Source: Actinomycetes bacterium
GTDB taxonomy: Bacteria; Actinomycetota; JAICYB01
Length of the DNA: 64,000 nucleotides
Direction of reading: 5' to 3'
Assembly: GCA_025934435.1 (NCBI GenBank)
Contig: JAICYB010000006.1
Coordinates: forward strand, 1 to 64,000
Shown: positions 1 through 64,000 of the stretch, one piece after another
Position numbering within the stretch: the first letter of the stretch is position 1
Layout: each line of letters begins with the position of its first letter
Notes under the pieces: generated by a model
Seen by the model: only the letters and a program-made list of their open reading frames with translations
Database searches by the model: none
Told to the model about the DNA's origin: nothing
Program-made: the position numbers and the translations under genes

Positions 1-423
1 ATGGTCGAACCGCGACTGGTGTCCGGATGGGTGGATCGCAACGGTGTTTCGCACGATGCGTCGGACACACGCAGCCACCGCGTGATCCCGCAGACGATCG
101 CGCGCGAACTCCGCGACATGCTCCGCAACGTCGTTGCGGTCGGTACCGGCGTCAACGCGACCGTGCCGGGCTACGACGTCGCGGGCAAGACGGGAACGGC
201 GCGGAAATCCGTCGAGGGCGTCGGGTACCAGGGCTACTACGCGTCCTTCGTCGGGATGCTTCCGGCGCGCTCACCGAAGCTCGTCATGGCCGTCGTGCTG
301 GACGACGCGATCCCCTACGAAGGTGGTCTCGCCGCCGCGCCGGTGTTCGCACAGGTCGCGAAGGAGGCCGTCCGGATCCTGCGGATCGCGCCCCAGCCCG
401 CCGGCGTGCCCGCCACGCCGTAA
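1..423 (+). CDS. ftsI: Peptidoglycan transpeptidase FtsI (PBP3), C-terminal fragment
   Basis: This is the last 140 codons of a class B penicillin-binding protein; the 5' part lies before the window. The KTGTA box (fragment residues 63-67) is the KTG motif of the transpeptidase active site. The following text (YYASFVGMLPA, then a VVLDDA strand) is the usual end of the FtsI/PBP2 fold. The family crosslinks septal peptidoglycan outside the membrane. murE follows 14 bases downstream, the standard dcw order, which supports FtsI over other PBPs. The true start cannot be seen. Confidence 0.93.
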   Translation: MVEPRLVSGWVDRNGVSHDASDTRSHRVIPQTIARELRDMLRNVVAVGTGVNATVPGYDVAGKTGTARKSVEGVGYQGYYASFVGMLPARSPKLVMAVVLDDAIPYEGGLAAAPVFAQVAKEAVRILRIAPQPAGVPATP

Positions 424-437
424 AGGCAGACTGGGTC

Positions 438-1862
438 ATGCGCTTATCCGCCCTGGCCCCGGGGGCCGAGCTTCGCGGCGACGCCGACATCACCGGCCTG
501 GCGTATGACGACCGGGTCGTCCGAGCCGGCGACCTCTTCTTCTGCGTCCCCGGTCTCGTTGTCGACGGCCACGACTTCGCGGCGAGGGCCGTTGACAAGG
601 GCGCGGTCGCTCTCGTCGTCGAACGGTTCCTCGATGTCGACGTACCGCAGGCGCGGGTCACCGCGGTCCGACCCGCGATGGGTGAAGTAGCGGCGCGGTT
701 CTTCGGACACCCGTCGGGCGAGCTGACCGTCGCCGGCGTCACCGGAACGAACGGCAAGACGACGGTCACGTATCTGCTGGAGTCGATCGGGCGGGCGGCC
801 GGGCTCGAGACCGGCGTCATCAGCACGATCTCACGGCGTTACAAGGGGACGGAGCTGCCCGCGCCCCGGACGACGCCCGAAGCGATCGATCTGCAACGCT
901 TGCTCCGCGAGATGGCGGACGCGGGCGTCGACTTCGTCGCGATGGAAGCCGCGTCCGACGGGCTCGCGCAAGGGCGTCTCATCGGGACGCGTTTCGCGAG
1001 CGCGGGTTTCACGAACCTCACGCAAGACCACTTGAACACGCACGGATCGATGGAGGCGTACTTCGAAGCGAAAGCGCTGCTGTTCGACGGTTCGTACGCA
1101 GATCGCGCGGTGATCAACGTGGGCGACCCGTACGGCGTCAGGTTGCGCGAGTGCGTCACCTGCGACGTCCTGACGTACGGCACCGGGGGCGCCGACCTCG
1201 TATTCGACGGTGAGATCACCGCCACGGGTATACGCGGCACCGTAGGTTCCGTCGAAGTCGCCTCGCCACTCGTTGGACGACACAACGTCGACAACTGCCT
1301 CTGCGCGATCGGGATCGCGACGCAATGCCGCATCGACGCCGGCGCGATCGCTCGCGGCATCGCGACGCTCGACGTGATCCCCGGACGGCTCGAACGTGTC
1401 GACGCCGGGCAGCCGTTCCTCGCCCTCGTCGATTACGCACACACTCCGGACGCCCTGGATCACGCGGTGCGTACGTGCCGGGAGCTCGCGACGGGACGGT
1501 TGATCGTCGTCTTCGGCTGTGGGGGCGATCGGGACCGCGCGAAGCGACCGCTGATGGGTGAAGCGTCCTCACGGGTCGCCGACCTCACGATCATCACGTC
1601 GGACAACCCACGCTCCGAGGATCCGGAAGCGATCGTCCGCGAGATCGAGCCCGGCGCGAAGCGCGGCGGCGGCGCGTATACGACGATCGTCGATCGCGAA
1701 GACGCGATACGCGACGCGGTGACGCAGGCGCGCGACGGCGATGTGGTGCTCGTCGCCGGTAAGGGCCACGAGCAAGGTCAGCAATTCGCCGACCGCACCG
1801 TCCCGTTCGACGACCGCGACGTGATCCGGCGCGCGGTCGAGGGGTCCACGTGCCGGAGCTGA
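438..1862 (+). CDS. murE: UDP-MurNAc-tripeptide synthetase MurE (meso-DAP type)
   Basis: A 474-residue Mur ligase that adds the third stem-peptide residue to UDP-MurNAc-L-Ala-D-Glu in the cytoplasm, using ATP. The ATP loop GTNGKTT is at residues 103-109. The motif DNPR (389-392) followed by SEDP is the signature of meso-diaminopimelate-adding MurE rather than the lysine type. I chose the ATG at 438 because it follows the ftsI stop and gives the normal family length; the frame is open much further upstream inside ftsI. It overlaps murF by 13 bases. Confidence 0.96.
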   Translation: MRLSALAPGAELRGDADITGLAYDDRVVRAGDLFFCVPGLVVDGHDFAARAVDKGAVALVVERFLDVDVPQARVTAVRPAMGEVAARFFGHPSGELTVAGVTGTNGKTTVTYLLESIGRAAGLETGVISTISRRYKGTELPAPRTTPEAIDLQRLLREMADAGVDFVAMEAASDGLAQGRLIGTRFASAGFTNLTQDHLNTHGSMEAYFEAKALLFDGSYADRAVINVGDPYGVRLRECVTCDVLTYGTGGADLVFDGEITATGIRGTVGSVEVASPLVGRHNVDNCLCAIGIATQCRIDAGAIARGIATLDVIPGRLERVDAGQPFLALVDYAHTPDALDHAVRTCRELATGRLIVVFGCGGDRDRAKRPLMGEASSRVADLTIITSDNPRSEDPEAIVREIEPGAKRGGGAYTTIVDREDAIRDAVTQARDGDVVLVAGKGHEQGQQFADRTVPFDDRDVIRRAVEGSTCRS

Positions 1863-3202
1863 CGGCGGGCCGCGTCGCCGAGATCACCGGCGGCCGGCTG
1901 ATCGGTGACGGGCGAGCGACGGGGCATACCGTCGTCCACGATTCGCGGACCGTCGTTCCCGGCGCGATCTTCGCCGCGGTCCACGGCGGTCACGCGTTCA
2001 TACAGAACGCCGTTGCGGCCGGTGCGCCGTTCGTGATCGCGGAGGAATCCGACGGCGTCTTCGACGGAGTGATCGTGCGCGACACCGTCCGCGCGTTGAT
2101 GTCGCTCGCGTCGGCCGTCCGCGACGAGATGTCGGCGCGCGTCGTCGGCATCACCGGGAGCACCGGCAAGACACTGACGAAGGATCTCGTCGCGGCCGTG
2201 CTCGGCTCCCGATTCAAGGTCCATGCGTCGCAGCGCAGCTTCAACGCCGAGTTGGGCTTGCCGCTCGTCATCTTCAGCGCACCGGACGACGCAGAAGTGC
2301 TCGTGCTCGAGCTCGCCGCGCGGCACGCCGGCGAGATCGCAGAGCTCGCAGCCATCGCGCGGCCGCAGACCGGGATCATCACCGGGATCGGCATCACGCA
2401 TCTCGAAGAGTTCGGCTCGCGCGACGCGATCGCACAGACGAAGTCCGAGCTCCTCGCGGCGCTGCCCGCGGACGGGCTCGCGATCGTCCCGTCCAACGAC
2501 GACTACCTCGCACTCCTCTCGGAGTCGACGCCCGCGCGCTTGCGTACCGTCGGACCGGGAGCCGCGATCGACTACCGGGCGACCAAGATCGACTCGTCCG
2601 GACGGACCTATGGCGTCGTGACGGTTGACGGAACGCAGATAGACGTTTCCCTGCCGATCGCCGGGCGCGCCTTGATGCGCAACATCGCGCTGGCGGTCGC
2701 GTGCGGGATCGAGCACGGTGTCGAACCGGGCGATGCTGCATCCGCGATCGAGGACGCGCCACTCAGCTCCTTCCGCATGGAGATCGTCGAGGTCGACGGA
2801 TGGACGATCGTGAACGACGCCTACAACTCGAACCCGACGTCGGCGTCGTCCGCGCTCAGGTCGGTGCGAGAGATGGCGCAGGGCCGTCCGGTGTGGGCCG
2901 TCCTCGGACCGATGGCCGAGCTCGGACCGGTCGCCGAAGACGCGCACCTCAGGATCGGTCGTCTCGCCGCGGACCTCGCGTACGACGGGGTGATCGCGCT
3001 CGGCGACGAAGCGACGGAGATCGCGCACGGCGCGGGTTCGCTCGCGCGCGTCGTGACCTCGGCGGACGACGCCGCGGACGCCGTGATCGGCTCCGTCCCG
3101 CCCGGCGCCCTGGTGCTCGCGAAGGCGTCCCGCGTGGTGTCGCTGGAGCGATTTCCGGAGATACTCAGGGCTCGACTGCACTCCGCCGAGCGGAAGGCCT
3201 GA
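1850..3202 (+). CDS. murF: UDP-MurNAc-tripeptide-D-Ala-D-Ala ligase MurF
   Basis: A 450-residue Mur ligase that attaches D-Ala-D-Ala to the tripeptide precursor, the last cytoplasmic step before MraY. The ATP loop appears near residue 100 as GITGSTGKT; a GSTGKT-like loop is common in MurF where MurE and MurD have GTNGKT. The substrate-loop text NDAYNSNPTS is also typical of MurF. The GTG start lies inside the end of murE (13-base overlap), and mraY begins three bases after the stop, so the genes are probably co-translated. Confidence 0.96.
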   Translation: MPELTAGRVAEITGGRLIGDGRATGHTVVHDSRTVVPGAIFAAVHGGHAFIQNAVAAGAPFVIAEESDGVFDGVIVRDTVRALMSLASAVRDEMSARVVGITGSTGKTLTKDLVAAVLGSRFKVHASQRSFNAELGLPLVIFSAPDDAEVLVLELAARHAGEIAELAAIARPQTGIITGIGITHLEEFGSRDAIAQTKSELLAALPADGLAIVPSNDDYLALLSESTPARLRTVGPGAAIDYRATKIDSSGRTYGVVTVDGTQIDVSLPIAGRALMRNIALAVACGIEHGVEPGDAASAIEDAPLSSFRMEIVEVDGWTIVNDAYNSNPTSASSALRSVREMAQGRPVWAVLGPMAELGPVAEDAHLRIGRLAADLAYDGVIALGDEATEIAHGAGSLARVVTSADDAADAVIGSVPPGALVLAKASRVVSLERFPEILRARLHSAERKA

Positions 3203-3205
3203 GCC

Positions 3206-4282
3206 GTGCAAGCCGTCTTGCTTTCGACCGTCGTCGCGCTCGTCGTCGGCCTGGCGCTGACGCCGTGGGTGATCGACGTCTTCCGCGCGCGCGGCATCGG
3301 TGAGCTGATCCGCGAGGACGGGCCCGCGACGCACTTCGTGAAGCACGGGACGCCGACGATGGGCGGTCTCGTTCTCATCACCGCCGCGACGATCGGCTAC
3401 ATCGGCGCGCATCTCAGTCTCAGCGGGGGCGTCCATCTCAGGAACTTCACGCCGGCGGGCGTGATGGTGATCGCCGTCGCGTGGGCGCTCGCGTTCCTCG
3501 GCATGATCGACGACCTCGCGAAGATCCGGCGCACGCGTTCGCTCGGGTTGAACAAGCGCGCGAAGCTTCTCGGGCAAGCCATCGTCGGCTTCGCGCTGGC
3601 GTTCGGCGCGCTTCGCTGGTCGGCGATCGACACGCACATCACGTGGTCGGGTGTCGCGATCTCGGTGTTGCCGGCGCTGCCGCGCATCGGCTTCGCGATC
3701 TGGGTCGTGTTCCTCATCGCCGCGGAGAGCAACGGCGTGAACCTCACCGACGGCGTGGACGGCCTCGCGGCGGGTTCCGCCGCGATGGGTTTCTTCGTGT
3801 TCACGATCATCGCGTTCTGGGAGTTCCGCAACCCGGGTGTCTACGGACAGCTCGGCCGCGGCGGCGGCACCGGACATCTCGACATCGCGATCGCATCGTC
3901 CGCATTGCTCGGTTCATGCATCGGGTTCCTGTGGTGGAACGCCGCCCCGGCGCGGATCATCATGGGCGACACCGGAGCGCTGTCCCTCGGCGGCGCACTC
4001 GCCGCGCTCGCGATCTTCACGCGGACGCAACTGCTTCTCGCGGTCGTCGGCGGGCTCTTCGTGATCGAAACGTTGAGCGTCGCGATGCAAGTGTTCACCT
4101 ACCGCGTGTTCGACGGAAGGCGGATCTTCGCGATGGCGCCGCTCCATCACCACTTCGAGCTCCGTGGATGGGCGGAGTTCACGGTGATCGTACGGTTCTG
4201 GCTGATCGCCGCACTCACGGCCGGTCTCGGCCTGGCGCTCTTCTATATGGACTTCCTCGCGCACGGGACGCTCGGGCCGTGA
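3206..4282 (+). CDS. mraY: Phospho-MurNAc-pentapeptide transferase MraY
   Basis: A 358-residue polytopic membrane enzyme that moves phospho-MurNAc-pentapeptide onto undecaprenyl phosphate to make lipid I. About ten hydrophobic segments are visible. The family's acidic and basic active-site motifs are present: MIDDLAKIRR, NLTDGVDGLAAG, and a cytoplasmic HHHFELRG loop near the C-terminus. Start is GTG at 3206, three bases after murF. The stop overlaps the murD GTG in a GTGA junction. Confidence 0.96.
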   Translation: MQAVLLSTVVALVVGLALTPWVIDVFRARGIGELIREDGPATHFVKHGTPTMGGLVLITAATIGYIGAHLSLSGGVHLRNFTPAGVMVIAVAWALAFLGMIDDLAKIRRTRSLGLNKRAKLLGQAIVGFALAFGALRWSAIDTHITWSGVAISVLPALPRIGFAIWVVFLIAAESNGVNLTDGVDGLAAGSAAMGFFVFTIIAFWEFRNPGVYGQLGRGGGTGHLDIAIASSALLGSCIGFLWWNAAPARIIMGDTGALSLGGALAALAIFTRTQLLLAVVGGLFVIETLSVAMQVFTYRVFDGRRIFAMAPLHHHFELRGWAEFTVIVRFWLIAALTAGLGLALFYMDFLAHGTLGP

Positions 4283-5559
4283 TCGACGCCCCCTGGCGGG
4301 GCGCACGCGTGCTCGTCCTCGGCCTCGGTGTCACGGGACGCGAGCTCGCGCGGGTCATCGCGAAGCACGGCGGCGTCGTCTTCGCGTCCGACGCCGGTGC
4401 CGGCGAACAGGACGCGATCGCCGGCGTGGAGATCGAACAGGGAAGTCATGACCGCGCGCGCGAACGACTCGACGACTTCGATCTGATCGTTCCGTCCCCG
4501 GGCATCTCGCCGATGCGCGGTTTCCTTTCCGAGATCATCGGCTCGGGCCGGGTGATCACATCCGAACTCGACATCGCGCAGGACCTGACGGACGCACCGA
4601 TCGTCGCCGTGACGGGAACGAACGGGAAGACGACAGTCGTTCGCGCGGCCGAGCGGATCGCGCGGGCGGCCGGTTTCGACGCGTACGCGTGCGGGAATAC
4701 CGAGACGCCGTTCATCACATCGGTCGACGAACATCCGGACGCGACCCTTTTCGTCGTCGAGTGTTCGAGCTTCCGGCTCGCGTTCGCGCGATCGTTCCAC
4801 CCGCGGGTCGCGGTGATCACGAACCTCGCACCGGATCACCTCGACTGGCATCCCGATCTCGACGACTACCGCGCCGCGAAAGCCCGCATCGCCCAGCGCC
4901 AGACGCCGGACGACCTCTTCTGCTACCCGTCCGCGCAGCCGGAGCTCGCGGAGCTCGCGAACGGGCCCGAGCGGCGCGCGTTCGGGCCGGAAACGCTCGA
5001 CGTCCCGGCCCAAGCGCTGCGGGCGCACGGCGAGCATTTCGTCGCGGACGCCGCCGCCGCCGCTGCGGCGCTGACGTTCCTCGGGGCCGACCGCTCGGCG
5101 GTCGAACGCGGCTTGGACGGCTTCGAGCCGGACGCCCACCGCCTCGACCTCGTCGGAACCCGCGACGGCGTCCGCGTCTACGACGACGCGGTGTCCGCCA
5201 ACGTCGACGCGACGCTCGCGGCGCTCCGAACCTTCGAGGATCCGGTGGTCCTGATCGCCGGGGGACGCAACAAGGGCCTCGACCTCTCGCCGCTGGCGAG
5301 TGAGTCGTCCCGCCTGAAGGCCGTCATCGCGATCGGCGAGGCGGCGGGCGAGCTCCAGCGGGTCTTCGCGGATCTTCCTGTGTTCGTTCCCATAGCGCCC
5401 TCGATGCGTGAGGCTGTACGCATGGCGCTGGACGAGGCACGGCCGGGGGACGTCGTCCTCCTGTCGCCCGCCTGCGCGTCGTTCGACATGTTCAAGGGGT
5501 ACGCGGACCGCGGCGAGCAGTTCCTCGCGGCGTGCCGCGAGCTCGGGGTCACGAAGTGA
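4279..5559 (+). CDS. murD: UDP-MurNAc-L-alanine:D-glutamate ligase MurD
   Basis: A 426-residue Mur ligase adding D-glutamate to UDP-MurNAc-L-Ala. It has an N-terminal nucleotide-binding Rossmann region (VLVLGLGVTGRELA), the GTNGKTT ATP loop near residue 112, and the C-terminal text LLSPACASFDMFKGYADRG, diagnostic for MurD. The GTG at 4279 overlaps the mraY stop by four bases (GTGA), and the frame upstream is only a shadow of mraY. The next GTGA junction joins it to ftsW. Confidence 0.96.
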   Translation: MIDAPWRGARVLVLGLGVTGRELARVIAKHGGVVFASDAGAGEQDAIAGVEIEQGSHDRARERLDDFDLIVPSPGISPMRGFLSEIIGSGRVITSELDIAQDLTDAPIVAVTGTNGKTTVVRAAERIARAAGFDAYACGNTETPFITSVDEHPDATLFVVECSSFRLAFARSFHPRVAVITNLAPDHLDWHPDLDDYRAAKARIAQRQTPDDLFCYPSAQPELAELANGPERRAFGPETLDVPAQALRAHGEHFVADAAAAAAALTFLGADRSAVERGLDGFEPDAHRLDLVGTRDGVRVYDDAVSANVDATLAALRTFEDPVVLIAGGRNKGLDLSPLASESSRLKAVIAIGEAAGELQRVFADLPVFVPIAPSMREAVRMALDEARPGDVVLLSPACASFDMFKGYADRGEQFLAACRELGVTK

Positions 5560-6734
5560 GCACGAAAACTCCACGCCGGAGCGCAGCGGAGGCGCCGATA
5601 GGGCTTCGTGGGCGAACGAAGCGTTCGTCGGATCGCACCGACGTCTCGATCATCTTCACGGCGCTCGCGCTGCTCGTGATCGGACTCGTGATGAGTCTGT
5701 CGGCTTCGTCCATCGTTTCCGCGAAGTCGACCGGGTCCGCGTTCACGCTCTTCATCCGTCAGTTCATCTGGGCTGCGCTCGGCATCGGGGCGCTGCTGTT
5801 CTTCTGGCGGTTCGACTACCGCCGGCTGCGCGGACTCACGTATCTGCTCGTTCCGGCGAGTTGGGTCCTGCTCGTCGCCGTCCGGTTGCCTGGGATCGGT
5901 GTCTCGGCGGGAGGGGCATCGCGTTGGATCAGGATCGGGTCGTTCCAGATCCAACCGTCGGAGTTCGCGAAGCTCGCGATCATCATGTTCGGCGCCGACG
6001 TGCTCTCACGGAAGATGGGGCGCCTCGACGACTGGCGGCACATCGCGATCCCATTCTTCGCGGCGACGGCCATCACATGCGCGCTCGTCCTCGTCCAGCC
6101 GGACTTCGGCACGGCGATGATCATCGCCATCGCCGCGATGGCGATCGCGTATCTCGCGGGTTCGGACGTTCGCGCGCTCGCGGGGATGACCGCGGTTGCG
6201 GGGATCCTCGCCGTTCCCGTGATGTTCGGCGCGAGTTATCGCATGCAGCGTTTCTTCGGATTCCTCGAGAAAGGACGCAACTGTCTCGGCCTTGCGTACC
6301 AGACGTGCCAAGGACTCGTTGCACTCGGGAGCGGGCGGTGGTTCGGGCTCGGCCTCGGATCCGGTCGCGCGAAGTACGCCTTCCTCCCGAACGCCGACAC
6401 CGATTACATCTTCGCGATCGTCGGTGAGGAGACGGGTCTCATCGGGACCTTGACGATCCTCAGTCTGTTCGGACTGCTGCTCGTCCTCGGTGTGCGCGCC
6501 GCGCGGCGCGCGCGCGATCCGTTCGGGTTCTTGCTCGCATCCGGCATCACGGCCTGGATCACGTTGCAGCTGCTGATCAACGTCGGTGCGGTGACCGGTC
6601 TGTTGCCGATCACGGGCGTACCGATGCCGCTGATCAGTTTCGGTGGGACGTCCCTCCTCGTCTCGCTCGCCGGGCTCGGCATCGTCGCGAGCGTCGCACG
6701 CCGCGGCCGCACTCCGGCGCGCGCATCCGACTGA
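5556..6734 (+). CDS. ftsW: Lipid II polymerase / SEDS protein FtsW
   Basis: A 392-residue SEDS-family membrane protein with about ten transmembrane segments. SEDS proteins polymerise glycan strands from lipid II together with a class B PBP, here the ftsI product at the start of the window. Family motifs include the QPSEFAKL loop and the periplasmic loop between GLGSGRAKY and NADTDYIFA, ending in EETGLIGT. I chose the GTG at 5556, which overlaps the murD stop (GTGA); the first 30 residues are basic and cytoplasmic. Its position between murD and murG favours FtsW over RodA. Confidence 0.95.
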   Translation: MSTKTPRRSAAEAPIGLRGRTKRSSDRTDVSIIFTALALLVIGLVMSLSASSIVSAKSTGSAFTLFIRQFIWAALGIGALLFFWRFDYRRLRGLTYLLVPASWVLLVAVRLPGIGVSAGGASRWIRIGSFQIQPSEFAKLAIIMFGADVLSRKMGRLDDWRHIAIPFFAATAITCALVLVQPDFGTAMIIAIAAMAIAYLAGSDVRALAGMTAVAGILAVPVMFGASYRMQRFFGFLEKGRNCLGLAYQTCQGLVALGSGRWFGLGLGSGRAKYAFLPNADTDYIFAIVGEETGLIGTLTILSLFGLLLVLGVRAARRARDPFGFLLASGITAWITLQLLINVGAVTGLLPITGVPMPLISFGGTSLLVSLAGLGIVASVARRGRTPARASD

Positions 6735-6735
6735 T

Positions 6736-7851
6736 TTGTCCCGCGTCCTCATAGCCGCCGGTGCGAGCGGTGGTCACGTCTATCCCGCCCTGGCAACGGC
6801 CGAGGTGCTGCGCGCGCGGGGCGACGACGTTTCGTTCGCTGGTGGCGACAGGCTGGAAGCGACGGTCATCCCGGAAGCCGGGTTCCCGTTCCACGCTCTG
6901 CCCGTACGGCGTCCGCCGTCGGTGCGCGTCGAACTGCTGACACCGCACGGCATCAGCGCGACCTTGTCGATCGTCCGCGCGATCTTCGTCGCGAGGAGGC
7001 TGATCGCAAAGCTTCGTCCCGACGTCGTGCTCGGGATGGGCGGATTCGCCGCGGTCCCCGTCGCGCTTGCCGCCGGCAGACGGACGAAGCTCGTGCTGCA
7101 CGAACAGAATGCGCACCTGTCGCTCGCGCAGCGTCTCGCGGTGCGTTCGGCCGACGTGCTCGCGCTCGGGTTCCCGATCGAAGAAGGGTTACCCCGTGTC
7201 CGAACCGAGCTCGTCGGGCAACCCGTGCGTCGGAACATCACCCGTCTGGCGACGATGGGCGACGACGAACGTGCGCAGTTCCGTGCGAGCTCACGGGCCC
7301 GCCTCGGTCTCGACGCCGACGCGCCGACGCTCTTCGTGTTCGGCGGGAGTCTCGGCTCGGGACCACTGAACGAATCTGTCCCGCGCGTCGCTCTCCCGGA
7401 CGACGTGCAGGTGTTGCACCTCGCGGGAAGCGGGCGTGACGTTCCGGTCCGCGATGCATGGCAGCGCGCCGGACGAAACGCCGTCGTGCTCCCGTACCTG
7501 GAGACCATCGAGAGCGCGTACGCCGCAGCCGATGTCGTCGTCGCGCGGGCCGGCGCGTCGAGCGTCGCGGAATTCGCGATCTGCGGTTTGCCGTCGATCC
7601 TCGTTCCGCTGCCGACGCTGCGCCGCGGCGATCAGGAAGCGAATGCGCGCGTCATGGAGCGAGCCGGCGGAGCGATCGTCGTCATGCAGTCGGAGCCCGA
7701 CCTCGTGGATCGGATCGGGCGCGAAGCGTCGCGTCTGCTCTCCGACGCGTCCGCGCGCGCGGCGATGTCGGCGGCCGCTCGTTCCGCGGCGCGTCCCGAC
7801 GCCGCCGAGCGCCTCGCGGACGTCATCGAACGGGTAGCCGCGTCCCCGTAG
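6736..7851 (+). CDS. murG: Lipid II synthase MurG (GT28 glycosyltransferase)
   Basis: A 371-residue membrane-associated enzyme that adds GlcNAc to lipid I. The N-terminal glycine-rich loop (AAGASGGHVYPALA) and HEQN are typical of MurG, and a C-terminal UDP-GlcNAc-binding domain follows (FVFGGSLGS, then ARAGASSVAEF). I chose the TTG at 6736, one base after the ftsW stop, because the conserved strand SRVLIAAG begins there. An earlier start would extend into ftsW without homologous sequence. Its TAG stop forms the first bases of a possible -10 box for murC. Confidence 0.94.
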   Translation: MSRVLIAAGASGGHVYPALATAEVLRARGDDVSFAGGDRLEATVIPEAGFPFHALPVRRPPSVRVELLTPHGISATLSIVRAIFVARRLIAKLRPDVVLGMGGFAAVPVALAAGRRTKLVLHEQNAHLSLAQRLAVRSADVLALGFPIEEGLPRVRTELVGQPVRRNITRLATMGDDERAQFRASSRARLGLDADAPTLFVFGGSLGSGPLNESVPRVALPDDVQVLHLAGSGRDVPVRDAWQRAGRNAVVLPYLETIESAYAAADVVVARAGASSVAEFAICGLPSILVPLPTLRRGDQEANARVMERAGGAIVVMQSEPDLVDRIGREASRLLSDASARAAMSAAARSAARPDAAERLADVIERVAASP

Positions 7852-7854
7852 TCT
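7849..7854 (+). promoter_or_regulatory. Possible -10 box for murC (leaderless)
   Basis: TAGTCT lies seven bases before the murC ATG, and there is no Shine-Dalgarno sequence in between. Its first three bases are the murG stop codon. It is one of about ten similar placements in this window; no -35 box is clear. Inference only. Confidence 0.3.
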
Positions 7855-7861
7855 TCTCGTC

Positions 7862-9244
7862 ATGAGATCTGAGCTCGGACGCCCGCTCAGCGGACGCCAC
7901 GTGCACTTCGTGGGCATCGGCGGCGTCGGCATGGCCGCGCTCGCCGAGCTGCTGATGGAACTCGACTACGAGGTGTCCGGCTCCGACATCAAGCTGTCGC
8001 GGACGGTGCAACGACTCCGCGATCGCGGCGCGGCGATCGACGTCGGACAGCACAGCGCGCACCACCTCCACAACCCGGAACACGTCATCTACAACGCGGC
8101 CGTCGCGCGTTCGAATCCCGAGGTCGAAGCCGCCCGCGCGAAGGGGCTCGAAGTGATGTCCCGGGCGGAGCTCCTCGGGAAGGTCTTCGATGCCGGACGG
8201 GGCGTCGCCGTCACGGGGACCCACGGGAAGACGACGACCTCCTCGATGCTCGCGCGGACGCTCCGTGAGACGGGCTTCGACCCGTCCTTCCTGATCGGTG
8301 GGGACCTGAACGACGTGGGCTCGGGTGCGGCACTCGGCGCCACCGACCTCGTCGTCGCCGAGGCGGACGAAGCCTTCGGTTCGTTCCTCGCGCTCCACGC
8401 CGAGCTCGCCGTCGTCACCAACGTGGATCTCGATCACCTGGAGCACTACGCGGATCAGGACGCCATCGACGATGCGTTCGTGACCTTCCTCGATCAGCGG
8501 CGCGAGGGAGGGTGGGCCGTCCTCTGTGCCGACGATCCGGGGATCAAGCGGCTGATGCCGCGCATCGCGGCGCCCGTGGTGACCTACGGATCCGGCGACG
8601 CCGACCTGTCCGTCGGTGAGGACGGCACCGTCGGCTGGCACGGACATCGCATCGGCACGCTGCGTCTCTCCGTACCCGGACGCCACAATCTTTCGAACGC
8701 GGCCGGGGCGCTGGCCGCGGCGCTGACACTCGGGGCCGATCCCGAAGCGAGCCTCGAAGCGCTCCGGACCTTCTCGGGCGTCGAACGGCGCTTCTCGGTG
8801 CGCGGTGAGGCGTCCGGCGTCGTTGTCGTGGACGACTACGCGCACAATCCCGCGAAGGTCCAAGCAACGATCAACGCCGCGCGCGATGCCTATCCGGGAC
8901 GGCGGATCGTCGTCCTCTTCCAGCCGCATCTCTATTCACGGACGCTGCACCTCGCCGAACGTTTCGGTTCGTCCTTCCATGGGGCAGACGTCGTCGTCGT
9001 GACCGACGTCTACGGCGACCGCGAACAGCCGATGCCCGGCGTCAGCGGACGCCTCGTCTCCGATGCCGTGCGCGCGAACGCGACGGACGGCGGGATGGTG
9101 CTGTACATCCCGCGCCTCGAAGAGGCGCCGGGATTCGTTGCGTCGCTCGTCTATCCCGGTGATGTCGTCCTGACCCTCGGCGCCGGTGACGTGACGACCG
9201 CCGCACCGCGCATCCTCGAACTGCTCCGCGCGGAAGAGCAGTGA
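7862..9244 (+). CDS. murC: UDP-N-acetylmuramate:L-alanine ligase MurC
   Basis: A 460-residue Mur ligase catalysing the first stem-peptide step, joining L-Ala to UDP-MurNAc. The N-terminal text VHFVGIGGVGMAALAELL is the MurC UDP-binding loop, and the ATP loop reads GTHGKTT (about residue 119), with the His that distinguishes MurC from MurD/E. The C-terminal VVDDYAHNPAKV is conserved. Start is ATG at 7862, ten bases after murG, without a Shine-Dalgarno sequence. The stop overlaps the murB GTG by four bases. Confidence 0.96.
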   Translation: MRSELGRPLSGRHVHFVGIGGVGMAALAELLMELDYEVSGSDIKLSRTVQRLRDRGAAIDVGQHSAHHLHNPEHVIYNAAVARSNPEVEAARAKGLEVMSRAELLGKVFDAGRGVAVTGTHGKTTTSSMLARTLRETGFDPSFLIGGDLNDVGSGAALGATDLVVAEADEAFGSFLALHAELAVVTNVDLDHLEHYADQDAIDDAFVTFLDQRREGGWAVLCADDPGIKRLMPRIAAPVVTYGSGDADLSVGEDGTVGWHGHRIGTLRLSVPGRHNLSNAAGALAAALTLGADPEASLEALRTFSGVERRFSVRGEASGVVVVDDYAHNPAKVQATINAARDAYPGRRIVVLFQPHLYSRTLHLAERFGSSFHGADVVVVTDVYGDREQPMPGVSGRLVSDAVRANATDGGMVLYIPRLEEAPGFVASLVYPGDVVLTLGAGDVTTAAPRILELLRAEEQ

Positions 9245-10179
9245 CCGACGCCGCGACGGTCGAGCGCCTCCGCGCGCGCGTGACCGGGCGCGTCGACGTC
9301 GACGCGCCGCTCGCGCCGCTCACGACGTTCCGCGTCGGTGGTCCCGCGGACGTGATGGTCGAAGCCGAAACGGAGGACGACCTTCGCGCCGTCGCGGAGC
9401 TGCGTGGCGATCTTCCGATCGCGATCGTCGGGCGAGGCTCGAACCTGCTCGTGTCCGACGACGGCTTCCGCGGGATCGCGATTCGTCTCGGGCGGGGTTT
9501 CCGCGATCACGAACGCACCGATGACGGTCTCGTGTTCGGCGGGGCCGTGCAGTTGCCGGCCGGCGCGCGCCTCACCGCTCGTTACGGACTCACCGGATTC
9601 GAATTCGCCGCGGAGATCCCCGCGACGTTCGGCGGCGCCGTTCGTATGAACGCGGGTGCACACGGACGGAGCATGTCGGACGTCCTCGCGTGGACCGATG
9701 TGATCGATCTCGCGTCCGGCGACGGCCGCCGGGTGACCGTCGCCGACCTCGGTTACGCGTACCGGCACTCGGAGCTTCGTCCGCTCGACCTCGTGACGCG
9801 TGGCGAGATCGTGCTCGCCCCCGACGACGGCTCGGCCGTCGGCGAACGGATCGCATCGTTCCTTCGCTGGCGCCGCGAGAACCAGCCGCCGGGACGAAGC
9901 GCCGGCAGCGTGTTCAAGAATCCACCGGACGATTCCGCCGGGCGATTGATCGACGCCGCGGGCATGAAAGGCGCGCGCGCCGGGGGAGCGCAGGTCTCGC
10001 CCGTCCATGCGAATTTCATCGTCGCGGGACCCGACGCCACGGCGACGGACGTTTGGACGTTGATCGCCGCGATGCGGTCGGCGGTCGTCCGGACGTCGGG
10101 TGTCGAGCTCGAGCCTGAGGTCAGGTTCCTCGGTGCTTTCCCTGAGGTTGAGGGTTGGTTGAGGGTGGTTGAGACTTAG
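9241..10179 (+). CDS. murB: UDP-N-acetylenolpyruvoylglucosamine reductase MurB
   Basis: A 312-residue FAD enzyme that reduces UDP-GlcNAc-enolpyruvate to UDP-MurNAc with NADPH. The FAD-binding core is visible as [15 protein letters not shown], then [17 protein letters not shown] and [18 protein letters not shown]. The C-terminal catalytic text [11 protein letters not shown] contains the conserved serine. Start is GTG at 9241, sharing GTGA with the murC stop. The last codons encode an unusual run of helically spaced GGTTGAG repeats (separate entry), and ftsQ starts directly after the stop. Confidence 0.95.
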
Positions 10180-10184
10180 TTGAG
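10146..10184 (+). repeat. Four phased GTTGAG repeats at the murB/ftsQ junction
   Basis: GGTTGAG occurs at 10146, 10157 and 10167, and AGTTGAG at 10178, so the units start 11, 10 and 11 bases apart, close to one DNA helical turn. The first three encode the murB C-terminus; the last covers the murB stop and the ftsQ TTG start. Same-face spacing is what a multimeric DNA-binding protein would use, but coding constraint or chance is equally possible. Confidence 0.5.
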
Positions 10185-10920
10185 ACGTTCATATCTGCTG
10201 CTCATCCTGGTGGTCGTCGGCGCCATCACGGCGGCGGCGTACACGCTGCGCGTCACACAGGTGCGCGTCACGGGCCTGCGCACGCTGGCTGCCGCCGACG
10301 TGATCCGCACGTCCGGGGTCGAGATCGGGCAGCGCATCCTCTGGATCCGCCTGAGTTCGGCGGCGCGCCACGTGGAGACGATCCCAGCCGTGGAGCGGGC
10401 GACGGCGTCACGCACACTGCCGGGCACGGTCGTCATCCACATCACCGAACGCCGTGCCTTGGCGAAGCTCGCGACGACACCCGACCTCGTGGCCGACACC
10501 ACCGGCCATGTCTTCGAGGCGCGCGGCGCGTCCGTCCCGATACTCGAGGGTTGGAGGACGACGCGGTCGAAGCACTCGCTCGACGCGCCGTCCCGGGCGG
10601 TTCTCCGCGCCTTCGAACGTTTCCCCCTCGCGCTCCGGCGATCGACGGGCAAGATCGTCATGCGCGGCTCGGGCCTCGAGCTCGACCTTCGAAGCGGCGT
10701 CGTCGTGCGGTTCGGCCGACTCGAGGACCTCGATGCGAAGGCGGCGGCGGCTCTCGCCGTCCTGCGCGCGGAAGGGCGGAACAAGCTCGCGTACGTGGAC
10801 GTCCAGGTGCCGACGGTGCCGGTCGTCGGCCCGCCGCCGACGCCGACGCCGGCTCCGACGTTGCCGCCCGCTCCGGTCCCCGCCGTGACCTACGCTCCGG
10901 CACCGACCGCGAAGCCGTAG
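10180..10920 (+). CDS. ftsQ: Cell division protein FtsQ/DivIB (POTRA domain)
   Basis: A 246-residue single-pass membrane protein of the divisome. It has a short basic cytoplasmic start, a transmembrane helix at about residues 4-21, then a POTRA-type domain ([26 protein letters not shown]) and the FtsQ beta region ([14 protein letters not shown]). The last 40 residues are rich in proline, threonine and alanine, an extracellular tail rather than part of the fold. The TTG at 10180 directly follows the murB stop, with a G-rich stretch upstream that may serve as ribosome site. ftsZ follows after a 200-base gap. Confidence 0.88.
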
Positions 10921-10932
10921 GTCATTCGCTCG

Positions 10933-10961
10933 TTGACGCCCCCCGAGGGGTGCTGTATCGT
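10933..10961 (+). promoter_or_regulatory. Candidate promoter for ftsZ
   Basis: TTGACG (10933-10938), a 17-base spacer and TATCGT (10956-10961) match the housekeeping consensus at five and four of six positions. They lie in the 200-base gap between ftsQ and ftsZ, about 160 bases before the ftsZ start. ftsZ in other actinobacteria has its own promoters, which fits. Not experimentally supported here. Confidence 0.55.
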
Positions 10962-11065
10962 TCAACATCTGCCTCAAGCGCAACAACAGAGTTAACGAGT
11001 ATCAACATTATGTTGACTGAGAAGCCCCGCACCCGCACCCGAAAGCGAAGCAAGCGGATCGGGGA

Positions 11066-11086
11066 ACCCTCATGGGGGCTGAGGGT
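11066..11086 (+). promoter_or_regulatory. Hairpin in the ftsZ leader
   Basis: ACCCTCA (11066-11072) and TGAGGGT (11080-11086) form a perfect seven-base stem with a seven-base GC-rich loop, 34 bases before the ftsZ ATG. No T-run follows, so it is not a simple terminator. It could affect translation or mRNA stability. Confidence 0.4.
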
Positions 11087-11120
11087 CGAGACGAAGGGCC
11101 ACAGAAAGGGGAGCATCGCG

Positions 11121-12200
11121 ATGGCGACGCCGCAGTCATACCTCGCGGTAATCAAAGTCGTCGGTATCGGCGGCGGTGGAGTGAACGCCGTGAACCGGAT
11201 GATCGATGCCGGTCTCCGCGGCGTCGAGTTCATCGGCATGAACACCGACGCCCAGGCGCTCCTCATGAGCGACGCGGACGTGAAGCTCGACATCGGTCGA
11301 ACGCTGACGCGCGGTCTCGGCGCCGGGTCCGATCCTGAGGTCGGCCGTCGCGCCGCCGAAGATCACCGTGAAGAGATCGAAGAAGTGCTTCGTGGTGCCG
11401 ACATGGTTTTCATCGCGACGGGCGAAGGCGGCGGTACGGGAACGGGCGCCTCGCCGGTCGTCGCCGAGGTCGGTCGCTCCATCGGTGCGCTGACGATCGG
11501 CGTTGCGACGCGTCCCTTCTCCTTCGAAGGAAAGAAGCGAGCGCTTCAAGCCGAAGCCGGTATCGCGGAGCTCAAGGACCGCGTCGACACACTCATCATC
11601 ATTCCGAACGACCGGCTGATCCAGATCTCGGATGAAGACACGCCGCTGCAGGAAGCATTCCGTCTCGCCGACGATGTCTTGCTGCAAGGTGTGCAAGGCA
11701 TCACGGATCTCATCACGACGCCCGGACTCATCAACCTCGACTTCGCGGATGTGCGGACGGTCATGACCGACGCCGGTTCCGCGATCCTCGGTATCGGTGA
11801 AGCGTCCGGCGATAGCCGTGCGACGGAAGCGTCGCGACTCGCGGTGTCGTCGCCGTTGCTCGAAGCGTCGATCGAAGGCGCGCGTGGATTGATCATCAGC
11901 ATTTCAGGGGGGCCCGACCTGCGACTGCTCGAAGTGAGCGAGGCGACGGACGCCATCACTTCGGCAGCGCACCCCGATGCGAACGTCATCTTCGGGGCGG
12001 CCATCGACGAGTCACTCGGAGGGAAGGTCCGAGTGACTGTTATCGCGGCGGGTTTCGAAGGACGCGAGTGGACGGAACCCGCCGCGCGCGAACCGGCGCG
12101 CACACCGGCGCCGGAGTCATTCTTCGATGAGACCGAGGAAGAAGAAGGGGAATCGTTCGAGGATGACGACCTGGAGATCCCGGACTTCCTGCGCAGCTAG
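11121..12200 (+). CDS. ftsZ: Cell division GTPase FtsZ
   Basis: A 359-residue tubulin homologue forming the Z ring. The N-terminal [15 protein letters not shown] and the tubulin signature [16 protein letters not shown] (near residue 104) bind GTP, and the T7-loop region [16 protein letters not shown] is intact. An acidic linker precedes the C-terminal [11 protein letters not shown], the actinobacterial peptide that binds partners such as SepF. I chose the ATG at 11121 because an AAAGGGG ribosome site lies about ten bases upstream. An in-frame ATG at 11010 would add 37 mostly basic residues but has no ribosome site. Confidence 0.97.
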
Positions 12201-12217
12201 CGGACCCAAGAACTGAC

Positions 12218-13003
12218 GTGACCCTCGACCCACGGGGATCGCGAAACCGGCTCCCGGCCCCGGGGGCCGGTTTCGTTTGGGAGCCACTTCCGGTCGTCGA
12301 CGACGCCTACTACCTCCGGCCGGACACCGATCGGGTACGCGCGGCGTACACCACGAGGCAGGGCGGCGTCTCGAACGGTCCTGTGGGCAAGCTGAACCTC
12401 TCCCTGGCCGCGGAGCAACAGCACGGCGACCTCTCCGCCGGCGGACCGGTGCGAGTCTTCGCCAACCGCGATCTCGCGCGTCGTGCGATCGACGGCGAGC
12501 GGGAGTGGGCGACGGTGCGCCAGGTGCACGGCGACGGCGTCGTCCAAGCGAAAAGGCGCGGCCCCCGCCTCGACGCCGACGGGCTCTTCACGGACATGAA
12601 TGAAACGACCCTCGCGGTGATCTCCGCCGATTGCGTGCTCGTGCTGGCGATCGGGGCCGACCGCTTCGGTGTCGCGCACGCGGGATGGCGCGGCCTTGCC
12701 GCCGGCGTGATCGAGAACATCGTCCGCGCCGTCGACGCGACGGAAGTCTTCGCGGGTCCGGCGATCGGACCATGCTGTTTCGCGGTCGGGCCGGAAGTGA
12801 TCGAAGCGTTCCCGGGCGCCGCGACGGACGAACGCCACGTCGACCTGTGGCTCGCCGCCGAGCAGGCCGCGAAGCGAGCGGGGGCGCCGTCGTTCCGCGC
12901 CGCGCGCATCTGCACATCCTGCAACGCGGACCTCTTCTACTCGCATCGCCGGGACAAGGGCGTCACCGGTCGACAAGCGTTGATCGCGCGGTATCCGTCG
13001 TGA
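12218..13003 (+). CDS. pgeF: PgeF/YfiH-family protein (multicopper oxidase fold, peptidoglycan editing factor)
   Basis: A protein of up to 261 residues of the laccase-domain family. In E. coli the homologue removes wrongly incorporated L-Ser from peptidoglycan precursors; related proteins have purine nucleoside activity. Family landmarks are YTTRQGGVSNGP, QVHGDGV, VAHAGWRGLAAGV with the metal-binding His, GPCCF and CTSC. The GTG at 12218 gives about 20 more N-terminal residues than usual and overlaps a strong hairpin (12243-12274), so translation may begin later. It ends in a GTGA junction with the next gene. Confidence 0.88.
   Translation: MTLDPRGSRNRLPAPGAGFVWEPLPVVDDAYYLRPDTDRVRAAYTTRQGGVSNGPVGKLNLSLAAEQQHGDLSAGGPVRVFANRDLARRAIDGEREWATVRQVHGDGVVQAKRRGPRLDADGLFTDMNETTLAVISADCVLVLAIGADRFGVAHAGWRGLAAGVIENIVRAVDATEVFAGPAIGPCCFAVGPEVIEAFPGAATDERHVDLWLAAEQAAKRAGAPSFRAARICTSCNADLFYSHRRDKGVTGRQALIARYPS
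12243..12274 (+). terminator. Strong hairpin just after ftsZ, possible weak terminator or attenuator
   Basis: GAAACCGGC (12243-12251) pairs perfectly with GCCGGTTTC (12266-12274) around a 14-base GC-rich loop that can fold further. It starts 43 bases after the ftsZ stop but inside the first codons of pgeF as called. Only GTTTGG follows, so termination would be weak. It may lower downstream expression relative to ftsZ. Confidence 0.35.
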
Positions 13004-13623
13004 CGCTCGAGGCCGTGCGGGGGCGGATCGAAGCGGCGTGCGCGCGAGCGGGCAGGGATCCGTCCGGCGTGAAGCTCGTCGCCGTGACGAAACAGGCGTC
13101 GATGGACCAGGCGCGTGAGGTGCTCGCCGCCGGGTGCGTCGACCTCGGGGAGAACCGCGCCCAGCAGCTCGCCGCGCGGGCGGTGGAGCTGCCCGAGGCG
13201 CGCTGGCACTTCATCGGTCCGCTGCAGACGAACAAGGTCCGTTACCTGGACGATGCCGCGCTGATCCACAGCCTGGAGAACGAACGGCAAGCAGCCGCAT
13301 TGGCGAAGCACGGGGCCTTCGACGTGCTCATCCAGGTCGATATCGCGGACGAACCCACGAAGCACGGGGTGCGACCTGCGGAGATAGACGCGCTGCTCGG
13401 CGCGCTTGGTGCGTATCCAAACGTCAAACCGCGTGGTTTCATGTTCATGGCGCCGCAGGTCGAAAACCCCGAAGATGTGAGGTGGGTGTTCGCTGAAGGC
13501 GCGAAGCTGAAGGAGCGGTACGGTCTCGACGAGCTGTCGATGGGTATGACAGATGACTTCGAGGTCGCCATAGAAGAAGGAGCAACGATCGTGCGGGTCG
13601 GCCGCGCGATCTTCGCTCGGTGA
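13000..13623 (+). CDS. YggS/PLPBP-family pyridoxal phosphate homeostasis protein
   Basis: A 207-residue single-domain PLP-binding protein of the YggS/YlmE family, folded like the N-terminal barrel of alanine racemase. The PLP lysine is in KLVAVTKQAS, followed by the family texts GENRAQQL, WHFIGPLQTNK and LSMGMTDDFEVAIEEGATIVRVG. The family controls free PLP levels and sits next to sepF in many Gram-positives (ylmE-ylmF). Start is GTG at 13000, sharing GTGA with the pgeF stop. sepF begins 19 bases downstream. Confidence 0.93.
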   Translation: MTLEAVRGRIEAACARAGRDPSGVKLVAVTKQASMDQAREVLAAGCVDLGENRAQQLAARAVELPEARWHFIGPLQTNKVRYLDDAALIHSLENERQAAALAKHGAFDVLIQVDIADEPTKHGVRPAEIDALLGALGAYPNVKPRGFMFMAPQVENPEDVRWVFAEGAKLKERYGLDELSMGMTDDFEVAIEEGATIVRVGRAIFAR

Positions 13624-13642
13624 TCAGGTAAGAGGAAGCAAG

Positions 13643-14122
13643 ATGCCCGGAGTCTGGAAGAAGGCGCTGATCTACCTCGGCCTCGTCGAAGAGGAAGAGG
13701 AGCTCGAGCCGTTGCCGACGGAAACGCACGAACCGACGACGTTTGAAACGGTTCGTCCGATCCGTCCCGATCTCCCGACGTCGAGTGTGCGACGTATCGG
13801 CGGCGACGAACCGCTGGCGGCGCCGTCGGCGATCGCACCGCGGGCGAGCATGCACGTCGTCGAGCCGCGCGCGTTCAACGACGCGAAGGAGATCGGCGAC
13901 AAGCTTCGAGTGAACTCCGCGGTCATCATGAACCTTCAGCACGCGAACGCGGACCTCGCGAAGCGTCTCGTCGATTTCGCGAGCGGTCTGACCTACATGG
14001 CACAGGGATCGATCAAGAAGGTCGGTGACCGTATCTTCCTGCTCACGCCGCCGAACGTGGAAGTCTCCGCGGACGAAGCCCGCGAGATGATGTCGGATCG
14101 CGGGTTCTTCAATCAGTTCTAG
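13643..14122 (+). CDS. sepF: Cell division protein SepF
   Basis: A 159-residue SepF. The N-terminal helix MPGVWKKALIYLGL is the amphipathic membrane anchor, then an acidic linker (EEEEEL) and a roughly 80-residue C-terminal domain (VVEPRAFNDAKEIGDKLRVNSAVIMNLQ ... ASGLTYMAQGSIKKVGDRIFLLTP) that dimerises and binds the FtsZ tail. An AGAGGAAG ribosome site precedes the ATG. In actinobacteria lacking FtsA, SepF tethers the Z ring to the membrane. Confidence 0.96.
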   Translation: MPGVWKKALIYLGLVEEEEELEPLPTETHEPTTFETVRPIRPDLPTSSVRRIGGDEPLAAPSAIAPRASMHVVEPRAFNDAKEIGDKLRVNSAVIMNLQHANADLAKRLVDFASGLTYMAQGSIKKVGDRIFLLTPPNVEVSADEAREMMSDRGFFNQF

Positions 14123-14139
14123 GTGAAAGCCGAGCGGCG

Positions 14140-14427
14140 ATGAACTGCCCGACATGGGGACATTTCATCGTCTTCGCGATCGGCGCGTACTACAACCTGC
14201 TCTTCCTCTACATCATCGTTTCGTTGCTGCAGTCGCTCGCCGGACTTCGCATCCCCGACTGGCTCCGTCCGGCGGTGAACTTCACGTTCGACGCGTGTGA
14301 GCCGTTCCTTCGCGTGTTCCGCGGACTCATCCCGAACATCGGCATGCTCGATCTCTCGCCGATCCTCGGATTCTTCGCGTTGATCATCGTGCAGAACGTC
14401 GTGGCGCGGATCCTGCATTGCACCTAG
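14140..14427 (+). CDS. YggT-family membrane protein
   Basis: A 95-residue protein with two hydrophobic segments (about residues 10-32 and 70-92) separated by the YggT motif region SLAGLRIPDWLRPAVNFTFDACEPFLRVFRGLIPNIGMLDLSP. YggT (YlmG) proteins sit in division clusters after sepF and are linked to envelope or nucleoid organisation, with no enzyme activity known. The ATG at 14140 lies 17 bases after sepF. The end overlaps the next gene by ten bases. Confidence 0.9.
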   Translation: MNCPTWGHFIVFAIGAYYNLLFLYIIVSLLQSLAGLRIPDWLRPAVNFTFDACEPFLRVFRGLIPNIGMLDLSPILGFFALIIVQNVVARILHCT

Positions 14428-14747
14428 AAGTGCTCGAGGCGATACGCGTCCGCTACGCGGAGGCGGCACGCATGGGCAATGACCTGATGTCGCGGCTCGA
14501 GGCGATCCAAGCCGAGCGCGCGCGCTGGCAGCACTCGCTGGACGATCCCGAGCTCGCGGCCCGCGCACGTATGGAGCTGAACGAGATCGACCACCTCCGT
14601 CCACGGATCGAGCGCTCCGCCCACGCGTGGGTGGACAAAGCGCGGTCCCTCGAGCTCATCGTCGCCGCGTACGTGCGCGCGTCCGGTGTTCGAAGCGCCG
14701 AGGTCGGCGGGCATATGCGGTTGGAACGACGTTTGCAGCGACTCTGA
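14418..14747 (+). CDS. Unrecognised helical protein in the position usual for divIVA
   Basis: A 109-residue, charged, almost fully helical protein with heptad-like patterns (ARMELNEIDHLRPRIERSAHAWVDKARSLE). I do not recognise a family. Many actinobacteria carry divIVA/wag31 here after yggT, but the DivIVA N-terminal motif is absent. The TTG start at 14418 overlaps yggT by ten bases; a GTG at 14430 or ATG at 14472 are alternatives. There is no signal or membrane segment. A small coiled-coil division accessory is a guess from position only. Confidence 0.6.
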   Translation: MHLEVLEAIRVRYAEAARMGNDLMSRLEAIQAERARWQHSLDDPELAARARMELNEIDHLRPRIERSAHAWVDKARSLELIVAAYVRASGVRSAEVGGHMRLERRLQRL

Positions 14748-14806
14748 CGCTTCGACAACATAGGGCGGACGGTGCCCCTCAGGTGCCGCTCCCGTAAGGA
14801 GGAATC

Positions 14807-15352
14807 GTGCTCGTAGGACTTATCTGGGCGCTCGTCGTCGTCGCGGCGGTGCTCCTGATCGTCGGATTCTTCACCTCGGGGTCGAACATCCTGCTCATCC
14901 TCGCCATCGTCTTCGCGCTCGCCGCGATGATCCTCGTGCTCGGCTCCTGGGCGCGCCGCGCGAAGGAAGCCTCGACCGCGAACTTCGACGACACGATCGC
15001 CTTCGGAGGCGACGAAGCCGACGAGGACTCCGACGAGGTCTTCGCACGGGACGGTGACACCGAAGACGACATCACCGCGGCGATTCGCCGCGACCGTCCG
15101 GCCCGTCGTCCGGCGGCGAGGAAGGCGGGCGCGAAGCCCGCCGCGAAACCGACAGCGTCGCGCCGCAGCGCGAGCGGCGGCGCATCTGCCGCAAAGGCCA
15201 AGCCGAAAGCGGCGAAGTCGAAAGCCAAGCCGAAGGCGAAGTCGACGGCGTCGAAGGGCACAGCGAAGCGGAAGCCGGCAGCGAAACCCAAGGCGAAGCC
15301 GGCCTCGCGTCCGAAGGCCAAGCCGCCGCGCCGTCGTCCGCCGACGCAGTAA
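14807..15352 (+). CDS. Membrane protein with Lys/Ala/Pro-rich H1-like tail (paralogue 1)
   Basis: A 181-residue protein. Two transmembrane helices (about residues 3-22 and 27-46) are joined by a short GSN turn, followed by RRAK, so both ends should be cytoplasmic. An acidic linker (residues 65-87) precedes a tail of about 80 residues of AKPKA-type repeats, resembling histone H1 and bacterial H1-like proteins. An excellent ribosome site (TAAGGAGG) precedes the GTG start. The next gene has the same plan. Function unknown; a membrane-tethered nucleic-acid or polyanion binder is inference. Confidence 0.75.
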   Translation: MLVGLIWALVVVAAVLLIVGFFTSGSNILLILAIVFALAAMILVLGSWARRAKEASTANFDDTIAFGGDEADEDSDEVFARDGDTEDDITAAIRRDRPARRPAARKAGAKPAAKPTASRRSASGGASAAKAKPKAAKSKAKPKAKSTASKGTAKRKPAAKPKAKPASRPKAKPPRRRPPTQ

Positions 15353-15364
15353 GAAGGCACGGGC

Positions 15365-15985
15365 GTGGCCCGGCTGACCTACGGATTCCTCGCGGCCGCC
15401 GCTGCGTCGCTCATCGCGGGGTTCTTCATCAAGGGATCGAGCTTTCCTTTGTGGATCTCCGTGGCGCTGTCTGTCGCCGTAGCCGCTCTGATCATGTACG
15501 GCTGGTCTCGCGTCGCGCGCGAAGGCGTGGACGAGGACACGGACGACTCTGTCGAGGAGTTCGACGTCGACGAGGACGACGCCGAACCGGAACCCCGGGT
15601 CGCATCGCCCAAGCCCTCGCGTCGCCGCGCGAAGGTCGACGAGACGATCGAGATCACGACGGACGACTCACTCTTCGCTCCGCCGAAGGCGGAGGCGAAG
15701 GCCACGCCGAAGCCCAAGGCAAGAGCCAAACCCAAGGCAACGGCCAAACCCAAAGCAACGGCCAAACCCAAAGCGAAAGCGCCCGCGAAGAAGACCGAAC
15801 CGGCGAAGAAGACCGCTCCCGCGAAGAAGTCATCTGCACGCGGACCGCGTGTGGCCGTTGTCCCGGGCGCGTCGCGCTATCACCGGCCGAGTTGCCGCTT
15901 CGCCAAGGCGGCGAACATCAGGATGGTCTCCGAACGCATCGCGGTCGAACGCGGATATCGCGCGTGCGACGTGTGTAAGCCCTAA
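15365..15985 (+). CDS. Membrane protein with H1-like tail and C-terminal zinc-site (paralogue 2)
   Basis: A 206-residue protein with the plan of its upstream neighbour: two transmembrane helices joined by a GSS turn, a strongly acidic linker (residues 54-78), then KPKATAKPKA repeats. It adds a C-terminal module of about 40 residues with His173, Cys177, Cys201 and Cys204 in the pattern YHxxxC ... GYxxCxxC. That pattern is known from zinc-binding modules found in Ada-like and secreted nuclease proteins. Its stop overlaps the stop of the convergent def gene. Start GTG, 12 bases after paralogue 1. Confidence 0.75.
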   Translation: MARLTYGFLAAAAASLIAGFFIKGSSFPLWISVALSVAVAALIMYGWSRVAREGVDEDTDDSVEEFDVDEDDAEPEPRVASPKPSRRRAKVDETIEITTDDSLFAPPKAEAKATPKPKARAKPKATAKPKATAKPKAKAPAKKTEPAKKTAPAKKSSARGPRVAVVPGASRYHRPSCRFAKAANIRMVSERIAVERGYRACDVCKP

Positions 15986-16482
15986 CCGCGTTTGCGCGGG
16001 AAGACGTCCGTCGCCACGCTCGTGACGCGATCGAGGAACAAGATCCCGTCGAGATGATCGATCTCGTGCAGCAGCGCGCGAGCCTCGAAAGCGTCGGCGG
16101 CGATCTCTCGCGCCGATCCATCGGGAGTGAGTCCGCGCACGGTCACGTCCGCCGCGCGGCGGACGTTCGCCGTGAACTCCGGGATCGACAGGCATCCCTC
16201 ACGCGCGACGGCGGAGCCGGATGATCTCACGACGACGGGATCGAACAGGACGATCAATCCCGCACACGATCGTGCCTTCGCATGGCCTGTGACATCGACG
16301 ACGATGCATCGCCGGAGCTCGCCGATCTGGTTCGCGGCGAGACCGACGCACCGTTCGTTCGCCCGCATCGTGTCGACGAGATCGGTTGCGAGCGAGCGGG
16401 CGGCGCCGTCGATCGTGGCCACGCCCGCGGCGCGGCGTTTCAGAACCGGATCGGGATAGATCCGGACGTCACGGACGGTCAC
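15982..16482 (-). CDS. def: Peptide deformylase
   Basis: A 166-residue metalloprotease removing the N-formyl group from new proteins. All three motifs are present: GLAANQIG (47-54), EGCLS (95-99, metal ligand Cys97) and HEIDH (139-143, two metal histidines and the catalytic Glu). The GTG start overlaps the stop of the ACT-domain gene, so ileS, the ACT gene and def form one minus-strand unit. Its TAG stop interlocks with the TAA of the convergent plus-strand gene, leaving no room for a terminator. Confidence 0.95.
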   Translation of the reverse strand: MTVRDVRIYPDPVLKRRAAGVATIDGAARSLATDLVDTMRANERCVGLAANQIGELRRCIVVDVTGHAKARSCAGLIVLFDPVVVRSSGSAVAREGCLSIPEFTANVRRAADVTVRGLTPDGSAREIAADAFEARALLHEIDHLDGILFLDRVTSVATDVFPRKRG

Positions 16483-16991
16483 TACAGGACGTCGGCGTCG
16501 TAAGCCGACACGGCAACGTCGACATCGACAGCCTCACGCAGGTCGTGTTCGAGCGACGCTCCACCCGTCAGCTCCGCTTCGATCGTGAGCACGTAGATCG
16601 GTTGCGCCGAGCCGACGAGCCGCGAGTCGAGGTTCGTGATGTTGCCGCCGGCCTGAGAGACCACGCGAGCAACGCCGTCGAGGATGCCCGGCTTGTCCGA
16701 GCCGTACACCGTGATGACGTGCGTCGGGTTCGGTGTGCGCGCCGAGTCGTCGACCTCGAGGACGGAGAACGTGACGCCGAGCGGGTCGCACGCGGGCTTC
16801 AGCGCGGACGTCAGTGTGTCGACGGATGCGTCGTCCGGCGCGCTGAAGACGAGCATCACGGCGAAGTTCCCGCGGAGCAGCGACATCGACGAGTCTTCGA
16901 CGTTGCATCCCTGTTTGAAGAGAACGGACGAAACGGCGGCGACGATGCCGGGCCGGTCCTTGCCGATCGCGGCCAGCGCGAAGCTCGGCAT
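16482..16991 (-). CDS. Double-ACT-domain protein (GcvR-like)
   Basis: A 169-residue protein made of two ACT domains, about residues 3-80 (ALAAIGKDRPGIVAAVSSVLFKQGCNVEDSSMSLLRGNFAVML) and 92-165 (VITVYGSDKPGILDGVARVVSQAGGNITNLDSRL). ACT pairs bind amino acids; the closest well-known relative is GcvR, which controls glycine cleavage genes in E. coli. Here it sits directly after ileS (ATG one base beyond the ileS stop) and overlaps def. The gcv genes are 43 kb away. The ligand cannot be read from the sequence. Confidence 0.85.
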   Translation of the reverse strand: MPSFALAAIGKDRPGIVAAVSSVLFKQGCNVEDSSMSLLRGNFAVMLVFSAPDDASVDTLTSALKPACDPLGVTFSVLEVDDSARTPNPTHVITVYGSDKPGILDGVARVVSQAGGNITNLDSRLVGSAQPIYVLTIEAELTGGASLEHDLREAVDVDVAVSAYDADVL

Positions 16992-19900
16992 CTACGCCTT
17001 CGTGACGTGGACGCTCACGTCCGCGTCCTCGACCTTGACCGACGTCCAGCCCTCGAGGCCGCCGCCTACGGCGTAGGTGATCGACTCGGCGAGGAGTTCG
17101 TCGGTGATGTAGTACTCGTGCTCCTCCAGCGCTTCGATCGTCTGCGCCGGACCGGCAACGGCGAGGGAGATGCGGTCCGTGACGTCGAGCCCTGCGTCAC
17201 GGCGCGCGTTCTGCACCTGGTGAACGAATTCGCGCGCGATGCCTTCGCGGCGCAGTTCAGGCGTGATCTCGAGGTCGAGCGACACGCCGAACGGCGCTTC
17301 GTAGGCGAACGCGGTGCCTTCCGCCGGTTCGCGACGGATGTCGACGTGCTCGGGACCGACGACGAGCGGCTCGCCGCCTTCGACATCGAGTTCGATCTCC
17401 ATGCCCTGCTCGAGTGTCGTTGCCATCGCGCCGGCTTCGTCCGTACCGAGAGCGCCGAGCGCCGTCTGTAGCTCGCGCACGCGGGGGCCGAACGCGGGCC
17501 CGGCCGCCGCGAAGTTCGGACGAAGCGTCGTGCGAACGAGCTCGCTCGCTTCTTCGGCGAACGCGAGCTCTTTCACATTGAGTTCGTCCGCGAGGAGTTC
17601 GGCGACCTCTTCGACGGCGTCGCGCAGATCCCACGGGACGAGCAGCACCGCTTGGCGCAACGCCTGGCGGACCTTGACTCCCGCCGAGCGCCGAGCCGAG
17701 TGTCCGAGCGAAGCGAGCTCACGCGCCGAAGCCATGCCGGCGGAGATCCGTGGATCGACGATCTCCGGATCGCCGACGGGGAAGTCGGTCAGGTGGATGC
17801 TCGGCAATGCCTTCGGGTTCAGCTCGGTCACGAGGTTCCGGTAGAGCTCATCCGCGAGGAAGGGTGCGAACGGGCTGAGCAGACCGGCGAGCTTCACGAG
17901 TGCGGTCCACAGGGTCCAGTACGCGTTCGACTTGTCGGCCTTCTCCTCGTCGTTCGCCGCTGCCTTCCAGAACCGCTCGCGACACCGGCGGACGTACCAG
18001 TTCGAGAGGTCGTCGATGAACTCCGCGATGCGACGCGTCGCGGTGAGGGAGTCGTGATCCTCGAGGGCTTCGTCCACCTCGAAGATCAGCACGTTCAATT
18101 CCGACAGCAGCCAGCGGTCGATCGGTGGACGCATGCGGGGATCGGCCACTCGCCATGTATCGGGATCGAAGCCGTCGATGTTCGCGTACAACACGTAGAG
18201 CCGGTAGACGTTCCACAGCGTGAGGAACGGCCCCCGGATCACCTGGCGCAACGCTTCCTCTGAGAGGCGTCGTGAGTCCGCGGGGTCGCCCGCGGACAAG
18301 AAGTAGAAGCGCAATGCATCCGACCCGAAGTTGGAGAACACCGTCCAGGGGTCGGAGATCGCCTTGTGCTTCGACATCTTCTTGCCGTCCTCGTCGAGGA
18401 TCAGGCCGTGGCAGATGACGGTCTCGTACGCGTTGCGATCGAACAAGCCGACGGATTCCGCCATCAGTGAGTAGAACCAACCGCGTGTCTGGTCGAGCGC
18501 TTCCGCGATGAACTGCGCCGGGAACTGCGCCTCGAACTGCGCCACGTTCTTGTGCGGGTAACCCCACTGCGCGAACGGCATCGCGCCGGCGTCGTACCAG
18601 ACGTCGATCACATCCGGCACGCGTTTCGACGTCTCCCCGCAATCGGGACACGCGAACGTGATGTCGTCGACATGCGGACGATGCAGGTCGATGCCGCTCA
18701 GGTCTCGTCCGGCGAGCTCGGAGAGCTCCGCCACCGATCCGATCGCTTTCTCGTGGTTGTTCGGACAGCGCCAGATGGGGAGCGGCGTCCCCCAGAAACG
18801 GAAGCGAGACAGCGACCAGTCGACGTTGTTGCGGAGCCAGTCTCCGTATCGTCCGTCGCGGATGTGCTCGGGGATCCAGTTCACACCGGCGTTCGCCTCG
18901 AGCATGCGGTCTTTGAATTCGGTCGTACGGATGTACCACGCCACGAGCGCGTAGTTGAGGAGCGCCGTGTCGCAGCGCCAGCAATGGGCGACGCGGTGCA
19001 TGATCCGCTCGGACCGCACGAGAACACCCGCGAGTGAGAGCAGCTCGGTGATCTGATCGTCGGCGGCTTTGACGAAGACACCTTCGAACTCGGGGACGCT
19101 CGCATCGAAGTTCCCGCTCTGGTCGACCGGGTTGTAGACGGGGATGTCGGCGGCACGGATCGCGTTCAAGTCGTCCGCGCCGAATGCGCCGGCCATGTGG
19201 ACGATGCCCGTTCCCTCTTCGATGTTCACGAAGTCCCCGGCGATCACGCGCCACGCGCGCTCGATCGCTTCGGGCGCGGCCCGGTCGAAGTAGCGCCGCG
19301 CGTACGGGAACGGCGGCTGGTATCGGAGACCGAGGAGATCTCGACCGGTGAATGTTGCGAGCGGTGTGGGTTCGTCCTCTCGGCCGAGCGCCTCCTTGAA
19401 CCGGTCGCGCGCGACGACGAGCTTGCGTCCCTCGTGCTCGACGACGATGTACGTGAAGTCCGGATTGACGGCGAGCGCGAGATGCGCGACGAGCGTCCAC
19501 GGCGTGGTCGTCCAGGCGGCGAACGACGCACCTTCGAGCGCGCCCGTTCCACCGATGATCGGGAACGCGAGCGTGACGCCGGGGTCGGAGACTTCGCGGT
19601 AGACGTCTTCCTGCCCGAGCTCGTGGTCGGACAGCGGCGTCTCGCAGCGAGGGCAGTACGCCGCGACGCGGTCGGCTTCGAAGAGGAGACCCTTCGCGTG
19701 GAACTGGGCGAGCGACCACCACACCGATTCGATGTACTCGTTCGACATCGTCTCGTAGGCGTTCTCGTAGTCGAGCCAGAAGGCGATGCGATCCGAGAAC
19801 CGGACGTAGTTCGTGATGTATTCGGAGACGGCGGCGCGGCAGAGGTTGTTGAAGCGCTCGATGCCGTAGTCGAGGATCTCGCGCTTGTGCTTGATGCCGA

Positions 19901-20198
19901 GCTTCTTCTCGACCTCGACCTCGGCCGGGAGCCCGTGGCAGTCCCAGCCGGCCTTCCGCGGGACGAACCGCCCCTTCATGGTCTGGAAGCGCGTGTAGAC
20001 GTCCTTGATCACGCGCGGCAGGACGTTGTGGACGCCGGGGGGAGCGTTGGCGTAGGGGGGTCCCTCGTAGAAGATCCAGGGCTCGGACCCCTCACGGAGG
20101 GTCAGGGCGCGGCGGGGGATCCCCTGCTCGTTCCACCACTCGAGGACGGCGCTCTCCATGGCGGGGAAGTCCGGGCGCGGATCGACGGGACGATGCAT
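16992..20198 (-). CDS. ileS: Isoleucyl-tRNA synthetase, long eukaryote-like type (IleS2)
   Basis: A 1068-residue class I synthetase charging tRNA-Ile. The text around the HIGH box is PPYANAPPGVHNVLPRVIKD, so HIGH reads GVHN, and KMSKHK is at 607-612. An editing domain (TTTPWTLVAHLALAV) and a cysteine pair (CPDCGETSK) are seen. The PPGVHNVL context and length resemble the second IleRS type, common in actinobacteria and often less sensitive to mupirocin. I chose the ATG at 20198 because TAGAAT lies ten bases upstream; a GTG at 20222 would add eight residues. Confidence 0.95.
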   Translation of the reverse strand: MHRPVDPRPDFPAMESAVLEWWNEQGIPRRALTLREGSEPWIFYEGPPYANAPPGVHNVLPRVIKDVYTRFQTMKGRFVPRKAGWDCHGLPAEVEVEKKLGIKHKREILDYGIERFNNLCRAAVSEYITNYVRFSDRIAFWLDYENAYETMSNEYIESVWWSLAQFHAKGLLFEADRVAAYCPRCETPLSDHELGQEDVYREVSDPGVTLAFPIIGGTGALEGASFAAWTTTPWTLVAHLALAVNPDFTYIVVEHEGRKLVVARDRFKEALGREDEPTPLATFTGRDLLGLRYQPPFPYARRYFDRAAPEAIERAWRVIAGDFVNIEEGTGIVHMAGAFGADDLNAIRAADIPVYNPVDQSGNFDASVPEFEGVFVKAADDQITELLSLAGVLVRSERIMHRVAHCWRCDTALLNYALVAWYIRTTEFKDRMLEANAGVNWIPEHIRDGRYGDWLRNNVDWSLSRFRFWGTPLPIWRCPNNHEKAIGSVAELSELAGRDLSGIDLHRPHVDDITFACPDCGETSKRVPDVIDVWYDAGAMPFAQWGYPHKNVAQFEAQFPAQFIAEALDQTRGWFYSLMAESVGLFDRNAYETVICHGLILDEDGKKMSKHKAISDPWTVFSNFGSDALRFYFLSAGDPADSRRLSEEALRQVIRGPFLTLWNVYRLYVLYANIDGFDPDTWRVADPRMRPPIDRWLLSELNVLIFEVDEALEDHDSLTATRRIAEFIDDLSNWYVRRCRERFWKAAANDEEKADKSNAYWTLWTALVKLAGLLSPFAPFLADELYRNLVTELNPKALPSIHLTDFPVGDPEIVDPRISAGMASARELASLGHSARRSAGVKVRQALRQAVLLVPWDLRDAVEEVAELLADELNVKELAFAEEASELVRTTLRPNFAAAGPAFGPRVRELQTALGALGTDEAGAMATTLEQGMEIELDVEGGEPLVVGPEHVDIRREPAEGTAFAYEAPFGVSLDLEITPELRREGIAREFVHQVQNARRDAGLDVTDRISLAVAGPAQTIEALEEHEYYITDELLAESITYAVGGGLEGWTSVKVEDADVSVHVTKA

Positions 20199-20208
20199 GG
20201 TGGCGCCG

Positions 20209-20214
20209 ATTCTA
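20209..20214 (-). promoter_or_regulatory. Possible -10 box for ileS (leaderless)
   Basis: Read on the minus strand this is TAGAAT, five of six to TATAAT, ten bases before the ileS ATG with no Shine-Dalgarno sequence between. The -35 region is weak. No T-box riboswitch features were seen upstream, although T-boxes often precede ileS in related bacteria. Confidence 0.35.
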
Positions 20215-20261
20215 CGGGTCACGCCGGGCGCGGTTAGTCCCTCAACGGTGGACCGCCGTCA

Positions 20262-20267
20262 TATAGT
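20262..20267 (+). promoter_or_regulatory. Possible -10 box for the secreted repeat protein
   Basis: TATAGT stands out in otherwise GC-rich sequence in the divergent gap between ileS and the repeat protein. No good -35 is visible. The rest of the leader (20268-20357) holds short inverted repeats such as CCCC/GGGG near 20333-20344 and a G-rich ribosome site; no riboswitch class was recognised. Confidence 0.35.
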
Positions 20268-20357
20268 TGGTGCGCGCTTACATGGGGCCGTTGGGGACGG
20301 GGAGCCCTTTACGGAGATGGCGAAAGATACCGCCCCGTTTGGGGTGGGGAGGGTGGG

Positions 20358-23300
20358 ATGAAAACGCGACTTTCGATCGTTGCTGTATTCGCCTTGGTCG
20401 CCGGGCTGTTCGTCGGGGGTTCGGCCGCGGCAGCCGTTCCGGCGAACGATAACTTCGCGTCCGCTACATCGCTCGGTAACGGCACGACTGCGACCATCGC
20501 CGGCAGCAACGTCGGCGCCACCGGCGAGGCCGGCGAACCGAACCACGCGAACGTTTCCCTCAAATCGGGTTGCACCGACGCAACTCATCCGAACTCCGGA
20601 TGTGAGCCGTCCGTCTGGTACACGTGGACCGCGCCGGACGCGAACGCGTACACCATCCAGCTTTGCGGCAGCGATTACGACACGACGCTCGGCGTGTACA
20701 CAGGGACCGCCGTCGGCGCGCTGACGGCGGTCGGCAGCGACGACAACGGGACGGGGTGCTCGTCGAACCTTCCGAGCCGAGTGACGCTGACCACGACCAC
20801 CGGCACGACCTACAACATCGCTGTGGCGGGTTTTCACGGCGCTAGTGGAACCATCAGTGGAATGATCCAGCCCTGCACCGACGCTGCTGCGCATTGTCCC
20901 GCGCCGGACGCAACCACGACGGCCGCAACGGGGCTGAGCGGTACGGGCGCGACCCTCAATGGAACCGTCAATCCCAACGGGCAATCGACCGACTACCTCT
21001 TCAGGTACGGGACCTCTCCGACCGCGCTCTCGAGCGACACGGCGCCTGCGACGTCCGCGGGGAACGGTTCGGCGCCCGCAGCGGCCACGGCGATGGTCAC
21101 CGGGCTTGCGCCGTCGACGACCTACTACTTCCAGGTCGAAGCGACGAACGGTGCCGGTACATCGGACGGTGCGATCAAGAGCTTCACGACGAACGCTCAG
21201 CCGACGGTGACGACGGGCTCGGCCACCGGGGTGACGGGTACATCGGCGACGCTGAATGGCACCGTCAACCCAGCCGGGTCGCCGACCACATACCACTTCG
21301 AGTACGGGACCACGACTGGTTATGGGACCAACACCGCGACGATCTCGGCCGGTTCGGGAACGACGACGCAATCGGTGTCGGCTCCGATCAGCGGTCTCAC
21401 GACCGGGCAGACGTATCACTTCCGTCTCGTTGCGGTGAACACCGGTGGTTCGTCCAACGGTGACGACGCATCCTTCAAGACGTTCGCCGCGCCTGTCGCC
21501 ACGACGGGGACGGCCTCGCCGGTCACGCCGGTCGGTGCGACGCTCAACGCGACGGTCAACCCGTCCGGTCAGCCGACCTCGTACCACTTCGAGTGGGGAA
21601 CGAACACGAATTACGGCAACCTGACGCCGTCGGCGAGCGCCGGCTCGGACAGTCACGACCACTCGGTGTCCGCCAACATCACCGGCCTCACCCCGAGCAC
21701 GCCGTACCACTTCCGCATCGTTGCGTCGAACGCGACGGGGATGACCCAAGGTGGCGACGGAACGTTTACGACGCTCGCGGCGAACCAGCCGCCGCACATC
21801 ACGTATCCGACGCCGAACGTCACGTCGGTCTCGGGCACGGCCGTGACGCTCAACGCGTTCGTCGATCCCGAGGGTGTCGCGACCAACACGATCCAATTCG
21901 ACTGGACACCGGATCCGTTGGTCGGGACCGTGTACCAGCACACGAACGTGGCCGCGGTACCGTCCTCACTGAGCGGCGACTCTGCGAACCACACCGTGAC
22001 CGCCTCGCTCACGGGTCTCACGGCGGGAACGACGTACCATTTCCGCGCGCACGCCGTGAACGCGAACGGAACGGGTACGGGCGCGGACCAGACGTTCGTC
22101 GCTGAAGCGCCGCCGACCGCAACGACCGATGCGGCAACGAATGTCATCGACGTGCAAGCGACCTTGAATGGACGCGTGAGCGCGCCGGCGACTACGACGA
22201 CGGGAGTCACCGGTCACTTCGAGTGGGGTACGGATACGACCTATGGGTCGACGACCGGCGATGTCGGCGTGACCGCCGACGGCAACAATCATTCCGTTTC
22301 GGCGGATCTTTCGAACCTCACGCCCGGGACGACGTACCACTACCGCCTCGTCGCAACGAACGGTGAGAGCACCGTGAATGGTGCCGATGCAACGTTCACG
22401 ACGAAGAAGAAGCCCGACGTCGTCACTGACCCCGCGACGTCGGTGACTCCGACGAGCGCGACACTCAATGGCACCGTGAACCCGAACGGTCTCGCGACGT
22501 CGTATCAATTCGAATACGACACGGTGAATCCGCCCGTCGCTCATACAGGAACGACGAGTGCCGGGTCCGGGACGACCGTCCAGCCGGCGAGCACGGCGGT
22601 CACCGGCCTCGCGCCCGGTACGACGTACTTCTTCCGTATCTCCGCGACGAGCGCGGCCAACGGCGGGACGCCGAGCAACGGCAGCATCCTGAGCTTCACG
22701 ACGCCCGCGAGCGCTGCGGCCTCGACGGGTCCAGCGACGTCGATCGACTCGACGGCGGCGACGCTGAACGGAACGGTCACCCCCGGCGGTCAAGACACCT
22801 CGTATCGCTTCGAGTACGGCCTCTCCAACATCTATGACCACACGACGCCGGTTGTCGACGCCGGAAACGGATCGGCGACCCAGAGCGTGTCCGCGGCCAT
22901 CACCGGGTTGACGGCGAGCACGCTGTACCACTTCCACGTTGTGGCGACTAACCCGAGCGGAACCTTCGACGGCGGTGACAACACCTTCACGACCGCGGCG
23001 AACGGAACGCCGCTCGCGTTCACCAAACCCGCCACGTTGGTCACACCGGCGAGCGCCACGCTGAACGCCACGGTGAATCCGCAGGGCAGTTCCACACAGG
23101 CGCAGTTCCTCTGGGGACCCACGACGTCATACGGGTTCTCGACGCCTCTGACGAACGTCGGTAGCGACAGCACGAACCACGCACTGAGCGCGGCGCTCAC
23201 ACGACTCACCGCAGGGCAGACGTACCACTACCAGGTCGTCGCGACGAACACCGCCGGCAGCGTGGCGGGCGACGATCTGACGTTCACCGCCGCGGCGGCG

Positions 23301-24419
23301 CCCACGGCGACGACGAAGCCCGCGTCGAACGTCGATGCGTTCACGGCGACGCTCAACGGCGCGATCAACCCGCAGGGCTCGGAGACAACGTTCCACTTCG
23401 AGTGGGCGACGTCCACGGCCTACGGCAACAACACACCCGAAGACACGCTCCCCGCTGATACTGCGACGCACAACGTCTCGGCGACGCTCGCGGGTCTCGA
23501 GCAAGGGCAGGTGTACCACTTCCGCGTGGTCGCCACGAACGCCGGCGGAACATCGAACGGCGCGGACATGACGTTCATCGCGTGCGGTTCGTGTCACGAC
23601 TTCAACGGCGACGGCAACCCGGACCTTCTGTACTGGAACAACCACACCGGACACATCTCGGTCTGGTTCATGGGCGGGACCGACAACGTCGTCAAACAGG
23701 GCGGTCACGAGATCTCGCCGGACGGCACATCGAACCTGGCGTGGAAGCCGTTCGCGGCCGGCGACGTGAACCGCGACGGCCATCCCGACATCGCGTACTG
23801 GAACAAGAGGACGGGTCACATCTCGATCTGGTTCATGGGCGGCACGAACGGCGTCGTCAAGCAGGGGAGCCAGGAGATCGTGCCGGACGGTACGTCGAAC
23901 ACGTCGTGGGTCCCGAGCGCGCTCGGCGACTTCAACGGCGACGGCAGGCTCGACATCATGTACTGGAACAAGAACACGGGCCACATCTCGATCTGGTTCA
24001 TGGGCGGTGCCAACGGTGTCGTGCGCCAGGGCGGACAGGAGATCACGCCGGACGGTACGTCCAACACGACGTGGATCCCCTTCGCGACGAGTGACGTCGA
24101 CACGAGCGGCACGACGGACATCGCGTTCTGGAACAACCACACCGGCCACATCTCGATGTGGTTCATGGGCGGGACGAACGGTACCGTCAAGCAGGGCGGT
24201 TCCGAGATCACGCCGGACGGCACGTCGAATACGGCGTGGACGCCGTTCGCGGCCGGCGATATCGACGGTGACGGTCAGCCGGATATCTCGTACTGGAACA
24301 AGCGGACGGGACACATCTCGGAGTGGTTCATGGGCGGGACCGACGGCGTGATCAAACAGGACAGCTCGGAGCTGACGCCGGACGGCACGTCCAACACGAC
24401 CTGGATCCCGTTCGACTGA
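20358..24419 (+). CDS. Large secreted protein: PPC-like domain, nine FN3-like repeats, five FG-GAP/VCBS-type repeats
   Basis: A 1353-residue exported protein. A signal peptide (about residues 1-26, ending SAAAA) is followed by a PPC-like beta domain (NDNFASATSLG ... SVWYTWTAPDANAYTIQLCGSDYDTTLGVYTG). Nine modules of about 95 residues follow, each with ATLNGTVNP, a YHFEYGT-like strand and LTPGTTYHFRLVATN: fibronectin-III-like. The last 270 residues are five 55-residue units starting like DFNGDGNPDLLYWN, with acidic calcium-binding-type loops, as in FG-GAP/VCBS propellers. There is no LPXTG or C-terminal membrane anchor. A surface or matrix adhesion role is inference. Confidence 0.88.
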   Translation: MKTRLSIVAVFALVAGLFVGGSAAAAVPANDNFASATSLGNGTTATIAGSNVGATGEAGEPNHANVSLKSGCTDATHPNSGCEPSVWYTWTAPDANAYTIQLCGSDYDTTLGVYTGTAVGALTAVGSDDNGTGCSSNLPSRVTLTTTTGTTYNIAVAGFHGASGTISGMIQPCTDAAAHCPAPDATTTAATGLSGTGATLNGTVNPNGQSTDYLFRYGTSPTALSSDTAPATSAGNGSAPAAATAMVTGLAPSTTYYFQVEATNGAGTSDGAIKSFTTNAQPTVTTGSATGVTGTSATLNGTVNPAGSPTTYHFEYGTTTGYGTNTATISAGSGTTTQSVSAPISGLTTGQTYHFRLVAVNTGGSSNGDDASFKTFAAPVATTGTASPVTPVGATLNATVNPSGQPTSYHFEWGTNTNYGNLTPSASAGSDSHDHSVSANITGLTPSTPYHFRIVASNATGMTQGGDGTFTTLAANQPPHITYPTPNVTSVSGTAVTLNAFVDPEGVATNTIQFDWTPDPLVGTVYQHTNVAAVPSSLSGDSANHTVTASLTGLTAGTTYHFRAHAVNANGTGTGADQTFVAEAPPTATTDAATNVIDVQATLNGRVSAPATTTTGVTGHFEWGTDTTYGSTTGDVGVTADGNNHSVSADLSNLTPGTTYHYRLVATNGESTVNGADATFTTKKKPDVVTDPATSVTPTSATLNGTVNPNGLATSYQFEYDTVNPPVAHTGTTSAGSGTTVQPASTAVTGLAPGTTYFFRISATSAANGGTPSNGSILSFTTPASAAASTGPATSIDSTAATLNGTVTPGGQDTSYRFEYGLSNIYDHTTPVVDAGNGSATQSVSAAITGLTASTLYHFHVVATNPSGTFDGGDNTFTTAANGTPLAFTKPATLVTPASATLNATVNPQGSSTQAQFLWGPTTSYGFSTPLTNVGSDSTNHALSAALTRLTAGQTYHYQVVATNTAGSVAGDDLTFTAAAAPTATTKPASNVDAFTATLNGAINPQGSETTFHFEWATSTAYGNNTPEDTLPADTATHNVSATLAGLEQGQVYHFRVVATNAGGTSNGADMTFIACGSCHDFNGDGNPDLLYWNNHTGHISVWFMGGTDNVVKQGGHEISPDGTSNLAWKPFAAGDVNRDGHPDIAYWNKRTGHISIWFMGGTNGVVKQGSQEIVPDGTSNTSWVPSALGDFNGDGRLDIMYWNKNTGHISIWFMGGANGVVRQGGQEITPDGTSNTTWIPFATSDVDTSGTTDIAFWNNHTGHISMWFMGGTNGTVKQGGSEITPDGTSNTAWTPFAAGDIDGDGQPDISYWNKRTGHISEWFMGGTDGVIKQDSSELTPDGTSNTTWIPFD
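20907..23582 (+). repeat. Nine diverged FN3-like protein modules
   Basis: Each module encodes about 95-105 residues and repeats the landmarks ATLNGTVNP, HFEYGT, SVSA-ITGLTPGTTYHFR and a closing FTT. Modules differ at most positions, so they are old duplications, unlike the very regular 165-base units that follow. Module 4 has a PEGVATNTIQFDWTPDP insertion and is the most divergent. Confidence 0.8.
23598..24416 (+). repeat. Five tandem 165-base units (FG-GAP/VCBS-type)
   Basis: The DFNGDG-type codons start at 23598, 23763, 23928, 24093 and 24258, exactly 165 bases apart. Each unit encodes DxxGDGxxDIxYWN, TGHISIWFMGG, VKQG and a PDGTSNTTW stretch. Period and text are nearly constant, which points to recent duplication or gene conversion. 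Five units fit a five-bladed propeller. Confidence 0.9.
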
Positions 24420-24430
24420 GCCGTGGTTCT

Positions 24431-24459
24431 TTGACGGTCGCTGCGGCCCGTGCTAGGTT
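24431..24459 (+). promoter_or_regulatory. Candidate promoter for the DksA-like/lspA/rluD unit
   Basis: TTGACG (24431-24436), a 17-base spacer and TAGGTT (24454-24459) resemble actinobacterial housekeeping promoters. A CCGCCC/GGGCGG hairpin lies just downstream in the roughly 65-base untranslated leader. Confidence 0.55.
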
Positions 24460-24531
24460 CGCCGCCCTGAAGCGGGCGGGGGAATAGCCGCGATACGGGC
24501 CGGGTTTCGTCGCCCCGAAGGTGTTTTCACC

Positions 24532-24888
24532 ATGGCGAAGACGAGAGCGACCCCGAAGAACATCAAAGATATCGAGGAGAAACTTCGCGCTGAGCGCGAT
24601 GATCTCCTCCGCCAGGTCGCCGAGCTCGAGGGCGGCGACGCGGCGACGAGCGACCTCGACGAAGCCGGCGAGCCCGAGACGGTGACGACGGAGCGCGAGC
24701 GCGATCTGTCTCTCCTCGACAACGCGCGCGGGCTGCTCGACCTTGTCGAGACCGCTCTGGCCAAGATCGACGCCGGGACGTACGGCGTGTGCGCCTCCTG
24801 CGGTAAGTCGATCGAAGCGGCGCGACTGAAAGCGCTGCCGCATGCGACGCTGTGCATCGCATGCAAGCGCAAAGAGGAACGCCACTGA
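24532..24888 (+). CDS. DksA/TraR-family zinc-finger protein
   Basis: A 118-residue protein with an N-terminal coiled coil (IEEKLRAERDDLLRQVAELEG), a linker and a C4 zinc finger (Cys87, Cys90, Cys108, Cys111: CASC ... CIAC). In E. coli, DksA enters the RNA polymerase secondary channel with ppGpp. Actinobacterial relatives such as RbpA are different proteins, so the exact role here is open. It lies upstream of lspA and overlaps its likely start, an arrangement frequent in actinobacteria. Confidence 0.88.
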   Translation: MAKTRATPKNIKDIEEKLRAERDDLLRQVAELEGGDAATSDLDEAGEPETVTTERERDLSLLDNARGLLDLVETALAKIDAGTYGVCASCGKSIEAARLKALPHATLCIACKRKEERH

Positions 24889-25391
24889 GGAAGCGCAGGA
24901 CCCGCTTGGTCCTGCTCGCTCTCGCGATCACGGCGCTCGACCAGCTCACGAAGGCGGCGATCGTCGCGTGGCTTCCGGAAGGCGCCTCGCATCCGATCGT
25001 CGATCACGTCTTGTGGTTCACCCACCTCCGCAACTCCGGTGCGGCGTTCAGCACGATGCGCGGGTTCTCGGGTCTCCTCGTCCTCGCCGCGCTCGTCGGC
25101 GTCATCGCGTTCCTCGCCGTCGTCGTACGCGACCCGGGACGTTGGAGCGGTCTCGGCGCCGCGTTCGTCGCGGGCGGTGCGCTCGGCAACCTGACCGATC
25201 GCCTCGTCCGCGGTGGACCGATCCACGGCACGGTGGTCGACTTCATCGACTTCCACTTCTGGCCGGCGTTCAACGTTGCCGACAGCGCGATCACGATCGG
25301 TGCGATCGTGATCCTGCTCGCGAGCTTCTTCGAGAAGCCTCGCCGCATCGAAGCGGAAGGGGAGCCCGACGATGCGGTTCGCAGTTCCTGA
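24861..25391 (+). CDS. lspA: Lipoprotein signal peptidase II
   Basis: A 176-residue membrane aspartyl protease that cleaves prolipoprotein signal peptides before the lipidated Cys. Four transmembrane segments are visible. The catalytic aspartates are in GNLTDRL and FNVADSAIT, and LRNSGAAFS matches the family's N-G-A-A-F element. The ATG at 24861 keeps a basic start but overlaps the upstream gene. A TTG at 24906 with AGGA five bases before it is a good alternative (161 residues). Likely substrates here are the livK and M28 lipoproteins. Confidence 0.93.
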   Translation: MQAQRGTPLRKRRTRLVLLALAITALDQLTKAAIVAWLPEGASHPIVDHVLWFTHLRNSGAAFSTMRGFSGLLVLAALVGVIAFLAVVVRDPGRWSGLGAAFVAGGALGNLTDRLVRGGPIHGTVVDFIDFHFWPAFNVADSAITIGAIVILLASFFEKPRRIEAEGEPDDAVRSS

Positions 25392-26268
25392 GGACGCCGG
25401 AGGCGAACGACTCGACGTCGTTCTCGCGCGCCTCGCGGAGATCTCTCGCGCTCGCGCGGGCGCCGTCATCGATGCCGGAGCGGTGCGCGTGAACGATGTC
25501 GTGGCGCGCAAGTCGCTCCGAGTGGCTTCGTCCGACACGATCGAGATGGACCAGGTCGATGCCGTCGACGTCGAAGCGCCGGAGGGCGTGGAGATCACCT
25601 ACGAGGACGACGACATCCTCGTTGTCGACAAACCGGCCGGCGTTGTTGTGCATGCGGGAGCCGGCGTCCGCGGCGGCACGATGGTCGACGCGCTCCGCGC
25701 GAGCGGACGCACGCTCGCACCGCGCGGCGGAGCGGATCGTCCGGGGATCGTGCACCGTTTGGACCGGGACGTGTCCGGCCTGCTCGTGGTGGCGAAGAGC
25801 GACGTCGCGCACGAGGCCCTCGTGGATGCCATGCAGCGCCGAGACATCGACCGTCGATACCTCGCGCTCGTGCACGGGGTGCCGTCCGCCGATCGCGGGA
25901 AGATCGACGCCCCCGTCGGACGAAGCCCCAAGCACCGCACCCGGATGGCCGTGACGGCCGACGGCCGCCCGGCGGTGACGTGGTTCGAGGTCCGGGAGCG
26001 GTTGACGGACCTCACGTTGCTCGACGTGAAGCTCGAAACGGGACGGACCCACCAGATCCGCACGCACCTCGCGTCGATCGGCCACCCCATCGTCGGGGAC
26101 TCGGCGTACGGCCGCGACCCCCGTCGCGCACGGGAGCTCGGACTGAAGCGTCCGTTCCTGCATGCGTATCGCTTGACTTTCGCGCATCCTGTGACGGACG
26201 GGGAGATCACGGTGACGAGCGAGCTACCGAAAGATCTGGCGGAAGCGCTGGAGCGGCTCCGCGCGTGA
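25372..26268 (+). CDS. rluD: RluA/RluD-family pseudouridine synthase
   Basis: A 298-residue RNA-modifying enzyme with an N-terminal S4 RNA-binding domain (about residues 10-65) and a catalytic domain carrying HRLDRDVSGLLVVAK, where Asp131 is the catalytic residue. ETGRTHQIRTHLASIGHPIVGDSAYG is also typical of the family. RluD modifies helix 69 of 23S rRNA; the exact target here is not proven. lspA-rluD adjacency is widely conserved. The ATG lies within the last 20 bases of lspA. Confidence 0.9.
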   Translation: MRFAVPEDAGGERLDVVLARLAEISRARAGAVIDAGAVRVNDVVARKSLRVASSDTIEMDQVDAVDVEAPEGVEITYEDDDILVVDKPAGVVVHAGAGVRGGTMVDALRASGRTLAPRGGADRPGIVHRLDRDVSGLLVVAKSDVAHEALVDAMQRRDIDRRYLALVHGVPSADRGKIDAPVGRSPKHRTRMAVTADGRPAVTWFEVRERLTDLTLLDVKLETGRTHQIRTHLASIGHPIVGDSAYGRDPRRARELGLKRPFLHAYRLTFAHPVTDGEITVTSELPKDLAEALERLRA

Positions 26269-26936
26269 AGGCGTTCCTCCATCGCTGGCGGTGGGCCGTC
26301 TTCGGTGTGACGGCGGTGGTGCTGATCGCTGCCGCGTACCTCTCATACGGCGCCACGACCTCGAAGGTCGCCGGCGTGCTCGGGCCGACGCCGGGACCGA
26401 ACTCGTCGGGACACATCGCCGCGCAACGCGCCTATCTCGCACGCGTGTCGAAGAGCCATCCGTCCACGGCGTCGGGAGCGCTCATCTCCCTGGCGCGCAT
26501 GATGCGCGCGACCGATGCCGAAGCGCTCCGTCCCGGCGGGAAGTTGACGGCGATCTTCGTTCGCTTCCCGACCAGTCAGCCCGAAGCCCTCAAGCTGACC
26601 GGGTCCATCTCGGACGCGATGAACGAACGTGCGAAGCAGCTGCAGGGTGTCGTCCAGGCGGAGATCTCGGGACTCCGGAAAGAGCTCGGGACGGCGAAGG
26701 GCGCGCAACGCGCCCAGACGCAGTCGATGATCGCGCAGCGGCAGAGTGGCCTCGCGCAGATCACCGGTGATTGCGCGTGCATCTACGCACTCGTCGTCGA
26801 GCGATCGACGCTCGGCAAGCTCGAGGCCGAGCAGGAAACGGCCGGTGTGCGGCTCGTGGACGTGCCCGATCCGCCCGTCGCAACGCTGCAGGGCTGGCAG
26901 CTGACGCCCATCATCCCGGGGGCCCGGACCGGCTAG
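26265..26936 (+). CDS. Single-pass membrane protein of unknown function
   Basis: A 223-residue protein with a short basic N-terminus, one transmembrane helix (about residues 9-29) and an extracytoplasmic part with a central coiled-coil helix (about 105-150, ERAKQLQGVVQAEISGLRKELG) and a CAC pair. It may be an exported chain-length or stress protein, but I recognise no family. The GTG shares GTGA with the rluD stop, and a terminator follows directly, so it is the last gene of this unit. Confidence 0.75.
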   Translation: MKAFLHRWRWAVFGVTAVVLIAAAYLSYGATTSKVAGVLGPTPGPNSSGHIAAQRAYLARVSKSHPSTASGALISLARMMRATDAEALRPGGKLTAIFVRFPTSQPEALKLTGSISDAMNERAKQLQGVVQAEISGLRKELGTAKGAQRAQTQSMIAQRQSGLAQITGDCACIYALVVERSTLGKLEAEQETAGVRLVDVPDPPVATLQGWQLTPIIPGARTG

Positions 26937-26939
26937 AAG

Positions 26940-26960
26940 GCCCGGTTTCGCGGGCTTTTC
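26940..26960 (+). terminator. Rho-independent terminator
   Basis: GCCCG (26940-26944) and CGGGC (26951-26955) form a stem with a six-base loop followed by TTTTC. It begins three bases after the preceding stop and lies just before the dnaE promoter. Confidence 0.75.
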
Positions 26961-26969
26961 TGCGAACCG

Positions 26970-26997
26970 TTGACCCGTCGGTGGGCGCAGGTAGCAT
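26970..26997 (+). promoter_or_regulatory. Candidate dnaE promoter
   Basis: TTGACC (26970-26975), a 16-base spacer and TAGCAT (26992-26997). Transcription would start about seven bases later, at or next to the ATG of a ten-codon mini-ORF, so the mRNA is probably leaderless. Confidence 0.6.
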
Positions 26998-27004
26998 CCG
27001 CTGG

Positions 27005-27037
27005 ATGTCGACCCCGGGGCTTGGCGGCGCGGCGTGA
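27005..27037 (+). CDS. Ten-residue mini-ORF coupled to dnaE
   Basis: ATG at 27005 opens a frame encoding MSTPGLGGAA and ends in TGA at 27035-27037, which overlaps the dnaE GTG (GTGA). The ATG is seven bases after the -10 box, where a leaderless message would begin. dnaE itself has no clear ribosome site, so ribosomes finishing this peptide may restart on dnaE. The peptide probably matters only through its translation. Chance is possible for so short a frame. Confidence 0.45.
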   Translation: MSTPGLGGAA

Positions 27038-30000
27038 CGAAGTCCTGCGTGCATCTGCACGTCCATACGGAATATTCGATGCTCGACGGCGCGGCGCGCA
27101 TCCGTCAGCTCACGAAAGAGGCCGCACGGCTCGGGATGCCGGCGCTCGCGATCACCGATCACGGCGTCCTGTACGGCCTCATCGACTTCTACCAGGCGTG
27201 TCACGAGGTCGGGATCAAGCCCATCCTCGGATGCGAGCTGTACCTCGCGCGTGAGTCGCGCTTCTCGAAGCTCAAGGGCGACGACAACCCGAAGACGATC
27301 CAGCACTTGACGGTCCTCGCGCGGAACGAGGCCGGCTACCGGAACCTGCTGAAGCTCGCGACGGCTGCGTCCCTCGAAGGGCTCTATTACAAGCCGCGCG
27401 TCGACATGGAGATCCTCGCCGAGCACGCCGAGGGCCTCATCGGCACGACCGGATGTCTGAACGGTCAGGTGCCTCGTCTCCTCCTCGAGGAGCGATTCGA
27501 AGACGCGCGGACGCAAGCGGGGAAGTGGCAGGACATCTTCGGGAAGGAGAACTTCTTCATCGAGCTCCAGGATCACGGGATCGCCGACCAGCGCAAGGTG
27601 AACCCGCACCTCATCGAGATGTCGTCGAAGCTCGGCATCCCGATGATCGCGACGAACGACCTTCACTACACCTCGCGCGCGGACGCCGAAGCTCACGACG
27701 TCCTTCTCTGCATCCAAACGGGCGCGACCATCGACGAACCGAACCGATTCAAGTTCGACGGCGACGAGTTCTACCTGAAGTCGCGTGAAGAGATGGACGC
27801 CGCACTCCCGCAGTACACAGACGCGATCGACCGCACCCTCGACGTGGCCGAGATGTGCGATGTCACGCTCCGGTTCGGGGAGTTCCAGCTGCCCGACTTC
27901 CTGCCGCCGGACGGATCAGACCTCGACACCTACCTCCGCCAGATGGTGATCGCCGGCGCCAAGCAGCGTTACGGCGATCCGTTGCCGCGCGAGGTGATGG
28001 CGCGCATCGAAGAGGAACTCGGCGTCATCGCGCGTATGGGGTTTGCCGGATACTTCCTCGTCGTCGGCGACCTCGTGCAGTGGGCGAGAGGGAAAGGGAT
28101 CCGGGTCGGTCCGGGACGAGGCTCCGCCGCCGGCACGATAACGACGTACTGCCTCGGGATCACGCTGCTCGAGCCGCTGCGCTACGGCCTCGTGTTCGAA
28201 CGGTTCCTCAATCCGGAACGCCACGAGATGCCGGACTTCGACATCGACTTCGACGAGCGCTATCGCAGCGAGGTCATCACGTACCTGCGTCAGAAGTACG
28301 GCGAAGATCGCGTTGCGCAGGTCGTGACGTTCGCAACGATCAAGGCGAAGAGCGGGATCCGTGACGCGGCGCGCGTCCTCGACTACCCGTACATGGTCGG
28401 CGACCGGCTCGCGAAGATGTTCCCGCGCTCGTTGCTCGGGAAGGATCCGTCGCTGCAGGACTGCTTCGAGCGCTCGTCCGACGCGAAGTGGACGTACGCG
28501 TACACGGAGGCAGCGGAGCTCCGGAAGGCGTACGAAGAGGAAGCCGACAGCAAGCGGATCCTCGACGCGGCCCGCAAGCTCGAAGGCCTGCGCCGTCAGT
28601 CCGGGGTGCATGCGGCGGCGTGCGTCATCTCACGCGAGCCGCTCACGAACTTCACAGCGCTCCAGCGGACGGACCAGGGCGACATCGTCACGCAGTACGA
28701 GATGAACGCGATCGGAGAGCTCGGGCTCCTGAAGATCGACGTTCTCGGTCTGGGCAACCTCACCGTCATCGAGCTGACGCTCGACATCCTGCGGTCGCAG
28801 GGCATCGAGTGCGACATCGACAACGTCCCGCTCGACGACCCGAAGGTCTACGAGCTCCTGCAGCGTGGCGACGTCGACGGCGTGTTCCAGCTGGAATCGG
28901 AAGGTATGCGCCGCCACCTCAAGGCGCTTCGTCCGGACCGGTTCGAAGACATCGTCGCCATGAACGCGTTGTACCGGCCGGGCCCGATGCAGGAGATCGA
29001 CAAGTACATCGCGGGCAAGCACAACCCCGAGCGAGTCAACTACGAGCACACGCTGCTCAAGGACGTCCTCGGCGACACGTTCGGCGTGATCGTCTACCAG
29101 GAACAGGTTCTGCAGCTGCTGCAACGCGTCGCCGGATACACGGTCGGGGAAGCCGACGTCGTGCGGAAGGCGATCGGTAAGAAGATCGAAAAGAAGATGA
29201 AGGCGGAGGAGCCGAAGTTCCTCGCCGGCGCCGAAGCGCAGGGACTCACCCTCGATCAGGCGAAGCATCTCTGGGAGCTCATCCAGCCGTTCGCGGGTTA
29301 CTCATTCAACCGCGCACACGCGGCGTGTTACGGCCTCGTCGCCTACCAGACGGCCTACCTCAAGTCGCACTATCCGGTCGCATACCTCTCGGCCCTCCTC
29401 ACAAAAGCGAGCGATACGAAAGACGAGAAGACGAAGTACCTCGCATCGGCTCGCAAGATGGGCCTCGAGGTGCTCCCGCCGGACGTCAATGGTTCGCAGG
29501 CGGGGTTCGCGCCGGACCCCGAGATGCCGGACAAGATCCGCTTCGGTCTCGGCGGGATCCGGAACGTCGGTGACGGCGTCGTCCAGCAGATCATCGCGGC
29601 GCGGCGTGAGGGCGGTCCGTTCAAGGACTTCTTCGATCTCTGCTGGCGCGTAGACGTGAGCGTCCTGAACAAGCGAACGATCGAGTCGATGGTGAAAGCC
29701 GGCGCATTCGACTCACTTGGACACGAACGAGGCGGACTGCTCGAGGTGTTCGAGGCGTCCGTCGAGCAGATCGCGTCGGCGCGACGTAAGGAAGCCGAAG
29801 GGTACGTCTCGCTGTTCGACGAACCGGGCGGCTCCGGCGACAAGACGCTCGTCGGCTCGCAGATGGCCGTTCCGGCGACGGAGCTTCCGAAGAGCGTGAT
29901 GCTCGCGTACGAGAAGGAGATGCTCGGCAACTACGTGACCGACCATCCGCTCGCCGGACTCGAGGACGTGCTCGCCATACAGACGGACGCGACACTCGCG

Positions 30001-30510
30001 TCCATCGCCGAGGTCGCGGACGGCGGGATCGTGACCGTCGCCGGGATCATCCACAAGGTCGGCAAGAAGTTCACGCGTAAGGGCGAGCTGATGCTGCTGC
30101 TCGACGTGGAGGACCTCGAAGCCGGTTGCGAGGTCATCGTGTTCCCCGCCGTCGCAGAGAAGGCCGGCGAGCTCGTTGCCGTCGACAAGGTGCTCTGCAT
30201 CCGGGGACGCGTCGACAAGAAGGACGACACACCGAAGCTCGTCGCGCTCGAGCTCACCGAACCCGATCTCGAGGCGATGACGGCACCGATCCGCCTGCGG
30301 ATCCCTGCCGTCGAGTGCACCGCCAAGCTGGTCGGCGAGCTGAGTTACGTGCTCAAGGAGTACCCGGGGAGTCGTCCCGTGTTCCTGCATCTGCTGTCGG
30401 GGGAGCGAGAGACGGTCTTCAAGCTCGGGTCGGAGTTCCGCGTCGATCCCGCGAACGGTTGCATCGACCGGCTGCGCCTGCTGCTCGGTCCCAAGGCCGT
30501 CGGCGTCTAG
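27034..30510 (+). CDS. dnaE: DNA polymerase III alpha subunit DnaE
   Basis: A 1158-residue replicative polymerase. The N-terminal PHP domain begins HLHVHTEYSMLDGAARI with metal-binding histidines. The C-family palm carries PDFDIDFDERYR with Asp401 and Asp403, and KIDVLGLGN with Asp569, the three catalytic aspartates. A helix-hairpin-helix region and a C-terminal OB fold (VTVAGIIHKVGKKFTRKGELMLLLDVED) follow. Length and layout fit DnaE1. Start is GTG at 27034, overlapping a mini-ORF; hisD follows after 21 bases. Confidence 0.96.
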   Translation: MTKSCVHLHVHTEYSMLDGAARIRQLTKEAARLGMPALAITDHGVLYGLIDFYQACHEVGIKPILGCELYLARESRFSKLKGDDNPKTIQHLTVLARNEAGYRNLLKLATAASLEGLYYKPRVDMEILAEHAEGLIGTTGCLNGQVPRLLLEERFEDARTQAGKWQDIFGKENFFIELQDHGIADQRKVNPHLIEMSSKLGIPMIATNDLHYTSRADAEAHDVLLCIQTGATIDEPNRFKFDGDEFYLKSREEMDAALPQYTDAIDRTLDVAEMCDVTLRFGEFQLPDFLPPDGSDLDTYLRQMVIAGAKQRYGDPLPREVMARIEEELGVIARMGFAGYFLVVGDLVQWARGKGIRVGPGRGSAAGTITTYCLGITLLEPLRYGLVFERFLNPERHEMPDFDIDFDERYRSEVITYLRQKYGEDRVAQVVTFATIKAKSGIRDAARVLDYPYMVGDRLAKMFPRSLLGKDPSLQDCFERSSDAKWTYAYTEAAELRKAYEEEADSKRILDAARKLEGLRRQSGVHAAACVISREPLTNFTALQRTDQGDIVTQYEMNAIGELGLLKIDVLGLGNLTVIELTLDILRSQGIECDIDNVPLDDPKVYELLQRGDVDGVFQLESEGMRRHLKALRPDRFEDIVAMNALYRPGPMQEIDKYIAGKHNPERVNYEHTLLKDVLGDTFGVIVYQEQVLQLLQRVAGYTVGEADVVRKAIGKKIEKKMKAEEPKFLAGAEAQGLTLDQAKHLWELIQPFAGYSFNRAHAACYGLVAYQTAYLKSHYPVAYLSALLTKASDTKDEKTKYLASARKMGLEVLPPDVNGSQAGFAPDPEMPDKIRFGLGGIRNVGDGVVQQIIAARREGGPFKDFFDLCWRVDVSVLNKRTIESMVKAGAFDSLGHERGGLLEVFEASVEQIASARRKEAEGYVSLFDEPGGSGDKTLVGSQMAVPATELPKSVMLAYEKEMLGNYVTDHPLAGLEDVLAIQTDATLASIAEVADGGIVTVAGIIHKVGKKFTRKGELMLLLDVEDLEAGCEVIVFPAVAEKAGELVAVDKVLCIRGRVDKKDDTPKLVALELTEPDLEAMTAPIRLRIPAVECTAKLVGELSYVLKEYPGSRPVFLHLLSGERETVFKLGSEFRVDPANGCIDRLRLLLGPKAVGV

Positions 30511-30516
30511 GGCAGT

Positions 30517-30522
30517 TAGGCT
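30517..30522 (+). promoter_or_regulatory. Possible -10 box for hisD (leaderless)
   Basis: TAGGCT lies nine bases before the hisD ATG in the 21-base gap after dnaE; no ribosome site is present. No -35 box can be named, so this is weak on its own. Confidence 0.3.
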
Positions 30523-30531
30523 TTTCCTCTT

Positions 30532-31827
30532 ATGCCACTCGAAGTCATCGATGCACGTACCGAGTTCCCCGACGTCCTGCGTAAGCGCGCGTCCTGGGAC
30601 TCCGCGGAGTACGTGAAGGAAGCCGCCGTCGTACGCCGCATCCTCGAGGAGGTCCGCGACCGCGGCGACATGGCCCTCCTCGAATACACGAAGTCGTTCG
30701 ACGGCGCGGACCTCGACGTCGGATCGATCCCCGTCGGCGTCGACGAGCGGGACGAAGCCGCCGCGCGCGTCGACAGGTCCGTCATCGACGCGCTCGCCGC
30801 CGCCGCCGAGCGGATCCGCATCTTCCACGAAGCGCAGCTCCCGCACGATTGGTCGATCGACCGTGACGGCGCCGTCGTCGGGCAGGTGTTCCGTCCGATC
30901 CGGCGTGTCGGTCTGTACGCGCCGGCCGGACGAACCGCTCTCCCGTCGACCGTGCTGATGACGGCGATCCCGGCTCGCGTAGCGGGTGTGGAGGGTCTCG
31001 TCCTTTGTACGCCGCCCGACACCACGGGCCGGCCGAACGACATCGTGATGGCCGCGGCGAAGGCCGTCGGGATCGAAGAGATCTACCGGGTCGGGGGAGC
31101 CCAGGCGATCGCCGCGATGGCCTACGGCACGTCGTCGGTCCCGGCATGCGACAAGGTCTGCGGCCCCGGCCGCATCTACACGACGCTCGCGAAGCAGCAG
31201 GTCTACGGACTCGTCGGTATCGACGGGTTGTTCGGTCCCTCGGAGTCGGTGGTCATAGCCGATGAACGGGCGAAGCCGTCGTACGCGGCAGCGGAGCTCC
31301 TCACGCAGGCGGAGCATGACCCCGATGCGGCCGCCGTGCTCATCACGACCTCGGAAGCGTTCCTCGGCGAGTGCTTGCGCGAAGTCGAAGTCCGGCTGCG
31401 CAAGCTTCCGAATGCGCGTGACATCCGAGACGCATTCACGGCGCACGGGCTTGCCGTCCTCGTCTCCGATCTCGAACGCGCCGCGGAGGTTGCGAACCTC
31501 CTCGCGCCCGAGCACGTTTGCATCCAGCTCGCCGACCCTGAGGCCTTCTTGCCGATGTTGCACGCGGCGGGGACCGCGCTCCTCGGTGACGACGCGGCGG
31601 CGACGCTCGGTGATTACTGCGCCGGTCCCTCACACGTCCTGCCGACGGCGCGCACCGCGCGGTTCCAGTCCGGGCTCGGGGTGCGCGATTTCCTGGTGTC
31701 GATCAACACGATCTCGTATACGCGCCAAGCGCTTTTCAATGACGCGCCGGTCGCCGACACGCTCGCCAACGCCGAAGGTTTGCAGGCGCACCGCGAGGAC
31801 GTGCACGTGCGGCTGGAAGAGCAGTGA
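30532..31827 (+). CDS. hisD: Histidinol dehydrogenase
   Basis: A 431-residue zinc enzyme that oxidises L-histidinol to L-histidine in two NAD steps. Recognisable blocks are RRVGLYAPAGRTALPSTVLM, GGAQAIAAMAYGT, KVCGPGR, DLLFGPSESVVIAD-like text (GLFGPSESVVIADE) and the catalytic LLAPEHVCIQL. The end GDYCAGPSHVLPT is typical. It is the first gene of a tight his cluster (hisD-C-B-H-A-F-I). Its stop overlaps the hisC start by four bases. Confidence 0.96.
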   Translation: MPLEVIDARTEFPDVLRKRASWDSAEYVKEAAVVRRILEEVRDRGDMALLEYTKSFDGADLDVGSIPVGVDERDEAAARVDRSVIDALAAAAERIRIFHEAQLPHDWSIDRDGAVVGQVFRPIRRVGLYAPAGRTALPSTVLMTAIPARVAGVEGLVLCTPPDTTGRPNDIVMAAAKAVGIEEIYRVGGAQAIAAMAYGTSSVPACDKVCGPGRIYTTLAKQQVYGLVGIDGLFGPSESVVIADERAKPSYAAAELLTQAEHDPDAAAVLITTSEAFLGECLREVEVRLRKLPNARDIRDAFTAHGLAVLVSDLERAAEVANLLAPEHVCIQLADPEAFLPMLHAAGTALLGDDAAATLGDYCAGPSHVLPTARTARFQSGLGVRDFLVSINTISYTRQALFNDAPVADTLANAEGLQAHREDVHVRLEEQ

Positions 31828-32873
31828 GGCCGCGTCCCCGGCCTGAATTGCAAGATCTCAAGCCCTATTCGTCTTCGGACATCGCCGGGGGCCGGATCCT
31901 CTTGCACGCGAACGAGAACCCGTACCCTTTGCCGCAACCGGTCATGGACGAGATCGCCGAAGCAACGCGGGCGCTCCAGCTCAACCGCTACCCGGCTCCC
32001 GATCCCGTCGAGCTGTATGAGCTGCTCGCGGAGTACAACGGCGTCGATCCGTCGCAGGTCTTTATCGGCGACGGCGCCAACGAGGTACTGCTGCAGTCGT
32101 GTCTCGCATACGGGGGCCCTGGACGGAAGGCCCTCCTCTTCGAGCCGACGTACGTCATGCACCACCGGCAAGCGCGTATGGCGGGAACGGCCGTCGCCGA
32201 GTCGCAGCGCAGCGAGGAGTTCGACATCAACATCGACGACGCGATCGCGACGATCGAGATCGAGCGTCCGGACATCGTGTTCCTGTGCTCGCCGAACAAC
32301 CCGACCGGAAACGTCACCTCGCTCGACGACGTCCGGCGGATCGCGGGCGTCACGAACGGTCTTCTCATCTGCGACGAGGCCTACTTCGAGTTCTGTGGAG
32401 TGACCGCCTTGCCGATGCTCGACGAACTGCCGAATGTGATCGTCGTCCGGACGTTGTCGAAAGCTTTCCGTCTCGCCGGCGTCCGCTTCGGCTACGGGAT
32501 CGCATCGCCGGAGCTGCTCGATCAACTGGGTCGTGTGCGGATGCCGTACGGGCAGTCATCGTTCACACAGATCGCGGCGCCCATCGTCCTGCGGCACAGG
32601 ACCGAGGTGCTGAAGACGGTCGAAACGATCGTGCTCGAGCGCGGACGGATCGAAGAGCGCGTCGCAGAACTTCCCGACACCGACGTCACCGAGGGCGGTG
32701 CGAACTTCATCTTCTTCACGCACCCCGAGGCGGAGCGCCTCATCGGAGGCCTGGCGGGCAAGGGCATCATCGTCCGCGACTTCACGAAGCAGGTTCCCGG
32801 CGCGATCCGCGTCACCGTCGGCACCCCGGCCGAGAACGACGAGTTCCTCGAGTCACTCACGGCCCTCGTGTAG
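31824..32873 (+). CDS. hisC: Histidinol-phosphate aminotransferase
   Basis: A 349-residue fold-type I PLP enzyme converting imidazole-acetol phosphate to histidinol phosphate. It shows LHANENPYPLP and NRYPAPDPVEL near the start, FLCSPNNPTGN, CDEAYFEF and the PLP-lysine text TLSKAFRLAGVRFGYG. The GTG at 31824 overlaps hisD by four bases (GTGA). Position between hisD and hisB supports HisC rather than another class II aminotransferase. Confidence 0.95.
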   Translation: MRPRPRPELQDLKPYSSSDIAGGRILLHANENPYPLPQPVMDEIAEATRALQLNRYPAPDPVELYELLAEYNGVDPSQVFIGDGANEVLLQSCLAYGGPGRKALLFEPTYVMHHRQARMAGTAVAESQRSEEFDINIDDAIATIEIERPDIVFLCSPNNPTGNVTSLDDVRRIAGVTNGLLICDEAYFEFCGVTALPMLDELPNVIVVRTLSKAFRLAGVRFGYGIASPELLDQLGRVRMPYGQSSFTQIAAPIVLRHRTEVLKTVETIVLERGRIEERVAELPDTDVTEGGANFIFFTHPEAERLIGGLAGKGIIVRDFTKQVPGAIRVTVGTPAENDEFLESLTALV

Positions 32874-32879
32874 GGCCCG

Positions 32880-32885
32880 TATCCT
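32880..32885 (+). promoter_or_regulatory. Possible internal -10 box for hisB
   Basis: TATCCT lies ten bases before the hisB ATG in the 22-base gap after hisC, the only real gap among hisD-hisF. No ribosome site is seen. Could mark an internal leaderless start. Confidence 0.28.
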
Positions 32886-32895
32886 TGTTCTCCCC

Positions 32896-33480
32896 ATGCG
32901 GAAGGCCCGCGTCGAACGGCGCACCGGCGAAACGGATGTGGTGGTCGATCTCACCATCGATGGATCGGGTGAGACGTCCGCCTCCACCGGCGTGCCGTTC
33001 TTCGATCACATGCTCTCGCAGCTCGGCCGCCACGCCGGCTTCGATCTGCTCGTCGAGGCGAAAGGCGACCTCGAGATCGATGCGCACCACACCGTCGAAG
33101 ACGTCGGTCTCGCCCTCGGCGACGCGCTGAAGGAAGCCCTCGGCGACAAGGCCGGGATCAATCGATACGGCTCCGTCCTCGTGCCGATGGAGGAGTCGCT
33201 CGTGCAGGTTGCGCTCGATCTTTCCGGACGTCCGTTCCTCGCGCACGACGTACCCGTTCCGGTCGACAGGATCGGTGAGTACGACCCGAAGCTGACGAAC
33301 GAATTCCTGCGTGCGCTCACGAACCGCGCGGGGATCACGCTCCACATCAAGCTGCTGGACGGATCCGACCCGCACCACATCGTCGAGGGTGAGTTCAAGG
33401 CTCTCGCGCGTGCGCTCGGTCAAGCGTGCGCGTTCTCGGGCCGTGCTTCACTGCCCTCGACCAAAGGCGTCCTCGAATGA
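32896..33480 (+). CDS. hisB: Imidazoleglycerol-phosphate dehydratase
   Basis: A 194-residue monofunctional HisB (no phosphatase domain) that dehydrates imidazole glycerol phosphate. The manganese-binding repeats are clear: FFDHMLSQLGRHAGFDL and DAHHTVEDVGLALGDAL in the first half, and HIVEGEFKALARAL in the second. Start is ATG at 32896; the upstream open frame is a shadow of hisC. The stop overlaps the hisH ATG (ATGA). Confidence 0.96.
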   Translation: MRKARVERRTGETDVVVDLTIDGSGETSASTGVPFFDHMLSQLGRHAGFDLLVEAKGDLEIDAHHTVEDVGLALGDALKEALGDKAGINRYGSVLVPMEESLVQVALDLSGRPFLAHDVPVPVDRIGEYDPKLTNEFLRALTNRAGITLHIKLLDGSDPHHIVEGEFKALARALGQACAFSGRASLPSTKGVLE

Positions 33481-34082
33481 CGGTCGCCGCGCTGATCGAC
33501 TACGACCTCGGCAACCTCCCGAGCGTGACGAAGGCCGTTGAGCGTGTCGGCGTGAAGGTGGAGATCGTCGATCGCGGCGAACAGCTGACCGAGTCGTTCG
33601 ACGCCGTGATCCTGCCCGGCGTCGGACACTTCGGCACCGGCGCCCGCAACCTCACCGCGCGCGGCTTCGACGAGCCGCTCAAGCGGTGGGCGGCGTCCGG
33701 CGCGCCGCTGCTCGGCATCTGCGTTGGGCTCCAGCTCTTCTGCGATACATCCGACGAGGACGAGACGGCGCGGGGGCTCGGCATCGTCCCCGGGCACGTG
33801 AAGCGCCTGAACGCGCCGAAGGTGCCGCACATGGGGTGGAACACGCTCGACGTCCGGCCCGAGTCGCGCGTGCTCTCCGCCGTCGAGCCGGGCGACATGG
33901 CGTATTTCGTGCACTCCTATTACGTCTGTCCGGACGAGAGCGCCGTCGCGGCGACGACGACCTACGACGAGACGTTCTGTGCCGCCGTCGAGATGGACAA
34001 CGTCGTCGGCGTCCAATTCCACCCCGAGAAGTCGGCGAACGTCGGACGGAAGCTGCTCGAGCGGTTCTTCGATGATCTTTGA
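33477..34082 (+). CDS. hisH: Imidazole glycerol phosphate synthase glutaminase subunit
   Basis: A 201-residue class I glutamine amidotransferase that supplies ammonia to HisF. The nucleophile Cys82 sits in LLGICVGLQLF, and the His/Glu pair is in VQFHPEKSAN. The opening IDYDLGNLPSVTKA is the HisH phosphate-side motif (usually DYGMGNL). The ATG shares ATGA with hisB, and its end overlaps hisA by 11 bases. It should form a complex with the HisF encoded two genes on. Confidence 0.95.
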   Translation: MTVAALIDYDLGNLPSVTKAVERVGVKVEIVDRGEQLTESFDAVILPGVGHFGTGARNLTARGFDEPLKRWAASGAPLLGICVGLQLFCDTSDEDETARGLGIVPGHVKRLNAPKVPHMGWNTLDVRPESRVLSAVEPGDMAYFVHSYYVCPDESAVAATTTYDETFCAAVEMDNVVGVQFHPEKSANVGRKLLERFFDDL

Positions 34083-34788
34083 GGTCATCCCGTCGATCGA
34101 TCTCCTCGACGGCAACGTGGTTCGACTGAAGCGGGGTTCCTTCGACGACGTCACCGTGTACTCGGACAACCCGGTGGACACCGCGAAGCGCTGGGAAGTC
34201 GAAGGCGCGAACTGGATCCACATCGTCGATCTGAACGGCGCGCGCGACGGCAAACCTCTGCAGCGCGACATCGTCGAACGGATCGCGGTCGATCTCACGC
34301 TGAAGGTGCAGGTGGCCGGCGGGATCCGCACCATCGACCACGCGCTCGAGTACATGGAGACCTCGGCCGACCGCATCGTGATCGGCACGATCGACGACGA
34401 TCTGCTGCGCTTCGCCGTGGAGCAGCTCGGCCCCCGGCTCGTGGTGGCCGTCGATGCGCGAGACCGCGAGGTGCGCGTGTCGGGATGGCAGCGCGGAACG
34501 GGCGAGAACGTGATCGATGCGTGCGCGCGTTTCGCGCGGGCGGGGGTCGTCCGGCTGCTCGTGACGGACATCGCGCGGGACGGTGTCCTCGAAGGTCCGA
34601 ACGTCGACCTGTACCGTGAGATCGTCGAGGCTGCACAGGTGCCCGTGCTCGCGTCCGGCGGTGTGTCGAGCATCGACGACCTCAAGACCCTCGCGGCCGT
34701 CGAAGGCGTCGAGGGTGCGATCGTCGGGAAGGCGCTGTACACCGGAGCGGTTGACCTCGGTACGGCGATGAAAGCCTTCGTAGCGTGA
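34072..34788 (+). CDS. hisA: ProFAR isomerase HisA
   Basis: A 238-residue TIM barrel that isomerises ProFAR. The first catalytic aspartate is in [18 protein letters not shown], the second in [16 protein letters not shown], and phosphate loops are QVAGGIRT and ASGGVSS. Many actinobacteria use one dual enzyme, PriA, for both HisA and TrpF work. The first half reads like plain HisA ([13 protein letters not shown]), and a separate trpF-like gene exists at 44229, but that TrpF lacks its usual cysteine, so dual activity is worth considering. Confidence 0.93.
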
Positions 34789-35570
34789 CCCTCGCCAAGC
34801 GCGTGATCCCATGTCTCGACCTCGACAACGGGCGGGTCGTGAAAAGCGTGCAGTTCGTCGACACGCGCGACGCCGGCGATCCGGTGGAGCTCGCGATCCG
34901 CTACGACGAGCAAGGGGCGGACGAACTCTGCTTCCTCGACATCACCGCGTCGCCGGAAGGGCGCGAGACGACGTATGAGGTGTTGCGCGCGGCGGCCGAG
35001 CGCGTCTTCATCCCGCTCACGATCGGTGGTGGCGTGCGAACCGTCGACGATGTGCGCCGGCGCCTTCGTGCCGGTGCGGACAAGGTCTCGATGAACACCG
35101 CGGCGGTGCGCAGTCCGGATCTCGTCCGCGACGCGTCGGACGCGTTCGGGGCGCAGTGTGTCGTCGTCGCGATCGATGCACGGCGCGTCGAGGGCACGAA
35201 TTGGGAGGTCGTCCTCGAAGGCGGACGGGGCGCGCGCGGCGAAGAGCCGATCCGCAGCGGGATCGACGCGGTGGGATGGGCCGAGCAGGTACAGGAGCTC
35301 GGCGCGGGCGAGATCCTGCTCACGTCCTTCGACCGCGACGGTACGAAGGAGGGCTACGACATCGAGCTCACGCGGACGATCTCCGATGCCGTCGGCATCC
35401 CGGTCATCGCGTCCGGGGGCGCGGGAACGGCGGAGCATCTGGCGGAAGGCGTCATCGATGGACACGCCGACGCTGTGCTCGTGGCGTCGATCGTCCATTA
35501 CGGCACGTACACGGTGCGCGAGCTCAAAGACCACATGGCTTCACGAGGGATCCCGGTGAGGAACGTATGA
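34785..35570 (+). CDS. hisF: Imidazole glycerol phosphate synthase cyclase subunit
   Basis: A 261-residue TIM barrel that uses ammonia from HisH to make imidazole glycerol phosphate and AICAR. The start [19 protein letters not shown] contains the catalytic Asp, and the second is in [15 protein letters not shown]. The barrel-closing text [13 protein letters not shown] is typical. The GTG overlaps hisA by four bases. A 40-base gap with no evident signal separates it from hisI. Confidence 0.96.
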
Positions 35571-35610
35571 ACGACTGTGGAGCGCCGAGGCGCGGAACAA
35601 GCGAGATCAG

Positions 35611-35934
35611 ATGAAGATCGACGGACTGCAGTTCGATGAGAAGGGACTCGTCCCCGCGGTGGTGCAGGAAGCGGATACGGACGAGGTACTGATGATGGGC
35701 TTCATGAACGAAGACGCGCTCCGGACTACGTACGAGAAGGGACTCGTGACGTTCTGGTCGCGGTCGCGACAGGAGCTCTGGACCAAAGGTGAGACGTCCG
35801 GCAATCGCCTGCGGCTCGAGAAGATCTACTTCAACTGCGAGGACAACTCGCTGCTGGTGAAGGCGCGTCTCGAAGGCGACGCCGTCTGTCACACGGGGAA
35901 CCGAACGTGCTATTACCGCGAGCTCGAGCCGTGA
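35611..35934 (+). CDS. hisI: Phosphoribosyl-AMP cyclohydrolase
   Basis: A 107-residue zinc enzyme opening the purine ring of phosphoribosyl-AMP. The family text is complete: EVLMMGFMNEDALRTT, TFWSRSRQELWTKGETSGN and a Cys-rich end with FNCEDNS and CHTGNRTCYY. It is the single-domain form; no HisE domain is fused. Neither hisE nor hisG is in this window. It is the last his gene before the trp leader. Confidence 0.96.
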   Translation: MKIDGLQFDEKGLVPAVVQEADTDEVLMMGFMNEDALRTTYEKGLVTFWSRSRQELWTKGETSGNRLRLEKIYFNCEDNSLLVKARLEGDAVCHTGNRTCYYRELEP

Positions 35935-35940
35935 TAGCCT
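35935..35940 (+). promoter_or_regulatory. Possible -10 box of the trp leader
   Basis: TAGCCT follows the hisI stop immediately and lies 15 bases before the leader-peptide ATG. The identical hexamer precedes trpD. The -35 region is poor, so readthrough from the his genes remains an alternative. Confidence 0.35.
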
Positions 35941-35955
35941 TTGCGTGTGTTGAAC

Positions 35956-36000
35956 ATGACCGCGCGCGGTGTTGGCCGATGGGAGTGGCTGCCCGGATAG
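35956..36000 (+). CDS. trpL: trp leader peptide with two Trp codons
   Basis: A 14-residue frame, MTARGVGRWEWLPG, with tryptophan codons at 35980-35982 and 35986-35988, ending just where the antiterminator segment begins. Two Trp codons in a peptide of this size directly before a terminator and trpE is the classic attenuator design known from E. coli, Streptomyces and Corynebacterium. Ribosome stalling on scarce charged tRNA-Trp would prevent the terminator from forming. No Shine-Dalgarno sequence is obvious. Confidence 0.85.
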   Translation: MTARGVGRWEWLPG

Positions 36001-36067
36001 GCGGCTGACACCCGCGCGCGTAGGTTCGCGAGCCGCCTCGTCCGAAGCGAGGCGGCTTTTCTTATTT
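35999..36067 (+). terminator. trp attenuator: alternative antiterminator and terminator hairpins
   Basis: Terminator: AGCCGCCTCG (36031-36040) pairs perfectly with CGAGGCGGCT (36048-36057) around a seven-base loop, then TTTTCTTATTT. Antiterminator: AGGCGGCT at 35999-36006, right after the leader peptide, is identical to the 3' terminator arm and can capture 36031-36038. A third pairing, CGCGCGCGG (35961-35969) with CCGCGCGCG (36012-36020), could block the antiterminator when the leader is fully translated. trpE starts 10 bases after the T-run. Confidence 0.9.
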
Positions 36068-36077
36068 GCGAGGAGAC

Positions 36078-38159
36078 ATGGAGAGCTACAAGACGAAGGG
36101 CGGCATCAACATCCGGTGCAACGTCGAGCGGATACCGGTCGACGGTGCGATCGAGCCTGTGCTCGATGCGCTCGACTCTCGGCGGGGGGTCGTCCTCGCA
36201 TCGAGCTACGAATACCCGGGCCGCTACACGCGCTGGGACATGGGCTTCGTCGATCCGCCGGTCGCGCTGACCGCCCGCGGCCGCTCGTACGCGATCGAGG
36301 CGCTGAACGAGCGCGGCGAAGTGCTGCTCGGCGCGATCTCGAAGAGCATTGACCTCACGGGCGAGATCCCCGAAGTCGCCGAACGCTTCCCGGAGGAGCA
36401 GCGGTCGCGCAAGCCGACGATCTTCACGGTTATCCGCCGGCTCGTCGATCTCTTCGCGTCGCCCGACGACGGGCACCTCGGCCTGTACGGCGCGTTCGGT
36501 TACGACCTCGTGTTCCAGTTCGAACAGCTGAAGCTCCGACTGGGTCGCGGCGAGCAGCGTGACCTCGTGCTCTACCTGCCCGACGAGTTGATCGTCGTCG
36601 ACCACCGGCGCGTCGTCGCTGAGTGCCGTTCCTACGAGTTCGAGACTTTGGACGGATCTACGGAAGGGCTCGCGCGTACCGGGAAGCAGTACCCATTCCA
36701 AGGCGTGAAGAAGGTCGATCGCGAATGTGACCACGAACCCGGCGAGTACGCAGCGGTCGTCGAGGTTGCGCGCGATGCGTTCCATCGCGGCGATCTGTTC
36801 GAGGTCGTGCCGTCGCGGACATTCTTCCGTCCGTGTCCCGCGTCGCCGTCCGAGATCTTCCGTCGTCTTCGCGAACGGAACCCGTCGCCGTATGGATTCT
36901 TGATCAACCTCGGTGACCGCGAGTACTTGGTCGGCGCATCGCCCGAGATGTACGTGCGCGTCGAGGGGAACCGCGTCGAGACCTGTCCGATCGCCGGGAC
37001 GATCGCCCGCGGCGTCGACCCGATCGCCGACGCCGAACAGATCCGGACGATCCTCAACTCACCGAAGGACGAATCCGAGCTCACGATGTGCACGGACGTC
37101 GATAGGAACGACAAAGCGCGGATCTGCGTCCCGGGATCCGTCCGCGTGATCGGACGCCGTCAGATCGAGATGTACTCGCGCTTGATCCACACGGTCGACC
37201 ATGTCGAAGGGCGGCTCCGCGACGGGTACGACGCGCTCGACGCGTTCCTCACCCACGCGTGGGCGGTCACGGTCACCGGTGCGCCGAAGATCTGGGCGAT
37301 GCAGTTCGTCGAGGACCACGAACGTTCGGCGCGCGCGTGGTACGGCGGCGCCGTCGGGCTCATCGGTTTCGACGGACGTCTGAACACCGGCCTCACCTTG
37401 CGGACGATCCGCATCGCGGATGGGATCGCGGAGGTCCGCGCGGGCGCCACGCTGCTGTACGACTCCGATCCGCACGAGGAGGAAGCGGAGACCACGATGA
37501 AGGCGTCCGCGTTGCTCGATGCCATCTCACGTCCGCGCGCGACGGCGGCCACGCTCGAGGAGGTGACGACCGCACCGGGTCGCGGGAAGACCGTGCTGCT
37601 CGTCGATCACCAGGACTCGTTCGTGCACACGCTCGCGGACTATTTCCGCCAGACGGGGGCCGACGTCGTCACGTGGCGCGCCGGGTTCCCGCACGCCGAT
37701 CTCGACGCTTTGAAGCCCGATCTCGTCGTGCTCTCGCCGGGGCCGGGAACGCCGAAGGACTTCGACGTCTCGGGAACGTTGCAGGCGTGCACCGATCGTT
37801 CGCTGCCGGTGTTCGGCGTCTGTCTCGGTTTGCAGGGGATCGTCGAGCATTTCGGAGGAAGCCTCGGCACGCTCGAGTATCCGATGCACGGGAAGGCATC
37901 ACGCGTCGCCGGGTTGCAAGGGAGCGTCTTCGCTGCGTTCCCCGACGATTTCGTCGCCGGACGCTACCACTCCCTCTATGCCATCGAGATGCCGGACGAC
38001 CTCGAAGTGACGGCGATGTCCGATGACGGCGTCGTGATGGGCGTGCAGCACCGTGAGCTGCCGGTGTGGGCCGTGCAGTTCCATCCCGAGTCGATCCTCA
38101 CGCTCGGTGACCGCCTCGGGCACCGCTTGATCGCGAACGTGATGACCGCATTGCGGTGA
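36078..38159 (+). CDS. trpE: Anthranilate synthase, fused TrpE-TrpG
   Basis: A 693-residue fusion. Residues about 1-490 are component I, which makes anthranilate from chorismate ([57 protein letters not shown]). Residues about 510-693 are the glutaminase component II ([34 protein letters not shown] with the nucleophile Cys, AVQFHPES). Such fusions are known in rhizobia and some actinobacteria. A GAGGAG ribosome site precedes the ATG. Transcription should be controlled by the attenuator directly upstream. Confidence 0.94.
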
Positions 38160-39049
38160 TCGATCCGCGCGACGTCATCGCAGCGTGGGGTATCGAAGCG
38201 CGATCGTTCCGGCGCCCGGAGCGCGGGACGAACAACCTCGTCTGGATCGTCGACGACGGCTTCGTCCTGCGCGTGTACCAGAATCTCGACGCACGTCGGG
38301 TGGCTGCCGAGCATCGCTTGCTGGCGGCGATCGATGAGCATCGTCCGCCGTTCGCGGTGCCGATGCCGATCCCGATCGCCTCGGGCGGCGGCGAGACGAT
38401 AGTTGCGACGCCCGACGGACCCGCCGCGCTCTACTCGTTGCTGCTTGGGCGGATCGCCGGCGCCACGGACCTCGCGCTCGTGGGAGCGGCCGTCGGAGAC
38501 CTCATGGCCGTTCTCGGCGAGCTTCCGCACGATGTTGCGCCGATGGACTGGCGCGTCCCGCTGGCCGGCACTCATCCCGCCGTTCCCGACGTCGGCGCGC
38601 TCGTCGAGGAGCTGCGTGACGTCGCGCCGGACGCGGCCGGTCTCGACACGTTCGCGAATCTCTGGGAACGCGTCGATACCGATTACGAACGTGAGACCTT
38701 GCCTGTCCAGGTCTGCCACCTCGACGTTGGGATGAGCAACGTCCTCATCGACGGCGGGCGCGTAACGGCGATCCTCGACTTCGAGATCGCCGGGCTCGAT
38801 CTGCGCGTGAACGAGTTCGTCGGCGCCCTCGTGAATTGCACCGACACACCGGACGAAGAACGTGTCTTCACGGATGGGTTCAGGTCGTGCTTCGACCTAC
38901 GATCCGACGAATGGGCGGCCGTACCGCGGCTCCGTGTGCTGCGCCGGCTCGCGACAACCGTCTGGCGGGCCGGACGATGGCGCGAGGGGAAGGCGACGCT
39001 CGACGAGGTGCTCGCGCGGCTCGAGGCCTTACAGAACCTTTACATCTGA
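38156..39049 (+). CDS. APH-fold phosphotransferase (homoserine kinase II-like)
   Basis: A 297-residue protein of the aminoglycoside phosphotransferase/choline kinase fold. The catalytic loop is [12 protein letters not shown] and the metal-binding text [10 protein letters not shown]. The N-terminal part [20 protein letters not shown] resembles ThrB-type homoserine kinases, which belong to this fold, but the substrate cannot be told from sequence. The GTG shares GTGA with the trpE stop, so it is translated with the trp genes. Confidence 0.8.
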
Positions 39050-39111
39050 CAGACACGCGCCGACCACGTCCGGACGATGCTTCTTCCGTACGAACGAAAA
39101 GGAGGCATCGA

Positions 39112-39609
39112 ATGGGGAACTTCGTGAAGCGGAACATCGCGGTCATAGCGGCTGGTGCCGTGGTCATCGTCGGAGGGAGCTACGTCGGGGCGAAGGCGCT
39201 CACGGCGCCGCAGCAGGTGACGCTCGACGCCGCGAGCACCAGCCCGGCGCCGGCGAGCAGCGCGCAGGAGAGAGGTCTCGTGCGCGGGGAAGGCGTGTTC
39301 GCGCGCCGGAACGGCACGGTCACCGCGCAGGTGAACCGCGGCGTCCTGCAGAGCATCGACGGGACGACCCTCGTCATCTCCGAAGCGGACGGGACCACGC
39401 AGCGCGTCGAGACCACAAGTGATACGCGGTTCCGTCGTGACGGCAACAAGGCGTCGCTCTCCGACCTGAAGGCCGGCGACCACGTCGGAACGATCGTCGT
39501 CAAGCAAGGCGACGCGTACGTGACGCGCCTGGTTCGCGCGTTCTCACCCGGCGCCTGGAACTCACGGCGGTCGCAGCGTCTGCAGCGCCGGGGCGCGGCT
39601 AATCTCTGA
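39112..39609 (+). CDS. Exported DUF5666-like protein
   Basis: A 165-residue protein with an N-terminal transmembrane or signal segment (about residues 8-28, IAVIAAGAVVIVGGSYVGA), a Ser/Ala/Pro linker and a small beta domain (GVLQSIDGTTLVISEADGTTQRVETTSDTRFRR ... LKAGDHVGTIVVKQGDAYVTRLV), which looks like DUF5666. A near-perfect ribosome site (AAAAGGAGG) precedes the ATG. It lies four bases before a response-regulator gene, so it may be sensed by, or regulated with, the two-component system. Confidence 0.75.
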   Translation: MGNFVKRNIAVIAAGAVVIVGGSYVGAKALTAPQQVTLDAASTSPAPASSAQERGLVRGEGVFARRNGTVTAQVNRGVLQSIDGTTLVISEADGTTQRVETTSDTRFRRDGNKASLSDLKAGDHVGTIVVKQGDAYVTRLVRAFSPGAWNSRRSQRLQRRGAANL

Positions 39610-39612
39610 TAC

Positions 39613-40287
39613 GTGAAGCGAACCGTTCTTGTCGTCGAGGACGAGAAGGCGATCGCCGACGTCGTCGAGATGTATCTCGACCAAGGCAATTTCCGGACTC
39701 GTCTCGCGACGACGGGGGCCGAGGCGCGCAAGCAGCTCCAGGATCCGTCGATCGGCCTCGTGCTCCTCGATCTGGGGCTCCCGGACGACGACGGCCTCGA
39801 AGTCCTTCGCGAGATCCGAACGCGAGGTGCGCTTCCGGTCATCGTCGTCACGGCCAGAGACGGCGAGACCGATCGCATCCTCGGCCTGGAGCTCGGCGCC
39901 GACGACTACGTGACGAAACCGTTCTCGCCGCGCGAGCTCGTGGCGCGCGTGAAAGCGGTGCTTCGCCGGGAAGAGCGAACCGAGACGACGGACGGAACGC
40001 CCGTCGTCGCCGGAAGCGTCCGGCTCGATCCGACGTCGCGCGAAGTCCAGGTCCACGGTGCGGATGTCGAACTGACGCGGAAGGAGTTCGATCTGCTTGC
40101 CTACCTCGTCGCGCGTCCGGGCCGCGTCCTTTCGCGGACGCAGCTCCTCGAAGCGGTGTGGGGCTACCCGGACGACGTCGATTCGCGCACGGTCGACGTG
40201 CACATCGCGCAGCTCCGACGGAAGCTCGGCGATTCCTGTCCGCTCAAGACCGTGCGCGGGGTGGGGTACAAGGCGGATGGAGGCTAA
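39613..40287 (+). CDS. OmpR/PhoB-family response regulator
   Basis: A 224-residue regulator. The receiver domain has the acidic pocket VVEDE, the phosphoacceptor Asp53 in LLDLGLP and the lysine in YVTKPFSPRELVARV. The winged-helix DNA-binding domain (about residues 130-222) includes LTRKEFDLLAYLVARPGRVLSR and HIAQLRRKLGD. Start is GTG at 39613. The end overlaps the sensor kinase gene by 11 bases, so the two are partners. Confidence 0.94.
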   Translation: MKRTVLVVEDEKAIADVVEMYLDQGNFRTRLATTGAEARKQLQDPSIGLVLLDLGLPDDDGLEVLREIRTRGALPVIVVTARDGETDRILGLELGADDYVTKPFSPRELVARVKAVLRREERTETTDGTPVVAGSVRLDPTSREVQVHGADVELTRKEFDLLAYLVARPGRVLSRTQLLEAVWGYPDDVDSRTVDVHIAQLRRKLGDSCPLKTVRGVGYKADGG

Positions 40288-41557
40288 GAAGCGTTCGTCC
40301 CTCCGGCGGGTGCTCTTGCTGTCGATCGTCGGTTCGTCGCTCGGGGCCGTTCTCATCACGGCTCTCGTCACCGTCGGGCTGACTCGGATCGGCGCACCGC
40401 AGCGTGCGATCGCGTCGCTCCGGAACGAAGCATCGAGCGTCGCCGACGTCGCATCGGGGCTCCCGTGCGCGGACGCGGCCCGTCCGGCGCAGCTGGCGAG
40501 GCAACTCGGCGCGCGGGTGCGGTTCGTCCCGGACGGTTCGCGTCGTCTGCTCGCGTCGGTGACGCAAGCTGAAGGAAGGACGACGCTCCTCGGACGCGAT
40601 GTGTACTTCTCGTCGGTTCCGGCGACGATCTGCGGAACGACGGGCCGCTTGTTCGTGTTCACCGCCGTCACCGACGCGCCTGCGCTGCCGACCGGGTTCG
40701 GCCGGCGTCTCCTCCTCGCGGGGCTTCTTGCGTTCGCGGGCGCGTCGCTGCTCGCCTTCGTGTTGTCGCGCCGGATGTCGCGTCCGCTCAAGGAGCTTGC
40801 GGACGCCGCACGGTCGTTCAACGTACCGGCATCGCCGACGAACACCGACACGCTCGAGGTCGCGGAGCTCAAGGAGTCGCTCGCCGAGATGGTCACCGAT
40901 CTCCGCGACGCCCGCGACCGCGAAAAGGCCTTCCTGCTGTCGATCTCGCACGAGCTCCGCACGCCGTTGACCGCGATCCGCGGCTACGCCGAAGCGCTCG
41001 CGGACGGCACCGCGCGGCGTCCGCGCCAAGCCGGCGAGGTGATGCTCGGCGAGTCGAAGCGCCTCGAGCGGCTCGTGCAAGACCTGCTCGACCTCGGACG
41101 GATCGAAGCCGGGGAGTTCTCGATAGAGCTTCGCTCCGTCGACGTCTGCGACGTGGCGGCGTCCGTCGTCGACGCGCTGCGTCCGCTCGCGAAGGAGCAG
41201 GACGTGTCACTTGTGCTCGAGGCTTCGACGGCATCGGTCGTCCGCACCGATCCCGATCGTGTCCATCAGATGATCGCCAACCTCGTCGAGAACGCGATGC
41301 GAGTCGCACAGACGGTTCATGTCGAGGTGGCTCCGGCGTGCGTGCGGATCCGCGACGAAGGCCCGGGACTCGACGCAGAGGACGTCGCCCATGCCTTCGA
41401 GCGTTTCTATCTGTGGCGTCGCTATCGCGGCGATCGCGCCGTCGGCACCGGCCTCGGTCTCGCGATCGTCGGCGAGCTCGCGCGGCGTCTCGGCGTGAAG
41501 ATCAACATCACGTCAGATCACGGAACGACCTTCGAGCTCCGCTTCGATGCGTCGTAG
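40277..41557 (+). CDS. Sensor histidine kinase
   Basis: A 426-residue membrane kinase. Transmembrane helices lie at about residues 14-36 and 145-165, bracketing an extracytoplasmic sensor of about 110 residues of no known type with two cysteines. A HAMP region (RRMSRPLKELADAARSF) follows, then the HisKA text SISHELRTPLTAIRGYAEAL with the phosphorylated His225, and the ATPase motifs NLVENAMR, RDEGPGL and GTGLGLAIVGELARRLG. It overlaps the regulator upstream and the M28 lipoprotein gene downstream by 11 bases each. Confidence 0.93.
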   Translation: MEAKKRSSLRRVLLLSIVGSSLGAVLITALVTVGLTRIGAPQRAIASLRNEASSVADVASGLPCADAARPAQLARQLGARVRFVPDGSRRLLASVTQAEGRTTLLGRDVYFSSVPATICGTTGRLFVFTAVTDAPALPTGFGRRLLLAGLLAFAGASLLAFVLSRRMSRPLKELADAARSFNVPASPTNTDTLEVAELKESLAEMVTDLRDARDREKAFLLSISHELRTPLTAIRGYAEALADGTARRPRQAGEVMLGESKRLERLVQDLLDLGRIEAGEFSIELRSVDVCDVAASVVDALRPLAKEQDVSLVLEASTASVVRTDPDRVHQMIANLVENAMRVAQTVHVEVAPACVRIRDEGPGLDAEDVAHAFERFYLWRRYRGDRAVGTGLGLAIVGELARRLGVKINITSDHGTTFELRFDAS

Positions 41558-42464
41558 CGCGGTTCTCGTGTGCGCGCTGTTCCTCGTCGCGTCGTGCGGT
41601 CGGGAGCGCAGTGCACTGCCGACGGCGTCGCCGCCCCCGACGCCGCCTGCGACACCGACGGCCACGCCCGTTCCGACGCCGGATCCCGGCGCCTTCTCGC
41701 TCGCGAACGCGATGACGACCGACCGCTACCTCGCGCAGAAGATCGGCATCCGCGAAACGGGAACGCCTGGGGACGTCGCGACAGCGTCGTTCATCGTCTC
41801 GCAGCTCACGAAGATCGGTCTGCATGTCACGCAGCAGACGTTCCCGCTCCCGAAAGGCGGGACGTCGACCAACATCATCGGCGCACCGGCGAACTTCGAC
41901 ATCAACAAGCCGTATCTGATCGTCGGAGGCCATCGCGACTCGCTTCGCGGTCCGGGCGCGAACGACAACGGAACGGGCATCGCCGTGTCGCTCGAGGTCG
42001 CGCGAGCGCTGGCGGTTCGTCCGGCGCGTTTGCCCGTGCTGTTCGTCGCCTTCGGTGCGGAGGAGGTCGAACCCGACAAGAACCACTCGCATCACGTCGG
42101 GTCGAAGGCGTATGTCGCGGCGATGTCGGACGCCGCCCGTCGCGATCTCGTGTCGTTCCTGAACATCGACATGGTCGGATGGGGGACCGAGATCCACTGC
42201 CCGCGGATGGTGACCGGGACGACCGAAGGTGCCGACCGCTGCACGCGGATCGCGCGTCAGCTCGGGATCCCCGTCCTCGAGGAGGTGCAGCCGAACTACT
42301 CCGACCACGGCACGTTCATCCTCGCCAACATGGACGCCGCGTGGATCTGGGCCGGAGACGACCTCTGCTGCTACCACTCGCCCCGCGACACGATGTCGCG
42401 CGTGAAGCCCGACGAGGTCGACCGCGCCGGGAGGCTCGCCGTCGCGCTGCTCCGCAGCTATTAG
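41547..42464 (+). CDS. M28-family metallopeptidase lipoprotein
   Basis: A 305-residue exported protein. The lipobox LVASC marks Cys17 for lipidation by the LspA route; a linker of Pro/Thr/Ala repeats follows (residues 27-46). The zinc-binding residues of M28 aminopeptidases are readable: GGHRDSLRG, GANDNGTG, FGAEEVE, LNIDMVG and a late YHSPRDT. It is probably a cell-surface aminopeptidase or glutaminyl-cyclase-like enzyme. It starts inside the kinase gene, so it may be part of that regulon. Its TAG stop opens a possible -10 box for trpD. Confidence 0.87.
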   Translation: MRRSAVLVCALFLVASCGRERSALPTASPPPTPPATPTATPVPTPDPGAFSLANAMTTDRYLAQKIGIRETGTPGDVATASFIVSQLTKIGLHVTQQTFPLPKGGTSTNIIGAPANFDINKPYLIVGGHRDSLRGPGANDNGTGIAVSLEVARALAVRPARLPVLFVAFGAEEVEPDKNHSHHVGSKAYVAAMSDAARRDLVSFLNIDMVGWGTEIHCPRMVTGTTEGADRCTRIARQLGIPVLEEVQPNYSDHGTFILANMDAAWIWAGDDLCCYHSPRDTMSRVKPDEVDRAGRLAVALLRSY

Positions 42465-42467
42465 CCT
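42462..42467 (+). promoter_or_regulatory. Possible -10 box for trpD (leaderless)
   Basis: TAGCCT, nine bases before the trpD ATG, starts with the stop codon of the peptidase gene. The same hexamer occurs at the trp leader. No -35 is clear. Confidence 0.3.
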
Positions 42468-42476
42468 TGGTGCGGG

Positions 42477-43493
42477 ATGGCGATCCGTGAGGCGTTGGAC
42501 AAGCTGCTCGCCGGCACCGATCTGACGTCGGACGAAGCCGCCGGCGCGCTCGGCGAGATCGTGACCGGTGACGTCCCCGACGCGATGATCGCGGCCTTCC
42601 TCGTCGCGCTGCGGATCAAGGGCGAGACACCGGCCGAGGTCGCCGGGCTCGCGATGACCATGCGCGACAACGCCGTGGCGGTTCGTCCGCGCACGACCGG
42701 TCTCGTCGATACATGCGGGACCGGCGGGGACGGCACGGGCACGGCGAACATCTCGACGGCGGCCGCCTTCGTCGTCGCCGGCGCCGGGCTCCCGGTGGCG
42801 AAGCACGGGAACCGCGCGCTGTCGTCGACGTCGGGTTCGGCGGACGTCCTCGAGGTGCTCGGCGTGCCGCTCGACCTGACCGCGGACGACGTCGCGCGCT
42901 GCATCGACGAGGTCGGCATCGGTTTCATGTTCGCGCCGGCGTTCCATCCGGCGACGGCGAAGGTCATGCCCGTCCGGCGCGCGCTCGGGATCCGCACAGC
43001 GTTCAACGTCCTCGGCCCCCTGACAAATCCCGCTCGCCCGACGTATCAGCTCGTCGGTGTCGGAGACCCGGAGCAAGCGGATCTCATCGCGCACGCGCTG
43101 GCCGCACTCGGCGTGACCAAAGCGCTCGTCGTGGCCGGCGCCGGAGGCCCGGACGAGCTGACGTGCGCCGGCCCGAACATCGTGATCACCGTGCACGGAC
43201 ACGACATCACGCACGACATGATCGGTGCGTCCGACGTCGATCTCGACACGAGTCCGCTCGATGCGATCAAGGGTGGGACGCCCGAACAGAACGCGGAAAC
43301 GCTCCGGGCGGTGCTCGAAGGCAAGCCGGGCCCGGTCGGCGACTGTGTCCTGTTCAACGCCGGTGCGGCGTTCGTCGCCGCCGAGCAGGCATCGACGATC
43401 GCGAACGGCGTCGAACACGCGCGAGCGGTTATCTCCGACGGCCGGGCACTCGCCGCTCTCGATCGCTACCTCGCATTCGTCGGTTCGTTGTGA
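42477..43493 (+). CDS. trpD: Anthranilate phosphoribosyltransferase
   Basis: A 338-residue enzyme joining anthranilate to PRPP. The N-terminal helices are followed by the signature DTCGTGGDGTGTANISTAAAFVVAGAGLPVAKHGNRALSS (pyrophosphate and anthranilate sites) and FAPAFHPATAKVMPVRRALGIRTAFNVLGPLTNPA. Start is ATG at 42477, 12 bases after the peptidase gene. It begins the second trp block, separated from trpE by five genes. Its stop shares TTGTGA with the trpC GTG. Confidence 0.95.
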   Translation: MAIREALDKLLAGTDLTSDEAAGALGEIVTGDVPDAMIAAFLVALRIKGETPAEVAGLAMTMRDNAVAVRPRTTGLVDTCGTGGDGTGTANISTAAAFVVAGAGLPVAKHGNRALSSTSGSADVLEVLGVPLDLTADDVARCIDEVGIGFMFAPAFHPATAKVMPVRRALGIRTAFNVLGPLTNPARPTYQLVGVGDPEQADLIAHALAALGVTKALVVAGAGGPDELTCAGPNIVITVHGHDITHDMIGASDVDLDTSPLDAIKGGTPEQNAETLRAVLEGKPGPVGDCVLFNAGAAFVAAEQASTIANGVEHARAVISDGRALAALDRYLAFVGSL

Positions 43494-44239
43494 GCTTCCT
43501 CGAGCGCATCGTCGCTTCGCGACGCGCGGCGATCGCGTCACTCCGGCCGTCGCTCGACGGCGCGCAGCCGCCGGTCCGCGACTTCCGAACCGCGCTCGCG
43601 GCGCCCGGGATGTCGCTCATCGCCGAGATCAAGCGGCGCTCACCGTCGAAGGGCGACCTGAATCCATCGCTCGATCCCGCCACGATGGCGAAGTCGTACG
43701 AGCACGCCGGTGCTCGCGCGGTCTCGGTGCTGTGCGAGCCGGAGTTCTTCGGTGGTTCGTCCGACGATCTCGTCGCGGCTCGCGAAGCGACGGACGTCCC
43801 GGTTCTGTGGAAGGACTTCGTCCTCGAGCGTGTGCAACTCGAAGAGGCTCGTTCGAAAGGGGCGGACGCCGCCCTGCTGATCGTCCGCATGCTCGACGAC
43901 GAGCTCGCGTCCCTCGTCGCGGCGTGCCGAGAGCTCGGGTTGATGCCACTGGTCGAGATCTTCAACGAGGAAGATCTGCGGCGGGCGCTCGATGCCGGCG
44001 CCGACGTCGTCGGGGTGAACCACCGCGACCTCGAGACCTTCGAAGAAGATCCTGAAGCGACGAAGCGATTGCGTCCGCTCGTTCCGGATGACGTCATCCT
44101 CGTTGCCGAGTCGGCGATCGAGACGCGCGCCGACGTCGAAGCGCTCGAAGCGATCGGTGTGCAGGCGATGCTCGTCGGTGAGGCGATCGTGACCGCGGGC
44201 GATCCTGAGGCGAAGATCAGGGAACTGCTTGGGGCTTAG
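43490..44239 (+). CDS. trpC: Indole-3-glycerol phosphate synthase
   Basis: A 249-residue TIM barrel closing the indole ring. The family text is clear: SLIAEIKRRSPSKGDL with the catalytic lysine, LCEPEFFGGS, PVLWKDFVLE, VEIFNEEDL, GVNHRDLETF and LVAESAIET. The GTG at 43490 shares GTGA with trpD; the long open frame upstream is a shadow of trpD. The end overlaps trpF by 11 bases. Confidence 0.95.
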   Translation: MSFLERIVASRRAAIASLRPSLDGAQPPVRDFRTALAAPGMSLIAEIKRRSPSKGDLNPSLDPATMAKSYEHAGARAVSVLCEPEFFGGSSDDLVAAREATDVPVLWKDFVLERVQLEEARSKGADAALLIVRMLDDELASLVAACRELGLMPLVEIFNEEDLRRALDAGADVVGVNHRDLETFEEDPEATKRLRPLVPDDVILVAESAIETRADVEALEAIGVQAMLVGEAIVTAGDPEAKIRELLGA

Positions 44240-44855
44240 CGACTCGCGCGGGATCTGGGTGAAGATCGACGGCGTCACGACGCCGGACGATGCAGCCGCG
44301 GCCGTAGCCGCCGGTGCATCGGCCGTCGGGATGATCTTCGCGCCGTCCCCCCGGCGTGTCTCCGTGGATCTCGCGAAGGACATCCGTGCTGCGATCCCTC
44401 CCGAGGTGTCCGCGTTCGGCGTGTTCGACGACTCGCAGCCGCGCGAGGTCGGTGAGATCGCGGAAGGCTTGTCCCTCGACGGCGTGCAGTTCCCCGCAGC
44501 GCTCGTCGCCGGACGATTCACTCCGCGGGGAGTGATGGTCCTGCGGACGATCCGCGTCCGTGACGCCGAAGATCTCGTCGAAGTGGAGCGCCTGAAGTGC
44601 GACGCGCTGCACCTGGACGCCTATGTCGAGGGCGCGCTCGGCGGAACGGGTGTGCTCGCGCCGTGGGAGGTCATCGAAGCGCACCGTCCGGGCGTGCCGT
44701 TCGTGATCAGCGGCGGCCTCAAGCCGTCGAACGTCGCGGATGCGATCGCGCGCCTGGACCCCGCGGGCGTGGATGTCTCGTCCGGCGTAGAGATATCTCC
44801 GGGCGTGAAGGACCATGAAGCGATGGCTGACTTCGTGAGGCGAGCCCGCTCATAG
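44229..44855 (+). CDS. trpF: Phosphoribosylanthranilate isomerase-like TrpF, catalytic Cys replaced by Asp
   Basis: A 208-residue TIM barrel with many TrpF landmarks: AGASAVGMIFAPSPRRVS, FGVF, GGTG, FVISGGLKPSNV and VDVSSGVEISPGVKDH. However, the usual VKICG strand reads VKIDG, so the catalytic cysteine (Cys7 in Thermotoga TrpF) is Asp14, and the usual QLHG is QFPA. The second catalytic Asp may be in LHLDAYVEG. The GAC codon differs from a Cys codon at two positions, so a sequencing slip is unlikely. Start TTG overlaps trpC. The trp neighbours support the role. Confidence 0.87.
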   Translation: MGLSDSRGIWVKIDGVTTPDDAAAAVAAGASAVGMIFAPSPRRVSVDLAKDIRAAIPPEVSAFGVFDDSQPREVGEIAEGLSLDGVQFPAALVAGRFTPRGVMVLRTIRVRDAEDLVEVERLKCDALHLDAYVEGALGGTGVLAPWEVIEAHRPGVPFVISGGLKPSNVADAIARLDPAGVDVSSGVEISPGVKDHEAMADFVRRARS

Positions 44856-44858
44856 ACT
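44853..44858 (+). promoter_or_regulatory. Possible -10 box for trpB (leaderless)
   Basis: TAGACT, six bases before the trpB GTG, begins with the trpF stop codon. A short GGGG lies between, so ordinary ribosome binding is also possible. Confidence 0.25.
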
Positions 44859-44864
44859 GACGGG

Positions 44865-46076
44865 GTGACGACATCCCCGATCGATATCCAGCCGGACGAG
44901 CACGGCCGCTTCGGCGAGTACGGCGGACGCTACGCCCCCGAAGTGCTCATGCCCGCCCTCCTCGAGGTCGAGCGCGCGTGGCGCGAGCTTCGCACCGACG
45001 ATGCGTTCTGGACGGAGCTCAACACGCTGCGTCGTGACTACGCGGGTCGTCCGACGCCGCTGTACCGCGCGGACCGTTTGAGCGAGCACATCGGCGCGAC
45101 GGTGTGGGTGAAACGCGAAGACCTGATGCACACCGGGTCGCACAAGCTGAACAACGTCCTCGGTCAATGCCTGCTCGCGCGACGTCTCGGAAAGCCGCGC
45201 GTCATCGCCGAGACGGGAGCCGGCCAGCACGGCGTCGCCACAGCGACGGGAGCCGCGCGCTTCGGGCTCGACTGCGTCGTGTACATGGGCGCCGTCGACA
45301 TGGAGCGGCAAGCGCTCAACGTCTTCCGGATGGAGATGCTCGGGACGAAGGTCGTGGGCGTCGAATCCGGCAGTCGCACGCTGAAGGACGCGATCAACGA
45401 AGCGTTCCGTGACTGGGTCGCCAACGTCGAGGACACGCACTATGTGATCGGTTCGGTTGTCGGCCCGCATCCGTTCCCCTGGATGGTGAAGGAGCTGCAG
45501 CGCGTCGTGGGGGACGAAGCGCGCGAGCAGATGCTCGCGCAAGCGGGAAAGCTCCCGGAAACGGTCGTCGCGTGTGTCGGAGGCGGATCGAACGCCATCG
45601 GCATCTTCTCGGGCTTCGTCGGCATCGACGGCGTGCGCCTCGTCGGCGTCGAGCCCGGCGGGCTCGGTCTCGCCACCGAGGAGCACGGTGCATCGGTTTC
45701 GGCGGGAAGCGACGGCGTGTTGCACGGCGCGCGCACACGCATCTTGCAAGCCCCGGACGGGCTGATCCGCGAAGCACACTCCGTGTCGGCGGGTCTCGAC
45801 TATCCGGGATCCGGCCCGGAGCACGCGTACCTGCGCGCGAGCGGTCTCGCGGAGTACGCATCGGTGACGGACGAAGAGGCGCTCGAGGCGTTCCACACCT
45901 TCAGCCGGCTCGAGGGGATCGTCCCCGCGCTCGAAGCCGCGCACGCGATCGCGTGGCTGTTGCGTGAGCGTCCGTCCGGCGACGTGATCCTGATGCTCTC
46001 CGGACGCGGCGACAAGGACGTCGAAACAGTCAAGAATCTCGCGTCTCAGGATGCGCCGGACGGGCGCCCCTCCTGA
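44865..46076 (+). CDS. trpB: Tryptophan synthase beta chain
   Basis: A 403-residue PLP enzyme making tryptophan from indole and serine. The N-terminal [19 protein letters not shown], the PLP lysine in [39 protein letters not shown] for the phosphate, and LSGRGDKD are all present. It matches the TrpB1 type that pairs with TrpA. trpA lies two genes downstream, beyond a GNAT and a cupin. Start is GTG at 44865. Confidence 0.96.
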
Positions 46077-46080
46077 CGTA

Positions 46081-46620
46081 GTGCGCATCGAGCCGCTCCG
46101 CGAACTGGACGAAGCCGACCTCCGGCGTCTGATCGTCGGTTACGACACGACGGAGATGTACAGCTACACCAAGACCGAGTCGCGCGAGCGAACCGAGATC
46201 GTGTTCGATCTGGTGCAGCGTCCGTTCGAGAAGAAGTTCCCGCTGCCCGCGGCGATGATCGGCTACTACCAGCACGTCGTCACCGTCGGGCTGTCGTTCA
46301 AGGCGATCGACGACGACGCCTTCGTCGGGATCGCCATCGCCGACAAACAGTGGAACGGTCTCGCGATCGTGTGGGAGCTCCACGTCGCCGCCGACTACCG
46401 GCGCCGCGGCATCGGACGCGGGCTCCTCGCGTCCGTCGAGGATGCCGCTCGTTCGAGCGGACTCCGCGGCGTTTCCATCGAGACGCAGTCGTCGAACGTA
46501 CCGGCGATCGACTTCTATCGTGCGTGTGGCTATGACATCGGCGCGATCGATTCGTCCTTCTACTCGAACGACGACGTCGCTCGCGGCGAGGTGAACGTCT
46601 TCATGCGCAAGGCCCTCTAG
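46081..46620 (+). CDS. GNAT-family N-acetyltransferase
   Basis: A 179-residue acetyltransferase. The acetyl-CoA loop is VAADYRRRGIGRGLL, followed by the helix and strand IETQSSNVPAIDFYRACGYDIGAIDSSFYSND. The C-terminal half resembles streptothricin-acetyltransferase-like GNATs, but the substrate is unknown. I chose the GTG at 46081, five bases after trpB; an ATG inside trpB would add ten residues. It sits between trpB and trpA. Confidence 0.85.
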   Translation: MRIEPLRELDEADLRRLIVGYDTTEMYSYTKTESRERTEIVFDLVQRPFEKKFPLPAAMIGYYQHVVTVGLSFKAIDDDAFVGIAIADKQWNGLAIVWELHVAADYRRRGIGRGLLASVEDAARSSGLRGVSIETQSSNVPAIDFYRACGYDIGAIDSSFYSNDDVARGEVNVFMRKAL

Positions 46621-46621
46621 G

Positions 46622-46627
46622 TATCGT
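46622..46627 (+). promoter_or_regulatory. Possible -10 box for the cupin gene
   Basis: TATCGT, six bases before the cupin ATG, in a 13-base gap after the GNAT stop. The same hexamer is in the ftsZ promoter candidate. No -35 is clear. Confidence 0.25.
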
Positions 46628-46633
46628 CATCCG

Positions 46634-47032
46634 ATGCGTCTGTTCTCCTTCGAGATGACCACAGGCCGTCCCGTCACGCAATGGACGGACGAGAACGGCG
46701 TGTCGCATCGCGTCGACCCGAAGACGTCACAAGCCGTCGTGGCGCCGCTGTTCGCCGAGGCCGCCCAGGCCCGGGTCGTGTGCATATACATCCGCGCCAA
46801 AGGGTTCCTTCCTCGGCATCCGGCCACGGTCGCGCAGCTCTTCGCCGTTGTCGAGGGCGAGGGATGGGTCGCCGGGACCGACGGCCGGCGCGTGCCGATC
46901 AAGTCGGGACAGGCGGCCTTCTGGGACCGCGGCGAGGAACACGAGTCGGGGACGGAGGGCGGCCTGAAGGCGATCGTCATCGAAGGCGGGACGTTCGAGC
47001 CCTCGAAGTACATGCGCGAGGTCCGGCCGTGA
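46634..47032 (+). CDS. Small cupin-domain protein
   Basis: A 132-residue single-cupin protein. The double-stranded beta-helix shows LPRHPATVAQLFAVVEGEGWVAGTDGRRVPIKSGQAAFWDRGEEHESGTEGG, with a histidine in the first motif and the EEHES text in the second as likely metal ligands. Function is not predictable; small cupins bind metals, sugars or act as isomerases. It ends in a GTGA junction with trpA, so it is co-translated with the trp genes. Confidence 0.85.
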   Translation: MRLFSFEMTTGRPVTQWTDENGVSHRVDPKTSQAVVAPLFAEAAQARVVCIYIRAKGFLPRHPATVAQLFAVVEGEGWVAGTDGRRVPIKSGQAAFWDRGEEHESGTEGGLKAIVIEGGTFEPSKYMREVRP

Positions 47033-47790
47033 CGCTCGAGACCTATCTGCGCGAGCGCGGACGGAAGATCCTCGCGCCGTACCTGATGTGCGGGTTCCCT
47101 TCACCGCAAGCGTTTCCCGACCTTCTCGCCGGAGTCATCGACGCCGGAGCCGACATGCTCGAGATCGGTATCCCGTTCTCGGATCCGCTGATGGATGGTC
47201 CGGTGATCCAGCGCGCCGCCGATGTCGCGCTCGGCAACGAGGTTCGTCCGGCCGTCGCCTTGCGCACGATCGAAGCGCTCGCGCCTTCGGTCCCGTTCGT
47301 CTACATGACGTACTACAACCCGATCCTCGCGATGGGTGAAGAAGAGTTCGCGAAACGCGCGCGGGCGGCGGGCGCCGATGGTGTGATCGTGCCGGACCTT
47401 CCGGTGGACGAAGCAACGTCGTGGATCGCTGCGTCCCGGGCGCAAGATCTCGCCCCGGTGTTCCTCGCCGCGCCGACGACGCCGCGCGACCGCCTCGAAG
47501 CGCTCGTCGCGGCCGGGAGCGGGTTCGTGTACTGCGTATCGCTCCTCGGTGTGACCGGCGTGCGTGCGTCGCTTTCGGATCGCGCGCGAGACGTCGTCGA
47601 CGCCGTGCGTGAGCTGACCGATCGTCCGGCCCTCGTCGGTATCGGCGTGTCGACTCCGGAGCAGGCGGCGGAAGCATGTTCGTTCGCCGACGGCGTCGTC
47701 GTCGGAAGCGCGATCCTCGCGGCGGCGGAGCGCGACGGCGTCGACGCTGCGGTGTCCCTCGTGAAGCAGATGCGAGAAGCTATTGATTGA
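47029..47790 (+). CDS. trpA: Tryptophan synthase alpha chain
   Basis: A 253-residue TIM barrel that cleaves indole-3-glycerol phosphate and channels indole to TrpB. The catalytic Glu is in DMLEIGIPFSDPLMDGPVIQ, and the catalytic Asp region is GVIVPDLPVDEA. YYNPILAMGEEEF and VGIGVSTPEQA are typical. The GTG overlaps the cupin stop (GTGA). It is the last trp gene here; all seven trp activities are present if the TrpF variant works. Confidence 0.95.
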   Translation: MTLETYLRERGRKILAPYLMCGFPSPQAFPDLLAGVIDAGADMLEIGIPFSDPLMDGPVIQRAADVALGNEVRPAVALRTIEALAPSVPFVYMTYYNPILAMGEEEFAKRARAAGADGVIVPDLPVDEATSWIAASRAQDLAPVFLAAPTTPRDRLEALVAAGSGFVYCVSLLGVTGVRASLSDRARDVVDAVRELTDRPALVGIGVSTPEQAAEACSFADGVVVGSAILAAAERDGVDAAVSLVKQMREAID

Positions 47791-47837
47791 CGACCTCCTG
47801 AGCGAGCAGATCGACTACGACGGCGGGGGCGGACGCT

Positions 47838-48236
47838 TTGGGTAGATGGACCGACGCGCACGTCGGCGAGGCCTTCGGGCCGATGGAGTTCCGGCTCACG
47901 GAGAAGCTCCAGCATCGCTACATCGACGGGACGCACAACGACGTCCCGGAACACGAGCGCTTCTTCGATCCGTCCGTCGCGGGGAACTTCGCGATCTACC
48001 TCTTGGGCGAACGTTATCCCGGGCCGATCATCCACTCGCACCAGGAGTTGAAGTACTTCGCACCGGTGCCGGTCGGAGAGACCATCGTCGGGACGGGCGT
48101 GCTCTCGCTCAAGGAGATGCGTCGCGACAAGGCCTACGTGGCGATCGACTGCGACTTCACGCTCGGCGACGACCGGGTGTGGTGGGCGCGCATGACGTGC
48201 ATCTGGCCCGAGGTCCACCTGCGCGGGGAGGTCTGA
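47838..48236 (+). CDS. MaoC/FAS1-like hotdog dehydratase (N-terminal type)
   Basis: A 132-residue hotdog-fold protein: the long helix region (HNDVPEHERFFDPSVAGNFAIYLLGERYPGPIIHSHQELKYFAPVPVGETI) resembles the FAS1/MaoC N-terminal dehydratase group, which forms heterodimers with a second MaoC protein. The next gene encodes that second type and overlaps it (TGATG). The TTG at 47838, after a G-rich stretch, is the only start giving a full fold. Together they may hydrate enoyl-CoA-type thioesters; the substrate is unknown. Confidence 0.7.
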   Translation: MGRWTDAHVGEAFGPMEFRLTEKLQHRYIDGTHNDVPEHERFFDPSVAGNFAIYLLGERYPGPIIHSHQELKYFAPVPVGETIVGTGVLSLKEMRRDKAYVAIDCDFTLGDDRVWWARMTCIWPEVHLRGEV

Positions 48237-48568
48237 TGGAGCTGACGAAGCACGTGACGCAAGACGACATGACCTTGTACTCCGGTCCGGGAAACATCCA
48301 TTCCGACATCGACGTTGCCCGCAGGACGGGACTCGAGGCGCCGATCGCACAAGGGATGATGACGCTGGCCTTCGCGTCGGAGCTCATGACGAAGGTGTGC
48401 GGCGCGGAGTGGCTCGCGCGGGGTGAGATCGCGGTGAAGTTCACGAAGCCGGTCCTGCATGGCGACGTCGTAACCGTCAGCGCCGTAGAAGGCGCCGACG
48501 GTTACGACGTCAAAGCCGTCAACCGGTCCGGCGAACTTGTGATGATGGGGACGGCTCGCCTGCGCTGA
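48236..48568 (+). CDS. MaoC-like dehydratase
   Basis: A 110-residue hotdog protein with the central text YSGPGNIHSDIDVARRTGLEAPIAQGMMTLAF, close to the R-hydratase motif (D/N-x-H-x-D ... G-x-I-x-H-G), with Gln where the motif often has His. The ATG overlaps the stop of the preceding hotdog gene by one base, so the two products probably form one complex. Its last 50 bases overlap the 3' end of the minus-strand surface-protein gene. Confidence 0.78.
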   Translation: MELTKHVTQDDMTLYSGPGNIHSDIDVARRTGLEAPIAQGMMTLAFASELMTKVCGAEWLARGEIAVKFTKPVLHGDVVTVSAVEGADGYDVKAVNRSGELVMMGTARLR

Positions 48569-49805
48569 TGTGGCGAGCCGTTTCCGCCAGGTACTGCTCG
48601 AGCCGCTGTGCCGCCTCGACATCGCCCCGCTTCCGCGCTTCTTTCGCCGCGGCGAATATCGCGATGCGAGCCGCGTGATCGTCCGGTGCGCCCTGTTTCT
48701 TCTCTTCCTCAGTGGTTTGCATCGCTGACAGGCGTGCAGCCGTTTCGTCATCGCCCGCGCGCCGTGCCTGCTTGATCGCCGCACGGATCGCCGCGTTCGG
48801 GTCGATCGGCGGCGAGACACCGTCCGGCGCGGTGCCGCTCTGCGCCGACGACGTGATCAGCCGTTCGATCCGTCGCAAGTCGGACTTGAGCGCCTCGACC
48901 CTCGCCATGCGCCTGCGCCAGTAGCGACGGATGGCGAAGGCGATCGCTGCGAGCAGAAGCAAGAGCGCGAACAGGTGCCACGGGATGACCCACACGAGCA
49001 CGTTCGCCTGGCGTGCCGGGCCGGGGAGCCCGAGCGAGTTCGTCGTCGCGCTCACGTGCAGCATGACCGGGCCGCCCCAGAAGGGGATCGGACGGGTCAG
49101 CTTGTACTGCTCGGCCGACTGCGACATCAGCATGACGGACCCCGTCGCCGCCGCCTTGTTGATCGTCACCTTCGGTTCGAGACGGACGCGGCCCGTGTTG
49201 CGTAGTTGCGCGGTGATCTCGAGCTGCCGCGGGAAGAACACCGAATGACGGGCGGCAGTCACCTTCTCGATCTCGAAGTCCTTGCGCGCGTCACCGGGAA
49301 GCGTGACGTAGAGCCTGACGGCGACGCGTTCGACGTTCTTCACGGAGCCGGCACCGGTAGCAGCTTGCTCGGCCACGACGGCACCGATGTGATCGCCCGG
49401 ATCCGCACCTTTCGGTGCGGTGAGCGTGAAAGTTTCCGTTTCGCGCTTCAGCGGCGCGATCGTCGCCGTCGAGTGTTCGAAGTGCCCCCACTTGCCGACG
49501 TCGGTCGCGACGTTGGTGACGAAGGGGTTGCCGTTCTTGTCGAACGACATGTCCGAAAGAAAAAGGGTGACGGTGTGGGCAACGCGAGTGGGGTTGAAGA
49601 GTTCGACCTGGAAGGTCTTGGACTCGTTCGGGGAGAGATCGGCGACGAACCACCGGCCGCCGTTCGGGTCGAGCCTCGACGTGCCCACCGGCTTCACGTC
49701 GACGGTGTTTTCTGGGGAGGCGACCTGCGCGAATGCGACGGACGCCACCATCCCCGCCGCGAGGGCGGGGATGGCGATGGATGCGATGATCCGGCGTGCT
49801 TTCAC
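48519..49805 (-). CDS. DUF916-like surface protein with C-terminal membrane anchor
   Basis: A 428-residue exported protein. A signal peptide (about residues 1-26), two beta-sandwich-like regions (VDVKPVGTSRLDPNGGRWFVADLSPNESKTFQVELFNPT ..., then a second to residue 260), one transmembrane helix (about 270-293) and a cytoplasmic tail of about 130 residues with charged helices. The plan resembles DUF916-type proteins that partner WxL proteins in Gram-positives. The GTG overlaps the stop of the WxL-like gene. The 3' end overlaps the convergent MaoC-like gene by 50 bases. Confidence 0.7.
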   Translation of the reverse strand: MKARRIIASIAIPALAAGMVASVAFAQVASPENTVDVKPVGTSRLDPNGGRWFVADLSPNESKTFQVELFNPTRVAHTVTLFLSDMSFDKNGNPFVTNVATDVGKWGHFEHSTATIAPLKRETETFTLTAPKGADPGDHIGAVVAEQAATGAGSVKNVERVAVRLYVTLPGDARKDFEIEKVTAARHSVFFPRQLEITAQLRNTGRVRLEPKVTINKAAATGSVMLMSQSAEQYKLTRPIPFWGGPVMLHVSATTNSLGLPGPARQANVLVWVIPWHLFALLLLLAAIAFAIRRYWRRRMARVEALKSDLRRIERLITSSAQSGTAPDGVSPPIDPNAAIRAAIKQARRAGDDETAARLSAMQTTEEEKKQGAPDDHAARIAIFAAAKEARKRGDVEAAQRLEQYLAETARHISAGEPSPSSQVRRTG

Positions 49806-50449
49806 TATGTGACGAGTGTCGTGATCCAGTAGCCGTAGTACGTACCGGCGTCGAACACGTTGGAGACGGCGAGCGCCGTGCGGTTCGCGTAGACACCGTT
49901 GTACGCCGTCGTCGGGGACTCACCGGTCACCGAGAGGAGCGTGATCGGCGCGCTCATCGTGCTGTTGGCGCCGTTCGCTGCGGTTCCCTGCGGCGTGCCG
50001 ACGTGCGTCAGCGTGCTGTTGGTAGCGGCGATCTGTGATCCCTGGATCACCGACGTCACCGCGCCGCCCGAAAGTGCGTCGAGCTGGTTCGGCAGGTTCG
50101 TGCAGTCCTCGCCGTTGACGGCGGCCGGCGTCGTGAGGTTCGCAGGCCCGCACACCTGAGCGGTCACCGAGAACGGATTGACACCGGAAGCGAGGATCTC
50201 AGTCACGGTCGTCGTTGCCGCGGTCACCGTCGACAGCGAAGCGCCGTTCGCCGTGAGGTCGGTGGTACTTCCGGAGAACACCGGCGGAAGCTCCGCCAGT
50301 GTGCGTGAACCGCTGTTCACAGACGTCGTGAAGGTGATGAGCGTGCTGCCGGCAAAGGCCTGCTGGCCGACGAATCCCACCATCACAACGAAGATCCCGC
50401 TCGCCAGTGCTAGCCGGCGTTTCGCGGACAGCTGCCTACCTGCTCCCAC
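49805..50449 (-). CDS. Secreted WxL-like surface protein
   Basis: A 214-residue exported protein: basic start and signal sequence (about residues 5-34, ending QAFA), then a Thr/Ser/Ala-rich beta domain with one disulfide candidate (CGPANL ... EDCTNL) and a GTYYGYWITTLVT end recalling the C-terminal strand of WxL domains. I chose the GTG at 50449 because AAGGAGG lies five bases before it; an upstream ATG at 50515 would only add a poor extension. It forms a pair with the overlapping DUF916-like gene. Confidence 0.65.
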   Translation of the reverse strand: MGAGRQLSAKRRLALASGIFVVMVGFVGQQAFAGSTLITFTTSVNSGSRTLAELPPVFSGSTTDLTANGASLSTVTAATTTVTEILASGVNPFSVTAQVCGPANLTTPAAVNGEDCTNLPNQLDALSGGAVTSVIQGSQIAATNSTLTHVGTPQGTAANGANSTMSAPITLLSVTGESPTTAYNGVYANRTALAVSNVFDAGTYYGYWITTLVT

Positions 50450-50539
50450 ACGAGCCTCCTTCCAACTCGACGTCCCGACGGGGGGAGTGTCGGATCCGGG
50501 ACCTTCGGCCCTCATGGCTCAACACGGACCACGATCGAT

Positions 50540-52225
50540 CTAGCCCGCACTTGCGCGGACTAGTCCGACCTTCTCAGACACACCTGTTTTCGCAGCTCGA
50601 CGCAGTGCAACGACGAATGAAGCGCCGTTGGGTTCGCGTGGTTCGGCGCGAACGGAACCACCCATCTCTTCGACGAGCGTTCGAACGATGTACAGACCGA
50701 GTCCGACGCCGCCTTCGTCGTGGACGCGTTTCGTGACGGATTCGCCCTGCGCGAACTTGTCGAAGATCCGGCGGTAGTCACTTGGTAGTCCGATCCCCTC
50801 GTCGTCGACGTAGATCCCGACGAGGTCGTCGTCGGCAACGACCTCCACCAAGACGGAGCCACCGGACGGTGAGTACTTCACGGCGTTCTCGATGAGGTGC
50901 TGGAGGACCTGATCGAGCGCGGCCGGATCGGCTTCGGCGATCGTCTCCTTCGTCGCGGCTCGGACGCTGAAGGTATGGAGCGGCGCCTGCGTACGGAACT
51001 GGTCGACCGCTTCCCTCACGATCGGGAGGACGTCCACAGCGACCGGCTTCGGGCGCGCGTGCGTCTCGGCTTGGATCGACGCCGCGACGAGGAGGCGCTC
51101 GACCAGACGGTCGAGCCGCCGGGTCTGCGGCACCATCCGCTCGACAAGCGTTCGTCGGCGTTCGTCGTCGAGGGCGCCCCAGTTCGCGGACAACGTTTCG
51201 GCGAACCCCTTGAGGACGGTGAGCGGCGTTCGGAGCTCGTGCCCGGCGATGGAGAAGAATGCGTTCTTCGCCACCTCGGCCCGGCGATGCGCGCGTCGCC
51301 GGCGGATGTCGAAGAAGGCGATCAGCGCGAAGACGATCGCGAAGACGACCGTCAGGATGCTCGCGACGATGACGGAAGGCTGCTGCTGCAGCTGGATGTC
51401 GAAGTCGGCGGCGTCCTGCTCCAAGACGACCGACCATCCGGGCGCGACCGGCGCGTACGCCGCGAGGATGGATGTCGTCCCGAACGGATACCGCGTCACC
51501 TGCGGCCCGCCGGACGAAACACGTTGAACGAACGACGCGACGCGCGTCGGTGGCGTCACGATCCCGTTCTGCGGATCGAGCGCGACGCCGCCCGTCACGA
51601 CGAAGAGGCGTGCGTTGTCGTAGGACGCGGCCATCACGCGCTGTGTTGCGTCCTGCAGATCACCGAGCACGACGAGCACGGCTCGGTTCGTCGAGATGGC
51701 GACGCCGACGGCGGAGCGGCAGGTACCGGGAACCGAGAAGATCGGCGACACCACAGGCCCCCGCGCCGCCCGCGCTGCGGCGACCAGCTGCGTGAGATGG
51801 GTGTCGGCTTGAGCTCCGCCGGATTCGCCCGTCGTGACACAGGGCTTCGGGTCGTTGTTGACCAGGATGTCGTAGTTCTGCGTCGCGGCGATCACGGTCG
51901 GTCCGTTGAAGACGATGGCGTCGCGCGTGAACGTCTGCTTCTCTGACACGAACGTCTGGAGCGCCGTCGTCACCCCGGCGCCGGGGAAGACCTCACGCGA
52001 GAGCGAGAGCGCTTCGCTCTTGCCGGCGTCGAGCCAGTCGCTGAGCGCGTGCGCGTACCCGTTCGCGACCGTGGCGCGATCGGCGGCACGACGTTCGTCC
52101 GCTTGTCGCGACGCACGCTCGACGCCTTGGACCGTACCGACCCAGAGTCCGCCGAGCAGGGCGACGGCGAGAGCGATCCGTCCGAACGATCCGACGAACC
52201 GCGCGATGCGTCGCGCGTTGTGCAT
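50540..52225 (-). CDS. Sensor histidine kinase with extracytoplasmic Cache-like domain
   Basis: A 561-residue kinase. Transmembrane helices at about residues 14-36 and 285-310 enclose a 250-residue sensor region of Cache-like pattern. A short linker leads to HisKA (FFSIAGHELRTPLTVLKGFAETL), then ATPase motifs HLIENAVKYSPSGGSV, YVDDEGIGLP, a KFAQGE text and GVGLGLYIVRTLVEEMGG. It follows a receiver gene by three bases, so they form a two-component unit. The receiver carries no output domain. Confidence 0.9.
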   Translation of the reverse strand: MHNARRIARFVGSFGRIALAVALLGGLWVGTVQGVERASRQADERRAADRATVANGYAHALSDWLDAGKSEALSLSREVFPGAGVTTALQTFVSEKQTFTRDAIVFNGPTVIAATQNYDILVNNDPKPCVTTGESGGAQADTHLTQLVAAARAARGPVVSPIFSVPGTCRSAVGVAISTNRAVLVVLGDLQDATQRVMAASYDNARLFVVTGGVALDPQNGIVTPPTRVASFVQRVSSGGPQVTRYPFGTTSILAAYAPVAPGWSVVLEQDAADFDIQLQQQPSVIVASILTVVFAIVFALIAFFDIRRRRAHRRAEVAKNAFFSIAGHELRTPLTVLKGFAETLSANWGALDDERRRTLVERMVPQTRRLDRLVERLLVAASIQAETHARPKPVAVDVLPIVREAVDQFRTQAPLHTFSVRAATKETIAEADPAALDQVLQHLIENAVKYSPSGGSVLVEVVADDDLVGIYVDDEGIGLPSDYRRIFDKFAQGESVTKRVHDEGGVGLGLYIVRTLVEEMGGSVRAEPREPNGASFVVALRRAAKTGVSEKVGLVRASAG

Positions 52226-52228
52226 GGA

Positions 52229-52603
52229 CTAGGCGGCGAGTTCGGCGCGGATACGGGCGATGAGCTGGGCACCCTGGAACGGTTTGGAGATGAACGCGCT
52301 GGCGCCGAGCGAGTAGGCGTGCTCCTGGTCCTGCTGCTGGCTCTTCCCGGTGATGATGAAGACGGGGATCGTCGCGAGTGCTCCGTCCGACTTGAGGGCC
52401 GAGAGGCACTCCCAGCCGTCCATCACCGGCATCATCAGGTCGAGGAGGATCAGGTCCGGACGGTCGAACCGGACGATCTCGAGCGCTTCGCGCCCGTTGG
52501 CGGCCTGCGTGACGCGAAAGTCGGCCATCTCGAGGTGGAGCGAGCAGAGGAGGCGGAGGTCTTCGTCGTCGTCTGTGACGAGGACGGTTCCGTTCAGAGA
52601 CAT
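52229..52603 (-). CDS. Single-domain response regulator (CheY-like)
   Basis: A 124-residue receiver domain only: acidic pocket VTDDDED, phosphoacceptor Asp55 in LILLDLMMPVMDGWE, Thr in FIITGKSQ and Lys in AFISKPFQGAQL. With no output domain it must act by protein contact or phosphorelay. It lies three bases upstream of the kinase gene on the same strand, before the start of which no separate promoter is seen. ATG start at 52603. Confidence 0.92.
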   Translation of the reverse strand: MSLNGTVLVTDDDEDLRLLCSLHLEMADFRVTQAANGREALEIVRFDRPDLILLDLMMPVMDGWECLSALKSDGALATIPVFIITGKSQQQDQEHAYSLGASAFISKPFQGAQLIARIRAELAA

Positions 52604-52652
52604 ATCTCAGAATCGGATGTGTCCCGGCACGGATAACAGGGTCTAAAGGCCC

Positions 52653-53432
52653 CTATCGCTTCGGCCCGACGAAGGAGTCGAGGTAGAAGACGTCTTTCTT
52701 CCGGCTGACCGAGATCGTCCACTGATTCGACCGCGTCCAGTGGACGTCGAGGAGATCGAGGGCCCAGCAGAAGAGGTTGCGTATGTCTTCCGAGTGGTTC
52801 GTGAATTGGTAGCGCGTGTAATGACGCCGCTCGATCGCCAGGTCGGTCTGGCGCACGGCGACATTCTTGCCGCGCCAGCCGTCGCTTTGGATCAATCCAC
52901 GGATGAACGGACGCGGCTTTGCGGTTACGACTTCCTTCTGCCAGCCGGCGAGTTCGATCTTGCGATTGTGCTTCATCCCCGGCCCGTGTTGCGGAAAGAA
53001 ACACGGGATGTGTTGCGAGTGTCCGGTGACCGCAATCGCCCCCGCATGCACGCGTCGCCCGACCTTCGCTCCAAAGACCGCAGCGATAGCCTCGCCGACT
53101 TCTTCCATGATCGCCGGATACTTCGGGTCACAGAAGATCGATAGGCGGTAGCAACGCGGCATTCGCACGACGTGGCCGTCTCCCAGATACATGCCAAGTA
53201 AGTACGAATACACCGCTGGATCGACGCGCAGCCACGGCTTGCACGACCCGGCACAAGCAGTGAACGGTGCGACGCCTGCGAGTGGGCTCCGAGCAAGCGC
53301 GTGGCTCGGATCCTGTATCCACTCTTGCACGGTCTTGACCGGAATTCCGAGCGCTGCCGCGATCCTTCGTGCGCCGAGCCCCTGTCCGCGTAAGTCGAGT
53401 GCCGCCTCTACCTCTCTGATTGGTCGAGTCAT
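52653..53432 (-). CDS. HTH plus LAGLIDADG-type homing-endonuclease-like protein
   Basis: A 259-residue protein. The N-terminal 50 residues form a helix-turn-helix (ALDLRGQGLGARRIAAALGIPVKTVQEWIQDP). Then come two LAGLIDADG-like helices, YSYLLGMYLGDGHV (about residue 75) and FIRGLIQSDGWRG (about residue 176), each with the acidic residue of the nuclease. It is freestanding, not within an intron or intein. Many actinobacteria carry such genes; activity is unknown. A LexA-type palindrome lies two bases upstream and a tRNA-Leu gene 55 bases upstream, divergent. Confidence 0.8.
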   Translation of the reverse strand: MTRPIREVEAALDLRGQGLGARRIAAALGIPVKTVQEWIQDPSHALARSPLAGVAPFTACAGSCKPWLRVDPAVYSYLLGMYLGDGHVVRMPRCYRLSIFCDPKYPAIMEEVGEAIAAVFGAKVGRRVHAGAIAVTGHSQHIPCFFPQHGPGMKHNRKIELAGWQKEVVTAKPRPFIRGLIQSDGWRGKNVAVRQTDLAIERRHYTRYQFTNHSEDIRNLFCWALDLLDVHWTRSNQWTISVSRKKDVFYLDSFVGPKR

Positions 53433-53433
53433 G

Positions 53434-53445
53434 GAACGTATGTTC
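53434..53445. promoter_or_regulatory. LexA-type palindrome (SOS-box-like)
   Basis: GAACGTATGTTC fits GAACNNNNGTTC, the LexA site of Gram-positive bacteria. It lies directly upstream of the LAGLIDADG gene (ATG at 53432) and overlaps where its transcription should start, since TATATT (minus strand, 53452-53447) lies just beyond. It could equally affect the divergent tRNA promoter. An eight-base match is expected about once in 64 kb by chance, so position is the main support. Confidence 0.45.
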
Positions 53446-53487
53446 GAATATAGAATGAGGTACCGACACCGCTGGAAAGTGCTTCAG

Positions 53488-53572
53488 GCCCGGGTGGCGA
53501 AACCAGGAAAACGCTGATGGCTCAAACCCATCTGCCCGCGAGGGCTTGCGGGTTCGAATCCCGCCCCGGGTA
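53488..53572 (+). tRNA. tRNA-Leu(CAA)
   Basis: An 85-base class II tRNA. Acceptor GCCCGGG (53488-53494) pairs with CCCGGGT (53565-53571) with one G-U at the first pair. D stem GCG/CGC, anticodon stem GATGG/CCATC with loop CTCAAAC, giving anticodon CAA (53523-53525) for UUG. A long variable arm with a GCCC/GGGC stem and the T arm GCGGG-TTCGAAT-CCCGC follow; A73 fits leucine. CCA is not encoded. A possible -10 TAGAAT is at 53451-53456. Confidence 0.95.
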
Positions 53573-53609
53573 CAACGCATCGGTTACGCGAGAAACGTAA
53601 CCTCGGCTC

Positions 53610-54107
53610 GTGCGCATCCATCTCGAACATCGCATCGAAGCGCCGCTCGAACTCGTCGAACGCGCTTCCCTCGACCCGCGACTGGACGAAGAGCTCGCGA
53701 GTCTCCCGAACGTCGCCGAACGCACCGTTCGCGAGCGCGACGTCCACGCGGACGGATCGATCCATCGCGTCGTCCGTTATCGGTTCACCGGTCCGATCCC
53801 GCCCGCGGCCGTCAAAGCGATAGGCGGGAGCGTCATCGGATGGGACGAGGTCGGCGATTTCAACCCTGACAGCCACGAGTGGCACTTCGAGATCCGTCCG
53901 CATCTGTTCGCCGGACGGATCACGTGCAACGGCCGGTACGCGTTCGAGCCCGAAGGCGACGACGCCACACGACGGGTCGTCGACGTCGATCTCAAGGTCC
54001 GCGTTCCGCTCGTCGGCGGACGGGTCGAGAACGTCATCGCCGATGGACTGAAAGACAACATGAACTCGGAGGCCGAACTGCTGTCGAGCTACGTCGCCGG
54101 ACGATGA
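53610..54107 (+). CDS. DUF2505-like (START-fold) protein
   Basis: A 165-residue protein with a curved-sheet pattern and a long C-terminal helix (VGGRVENVIADGLKDNMNSEAELLSSYV), as in actinobacterial DUF2505 proteins of the START/SRPBCC fold. These are thought to bind hydrophobic ligands but have no known role. GTG start at 53610, after the tRNA. Its stop overlaps the ANTAR regulator start (ATGA), so the two are co-translated. Confidence 0.75.
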   Translation: MRIHLEHRIEAPLELVERASLDPRLDEELASLPNVAERTVRERDVHADGSIHRVVRYRFTGPIPPAAVKAIGGSVIGWDEVGDFNPDSHEWHFEIRPHLFAGRITCNGRYAFEPEGDDATRRVVDVDLKVRVPLVGGRVENVIADGLKDNMNSEAELLSSYVAGR

Positions 54108-54685
54108 GCGTCCAGAAGATCGTCATCGCCGAGGACGAGGCCATCATCCGGATGGACCTCAAAGAGATGCTCGAGGAAGAAGGCTTCGACGTCGTCGGTG
54201 AAGCGCCAGACGGACGGCAAGCCGTAGACCTCGCTCGGGAGCACCACCCCGATCTCGTGATCCTCGACATCAAGATGCCGGTGATGAACGGGATCCGCGC
54301 CGCGGAGATCATCACGCGCGAACGCATCGCGCCGGTCCTCATCCTGACGGCGTTCAGCCAGCGCGACCTCGCGGCACAAGCCGCGCAGGCCGGCGCCATG
54401 GCGTATCTCGTGAAGCCGTTCCAGAAGTCGGATCTCCTGCCGGCCATCGACGTCGCCGTCGAGCGCTACGGCGAGATGACGCGGCTCGAGGGCGAGGTCA
54501 CCCAGCTGGCCGAGCAGCTCGAGGCGCGGAAGGTCGTCGAGCGCGCGAAGGGGATGCTGATGGAGCAAGGTCTCGGCGAGGCCGAAGCGTACCGCATGAT
54601 GCAGCGCGCCGCGATGGACCGCGGACTGAAGCTCGCCGAGGTCGCGCGCCTGGTCATCGAGGGCGAACTCCCGGCCCCTGAGTAG
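54104..54685 (+). CDS. ANTAR-domain response regulator (PdtaR-like)
   Basis: A 193-residue regulator: receiver domain with acidic pocket IAEDE, phosphoacceptor Asp55 in LVILDIKMP and Lys in AYLVKPFQ, then a C-terminal ANTAR domain (about residues 125-185, VVERAKGMLMEQGLGEAEAYRMMQRAAMDRGLKLAEVARLVIEG). ANTAR proteins bind paired RNA hairpins and prevent transcription termination; the mycobacterial relative is Rv1626/PdtaR. The matching kinase is not adjacent. The livK gene follows 61 bases downstream, behind a hairpin. Confidence 0.92.
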   Translation: MSVQKIVIAEDEAIIRMDLKEMLEEEGFDVVGEAPDGRQAVDLAREHHPDLVILDIKMPVMNGIRAAEIITRERIAPVLILTAFSQRDLAAQAAQAGAMAYLVKPFQKSDLLPAIDVAVERYGEMTRLEGEVTQLAEQLEARKVVERAKGMLMEQGLGEAEAYRMMQRAAMDRGLKLAEVARLVIEGELPAPE

Positions 54686-54693
54686 CTCGACGC

Positions 54694-54732
54694 GGGCGGG
54701 GAGTGATATCACCAAGCGGACGCTTCCCGCCC
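54694..54732 (+). promoter_or_regulatory. Hairpin between the ANTAR gene and livK
   Basis: GGGCGGGGAG (54694-54703) pairs with CTTCCCGCCC (54723-54732), ten pairs with one G-U. The 19-base loop contains the palindrome TGATATCA (54704-54711). No T-run follows; the livK ribosome site (AAGGAGG) lies just beyond the stem. It could be a weak terminator or an RNA or protein target controlling livK. Confidence 0.4.
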
Positions 54733-54746
54733 CAAGGAGGGACTTC

Positions 54747-56153
54747 GTGAGGAAGAAACGGCTGTTCGTCGCCGCTGTCGCGGCGGTCGCGCTTCTTGCT
54801 GTGGCATGCCAGAACCAGAAGGCAGGGCCGACGACGTCTACGTCGGCGAGCGGCTGCAACAAGCCCGCGGCGCTCGGAACGGCGAGGGACTTCCGTCTCG
54901 CCGCCAGTCATACGCTGGCGCAGGCCTCGGCGTCTCCTTCCGCGTCACCGATGGTGAGCGTGTCGCCGTCCGCGTCACCGATGGCTTCGGAAACCGCGTC
55001 ACCCGCGGCGACGAGCGGCACGTCGGGCACGACGACCGGCAGCAAGAAAGTCGTGAAGCTCGGATTCCTCGGCGACCTCACCGGCGGTAACGCGGGCCTC
55101 GTCGTCTCGGCGTACAAGTCGGCGCAGCTCGCGGTGAAGCAGGCGGACGCAGCGGGTGATCTTCCCGTCGACATCCAGCTCGACGCGAAGGACAACAAGG
55201 ACGGATCGGCGGACACGGCTCCGGCGCTCGCGCAGCAGCTGATCGGTGATCCGTCCGTCGTCGGCGTCATCGGACCGGCGTTCTCCGGAGAGTCGAAGGC
55301 CACCGGCGCGCTGTTCTGCCAGGCCGGACTCACGGACATCACGCAGTCCGCGACGAATCCCGACCTCACGAAGAACGGCTGGCCGACGTTCTTCCGCGCC
55401 CTTGCGACGGACGCGGTGCAAGGCGGACAAACCGGCGCGTACATCGTCAAGAGCCTCAACAAGAAGAACGTCGCCGTGATCAACGACAAGTCCGACTACG
55501 GCGCCGGACTCGCGACGGCGGTCGTCGCGAGCATCAAGTCGAACGGCGGCAACGTCGTCCTCAACCAGGGCATCGAACCGACGACCGACTACACGACGAT
55601 CGTCGACTCGGTGATCGCGAAGAAGCCGGACATCCTCTACTACGCCGGCTACGACAAGGACGCACCGCTTCTGTTCAAGCAGTACCGACAGAAGGGTGGC
55701 ACCGCGCTCCTGATGGGGGGCGACGGCGACAAGGGGACGAACCTCCTCAAGGAAGGCGGCTCGGCCGTCGACGGAGCGATCCTCACGTGTCCATGCCTTG
55801 ACCCGAACGCGTCGAGCGACCCAGCGCCGCAGAAGTTCGCGCAGGACTACATCGCGGCCTACGGCGAACCGGCGGGCATCTACTCGGCCGAAGCGTGGGA
55901 CGTCGCGAACATGTTCATCGCCGCGATCCGTTCGTCGGGCGCGAACACGACGCGGAAGTCGGTGCTCGACTACATCACGAACCTGAAGGACTTCAAGGGT
56001 CTGTCGAAGACCTTCAACTGGACGCCGACGCACGAGGTCGTCGGCGGTGACATCACGTTCGTGTACAAGATCGTCGGCGGGAAGTACACGCTGCTCGGCA
56101 AGGCGGCAGATCTAAGCGGTGGTTCGTCCGCCACGGCGTCGGCGACACCGTAA
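54747..56153 (+). CDS. livK: Branched-chain amino-acid ABC transporter substrate-binding lipoprotein
   Basis: A 468-residue type I periplasmic-binding-fold protein. The lipobox LAVAC marks Cys21 for lipidation. An unusual 80-residue Ser/Ala/Pro/Thr linker with repeated SPSASPM follows, then the Peripla_BP_6 domain (VVKLGFLGDLTGGNAGLVVSAYKSAQLAV ... VVGVIGPAFSGESKATGALF ... NVAVINDKSDYGAGLATAVV ... GIYSAEAWDVANMFIAAI). It feeds LivHMGF encoded downstream. GTG start with AAGGAGG upstream. Ligand specificity (Leu/Ile/Val, amide or urea) is not certain. Confidence 0.93.
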   Translation: MRKKRLFVAAVAAVALLAVACQNQKAGPTTSTSASGCNKPAALGTARDFRLAASHTLAQASASPSASPMVSVSPSASPMASETASPAATSGTSGTTTGSKKVVKLGFLGDLTGGNAGLVVSAYKSAQLAVKQADAAGDLPVDIQLDAKDNKDGSADTAPALAQQLIGDPSVVGVIGPAFSGESKATGALFCQAGLTDITQSATNPDLTKNGWPTFFRALATDAVQGGQTGAYIVKSLNKKNVAVINDKSDYGAGLATAVVASIKSNGGNVVLNQGIEPTTDYTTIVDSVIAKKPDILYYAGYDKDAPLLFKQYRQKGGTALLMGGDGDKGTNLLKEGGSAVDGAILTCPCLDPNASSDPAPQKFAQDYIAAYGEPAGIYSAEAWDVANMFIAAIRSSGANTTRKSVLDYITNLKDFKGLSKTFNWTPTHEVVGGDITFVYKIVGGKYTLLGKAADLSGGSSATASATP

Positions 56154-56169
56154 AGACATCGTTCATGGA

Positions 56170-56199
56170 GGAGGGGGTCACGTGGTGACCCCCTCCTTT
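56170..56199 (+). terminator. Strong terminator between livK and livH
   Basis: GGAGGGGGTCAC (56170-56181) pairs perfectly over 12 bases with GTGACCCCCTCC (56185-56196), with a three-base GTG loop and TTTA after it. It probably lets the binding protein be made in excess over the permease, with partial readthrough or a new start for livH. Confidence 0.85.
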
Positions 56200-56204
56200 A
56201 TCTT
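56199..56204 (+). promoter_or_regulatory. Possible -10 box for livH (leaderless)
   Basis: TATCTT lies eight bases before the livH ATG and directly after the terminator stem. There is no ribosome site between. It would restart transcription of livHMGF after the terminator; no -35 is evident because the stem occupies that region. Confidence 0.35.
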
Positions 56205-56212
56205 CTGACCAC

Positions 56213-57124
56213 ATGCCGTCCTGCCTGACGAGCGAGCTGCCGTTCCGCATCGTCGGTGGGTTGTCCTCGGGCGGGGTCTACGCGCTGATCGCGATCGGAT
56301 ACACGCTCGTCTACGGCGTCCTGCAGCTGATCAACTTCGCGCATTCGGAAGTCTTCATGTCCGGCATCCTTGCCGGCGCGCTCTTCCTCGGCGCGTTCCC
56401 TCCGCACACGCTCGGCCCCCTGCTGCTCGTGACGGCCGTGATCCCCGCGATGCTGACGTCCGGGATCCTTGCCGTCTCCATCGAGCGCGTGGCGTACCGT
56501 CCGCTGCGGAAGCGCGGCGCGCCGCGACTCGCGTACCTGATCAGCGCGATCGGTATGTCGCTCTTCCTGCAGTACACGACACAGGTGTGGCGGGGGGTAA
56601 ACCCCGAAGAGTTCCCGGCGACGATCAAGCCGACGGCGTGGCTGCATGTCGGCGGCGTCAGTGTGTTCAACACCGACGTGATCATCATCGTCACGTCCCT
56701 TGCCATGGTCTTCGCGCTCGAGACCTTCATCCGCAGGACGAAGACCGGTCGCGCGCTCCGCGCCGTCGCGCAGGACGCGGAAGCCGCCGCGCTCATGGGC
56801 GTGAACATCGACCGCATCATCATGGTGACGTTCTTCATCGGCGGACTGCTCGCCGGTGTCGCCGGCGTCCTCTTCGGGATGAACTTCGGACGAACCCAGT
56901 GGAACATCGGGTTCATCCCGGGGATCAAAGCGTTCACCGCCGCGGTCCTCGGCGGCATCGGTTCGATCCGCGGCGCGCTCGTCGGGGGACTCGTCCTCGG
57001 GCTGATGGAGAACGTCTCGGCCGGATGCTTCGGTACACAGTGGCGTGACGTCGTCGCGTTCGTGTTGCTCGTCGGCGTATTGATGCTTCGTCCGACGGGG
57101 ATCTTCGGGGAGAAAACGGTATGA
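56213..57124 (+). CDS. livH: Branched-chain amino-acid ABC transporter permease LivH
   Basis: A 303-residue inner-membrane permease with about eight hydrophobic segments. Family landmarks are GGLSSGGVYALIAIGYTLVYGVLQLINFAHSEVFM near the start, then the coupling-loop text RRTKTGRALRAVAQDAEAAALMGVN and AFTAAVLGGIGSIRGALVGGLVLG. It pairs with LivM to form the channel. ATG at 56213, after the terminator; its stop overlaps livM by four bases. Confidence 0.95.
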   Translation: MPSCLTSELPFRIVGGLSSGGVYALIAIGYTLVYGVLQLINFAHSEVFMSGILAGALFLGAFPPHTLGPLLLVTAVIPAMLTSGILAVSIERVAYRPLRKRGAPRLAYLISAIGMSLFLQYTTQVWRGVNPEEFPATIKPTAWLHVGGVSVFNTDVIIIVTSLAMVFALETFIRRTKTGRALRAVAQDAEAAALMGVNIDRIIMVTFFIGGLLAGVAGVLFGMNFGRTQWNIGFIPGIKAFTAAVLGGIGSIRGALVGGLVLGLMENVSAGCFGTQWRDVVAFVLLVGVLMLRPTGIFGEKTV

Positions 57125-58140
57125 GAATGCCGATCCGGCGTCTCCGCTCCGCTGCGACGTGGCGTCACATCATCGTCGCGATCGTCGTCGTCATCGTTGT
57201 GCTGCTCCCCCTGTTTGCGAACGCGTACCAGGTCGACGTGTTGACGCAGGCGGCGTCCTACTCGTTGTTCGCGGTAGGACTGAACGTTGTCGTCGGGTTG
57301 GCCGGCCTCCTCGACCTCGGCTACGTCGCGTTCTGGGCGATCGGTGCGTACTCGATGGCGATCTTCTCGGGAGCCGGGCCGATCCACATCACGAACTTCA
57401 CGCCGTGGGTCGTCCTGCCGATCGGGATCGGTGTCGCGATGACGGCCGGCGTCTTGCTCGGTTCGCCCGTGTTGCGACTGCGCGGCGACTACCTCGCGAT
57501 CGTCACGCTCGGCTTCGGCGAGATCATCCGCATCACGGCGTCGAACCTGGAAGGCGTGACGGGCGGCGCCGAGGGCATCGCGAACATCCCGCACCCGCAG
57601 GTGGGTGCGTACAACTTCGGTTCGTCCCCGACGCCGTACTTCTACCTGACGCTCGTCATCCTCGGTATCGCCGTCTTCCTGATCAGCAATCTCAACAGGT
57701 CGCGTATCGGACGCGCGTGGGTCGCGATCCGCGAGGACGAGGTGGCGGCCGAAGCGATGGGCATCAACACGTTCCGCATGAAGCTGTGGGCGTTCGCGAT
57801 CGGCGCGTCGACCGCGGGCGCCGCGGGCGTGATCAACGCGAGCCGCGTGAACTTCGTCTCGCCGAGCTCGTTCATGATCATCATCTCGGTCCTCGTGCTG
57901 TGCATGGTGATCCTCGGCGGCATGGGTTCGATGATCGGACCGATCGTGGGCGCCGCGGCGATCGTGATCATCCCCGAAGCATTGCGCGACTACGTGCCGG
58001 CCGGCGTCCGGTTCATGGTGTTCGGCGCGATCCTCGTCGTGATGATGATCTTCCGCCCGCAGGGTCTGTTCCCGTCGAAGCGCGTCGCCGCCGAGCAGCA
58101 CGGGGTCGGCGTGGCGGACGAAGAGAAGGCCGGGGCCTGA
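57121..58140 (+). CDS. livM: Branched-chain amino-acid ABC transporter permease LivM
   Basis: A 339-residue permease, the LivM partner of LivH, with a longer N-terminus and about nine hydrophobic segments. Typical text: VGLAGLLDLGYVAFWAIGAYSMA, LRLRGDYLAIVTLGFGEIIRI, RIGRAWVAIREDEVAAEAMGINTFRMKLWAFAIGASTAGAAG and GGMGSMIGPIVGAA. ATG overlaps livH (ATGA); the stop overlaps the livG ATG by one base. Confidence 0.95.
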   Translation: MRMPIRRLRSAATWRHIIVAIVVVIVVLLPLFANAYQVDVLTQAASYSLFAVGLNVVVGLAGLLDLGYVAFWAIGAYSMAIFSGAGPIHITNFTPWVVLPIGIGVAMTAGVLLGSPVLRLRGDYLAIVTLGFGEIIRITASNLEGVTGGAEGIANIPHPQVGAYNFGSSPTPYFYLTLVILGIAVFLISNLNRSRIGRAWVAIREDEVAAEAMGINTFRMKLWAFAIGASTAGAAGVINASRVNFVSPSSFMIIISVLVLCMVILGGMGSMIGPIVGAAAIVIIPEALRDYVPAGVRFMVFGAILVVMMIFRPQGLFPSKRVAAEQHGVGVADEEKAGA

Positions 58141-58901
58141 TGAGCATCCTCGTCTGCGACAAGGTGATGAAGCGCTTCGAAGGGCTCGTCGCCGTGACGA
58201 ACGTCGACCTGCGCGTCGAAGAGGGCGCGATCCGGTCGATCATCGGCCCGAACGGGGCCGGCAAGACGACGTTCTTCAACTGCATCACCGGCTACTACAC
58301 CGCGGACGGCGGCTCGATCACCTTCGACGGTGAGGACGTCACGCGCTGGAAGCCGTACAGGGTGACGCGGCGCGGCATCGCGCGGACGTTCCAGAACATC
58401 CGTCTCTTCGGGAACATGACGGCGCTCGAGAATGTCATCGTCGGGCTCGACGCGCACCACCACTCCGGTGTGCTCCGCTCGCTCACGCGGACGCCCGGCC
58501 AGCGGCGCGAGGAGCGCGACGCGATCGACCGTGCGAACGAGCTGCTGCGGTTCGTCGGGATCGAGCGTCACGCGCGCGATCTCTCGCGCAACCTGTCGTA
58601 CGGCGATCAACGGCGGCTCGAGATCGCCCGCGCGCTCGGCACCGATCCGAAGCTCGTCCTGCTGGACGAACCCGCCGCCGGGATGAACCCCGCCGAGAAG
58701 CAGGGATTGTCCGATCTCGTGCGGAAGATCCGTGACGACGGCAAGACCGTGATCCTCATCGATCACGACATGCGTTTCGTGATGGGCATCTCCGACCGGA
58801 TCCTCGTGCTCGACCACGGCGAAGCGATCGCCGAGGGCCTGCCGCAGGACGTGCAGACGAACCCCAAGGTCATCGAGGCGTACCTGGGGAGGCCGGCGTG
58901 A
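58140..58901 (+). CDS. livG: Branched-chain amino-acid ABC transporter ATPase LivG
   Basis: A 253-residue ABC ATPase. Walker A is IIGPNGAGKTTFFN, the signature LSYGDQRRLEIARAL and Walker B LVLLDEPAAGMNP, followed by the LivG-specific MNPAEKQ text and HDMRFVMGISDRILVLDHG. The ARTFQNIRLFGNMTALENVIVG block is characteristic of LivG rather than LivF. The ATG at 58140 overlaps the livM stop; livF starts inside its end (GTGA). Confidence 0.95.
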   Translation: MSILVCDKVMKRFEGLVAVTNVDLRVEEGAIRSIIGPNGAGKTTFFNCITGYYTADGGSITFDGEDVTRWKPYRVTRRGIARTFQNIRLFGNMTALENVIVGLDAHHHSGVLRSLTRTPGQRREERDAIDRANELLRFVGIERHARDLSRNLSYGDQRRLEIARALGTDPKLVLLDEPAAGMNPAEKQGLSDLVRKIRDDGKTVILIDHDMRFVMGISDRILVLDHGEAIAEGLPQDVQTNPKVIEAYLGRPA

Positions 58902-59611
58902 CCGACACCGTCCTCGAACTGCGGGACGTCCACGTCTTCTACGGGAACATCGAAGCGCTCAAAGGCATCTCCCTCGAGGTGCGTCGTGGCGAGTGCGTGA
59001 CGCTCATCGGCAGCAACGGCGCGGGCAAGACGACGACGCTTCGTGCGATCGCGGGACTCAACCGGCCGCGCTCCGGCACCATCTCGCTTGAGGGTCGTCC
59101 GATCCATTCGCTTCCGGCACATGCCATCGTCGCCCTCGGTGTGTCGCAGGCACCGGAGGGGCGCCACGTCTTCCCGGCGATGTCCGTCCGGGAGAACCTC
59201 GAGATGGGCGCGTTCACGCGGAAGGGTTCGACGTCCGACGACTTCGACCGCATCTACAGTCTGTTCCCCGTTCTGTCGGAACGAGCGAAACAAGCCGCTG
59301 GAACGCTCTCCGGCGGCGAGCAGCAGATGCTCGCGATCGGACGCGCGCTCATGGCGCATCCGAAGGTCTTGCTGCTGGACGAACCATCGCTCGGTGTCTC
59401 GCCGGTGTTGACGCAGCGCATCTACGAGACGCTCCGCCAGATCAACGAGCAAGGGACGACGATCCTCCTCGTCGAGCAGAACGCGAACATGGCGCTCGAT
59501 CTCGCGGATCGTGGCTACGTCCTCGAAACGGGGACGATCGTTCTCGCCGACGCGACCGACACGCTGCGGTCGTCGCCGGACGTCCGGCGCGCGTATCTGG
59601 GGGAGTCCTGA
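58898..59611 (+). CDS. livF: Branched-chain amino-acid ABC transporter ATPase LivF
   Basis: A 237-residue ABC ATPase with Walker A LIGSNGAGKTTTLR, LivF-type text APEGRHVFPAMSVRENLEMGAF, signature LSGGEQQMLAIGRAL and Walker B VLLLDEPSLGVSPVL, then LLVEQNANMALDLADRGYVLETG. It completes the transporter together with LivG. GTG start overlapping livG. The gcvT gene follows 21 bases downstream. Confidence 0.95.
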   Translation: MTDTVLELRDVHVFYGNIEALKGISLEVRRGECVTLIGSNGAGKTTTLRAIAGLNRPRSGTISLEGRPIHSLPAHAIVALGVSQAPEGRHVFPAMSVRENLEMGAFTRKGSTSDDFDRIYSLFPVLSERAKQAAGTLSGGEQQMLAIGRALMAHPKVLLLDEPSLGVSPVLTQRIYETLRQINEQGTTILLVEQNANMALDLADRGYVLETGTIVLADATDTLRSSPDVRRAYLGES

Positions 59612-59619
59612 GGCGCCGA

Positions 59620-59625
59620 TAGGAT
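59620..59625 (+). promoter_or_regulatory. Possible -10 box for gcvT (leaderless)
   Basis: TAGGAT lies seven bases before the gcvT ATG in the short livF-gcvT gap and no ribosome site is present. TAGGAT is a common actinobacterial -10 sequence. No glycine riboswitch is present in this gap. Confidence 0.4.
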
Positions 59626-59632
59626 TCGATGT

Positions 59633-60718
59633 ATGACCGACGCCGCCCTCCGGACGCCGCTGTACGGCGAACACGTCGAAGCCGGCGGCCGCATGGTGAC
59701 GTTCGCCGGCTGGCGTCTGCCCGTCCGGTACGGATCGATCCTCGACGAAGCCCGCGCCGTCCGGAACTCCGCGGGGATGTTCGATGTGTCGCACATGGGC
59801 CGCGTCCGGCTGCAGGGTTCCGAGGCGCTCGACGTACTGCTGCGGCTCGGCACGAACGACCTCCGGAAGGTCGCGCCCGGCCGCGCTCAGTACACGCTCT
59901 GGTGCACGCCCGACGGCGGCGCCATCGACGACCTGATCGATCTCTGGATCGCCGACCACGATTTCATCGTCGTCATGAACGCGTCGCGCCGCGACGACGA
60001 TCTCGCGCACCTCGAGGACGAAGCCCGCACGAAGGACGCGACCGTCGTCGACGAAACGATGGACACCGTGATGATCGCCGTGCAAGGTCCTGAAGCCCGC
60101 GGCATCGTGTCGTCCCTCGGCGAGGTACCCGAGCTTCCTCGTTTCGGTGTCGGACGCGCGACGATCGCCGGCGTCGCCGCCTTCGTGTCACGCACCGGTT
60201 ACACGGGCGAGGACGGCGTCGAGCTCGTCTGCGAAGCGGGGGCCGGCCCGCGCCTGTGGGAAGCGCTCCGCGAAGCGGGCGTCGTCCCGTGTGGTCTCGG
60301 CGCGCGCGACGCACTGCGCATGGAGATGGGCTACCCGCTGTACGGACACGAGCTCGGCCTGGACATCTCGCCGCTCGAAGCCGGTGTCGCGTTCGCCGTC
60401 TCGCTGGACGACCGCGACTTCATCGGTTCCGACGCACTTCGGAAGCTCGCGCAGGACGGACCACCGCGGAAGTTGATGGGCTTCGTCTGCGAGAAGCCTG
60501 CCGTGCCGCAGCCCGGCGACGAGATCGGGTCCGGCACCGTGACGAGCGGCGGGACCTCGGTCGTGCTCGGCAAGCCGATCGGGCTCGGCTTCGTCCCATC
60601 GGACACGTCGCCCGGACCGGTTAGCCTCCGCACCCGTGGCAAAGAGATCCCATGCGAGCTTCGGACGTTGCCGTTGATCGAACGGAAGCGACCGAAGAAG
60701 AAGAAGACGAAGACGTGA
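59633..60718 (+). CDS. gcvT: Glycine cleavage system aminomethyltransferase (T protein)
   Basis: A 361-residue folate enzyme releasing ammonia and methylene-tetrahydrofolate from the aminomethyl group on GcvH. Typical text: VEAGGRMVTFAGWRLPVRYGSILDEARAVRNSAGMFDVSHMGRV, TLWCTPDGGAIDDL and RTGYTGEDGVELVCEA. The end is unusual: after LRTLPLIERK it finishes with a lysine-rich stretch (KRPKKKKTKT). It starts a gcvT-gcvPA-gcvPB unit; gcvH is not in the window. The stop overlaps the gcvPA start. Confidence 0.94.
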   Translation: MTDAALRTPLYGEHVEAGGRMVTFAGWRLPVRYGSILDEARAVRNSAGMFDVSHMGRVRLQGSEALDVLLRLGTNDLRKVAPGRAQYTLWCTPDGGAIDDLIDLWIADHDFIVVMNASRRDDDLAHLEDEARTKDATVVDETMDTVMIAVQGPEARGIVSSLGEVPELPRFGVGRATIAGVAAFVSRTGYTGEDGVELVCEAGAGPRLWEALREAGVVPCGLGARDALRMEMGYPLYGHELGLDISPLEAGVAFAVSLDDRDFIGSDALRKLAQDGPPRKLMGFVCEKPAVPQPGDEIGSGTVTSGGTSVVLGKPIGLGFVPSDTSPGPVSLRTRGKEIPCELRTLPLIERKRPKKKKTKT

Positions 60719-62031
60719 GCGCGGGCGACTTCGTTCCGCACACGCCGGACGACATCGAAGCGATGCTCGGCGTCATCGGTGCCTCGTCCATCGACGACCT
60801 CTTCACGGTGATCCCCGCCGCCCTTCGTGATCCTTCGATCTCGCTGCCGGAAGCGCTTCCCGAGCCGGGTGTCGTCTCGCACCTGCGCGCTCTCGCATCG
60901 CGGAACGCTCCCGCCGGCGACGGTGTGAACTTCCTCGGCGGCGGCCTGTACGACCACTACGTGCCCGCGGCCGTCCGCGCGATGCAGTCGCGAGGAGAGT
61001 TCGCGACGGCCTACACGCCGTACCAGGCCGAAGCCTCGCAGGGGACGCTTCAGATGATCTTCGAGTTCCAAACGATGATCGCGGAGCTGTTCGGCCTCGC
61101 CGTCTCGAACGCGTCGCTCTACGACGGTGGCACGGGCCTCGTCGAAGCGGTGAACCTCGCCGCGATGCGACGGGACGGACGGCGCGTCCTGCTCTGCGGC
61201 GGTGTCAACCCGCGCTACCGCCGGGTGCTCGAAACGTACGCCGACGGCCTCGGCATCGAGGTCGGCGTGCTGCCGACCACCGACATGGTTACCGACCCGA
61301 GTGCGATCGGGAGCGACGACGTCCTCGCCGTGGTCGTGCAGCAACCGAACGCCTGGGGCTTCCTCGAGGACGCTCGCGCTCTTGCCACAGCCGCGGGCGA
61401 AGCCGGCGCCGTCGTGATCGGCATCGCCGACCCCATGACGCTCGGCGTGCTCGCGCCGCCGGGGGAGTGGGGAGCGCACATCGCGATCGCCGAAGGCCAA
61501 GCGGTCGGCAACCCGATGGCCTTCGGCGGGCAGTGCGTCGGTCTCTTCGCCTGCAACGACGAATTCGCGCGTCATATGCCCGGACGTCTCGTCGGCGAGA
61601 CGGTCGACGCCGACGGACGGCGCGGCTGGGTGCTCACGCTCCAAGCGCGCGAGCAGCACATCAAACGCGAGAAGGCCGGATCGAACATCTGCACCAACCA
61701 GACGTTGTTCGCGCTCGGCGTCGCGGTACACCTGTCGTGGCTGGGGCCCGAAGGGCTGCGTCGCGTCGGTGAGATCTCCGGTGCGCTGGCGCACGAAGCC
61801 GCGCGGCGGATCGCGTCGGAGACGAACTTCGAGATCGCGTCGTCGCGTCCCTTCGTGAGGGAATTCGCGGTGCGCGGTCCGCGCGACACGTTGGAGGAGT
61901 TGCGCCATCGCGGGATCTTCGCGGGCCCGGCGCTCGACGACGATACGTTCAACCTCGCGTTCACGGAGAAACGCACCCCGCAGGATGTCGAGGTTCTCGT
62001 CGAAGCACTGACCGAGATCGGCAAGACATGA
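60715..62031 (+). CDS. gcvPA: Glycine dehydrogenase (decarboxylating) subunit 1
   Basis: A 438-residue P-protein N-terminal half of the split type. Text such as YTPYQAEASQGTLQMIFEFQTMIAELFGLAVSNASLYDGGTGLVEA, AEGQAVGNPMAFGGQCVGLFACND and EKAGSNICTNQTLFAL matches GcvPA. It forms a complex with GcvPB, which holds the PLP lysine. The GTG at 60715 shares GTGA with the gcvT stop; an open frame upstream belongs to the shadow of gcvT. Confidence 0.94.
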   Translation: MSAGDFVPHTPDDIEAMLGVIGASSIDDLFTVIPAALRDPSISLPEALPEPGVVSHLRALASRNAPAGDGVNFLGGGLYDHYVPAAVRAMQSRGEFATAYTPYQAEASQGTLQMIFEFQTMIAELFGLAVSNASLYDGGTGLVEAVNLAAMRRDGRRVLLCGGVNPRYRRVLETYADGLGIEVGVLPTTDMVTDPSAIGSDDVLAVVVQQPNAWGFLEDARALATAAGEAGAVVIGIADPMTLGVLAPPGEWGAHIAIAEGQAVGNPMAFGGQCVGLFACNDEFARHMPGRLVGETVDADGRRGWVLTLQAREQHIKREKAGSNICTNQTLFALGVAVHLSWLGPEGLRRVGEISGALAHEAARRIASETNFEIASSRPFVREFAVRGPRDTLEELRHRGIFAGPALDDDTFNLAFTEKRTPQDVEVLVEALTEIGKT

Positions 62032-63467
62032 CTCGCGAACCGGACACGATCTTCGAGTTGTCTCGTCCCGGGCGCCGGTCGTGGTCGCTTCCGGAAGCGC
62101 CGTTCGACGTCGAGCCGGTTCCGTCCGAGTTCGCTCGGCGTGACGCGCCGAAGCTTCCCGAGGTGAGCGAAGGCGGACTGATCCGCCACTTCACGCAGCT
62201 CTCCGAGCGCAACTTCGCGATCGACAACGCGTTCTATCCGCTGGGCTCGTGCACGATGAAGTACAACCCGAAGGTTCAGGACGAGCTCGCGGCCTTGTCC
62301 GGCTTCCGCGACCTGCACCCCGACCAACCTCTCGCCGACATCCAAGGCGCTCTCGAGCTGCTCTGGACGTTCGAGCGCGATCTTTGCGAGATCACCGGCA
62401 TGACCGCGGCGACGTTCTGTCCGGCTGCCGGAGCGCACGGAGAGATCACGGCGCTCCTCATGTGGCGGAAGCACTTCGCGAACGACCGGAGTCGCGACAC
62501 GGTCATCATCCCGGACTCCGCGCACGGAACGAACCCCGCATCCGTTCGGCTCGCGGGCTTCAAGGTCGCCGAGGTGCCGTCGGGACCGGACGGCCAGGTC
62601 GACGTCGACGCGTTGAAGGGGCTCCTCGGCCCCCACGTCGTCGGTCTCATGATCACGAACCCGAACACGCTCGGCGTGTTCGAGCAACGCATCGACGAGA
62701 TCACGAAGTTCGTCCACGACGCCGGCGGCTTCGCGTACTGCGACGGCGCGAACCTGAACGCGCTCGTCGGACGCGCGCTTCCCGGCGACATGGGCTTCGA
62801 CGTGGTGCACATCAATCTGCACAAGACGTTCTCGACACCGCACGGCGGCGGCGGTCCCGGCGCCGGCCCGCTCTGTGTGGACGAAGCGCTCGAGCCTTAC
62901 CTACCGGTCCCGCGAGTGAAGCGTCTGGACGACGGGACGTTCGCCTGGGACCACGATCACGCGTCGACGATCGGCCCCGTCCACTCGTTCGGCGGGAACT
63001 TCGCGGTCGTCGTGCGTGCGTATGCCTACCTGCGCCGGCTCGGTCTCGACGGCCTCCGCCGCGTGAGCGGCATGGCCGTGCTCAACGCGAACTACGTCAA
63101 GAAGAAGGTCGACGCGCGCTACCGCGTTCCCTACAGCGAAGGGACGATGCACGAGTTCGTCGCCTCGGGCGACTTCCTCCGTAAGTTCGGCGGCGTGCGG
63201 ACCTTCGACGTCGCGAAGGCGTTGCTCGACCACGGGTTCCACGCGCCGACGGTGTACTTCCCGCTCACGGTGCGTGAAGCGCTGATGGTCGAGCCGACGG
63301 AGACGGAATCGAAGGAAACGCTCGATGCCTTCGCGCAGGCGTTGCTCGAGATCGCCGAGCAGGCCGAAGCGGGCCACGCCGACGAACTCCGGAGCGCGCC
63401 CCACACGCTCCCCGTATCCCGCCTGGACGAGGCGCGGGCCGCCCGGCAGCTCAAGCTGAGGGCCTGA
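62028..63467 (+). CDS. gcvPB: Glycine dehydrogenase (decarboxylating) subunit 2
   Basis: A 479-residue P-protein C-terminal half carrying the cofactor. The PLP lysine is in [24 protein letters not shown]. Other landmarks: [50 protein letters not shown] and [14 protein letters not shown]. The start overlaps gcvPA by four bases (ATGA). No terminator is evident before the next gene. Confidence 0.95.
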
Positions 63468-63476
63468 CCAGCAAGA

Positions 63477-63505
63477 TTGAGGTATCCACAGGCCGGGCAT
63501 ATGTC
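63477..63505 (+). promoter_or_regulatory. Possible promoter of the collagen-like gene
   Basis: TTGAGG (63477-63482), a 17-base spacer and TATGTC (63500-63505) lie in the gap after gcvPB. Imperfect GGCCG/CGGCC pairing overlaps the -10 region. The remaining 55 bases to the start hold a good ribosome site and nothing else recognised. Confidence 0.35.
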
Positions 63506-63560
63506 CTTCGGCCCGTAGGTCGGGGTCGAAGAAGAGGGCACCTTGGGGAAGGAGGCTCTG

Positions 63561-63971
63561 ATGAGCTTGAGGAAGGGCGTGTTCGCTGTCTTCGTCGCCG
63601 CGGCGTGTGCTTTGACGCCCGCGGCCATCGCCCAAACGGCCGGCACCGCAGGATCTCCGGGAAGTCCGGGATCTCCGGGATCTCCGGGATCTCCTGGGTC
63701 CCCGGGAGCGCTTGGGAGTCCGGGATCTCCGGGATCTCCGGGATCTCCTGGGGCGCTCGGAAGTCCGGGGTCTCCCGGAACTCCTGGGACTCCGGGAACC
63801 GCAGGATCGCCTGGGATCCCGGGAAGCGCGGGAACCGGTGGCAGCATGACGGCCCCGGGGACGCTTCCCCACACCGGCGCGAACGCCGGTGACATGGCGG
63901 CCGCCGGCGTGGCGCTCGTCGCCGCCGGCGCGGTTGCGCTGCGGATGCGGCGTCGACTCGTCGTCGCGTAA
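63561..63971 (+). CDS. Collagen-like cell-wall protein with LPHTG sortase motif
   Basis: A 136-residue exported protein. Signal peptide about residues 1-25 (ending AIAQ); 22 Gly-X-Y triplets at 28-93, mostly Gly-Ser-Pro with Gly-Ala-Leu and Gly-Thr-Pro units; the sortase motif LPHTG at 102-106; then a hydrophobic helix (113-128) and RMRRR tail. This is the arrangement of Gram-positive collagen-like surface proteins, though very short. No sortase gene is in the window. I chose the ATG at 63561, with a GGAGG ribosome site; a TTG at 63543 is alternative. Confidence 0.85.
63642..63839 (+). repeat. Collagen-like Gly-X-Y repeat, 9-base period
   Basis: Twenty-two codon triplets, many reading GGA-TCT-CCG or close, in the order six Gly-Ser-Pro, one Gly-Ala-Leu, four Gly-Ser-Pro, one Gly-Ala-Leu, then mixed units. 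The 9-base period and near-identical codons suggest length change by slippage. Confidence 0.9.
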
Positions 63972-64000
63972 CGATCTTCGAAGAACCGGGGGGCGCGTGC
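63972..64000. other. Window end, no gene seen
   Basis: The last 29 bases hold the palindrome CTTCGAAG and a G-run; too short to interpret. Confidence 0.5.

Follow-up and report, generated by a model that had tools for sequence, protein, structure and literature searches.

Introduction

One protein that ties a membrane anchor, the nucleoid and DivIVA together is Rv3852, which was presented, in the part of the report that was available, as a membrane-anchored nucleoid protein that binds Wag31/DivIVA and affects the polar place of Wag31 (PMC8233713). The genes around divIVA have been linked to the nucleoid as well. Thus, SepG (YlmG, YggT family), encoded between sepF and divIVA, was stated in the accessible sections of one paper to be needed, directly or indirectly, for the compaction of spore nucleoids in Streptomyces; the same sections state that the deletion of ylmG in one cyanobacterium caused no notable segregation defect (PMC4852450). 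In the excerpt of a further source, YlmG was found to affect nucleoid distribution in chloroplasts and in a cyanobacterium (PMC2923531). SepX, a Streptomyces divisome protein, was described in the portion of its report at hand as having three membrane segments, which are joined by two largely disordered cytoplasmic regions (PMC8748795). Rv2144c of Mycobacterium tuberculosis was listed only as 'Unknown, TM' in the available part of its source (PMC5405230).

Here, two tandem genes, A and B, are described from the window, i.e., the whole 64,000-nucleotide stretch of actinomycete DNA that was analyzed. Among the literature matches listed, which were open-licence papers, no description of the membrane hairpin family of A and B or of its tails was found, and no relevant title was found among the matches listed for an Ada-type module in a membrane or nuclease context or for MSMEG_4216/cg2360/Rv2144.

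Results

Gene organization and composition of A and B

The genes in the window were arranged in the order ftsZ, pgeF, yggS, sepF, yggT, a 109-aa ORF, A and B, with def, an ACT-domain gene and ileS on the opposite strand (Table 1); yggS was identified from its place and sequence. The initial annotation had put A and B directly after ftsZ, sepF and yggT. Both genes do lie downstream of all three, but the 109-aa ORF separates yggT from A, and pgeF and yggS separate ftsZ from sepF. A long ORF (20358-24419, 1353 aa) with repeats of the secreted-protein type, as judged by eye, was noticed between ileS and dksA-lspA-rluD.

Table 1. Features of the A/B locus, with positions in the window.
Feature	Position	Strand	Basis
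sepF	13643..14122	+	PF04472, E 1.8e-24
yggT (ylmG/sepG family)	14140..14427	+	PF02325, E 1e-13
109-aa ORF, at the place of divIVA in relatives	14418..14747	+	No Pfam/NCBIfam match above cut-off; no DivIVA-profile match
Gene A: two-helix membrane hairpin, acidic linker and Lys/Ala/Pro tail, without zinc module	14807..15352	+	ORF (GTG start, 181 aa), composition, profile match
A hairpin, two membrane helices, about residues 1-50	14807..14956	+	Alignment A3
A acidic linker, residues 55-92, net charge -13	14969..15082	+	Composition
A histone-H1-like basic tail, residues 93-181 (89 aa), net charge +31	15083..15349	+	Composition
Gene B: two-helix membrane hairpin, acidic linker, Lys/Ala/Pro tail and Ada-like zinc module	15365..15985	+	ORF (GTG start, 206 aa), orthologs between yggT/divIVA and ileS
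B hairpin, two membrane helices, about residues 1-50	15365..15514	+	Alignments A1 and A3; topology of relatives
B acidic linker, residues 54-106, net charge -13	15524..15682	+	Composition
B basic AKP-rich tail, about residues 107-160 (53 aa), net charge +17	15683..15844	+	Composition
B Ada-like zinc module, residues 163-206, YHxxxC...CxxC	15851..15982	+	Pfam PF02805 below gathering score, profile against PDB, model and Foldseek to N-Ada
def, convergent, shares 4 bases with the end of B	15982..16482	-	PF01327, E 1.1e-40
ileS, convergent, bounds the locus in many relatives too	16992..20222	-	In 32/64 relative loci; not seen in 29; same strand in 3

The hairpin turns were FFTSGSN in A and FFIKGSS in B, and the tails of both proteins consisted of 27-30% Ala, 21-32% Lys and 15-16% Pro. 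By composition, a long Lys/Ala/Pro-rich basic stretch, as in histone H1-like tails generally, is present in A and B. The window has 270 six-frame ORFs of 100 aa or more; ranked by the Lys content of their best 60-aa stretch, these were headed by A and B with 0.28 each, and the next ORF reached 0.13. Because of this rank, the Lys-rich tails are not a compositional accident of a GC-rich genome. The end of B reads YHRPSC...GYRACDVCKP, and a strict form of this motif was matched by B only among the six-frame ORFs of at least 50 aa in the window.

The ORFs, turns, charges and composition confirmed the earlier reading of both genes as a hairpin with a GSS/GSN turn, an acidic linker and an AKP-rich basic tail. 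The YHxxxC...CxxC end of the second gene, which had been likened to a known zinc module, was indeed found and proved to be Ada-like by Pfam, profile and model.

The hairpin family and its gene neighbourhood

A profile of the hairpin alone (A3; 54 positions, 24 rows, with A, B and the f25 protein L194 among the rows) matched B at E 1.6e-13 and A at E 7.3e-12 in the window, both being rows of the profile. Gene A, which is not a row of the B-ortholog profile A1, matched the latter at E 2.3e-5. In the phylum, A3 matched 65 of 396 genomes, i.e., 64 besides that of the window; at most 24 of these 64 loci held rows of A3 or near copies, so that A3 was built from part of what it finds. Synteny played no part in choosing the matches.

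The typical order in relatives was sepF-yggT-divIVA-X, where X is the hairpin gene. Accordingly, 53 of the 64 genomes with a match had a co-oriented divIVA no more than 300 nt upstream, and 55 had a co-oriented sepF, yggT or divIVA no more than 2.5 kb upstream; a family located mostly away from division clusters, which would have spoken against the initial annotation, was not what this survey found. Nine matches had no such anchor gene nearby. Those of G241, G002 and G199 lay at contig ends, in G045 none was found, and the five others (G094, G266, G282, G179 and G223, the last also at a contig start) were weak, with E from 2.8e-6 to 8.9e-4, and probably arose by chance.

With the second contig of G210 left out and no usable ORF from G188 and G199, 62 proteins were obtained. 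A set of 56 syntenic proteins was made by leaving out the genomes without sepF, yggT or divIVA, except G241 and G002, where the contig ends and the zinc module and ileS are present. In families f1, f2 and f10, orthologs of B with the zinc module were flanked by yggT or divIVA on one side and by ileS on the other. Of 80 loci retrieved with the SepF alignment, most of which carry the label Actinomycetota or that of one of its classes, 11 had a hairpin protein after divIVA, with very different tails; in one of the 11, L105, it stood after yggT, and no divIVA was found there. A second tandem pair resembling A and B was not found in 202 loci (L001-L027, L046-L075 and L219-L254 left out, some loci cut by contig ends and some contigs duplicates), 74 of which had the core and none of which had two.

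In family f25, the matched stretch lay 26-97 nt after divIVA in all 12 genomes with a match. This family looks mycobacterial, judging by the PspM_Rv2743c model, which scored above its cut-off in G037. The f25 proteins are putative counterparts of Rv2144c, the gene of which presumably, by its numbering, adjoins wag31.

The membrane topology was predicted from a simple hydropathy scan of the 62 proteins, which include the weak, probably chance matches. In 60 of the 62, the 15 residues that follow helix 2 held more Lys and Arg than the turn did (means of 2.8 and 0.2, respectively), and the other two were ties. Therefore, by the positive-inside rule, both ends of the hairpin are predicted to be cytoplasmic. 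This is in agreement with the cytoplasmic tails expected at the outset, and tails facing outside were not predicted.

The 109-aa ORF and DivIVA

PF05103 (DivIVA) was matched in 36 of the 41 genomes searched, which included that of the window (G000). No match was found in G000, which is 94% complete, or in G001, i.e., in two of the three genomes of the family of the window genome. In the third, G002, yggT was followed immediately by a DivIVA-like ORF truncated at the contig end, and B was located at the start of another contig. A search of G000 and G001 with this ORF gave nothing convincing (best E 0.004, with stops).

The 109-aa ORF was considered as a degenerate DivIVA and rejected, since the DivIVA profile did not match it and a search of 202 loci yielded no relative at E≤1. 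DivIVA was not found directly upstream of A/B in this genome, and A and B occupy the place held elsewhere by DivIVA and its neighbour. As DivIVA was not found in G000, a link to DivIVA function cannot be assumed for A/B.

The Ada-like zinc module

The module of B matched the Ada metal-binding family of Pfam (PF02805) at E 7.5e-4 with 19.9 bits, below the gathering score of 23. A single-sequence search of the PDB with the module gave nothing at E≤10, and a profile of 20 modules (A4; the window and 19 loci) returned only Ada entries at E<1, the best at E 6.5e-4. In the alignment of A4 to Ada, the His of the module stood opposite the first Cys of FCRPSC, and the three Cys of the module stood opposite the other three of Ada. 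Both the His at this position and the remaining three Cys ligands were invariant in 20 of 20 rows. The replaced residue of Ada is presumably Cys38, the methyl acceptor, and we take the three Cys to be three of the four metal ligands of Ada.

The structure model of the module (pLDDT 83) retrieved N-Ada only from the PDB by Foldseek (1u8b with prob 0.99 and TMq 0.69, though at E 0.21), and two of the three N-Ada hits were complexes with DNA. Superposition of the model on N-Ada covered 46 residues at an rmsd of 1.9 (Z 5.2). As modelled, the module of B is an Ada zinc fold without its reactive Cys, and its binding of zinc or DNA is only putative.

The same module was seen in a second class of two-helix proteins (L032, 9159-9728; L033, 825-1343; L034, 9427-9993; L035, 15603-16163), and the fetched stretches of these four loci held no match to ftsZ, sepF, yggT or ileS of the window. 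It was also present at the C-termini of L036, L039, L040 and L041. By eye, L036, with a lipobox, and L041, with wall-binding-like repeats, look secreted or surface-anchored; L039 and L040 have the C-terminal part of L036 in common and carry membrane helices in addition. A nuclease-like protein carried the module in L043. Since secreted- or surface-looking proteins carry it too, the module is not by itself proof of DNA binding. In L042 (2040-2464) and L087 (1610-2034), the genomes of which are 95% identical in this stretch, the hairpin and the zinc part were encoded by separate overlapping ORFs. The break is identical in the two sequences, between which there is no gap, and the module can thus apparently occur on its own as well.

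Variable ends of the relatives

The 56 syntenic proteins comprised 10 with the zinc module, 9 with a helix-hairpin-helix (HhH) end, 12 with an H1-like Lys-rich end and 3 with repeated YDxL, the classes overlapping. At least one of these four kinds of end was found in 27 proteins and none in 29, the latter including 12/12 of f25, 3/3 of f26, 6/11 of f2 and 4/5 of f42. The tails were acidic in the nine longer proteins of f25 (net charge -14 to -23), very short in the other three, and proline-rich in the three proteins of f26.

When Pfam was searched at E≤0.001 with 58 members, i.e., the 56 and A and B, HHH_5 was found in nine, all of them above the gathering score, and HC2 was found in five. L197 and L090, the latter on the same contig as L261, passed the gathering score of HC2, and L280, L202 and L181 remained below it. 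Neither A nor B gave an HC2 row at E≤1, and the whole genome gave none at E≤0.1; in the lack of a Pfam HC2 match, the membership of A/B in the HC2/H1 family was rejected.

The HhH end of L196 gave 19 weak NCBIfam rows, the strongest of which were DNA enzymes such as UvrC and Hef and two of which were ribosomal-protein models. The YDxL repeat module (L091, L082, L105, L142, L156, L181, L280 and L281), which was considered as a candidate for a known DNA-binding fold, was predicted to form three helices (pLDDT 88), and its model had no significant match in the PDB (best E 2.8). The one lead on this module is a resemblance to part of the Rv1109c lipid-droplet protein model NF033649 (E 1.7e-8, under the cut-off).

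On a quick, short SepF tree of 55 rows with weak deep branches, the least numbers of changes were 7, 6, 9 and 1 for the zinc, HhH, H1-like and YDxL ends, respectively. With at least seven, six and nine changes for the first three, the ends turned over while the anchor stayed. The hairpin anchor and its place are constant, and the ends vary.

Discussion

From the gene layout, the family and its synteny, the tail composition, the predicted topology, the Ada-like fold and the other DNA-binding-type ends of relatives, all of which come from the present analysis, we infer DNA binding, a place in the cell and an effect on division. It was proposed that A and B tie the nucleoid to the membrane, which is the best single explanation, held tentatively and as somewhat short of probable. 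The two proteins would be tandem members of a membrane hairpin family, the genes of which neighbour sepF and yggT and, in relatives, also divIVA. Both ends of the membrane-embedded hairpin would face the cytoplasm, and the acidic linker may act as a disordered spacer. The Lys/Ala/Pro tail, together with the Ada-like module of B, would grip nucleic acid, with chromosomal DNA, bound irrespective of sequence, as the most likely ligand. SepF/FtsZ or DivIVA would mark the sites at which the nucleoid is thereby tied to the membrane, with A as a tail-only tether and B as a tether with an added zinc grip.

The synteny with divIVA (53/64), the charge-rule topology (60/62), the stand-out Lys content of the tails and the printed nucleoid links of the neighbour YggT/SepG/YlmG and of the Wag31-binding Rv3852 argue for the tether. 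So does the recurrence at the same place of HHH_5 (9/58), HC2 (5/58) and the zinc module (10/56): an anchor next to sepF, yggT and divIVA that bears three dissimilar DNA-binding-type ends makes a membrane-nucleoid tether the favoured reading for those lineages in which such ends occur. Against it stand the 29 of 56 syntenic relatives without any of the four ends, the lack of an HC2 match of A/B, the His of the zinc module in place of the Cys through which Ada acts, and DivIVA, the place-marking partner elsewhere, which was not found in G000 or G001. The ability of HhH domains to bind proteins counts against the tether as well. Furthermore, the effect of SepG on nucleoids may be indirect, as worded in the available sections of that report (PMC4852450).

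With such an end lacking in 29 of 56 relatives and with acidic tails in nine proteins of f25, DNA tethering cannot be a function common to the entire family, and the acidic tails of f25 together with the proline-rich tails of f26 indicate that the anchor has another or wider function. Tethering is at most a lineage-specific use, as about half of the family has acidic, proline-rich or very short tails. Thus, the idea of a membrane tether for DNA near the septum, put forward in the initial annotation, gained from the tail topology, the place in the division cluster and the HHH_5 and HC2 ends of relatives, and it failed as a function of the whole family.

The constancy of the hairpin, the only constant part, and the same 29 relatives without any counted end would suit a membrane adaptor of the division or polar-growth machinery, which is the main rival, albeit a rather unlikely one. 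The hairpin would then bind SepF, DivIVA or YggT, the tail would be a spacer or a protein-binding arm as in ZipA, and DNA binding would be absent or incidental. The acidic tails of nine f25 proteins point the same way. A and B showed a low-complexity similarity to ZipA, with 20.1 bits (E 5.6e-4) and 24.9 bits (E 1.9e-5), respectively, against the model TIGR02205, far below its cut-off of 119.65. The similarities of A/B to ZipA, TonB and TolA were all judged to be of low complexity, being far under the NCBIfam cut-offs. The SepX/GlpR model NF050099 gave no row for A or B at E≤1, and L194 scored 20.8 against the 150 bits needed. SepX is, in the accessible portion of its description, a divisome protein with membrane segments and largely disordered cytoplasmic regions (PMC8748795), which also fits an adaptor. 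However, an adaptor leaves the recurrence of HhH, H1-like and Ada-like ends on this anchor unexplained.

It is improbable that the ligands bound and kept at the membrane by the basic tail and the zinc module are RNA, ribosomes or polyphosphate instead of DNA. The composition of Lys/Ala/Pro tails does not make them selective, RNA-linked proteins also contain HhH and zinc modules, and two ribosomal-protein models were among the 19 weak NCBIfam rows of the L196 HhH end; however, the strongest of these rows were DNA enzymes such as UvrC and Hef, and the zinc module has its solved homologues in a DNA-repair domain. Least probable of all is a redox, metal or alkylation sensor, an Ada relic with tails that only set the distance from the membrane, since the Ada fold with three Cys and one His would allow it but the reactive Cys is replaced by His in 20/20 rows of A4 and the module is absent from A and often lost or gained in the family.

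Returning to the tether, a wider form of it is possible, if doubtful. In many Actinomycetota, the gene next to divIVA may encode a chromosome-envelope tether in which a fixed hairpin carries a DNA grip of interchangeable type (H1-like, helix-hairpin-helix or Ada fold without the reactive Cys) and couples the position of the nucleoid to the septum or pole, the grip being lost or replaced where the tails are acidic or short. For nucleoid-septum coordination in Actinomycetota, a divIVA-adjacent gene with one anchor and swapped DNA-binding-type ends would be a direct, testable candidate. The hairpin family also gives reason to examine its uncharacterised mycobacterial relative.

Comparison with known systems

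The f25 proteins, with Rv2144c of Mycobacterium tuberculosis as a putative counterpart, come close to A/B. They share the two-helix hairpin with A/B, are encoded right after divIVA and are matched by A3; in contrast to A/B, the f25 proteins have an acidic or very short tail and neither a zinc nor an H1-like part.

The N-terminal domain of Ada (PF02805; 1u8b, 1zgw, 1wpk, 1adn) resembles the module of B in fold and in three of the four metal ligands. The latter differs in its His in place of the methyl-accepting Cys, in its membrane anchor and in a Pfam score below gathering. The histone H1-like nucleoproteins of HC2 (PF07382) are Lys/Ala-rich like the tails of A/B, and the relatives L197 and L090 pass the gathering score of this family, whereas A/B are membrane-anchored and do not match HC2.

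ZipA, which has one membrane helix, and SepX are similar to A/B in combining a membrane anchor with a disordered cytoplasmic part, but their helix numbers are different and they have no DNA-type end. Rv3852, compared by its description in the available part of the source, is close to the proposed role of A/B, as it has a membrane anchor, a DNA-binding part and a link to DivIVA; unlike A/B, it has a single C-terminal membrane helix and is said to be restricted to M. tuberculosis and close relatives (PMC8233713). Membrane-anchored nucleoid proteins are already known as a kind.

Follow-up and report, generated by a model that had tools for sequence, protein, structure and literature searches.

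The window, the whole 64 kb stretch of DNA that was analysed, contains a hisDCBHAFI cluster followed directly by a short leader and a fused trpE(G) gene. The features of this region are listed below.

35611..35934, + strand: hisI (phosphoribosyl-AMP cyclohydrolase), last gene of the hisDCBHAFI cluster (NCBIfam PRK00051, 133 bits, cut-off 126)
35935..35940, + strand: TAGCCT, weak candidate -10 element by its position 6 nt ahead of the in-frame GTG 35947, a possible leaderless start (3/6 match to TATAAT)
35956..36000, + strand: trpL leader ORF, MTARGVGRWEWLPG* (sequence; Trp-codon region aligns with the WWW leaders of other trpE(G) loci)
35961..35978, + strand: segment 1, pairing with 36002-36010 and 36012-36020 in the 1:2 protector hairpin of about -37 kcal/mol (folding)
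35999..36006, + strand: segment 2, antiterminator 5' arm AGGCGGCT, with 8 perfect pairs to 36031-36038 (folding)
36030..36041, + strand: segment 3, terminator 5' arm, of which 36031-36038 is common to the antiterminator (folding, terminator scan)
36047..36058, + strand: segment 4, terminator 3' arm (folding, terminator scan)
36059..36068, + strand: T-rich tail of the intrinsic terminator, TTCTTATTTG (sequence, terminator scan)
36078..38159, + strand: trpE(G), fused anthranilate synthase components I and II, the regulated gene (TIGR01815 TrpE-clade3, 1093 bits, cut-off 739)

The TrpEG protein belongs to the TIGR01815 TrpE-clade3 family over residues 4-691. The ATG of its gene (36078) is preceded by GAGGAG at 36070-36075. 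Between trpE(G) and trpDCFBA (38156-42461), the window encodes a kinase-like protein (homoserine kinase/APH family), a response regulator, a histidine kinase, and a peptidase-like protein; a similar regulator pair lies 3' of trpE in the sister genus (G001).

The leader ORF starts at ATG 35956, consists of 14 codons (MTARGVGRWEWLPG), and ends with the stop codon TAG at 35998-36000. Its Trp codons are located at 35980-35982 (Trp9) and 35986-35988 (Trp11). The 14-residue leader with two Trp codons that had been predicted was confirmed base for base, at 35956-36000. As in the ribosome-mediated trp attenuators, a short ORF with Trp codons, here a predicted translation, lies just 5' of the structural gene. 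The putative start codon is the uncertain point of trpL, given that three in-frame alternatives lie 5' of the ATG (TTG 35950, GTG 35947, and TTG 35941), and that no Shine-Dalgarno sequence was found ahead of ATG 35956.

The leader ORF is followed by an intrinsic terminator (36030-36058), which contains ten Watson-Crick pairs (36031-36040 with 36048-36057), or 12 pairs including the flanking G-U pairs. It is the strongest terminator-like site within 27000-46500 (19.5 kb), and its end is 19 nt from the ATG of trpE(G). The antiterminator segment AGGCGGCT (35999-36006) overlaps the end of the leader ORF. It recurs without change at 36050-36057 of the terminator 3' arm, and is the perfect complement of AGCCGCCT at 36031-36038. 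The antiterminator and the terminator share 36031-36038 and are mutually exclusive, which is also characteristic of the ribosome-mediated trp attenuators. The original prediction was correct in these respects: the perfect 8-mer identity and pairing of 35999-36006, the ten perfect pairs with a T-rich tail, and trpE (ATG 36078) right after the terminator.

A pattern script was used, which looked for a short ORF with no more than one codon between its two Trp codons, and required a terminator after it as well as an antiterminator match of 8 nt. The complete pattern occurred once in the 64 kb, and was absent from 40 dinucleotide shuffles (both strands). When the antiterminator requirement was omitted, the W-W ORF with a terminator occurred 0.05 times per shuffled window. 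The whole leader also folds better than its own shuffles (z -3.1).

Constrained folding of the nascent RNA up to 36043, i.e. before the terminator 3' arm exists, showed that the probability of 2:3 pairing is 0.002 in the free RNA. A ribosome placed at Trp9 or Trp11 raises it to 0.994 or 0.976, respectively, and one at the stop codon gives 0.000. When a ribosome footprint of 30 nt was moved along the leader, with footprint sizes and positions assumed, this probability was high only with the ribosome 3' edge between about 35988 and 35998, corresponding to stalls at codons 9-11. Folding with and without a ribosome on codons 9-11, as the original prediction had suggested, thus separates the stalled state (0.98-0.99) from the free RNA (0.002). 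In silico, the ribosome position at the Trp codons sets the pairing, as in the ribosome-mediated trp attenuators. Taken alone, the 2:3 and 3:4 hairpins are predicted to be equally stable (-23.2 kcal/mol each). For the full transcript at equilibrium, the terminator is preferred in every state (P 0.96-1.0, even with a stalled ribosome); therefore the switch would be kinetic, as expected for this class of attenuators. Since the 1:2 hairpin is very strong (-37 kcal/mol), termination would be the default without leader translation.

Relatives of the site were searched by a TrpEG protein scan of genome contigs, which identified 80 loci in a wide range of phyla. Of these, about 30, from several phyla, have the same layout at trpE(G): the leader has a W run, its first Trp codon is followed after 16-23 nt by a GGCGGC-like segment, and the terminator has the form GCCGYC...GGCGG. 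These include Rhizobiaceae, Thalassospira, Skermanella, Binatota, and one MAG each of Chloroflexota (L037), Acidimicrobiales (L043), and Polyangiaceae (L052). No leader of such layout was detected when the trpE(G) loci of Cyanobacteria and Legionella in the set were examined. The terminators of some relatives (e.g. L089, L099, and L105) were anchored on the GGCGG arm, and segment 2 of L082 was assigned by hand. One attenuator layout therefore accompanies the fused trpE(G) across many phyla, and the window adds a clear case from a barely sampled lineage.

A covariance model (R2) was built from 18 relatives with the window excluded, and was used as an independent test; a further model (R1) had included the window. 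The R2 model matched the window site with 39.6 bits (E 9.3e-5 over the whole 3.3 Mb genome), and this was the only significant match in its own genome (next E 0.87). Over 27 distinct sequences, pairing in the 3:4 helix amounts to 92.6%, and two of its pairs show changes in both partners; the covariation of the 2:3 helix is not above shuffled controls. The antiterminator argument therefore rests on sequence conservation. Covarying pairings had been raised as a check, and a modest covariation was found for the 3:4 helix but not for the 2:3 helix. Likewise, the leader layout is conserved in relatives, but their Trp codons are adjacent (WW or WWW) rather than WxW.

Because about 30 other loci have adjacent Trp codons, the WEW of the window is best read as WWW minus the middle Trp. 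Most simply, it may represent a WWW run whose middle codon was changed to GAG. The two remaining Trp codons are split by Glu, which should weaken the sensitivity of the leader. The leaders of the Candidatus Binatota attenuators (L033, L036, L039, and L041) contain WWWLP, with WWW in place of the WEW of the window; L033 has TGGTGGTGGCTGCCTGCGTAGGCGGC at the position where the window has TGGGAGTGGCTGCCCGGATAGGCGGC. The distance from the Trp codons to segment 2 in this group is 19 nt, identical to the window, and L033 is the closest to the window by TrpEG path length. However, the Binatota loci have promoter-like elements just 5' of the leader, and no his genes were detected beside their trpE(G).

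Several characterised systems share these features. The trpE(G) gene of Sinorhizobium meliloti is controlled by attenuation with a 14-residue leader peptide, and the terminated RNA rnTrpL begins at the leader ATG (PMC7298713). The fused target, the 14-residue leader, the Trp codons near its end, and the termination 5' of trpE(G) are all similar to the window (PMC7298713). The window site differs in its WEW instead of WWW, its strong 1:2 hairpin, its position directly after hisI, and the lack of a clear leaderless promoter. The sRNA RcsR1 is transcribed from a position identical to rnTrpL (PMC7143759), and RcsR1/rnTrpL corresponds to RF02552 in Rfam. The Rhizobium locus L062 contains the GGCGGC segment and an AGCCGCC...GGCGGCT terminator, and matches RF02552 with 100.3 bits. 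The window site scores 12.9 bits (E 5.3) against a gathering threshold of 60 bits, and is outside RF02552 by the Rfam criterion, despite the common layout. Rfam classes RF02552 as an sRNA (RcsR1), yet it matches the rhizobial trpL attenuator (L062 3828-3924); the entry type hides a cis-regulatory role.

The trp attenuators of Streptomyces and Corynebacterium have a leader with double or triple UGG and a GC-rich terminator (PMC1262725). The trp and trpS attenuators of these genera differ from the window in their target, which is an unfused trpE or trpS. The Escherichia coli trp attenuator combines a Trp-codon leader with regions I to IV, which form alternative hairpins (PMC1183508). Its mechanism appears to be alike. 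Unlike the window, E. coli has adjacent Trp codons, and the trp repressor as a second control. Given the attenuators of Rhizobium and Streptomyces, this type was already known, and neither the fused target nor the his-trp placement brings a new mechanism. The fused trpE-trpG had been put forward as a new case, but the S. meliloti trpLE(G) was already characterised (PMC7298713).

In Rfam, no family matched the site at the gathering threshold. Relaxed matches to BcKCsr2 and RcsR1 fell below threshold, and both were rejected as the identity of the site. The T-box family (RF00230) had no match in the window at the gathering threshold, or around the site at a relaxed threshold. T-box-like leaders (with a GGTGGCACCACG motif) were observed upstream of trpE(G) in the Chloroflexota loci L044, L047, L051, and L059, where they replace the Trp-leader attenuator; L047 scores 41.5 bits against RF00230, below the gathering score of 93. 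These loci may combine the same gene family with a different, T-box-like Trp sensor. Such Chloroflexota relatives (L047) provide a precedent for control of the window trpE(G) by another type of Trp regulator, e.g. a T-box, but neither a T-box nor another known family was found at the site at gathering or relaxed thresholds, which makes this explanation exceedingly improbable.

The sigma-70 consensus scan found no promoter for the leader. Across 25 relatives, the leader start is preceded by a -10-like peak at 7 nt and a -35-like peak at 30 nt, with a 17-nt spacer, a spacing that fits leaderless transcription by analogy with S. meliloti. At the aligned positions ahead of ATG 35956, the window has no such peaks. 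Unless the candidate TAGCCT/GTG 35947 promoter is used, transcription would come from the his operon, and the attenuator would therefore be a gate on his readthrough.

Taken together, the site is very probably a ribosome-mediated transcription attenuator that controls trpE(G). The folding, the shuffle control, and the comparative evidence support the classical attenuation that the original prediction had read from the parts. The his operon, or a promoter close to the end of hisI, would be the source of transcription into the leader. When charged tRNA-Trp is plentiful, the ribosome would reach the stop codon and mask segment 2 (35999-36006); segment 3 would then pair with segment 4, and RNA polymerase would terminate at about 36060. 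When charged tRNA-Trp is scarce, the ribosome would stall at Trp9 or Trp11 and block the 1:2 pairing. The stalled ribosome would leave segment 2 just free, so that it could bind segment 3 ahead of the synthesis of segment 4, and trpE(G) would be transcribed. If no ribosome is translating, the 1:2 hairpin would form, followed by termination. The stalling itself and the efficiency of termination are what we infer in this scheme.

The same hairpin might instead be a constitutive terminator of the his operon, with leakage or a different promoter accounting for the expression of trpE(G), and with the leader ORF a decayed relic that no longer senses Trp. The distance of only 21 nt from the end of hisI to the leader ATG, the leader without a convincing promoter or Shine-Dalgarno sequence, the apparent decay of the Trp run from WWW to WEW, and the full-length fold that always favours the terminator are consistent with this explanation. 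However, a relic would not be expected to retain segment 2 and its complement as an intact perfect 8-mer, the 19 nt from the Trp codons to segment 2 as in the Binatota relatives, or the sharp switch at codons 9-11 in folding. A constitutive his terminator is therefore considered improbable.

Besides cis attenuation, the terminated leader RNA might also act in trans as an sRNA, or through its leader peptide, as do rnTrpL/peTrpL of S. meliloti. The layout is shared with the rhizobial RNA, which acts on trpDC (PMC7143759), and trpDCFBA begins 4.3 kb downstream in the window. Nevertheless, trpD did not stand out when gene starts were scanned by duplex energy, nor was specific complementarity revealed, and there is no sequence conservation outside the core, so that an additional role in trans is unlikely.

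The ribosome-mediated attenuator occupies a his-trp boundary that had been regarded as new. This junction is an ordinary gene order in the phylum: among 29 TrpE loci from it, 15 carry hisI or hisF no further than about 1.5 kb upstream of trpE. None of these 15 loci has a convincing Trp leader in the his-trp gap. What is new locally is the comparison with the sister genus G001 (another genus of the same family), whose slot holds an unfused trpE without an attenuator. In G001, hisDCBHAFI is followed by an unfused TrpE, with a likely start overlapping the hisI stop; no leader or attenuator was found at this junction. The best match of this TrpE is PRK13571, of actinobacterial type. Further on, G001 contains a response regulator 68% identical to that of the window, and a histidine kinase. 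Only two of the 397 sampled genomes of the phylum exceed the TrpE-clade3 cut-off. Because G001 has an unfused, leaderless trpE in a similar his/regulator context, trpE(G) and its attenuator probably displaced the resident unfused trpE in situ, downstream of hisI. The window and the sister genus form a natural before-and-after pair, in which an attenuated gene replaces an attenuator-free one in the same operon slot.

In a quick tree, the window TrpEG grouped with Binatota, Myxococcota, and Rokubacteria (SH-aLRT 91-92). This placement was not upheld by a careful tree, in which the window TrpEG was not firmly placed, and a grouping with Acidimicrobiia was not rejected (p-AU 0.28). The 27-nt RNA core of the window matches the trpS-type leader L128 of the same phylum at 21 of 27 positions, equal to its match with the Binatota L033. 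Since the two match equally and the core is short, RNA similarity cannot name the donor. Tentatively, and with more doubt than confidence, trpE(G) and its attenuator might have moved between phyla as a self-regulated cassette into the his-trp slot, replaced an unregulated hisI-coupled trpE, lost their own promoter, and now gate his readthrough. If so, the Trp supply would decide whether his transcription extends into trp.

The R1 matches in genomes of the same phylum include similar sites ahead of TrpE-like and TrpS-like ORFs. From a reading of their ORFs, these genomes were tentatively attributed to Streptomyces. The same ORFs, together with the actinobacterial-type TrpE of G001 and the gene order, point to Actinomycetota as the probable phylum. 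Two further attenuator-like sites with WWW or WW leaders were found by R1 in such genomes (L120 1501-1588 and L121 1501-1579). The ORFs 3' of these sites are, by eye, not trp-like, but tautomerase-like and FAD-dependent oxidoreductase-like, respectively; the two sites could be chance matches, or could belong to unrecognised Trp-responsive genes.
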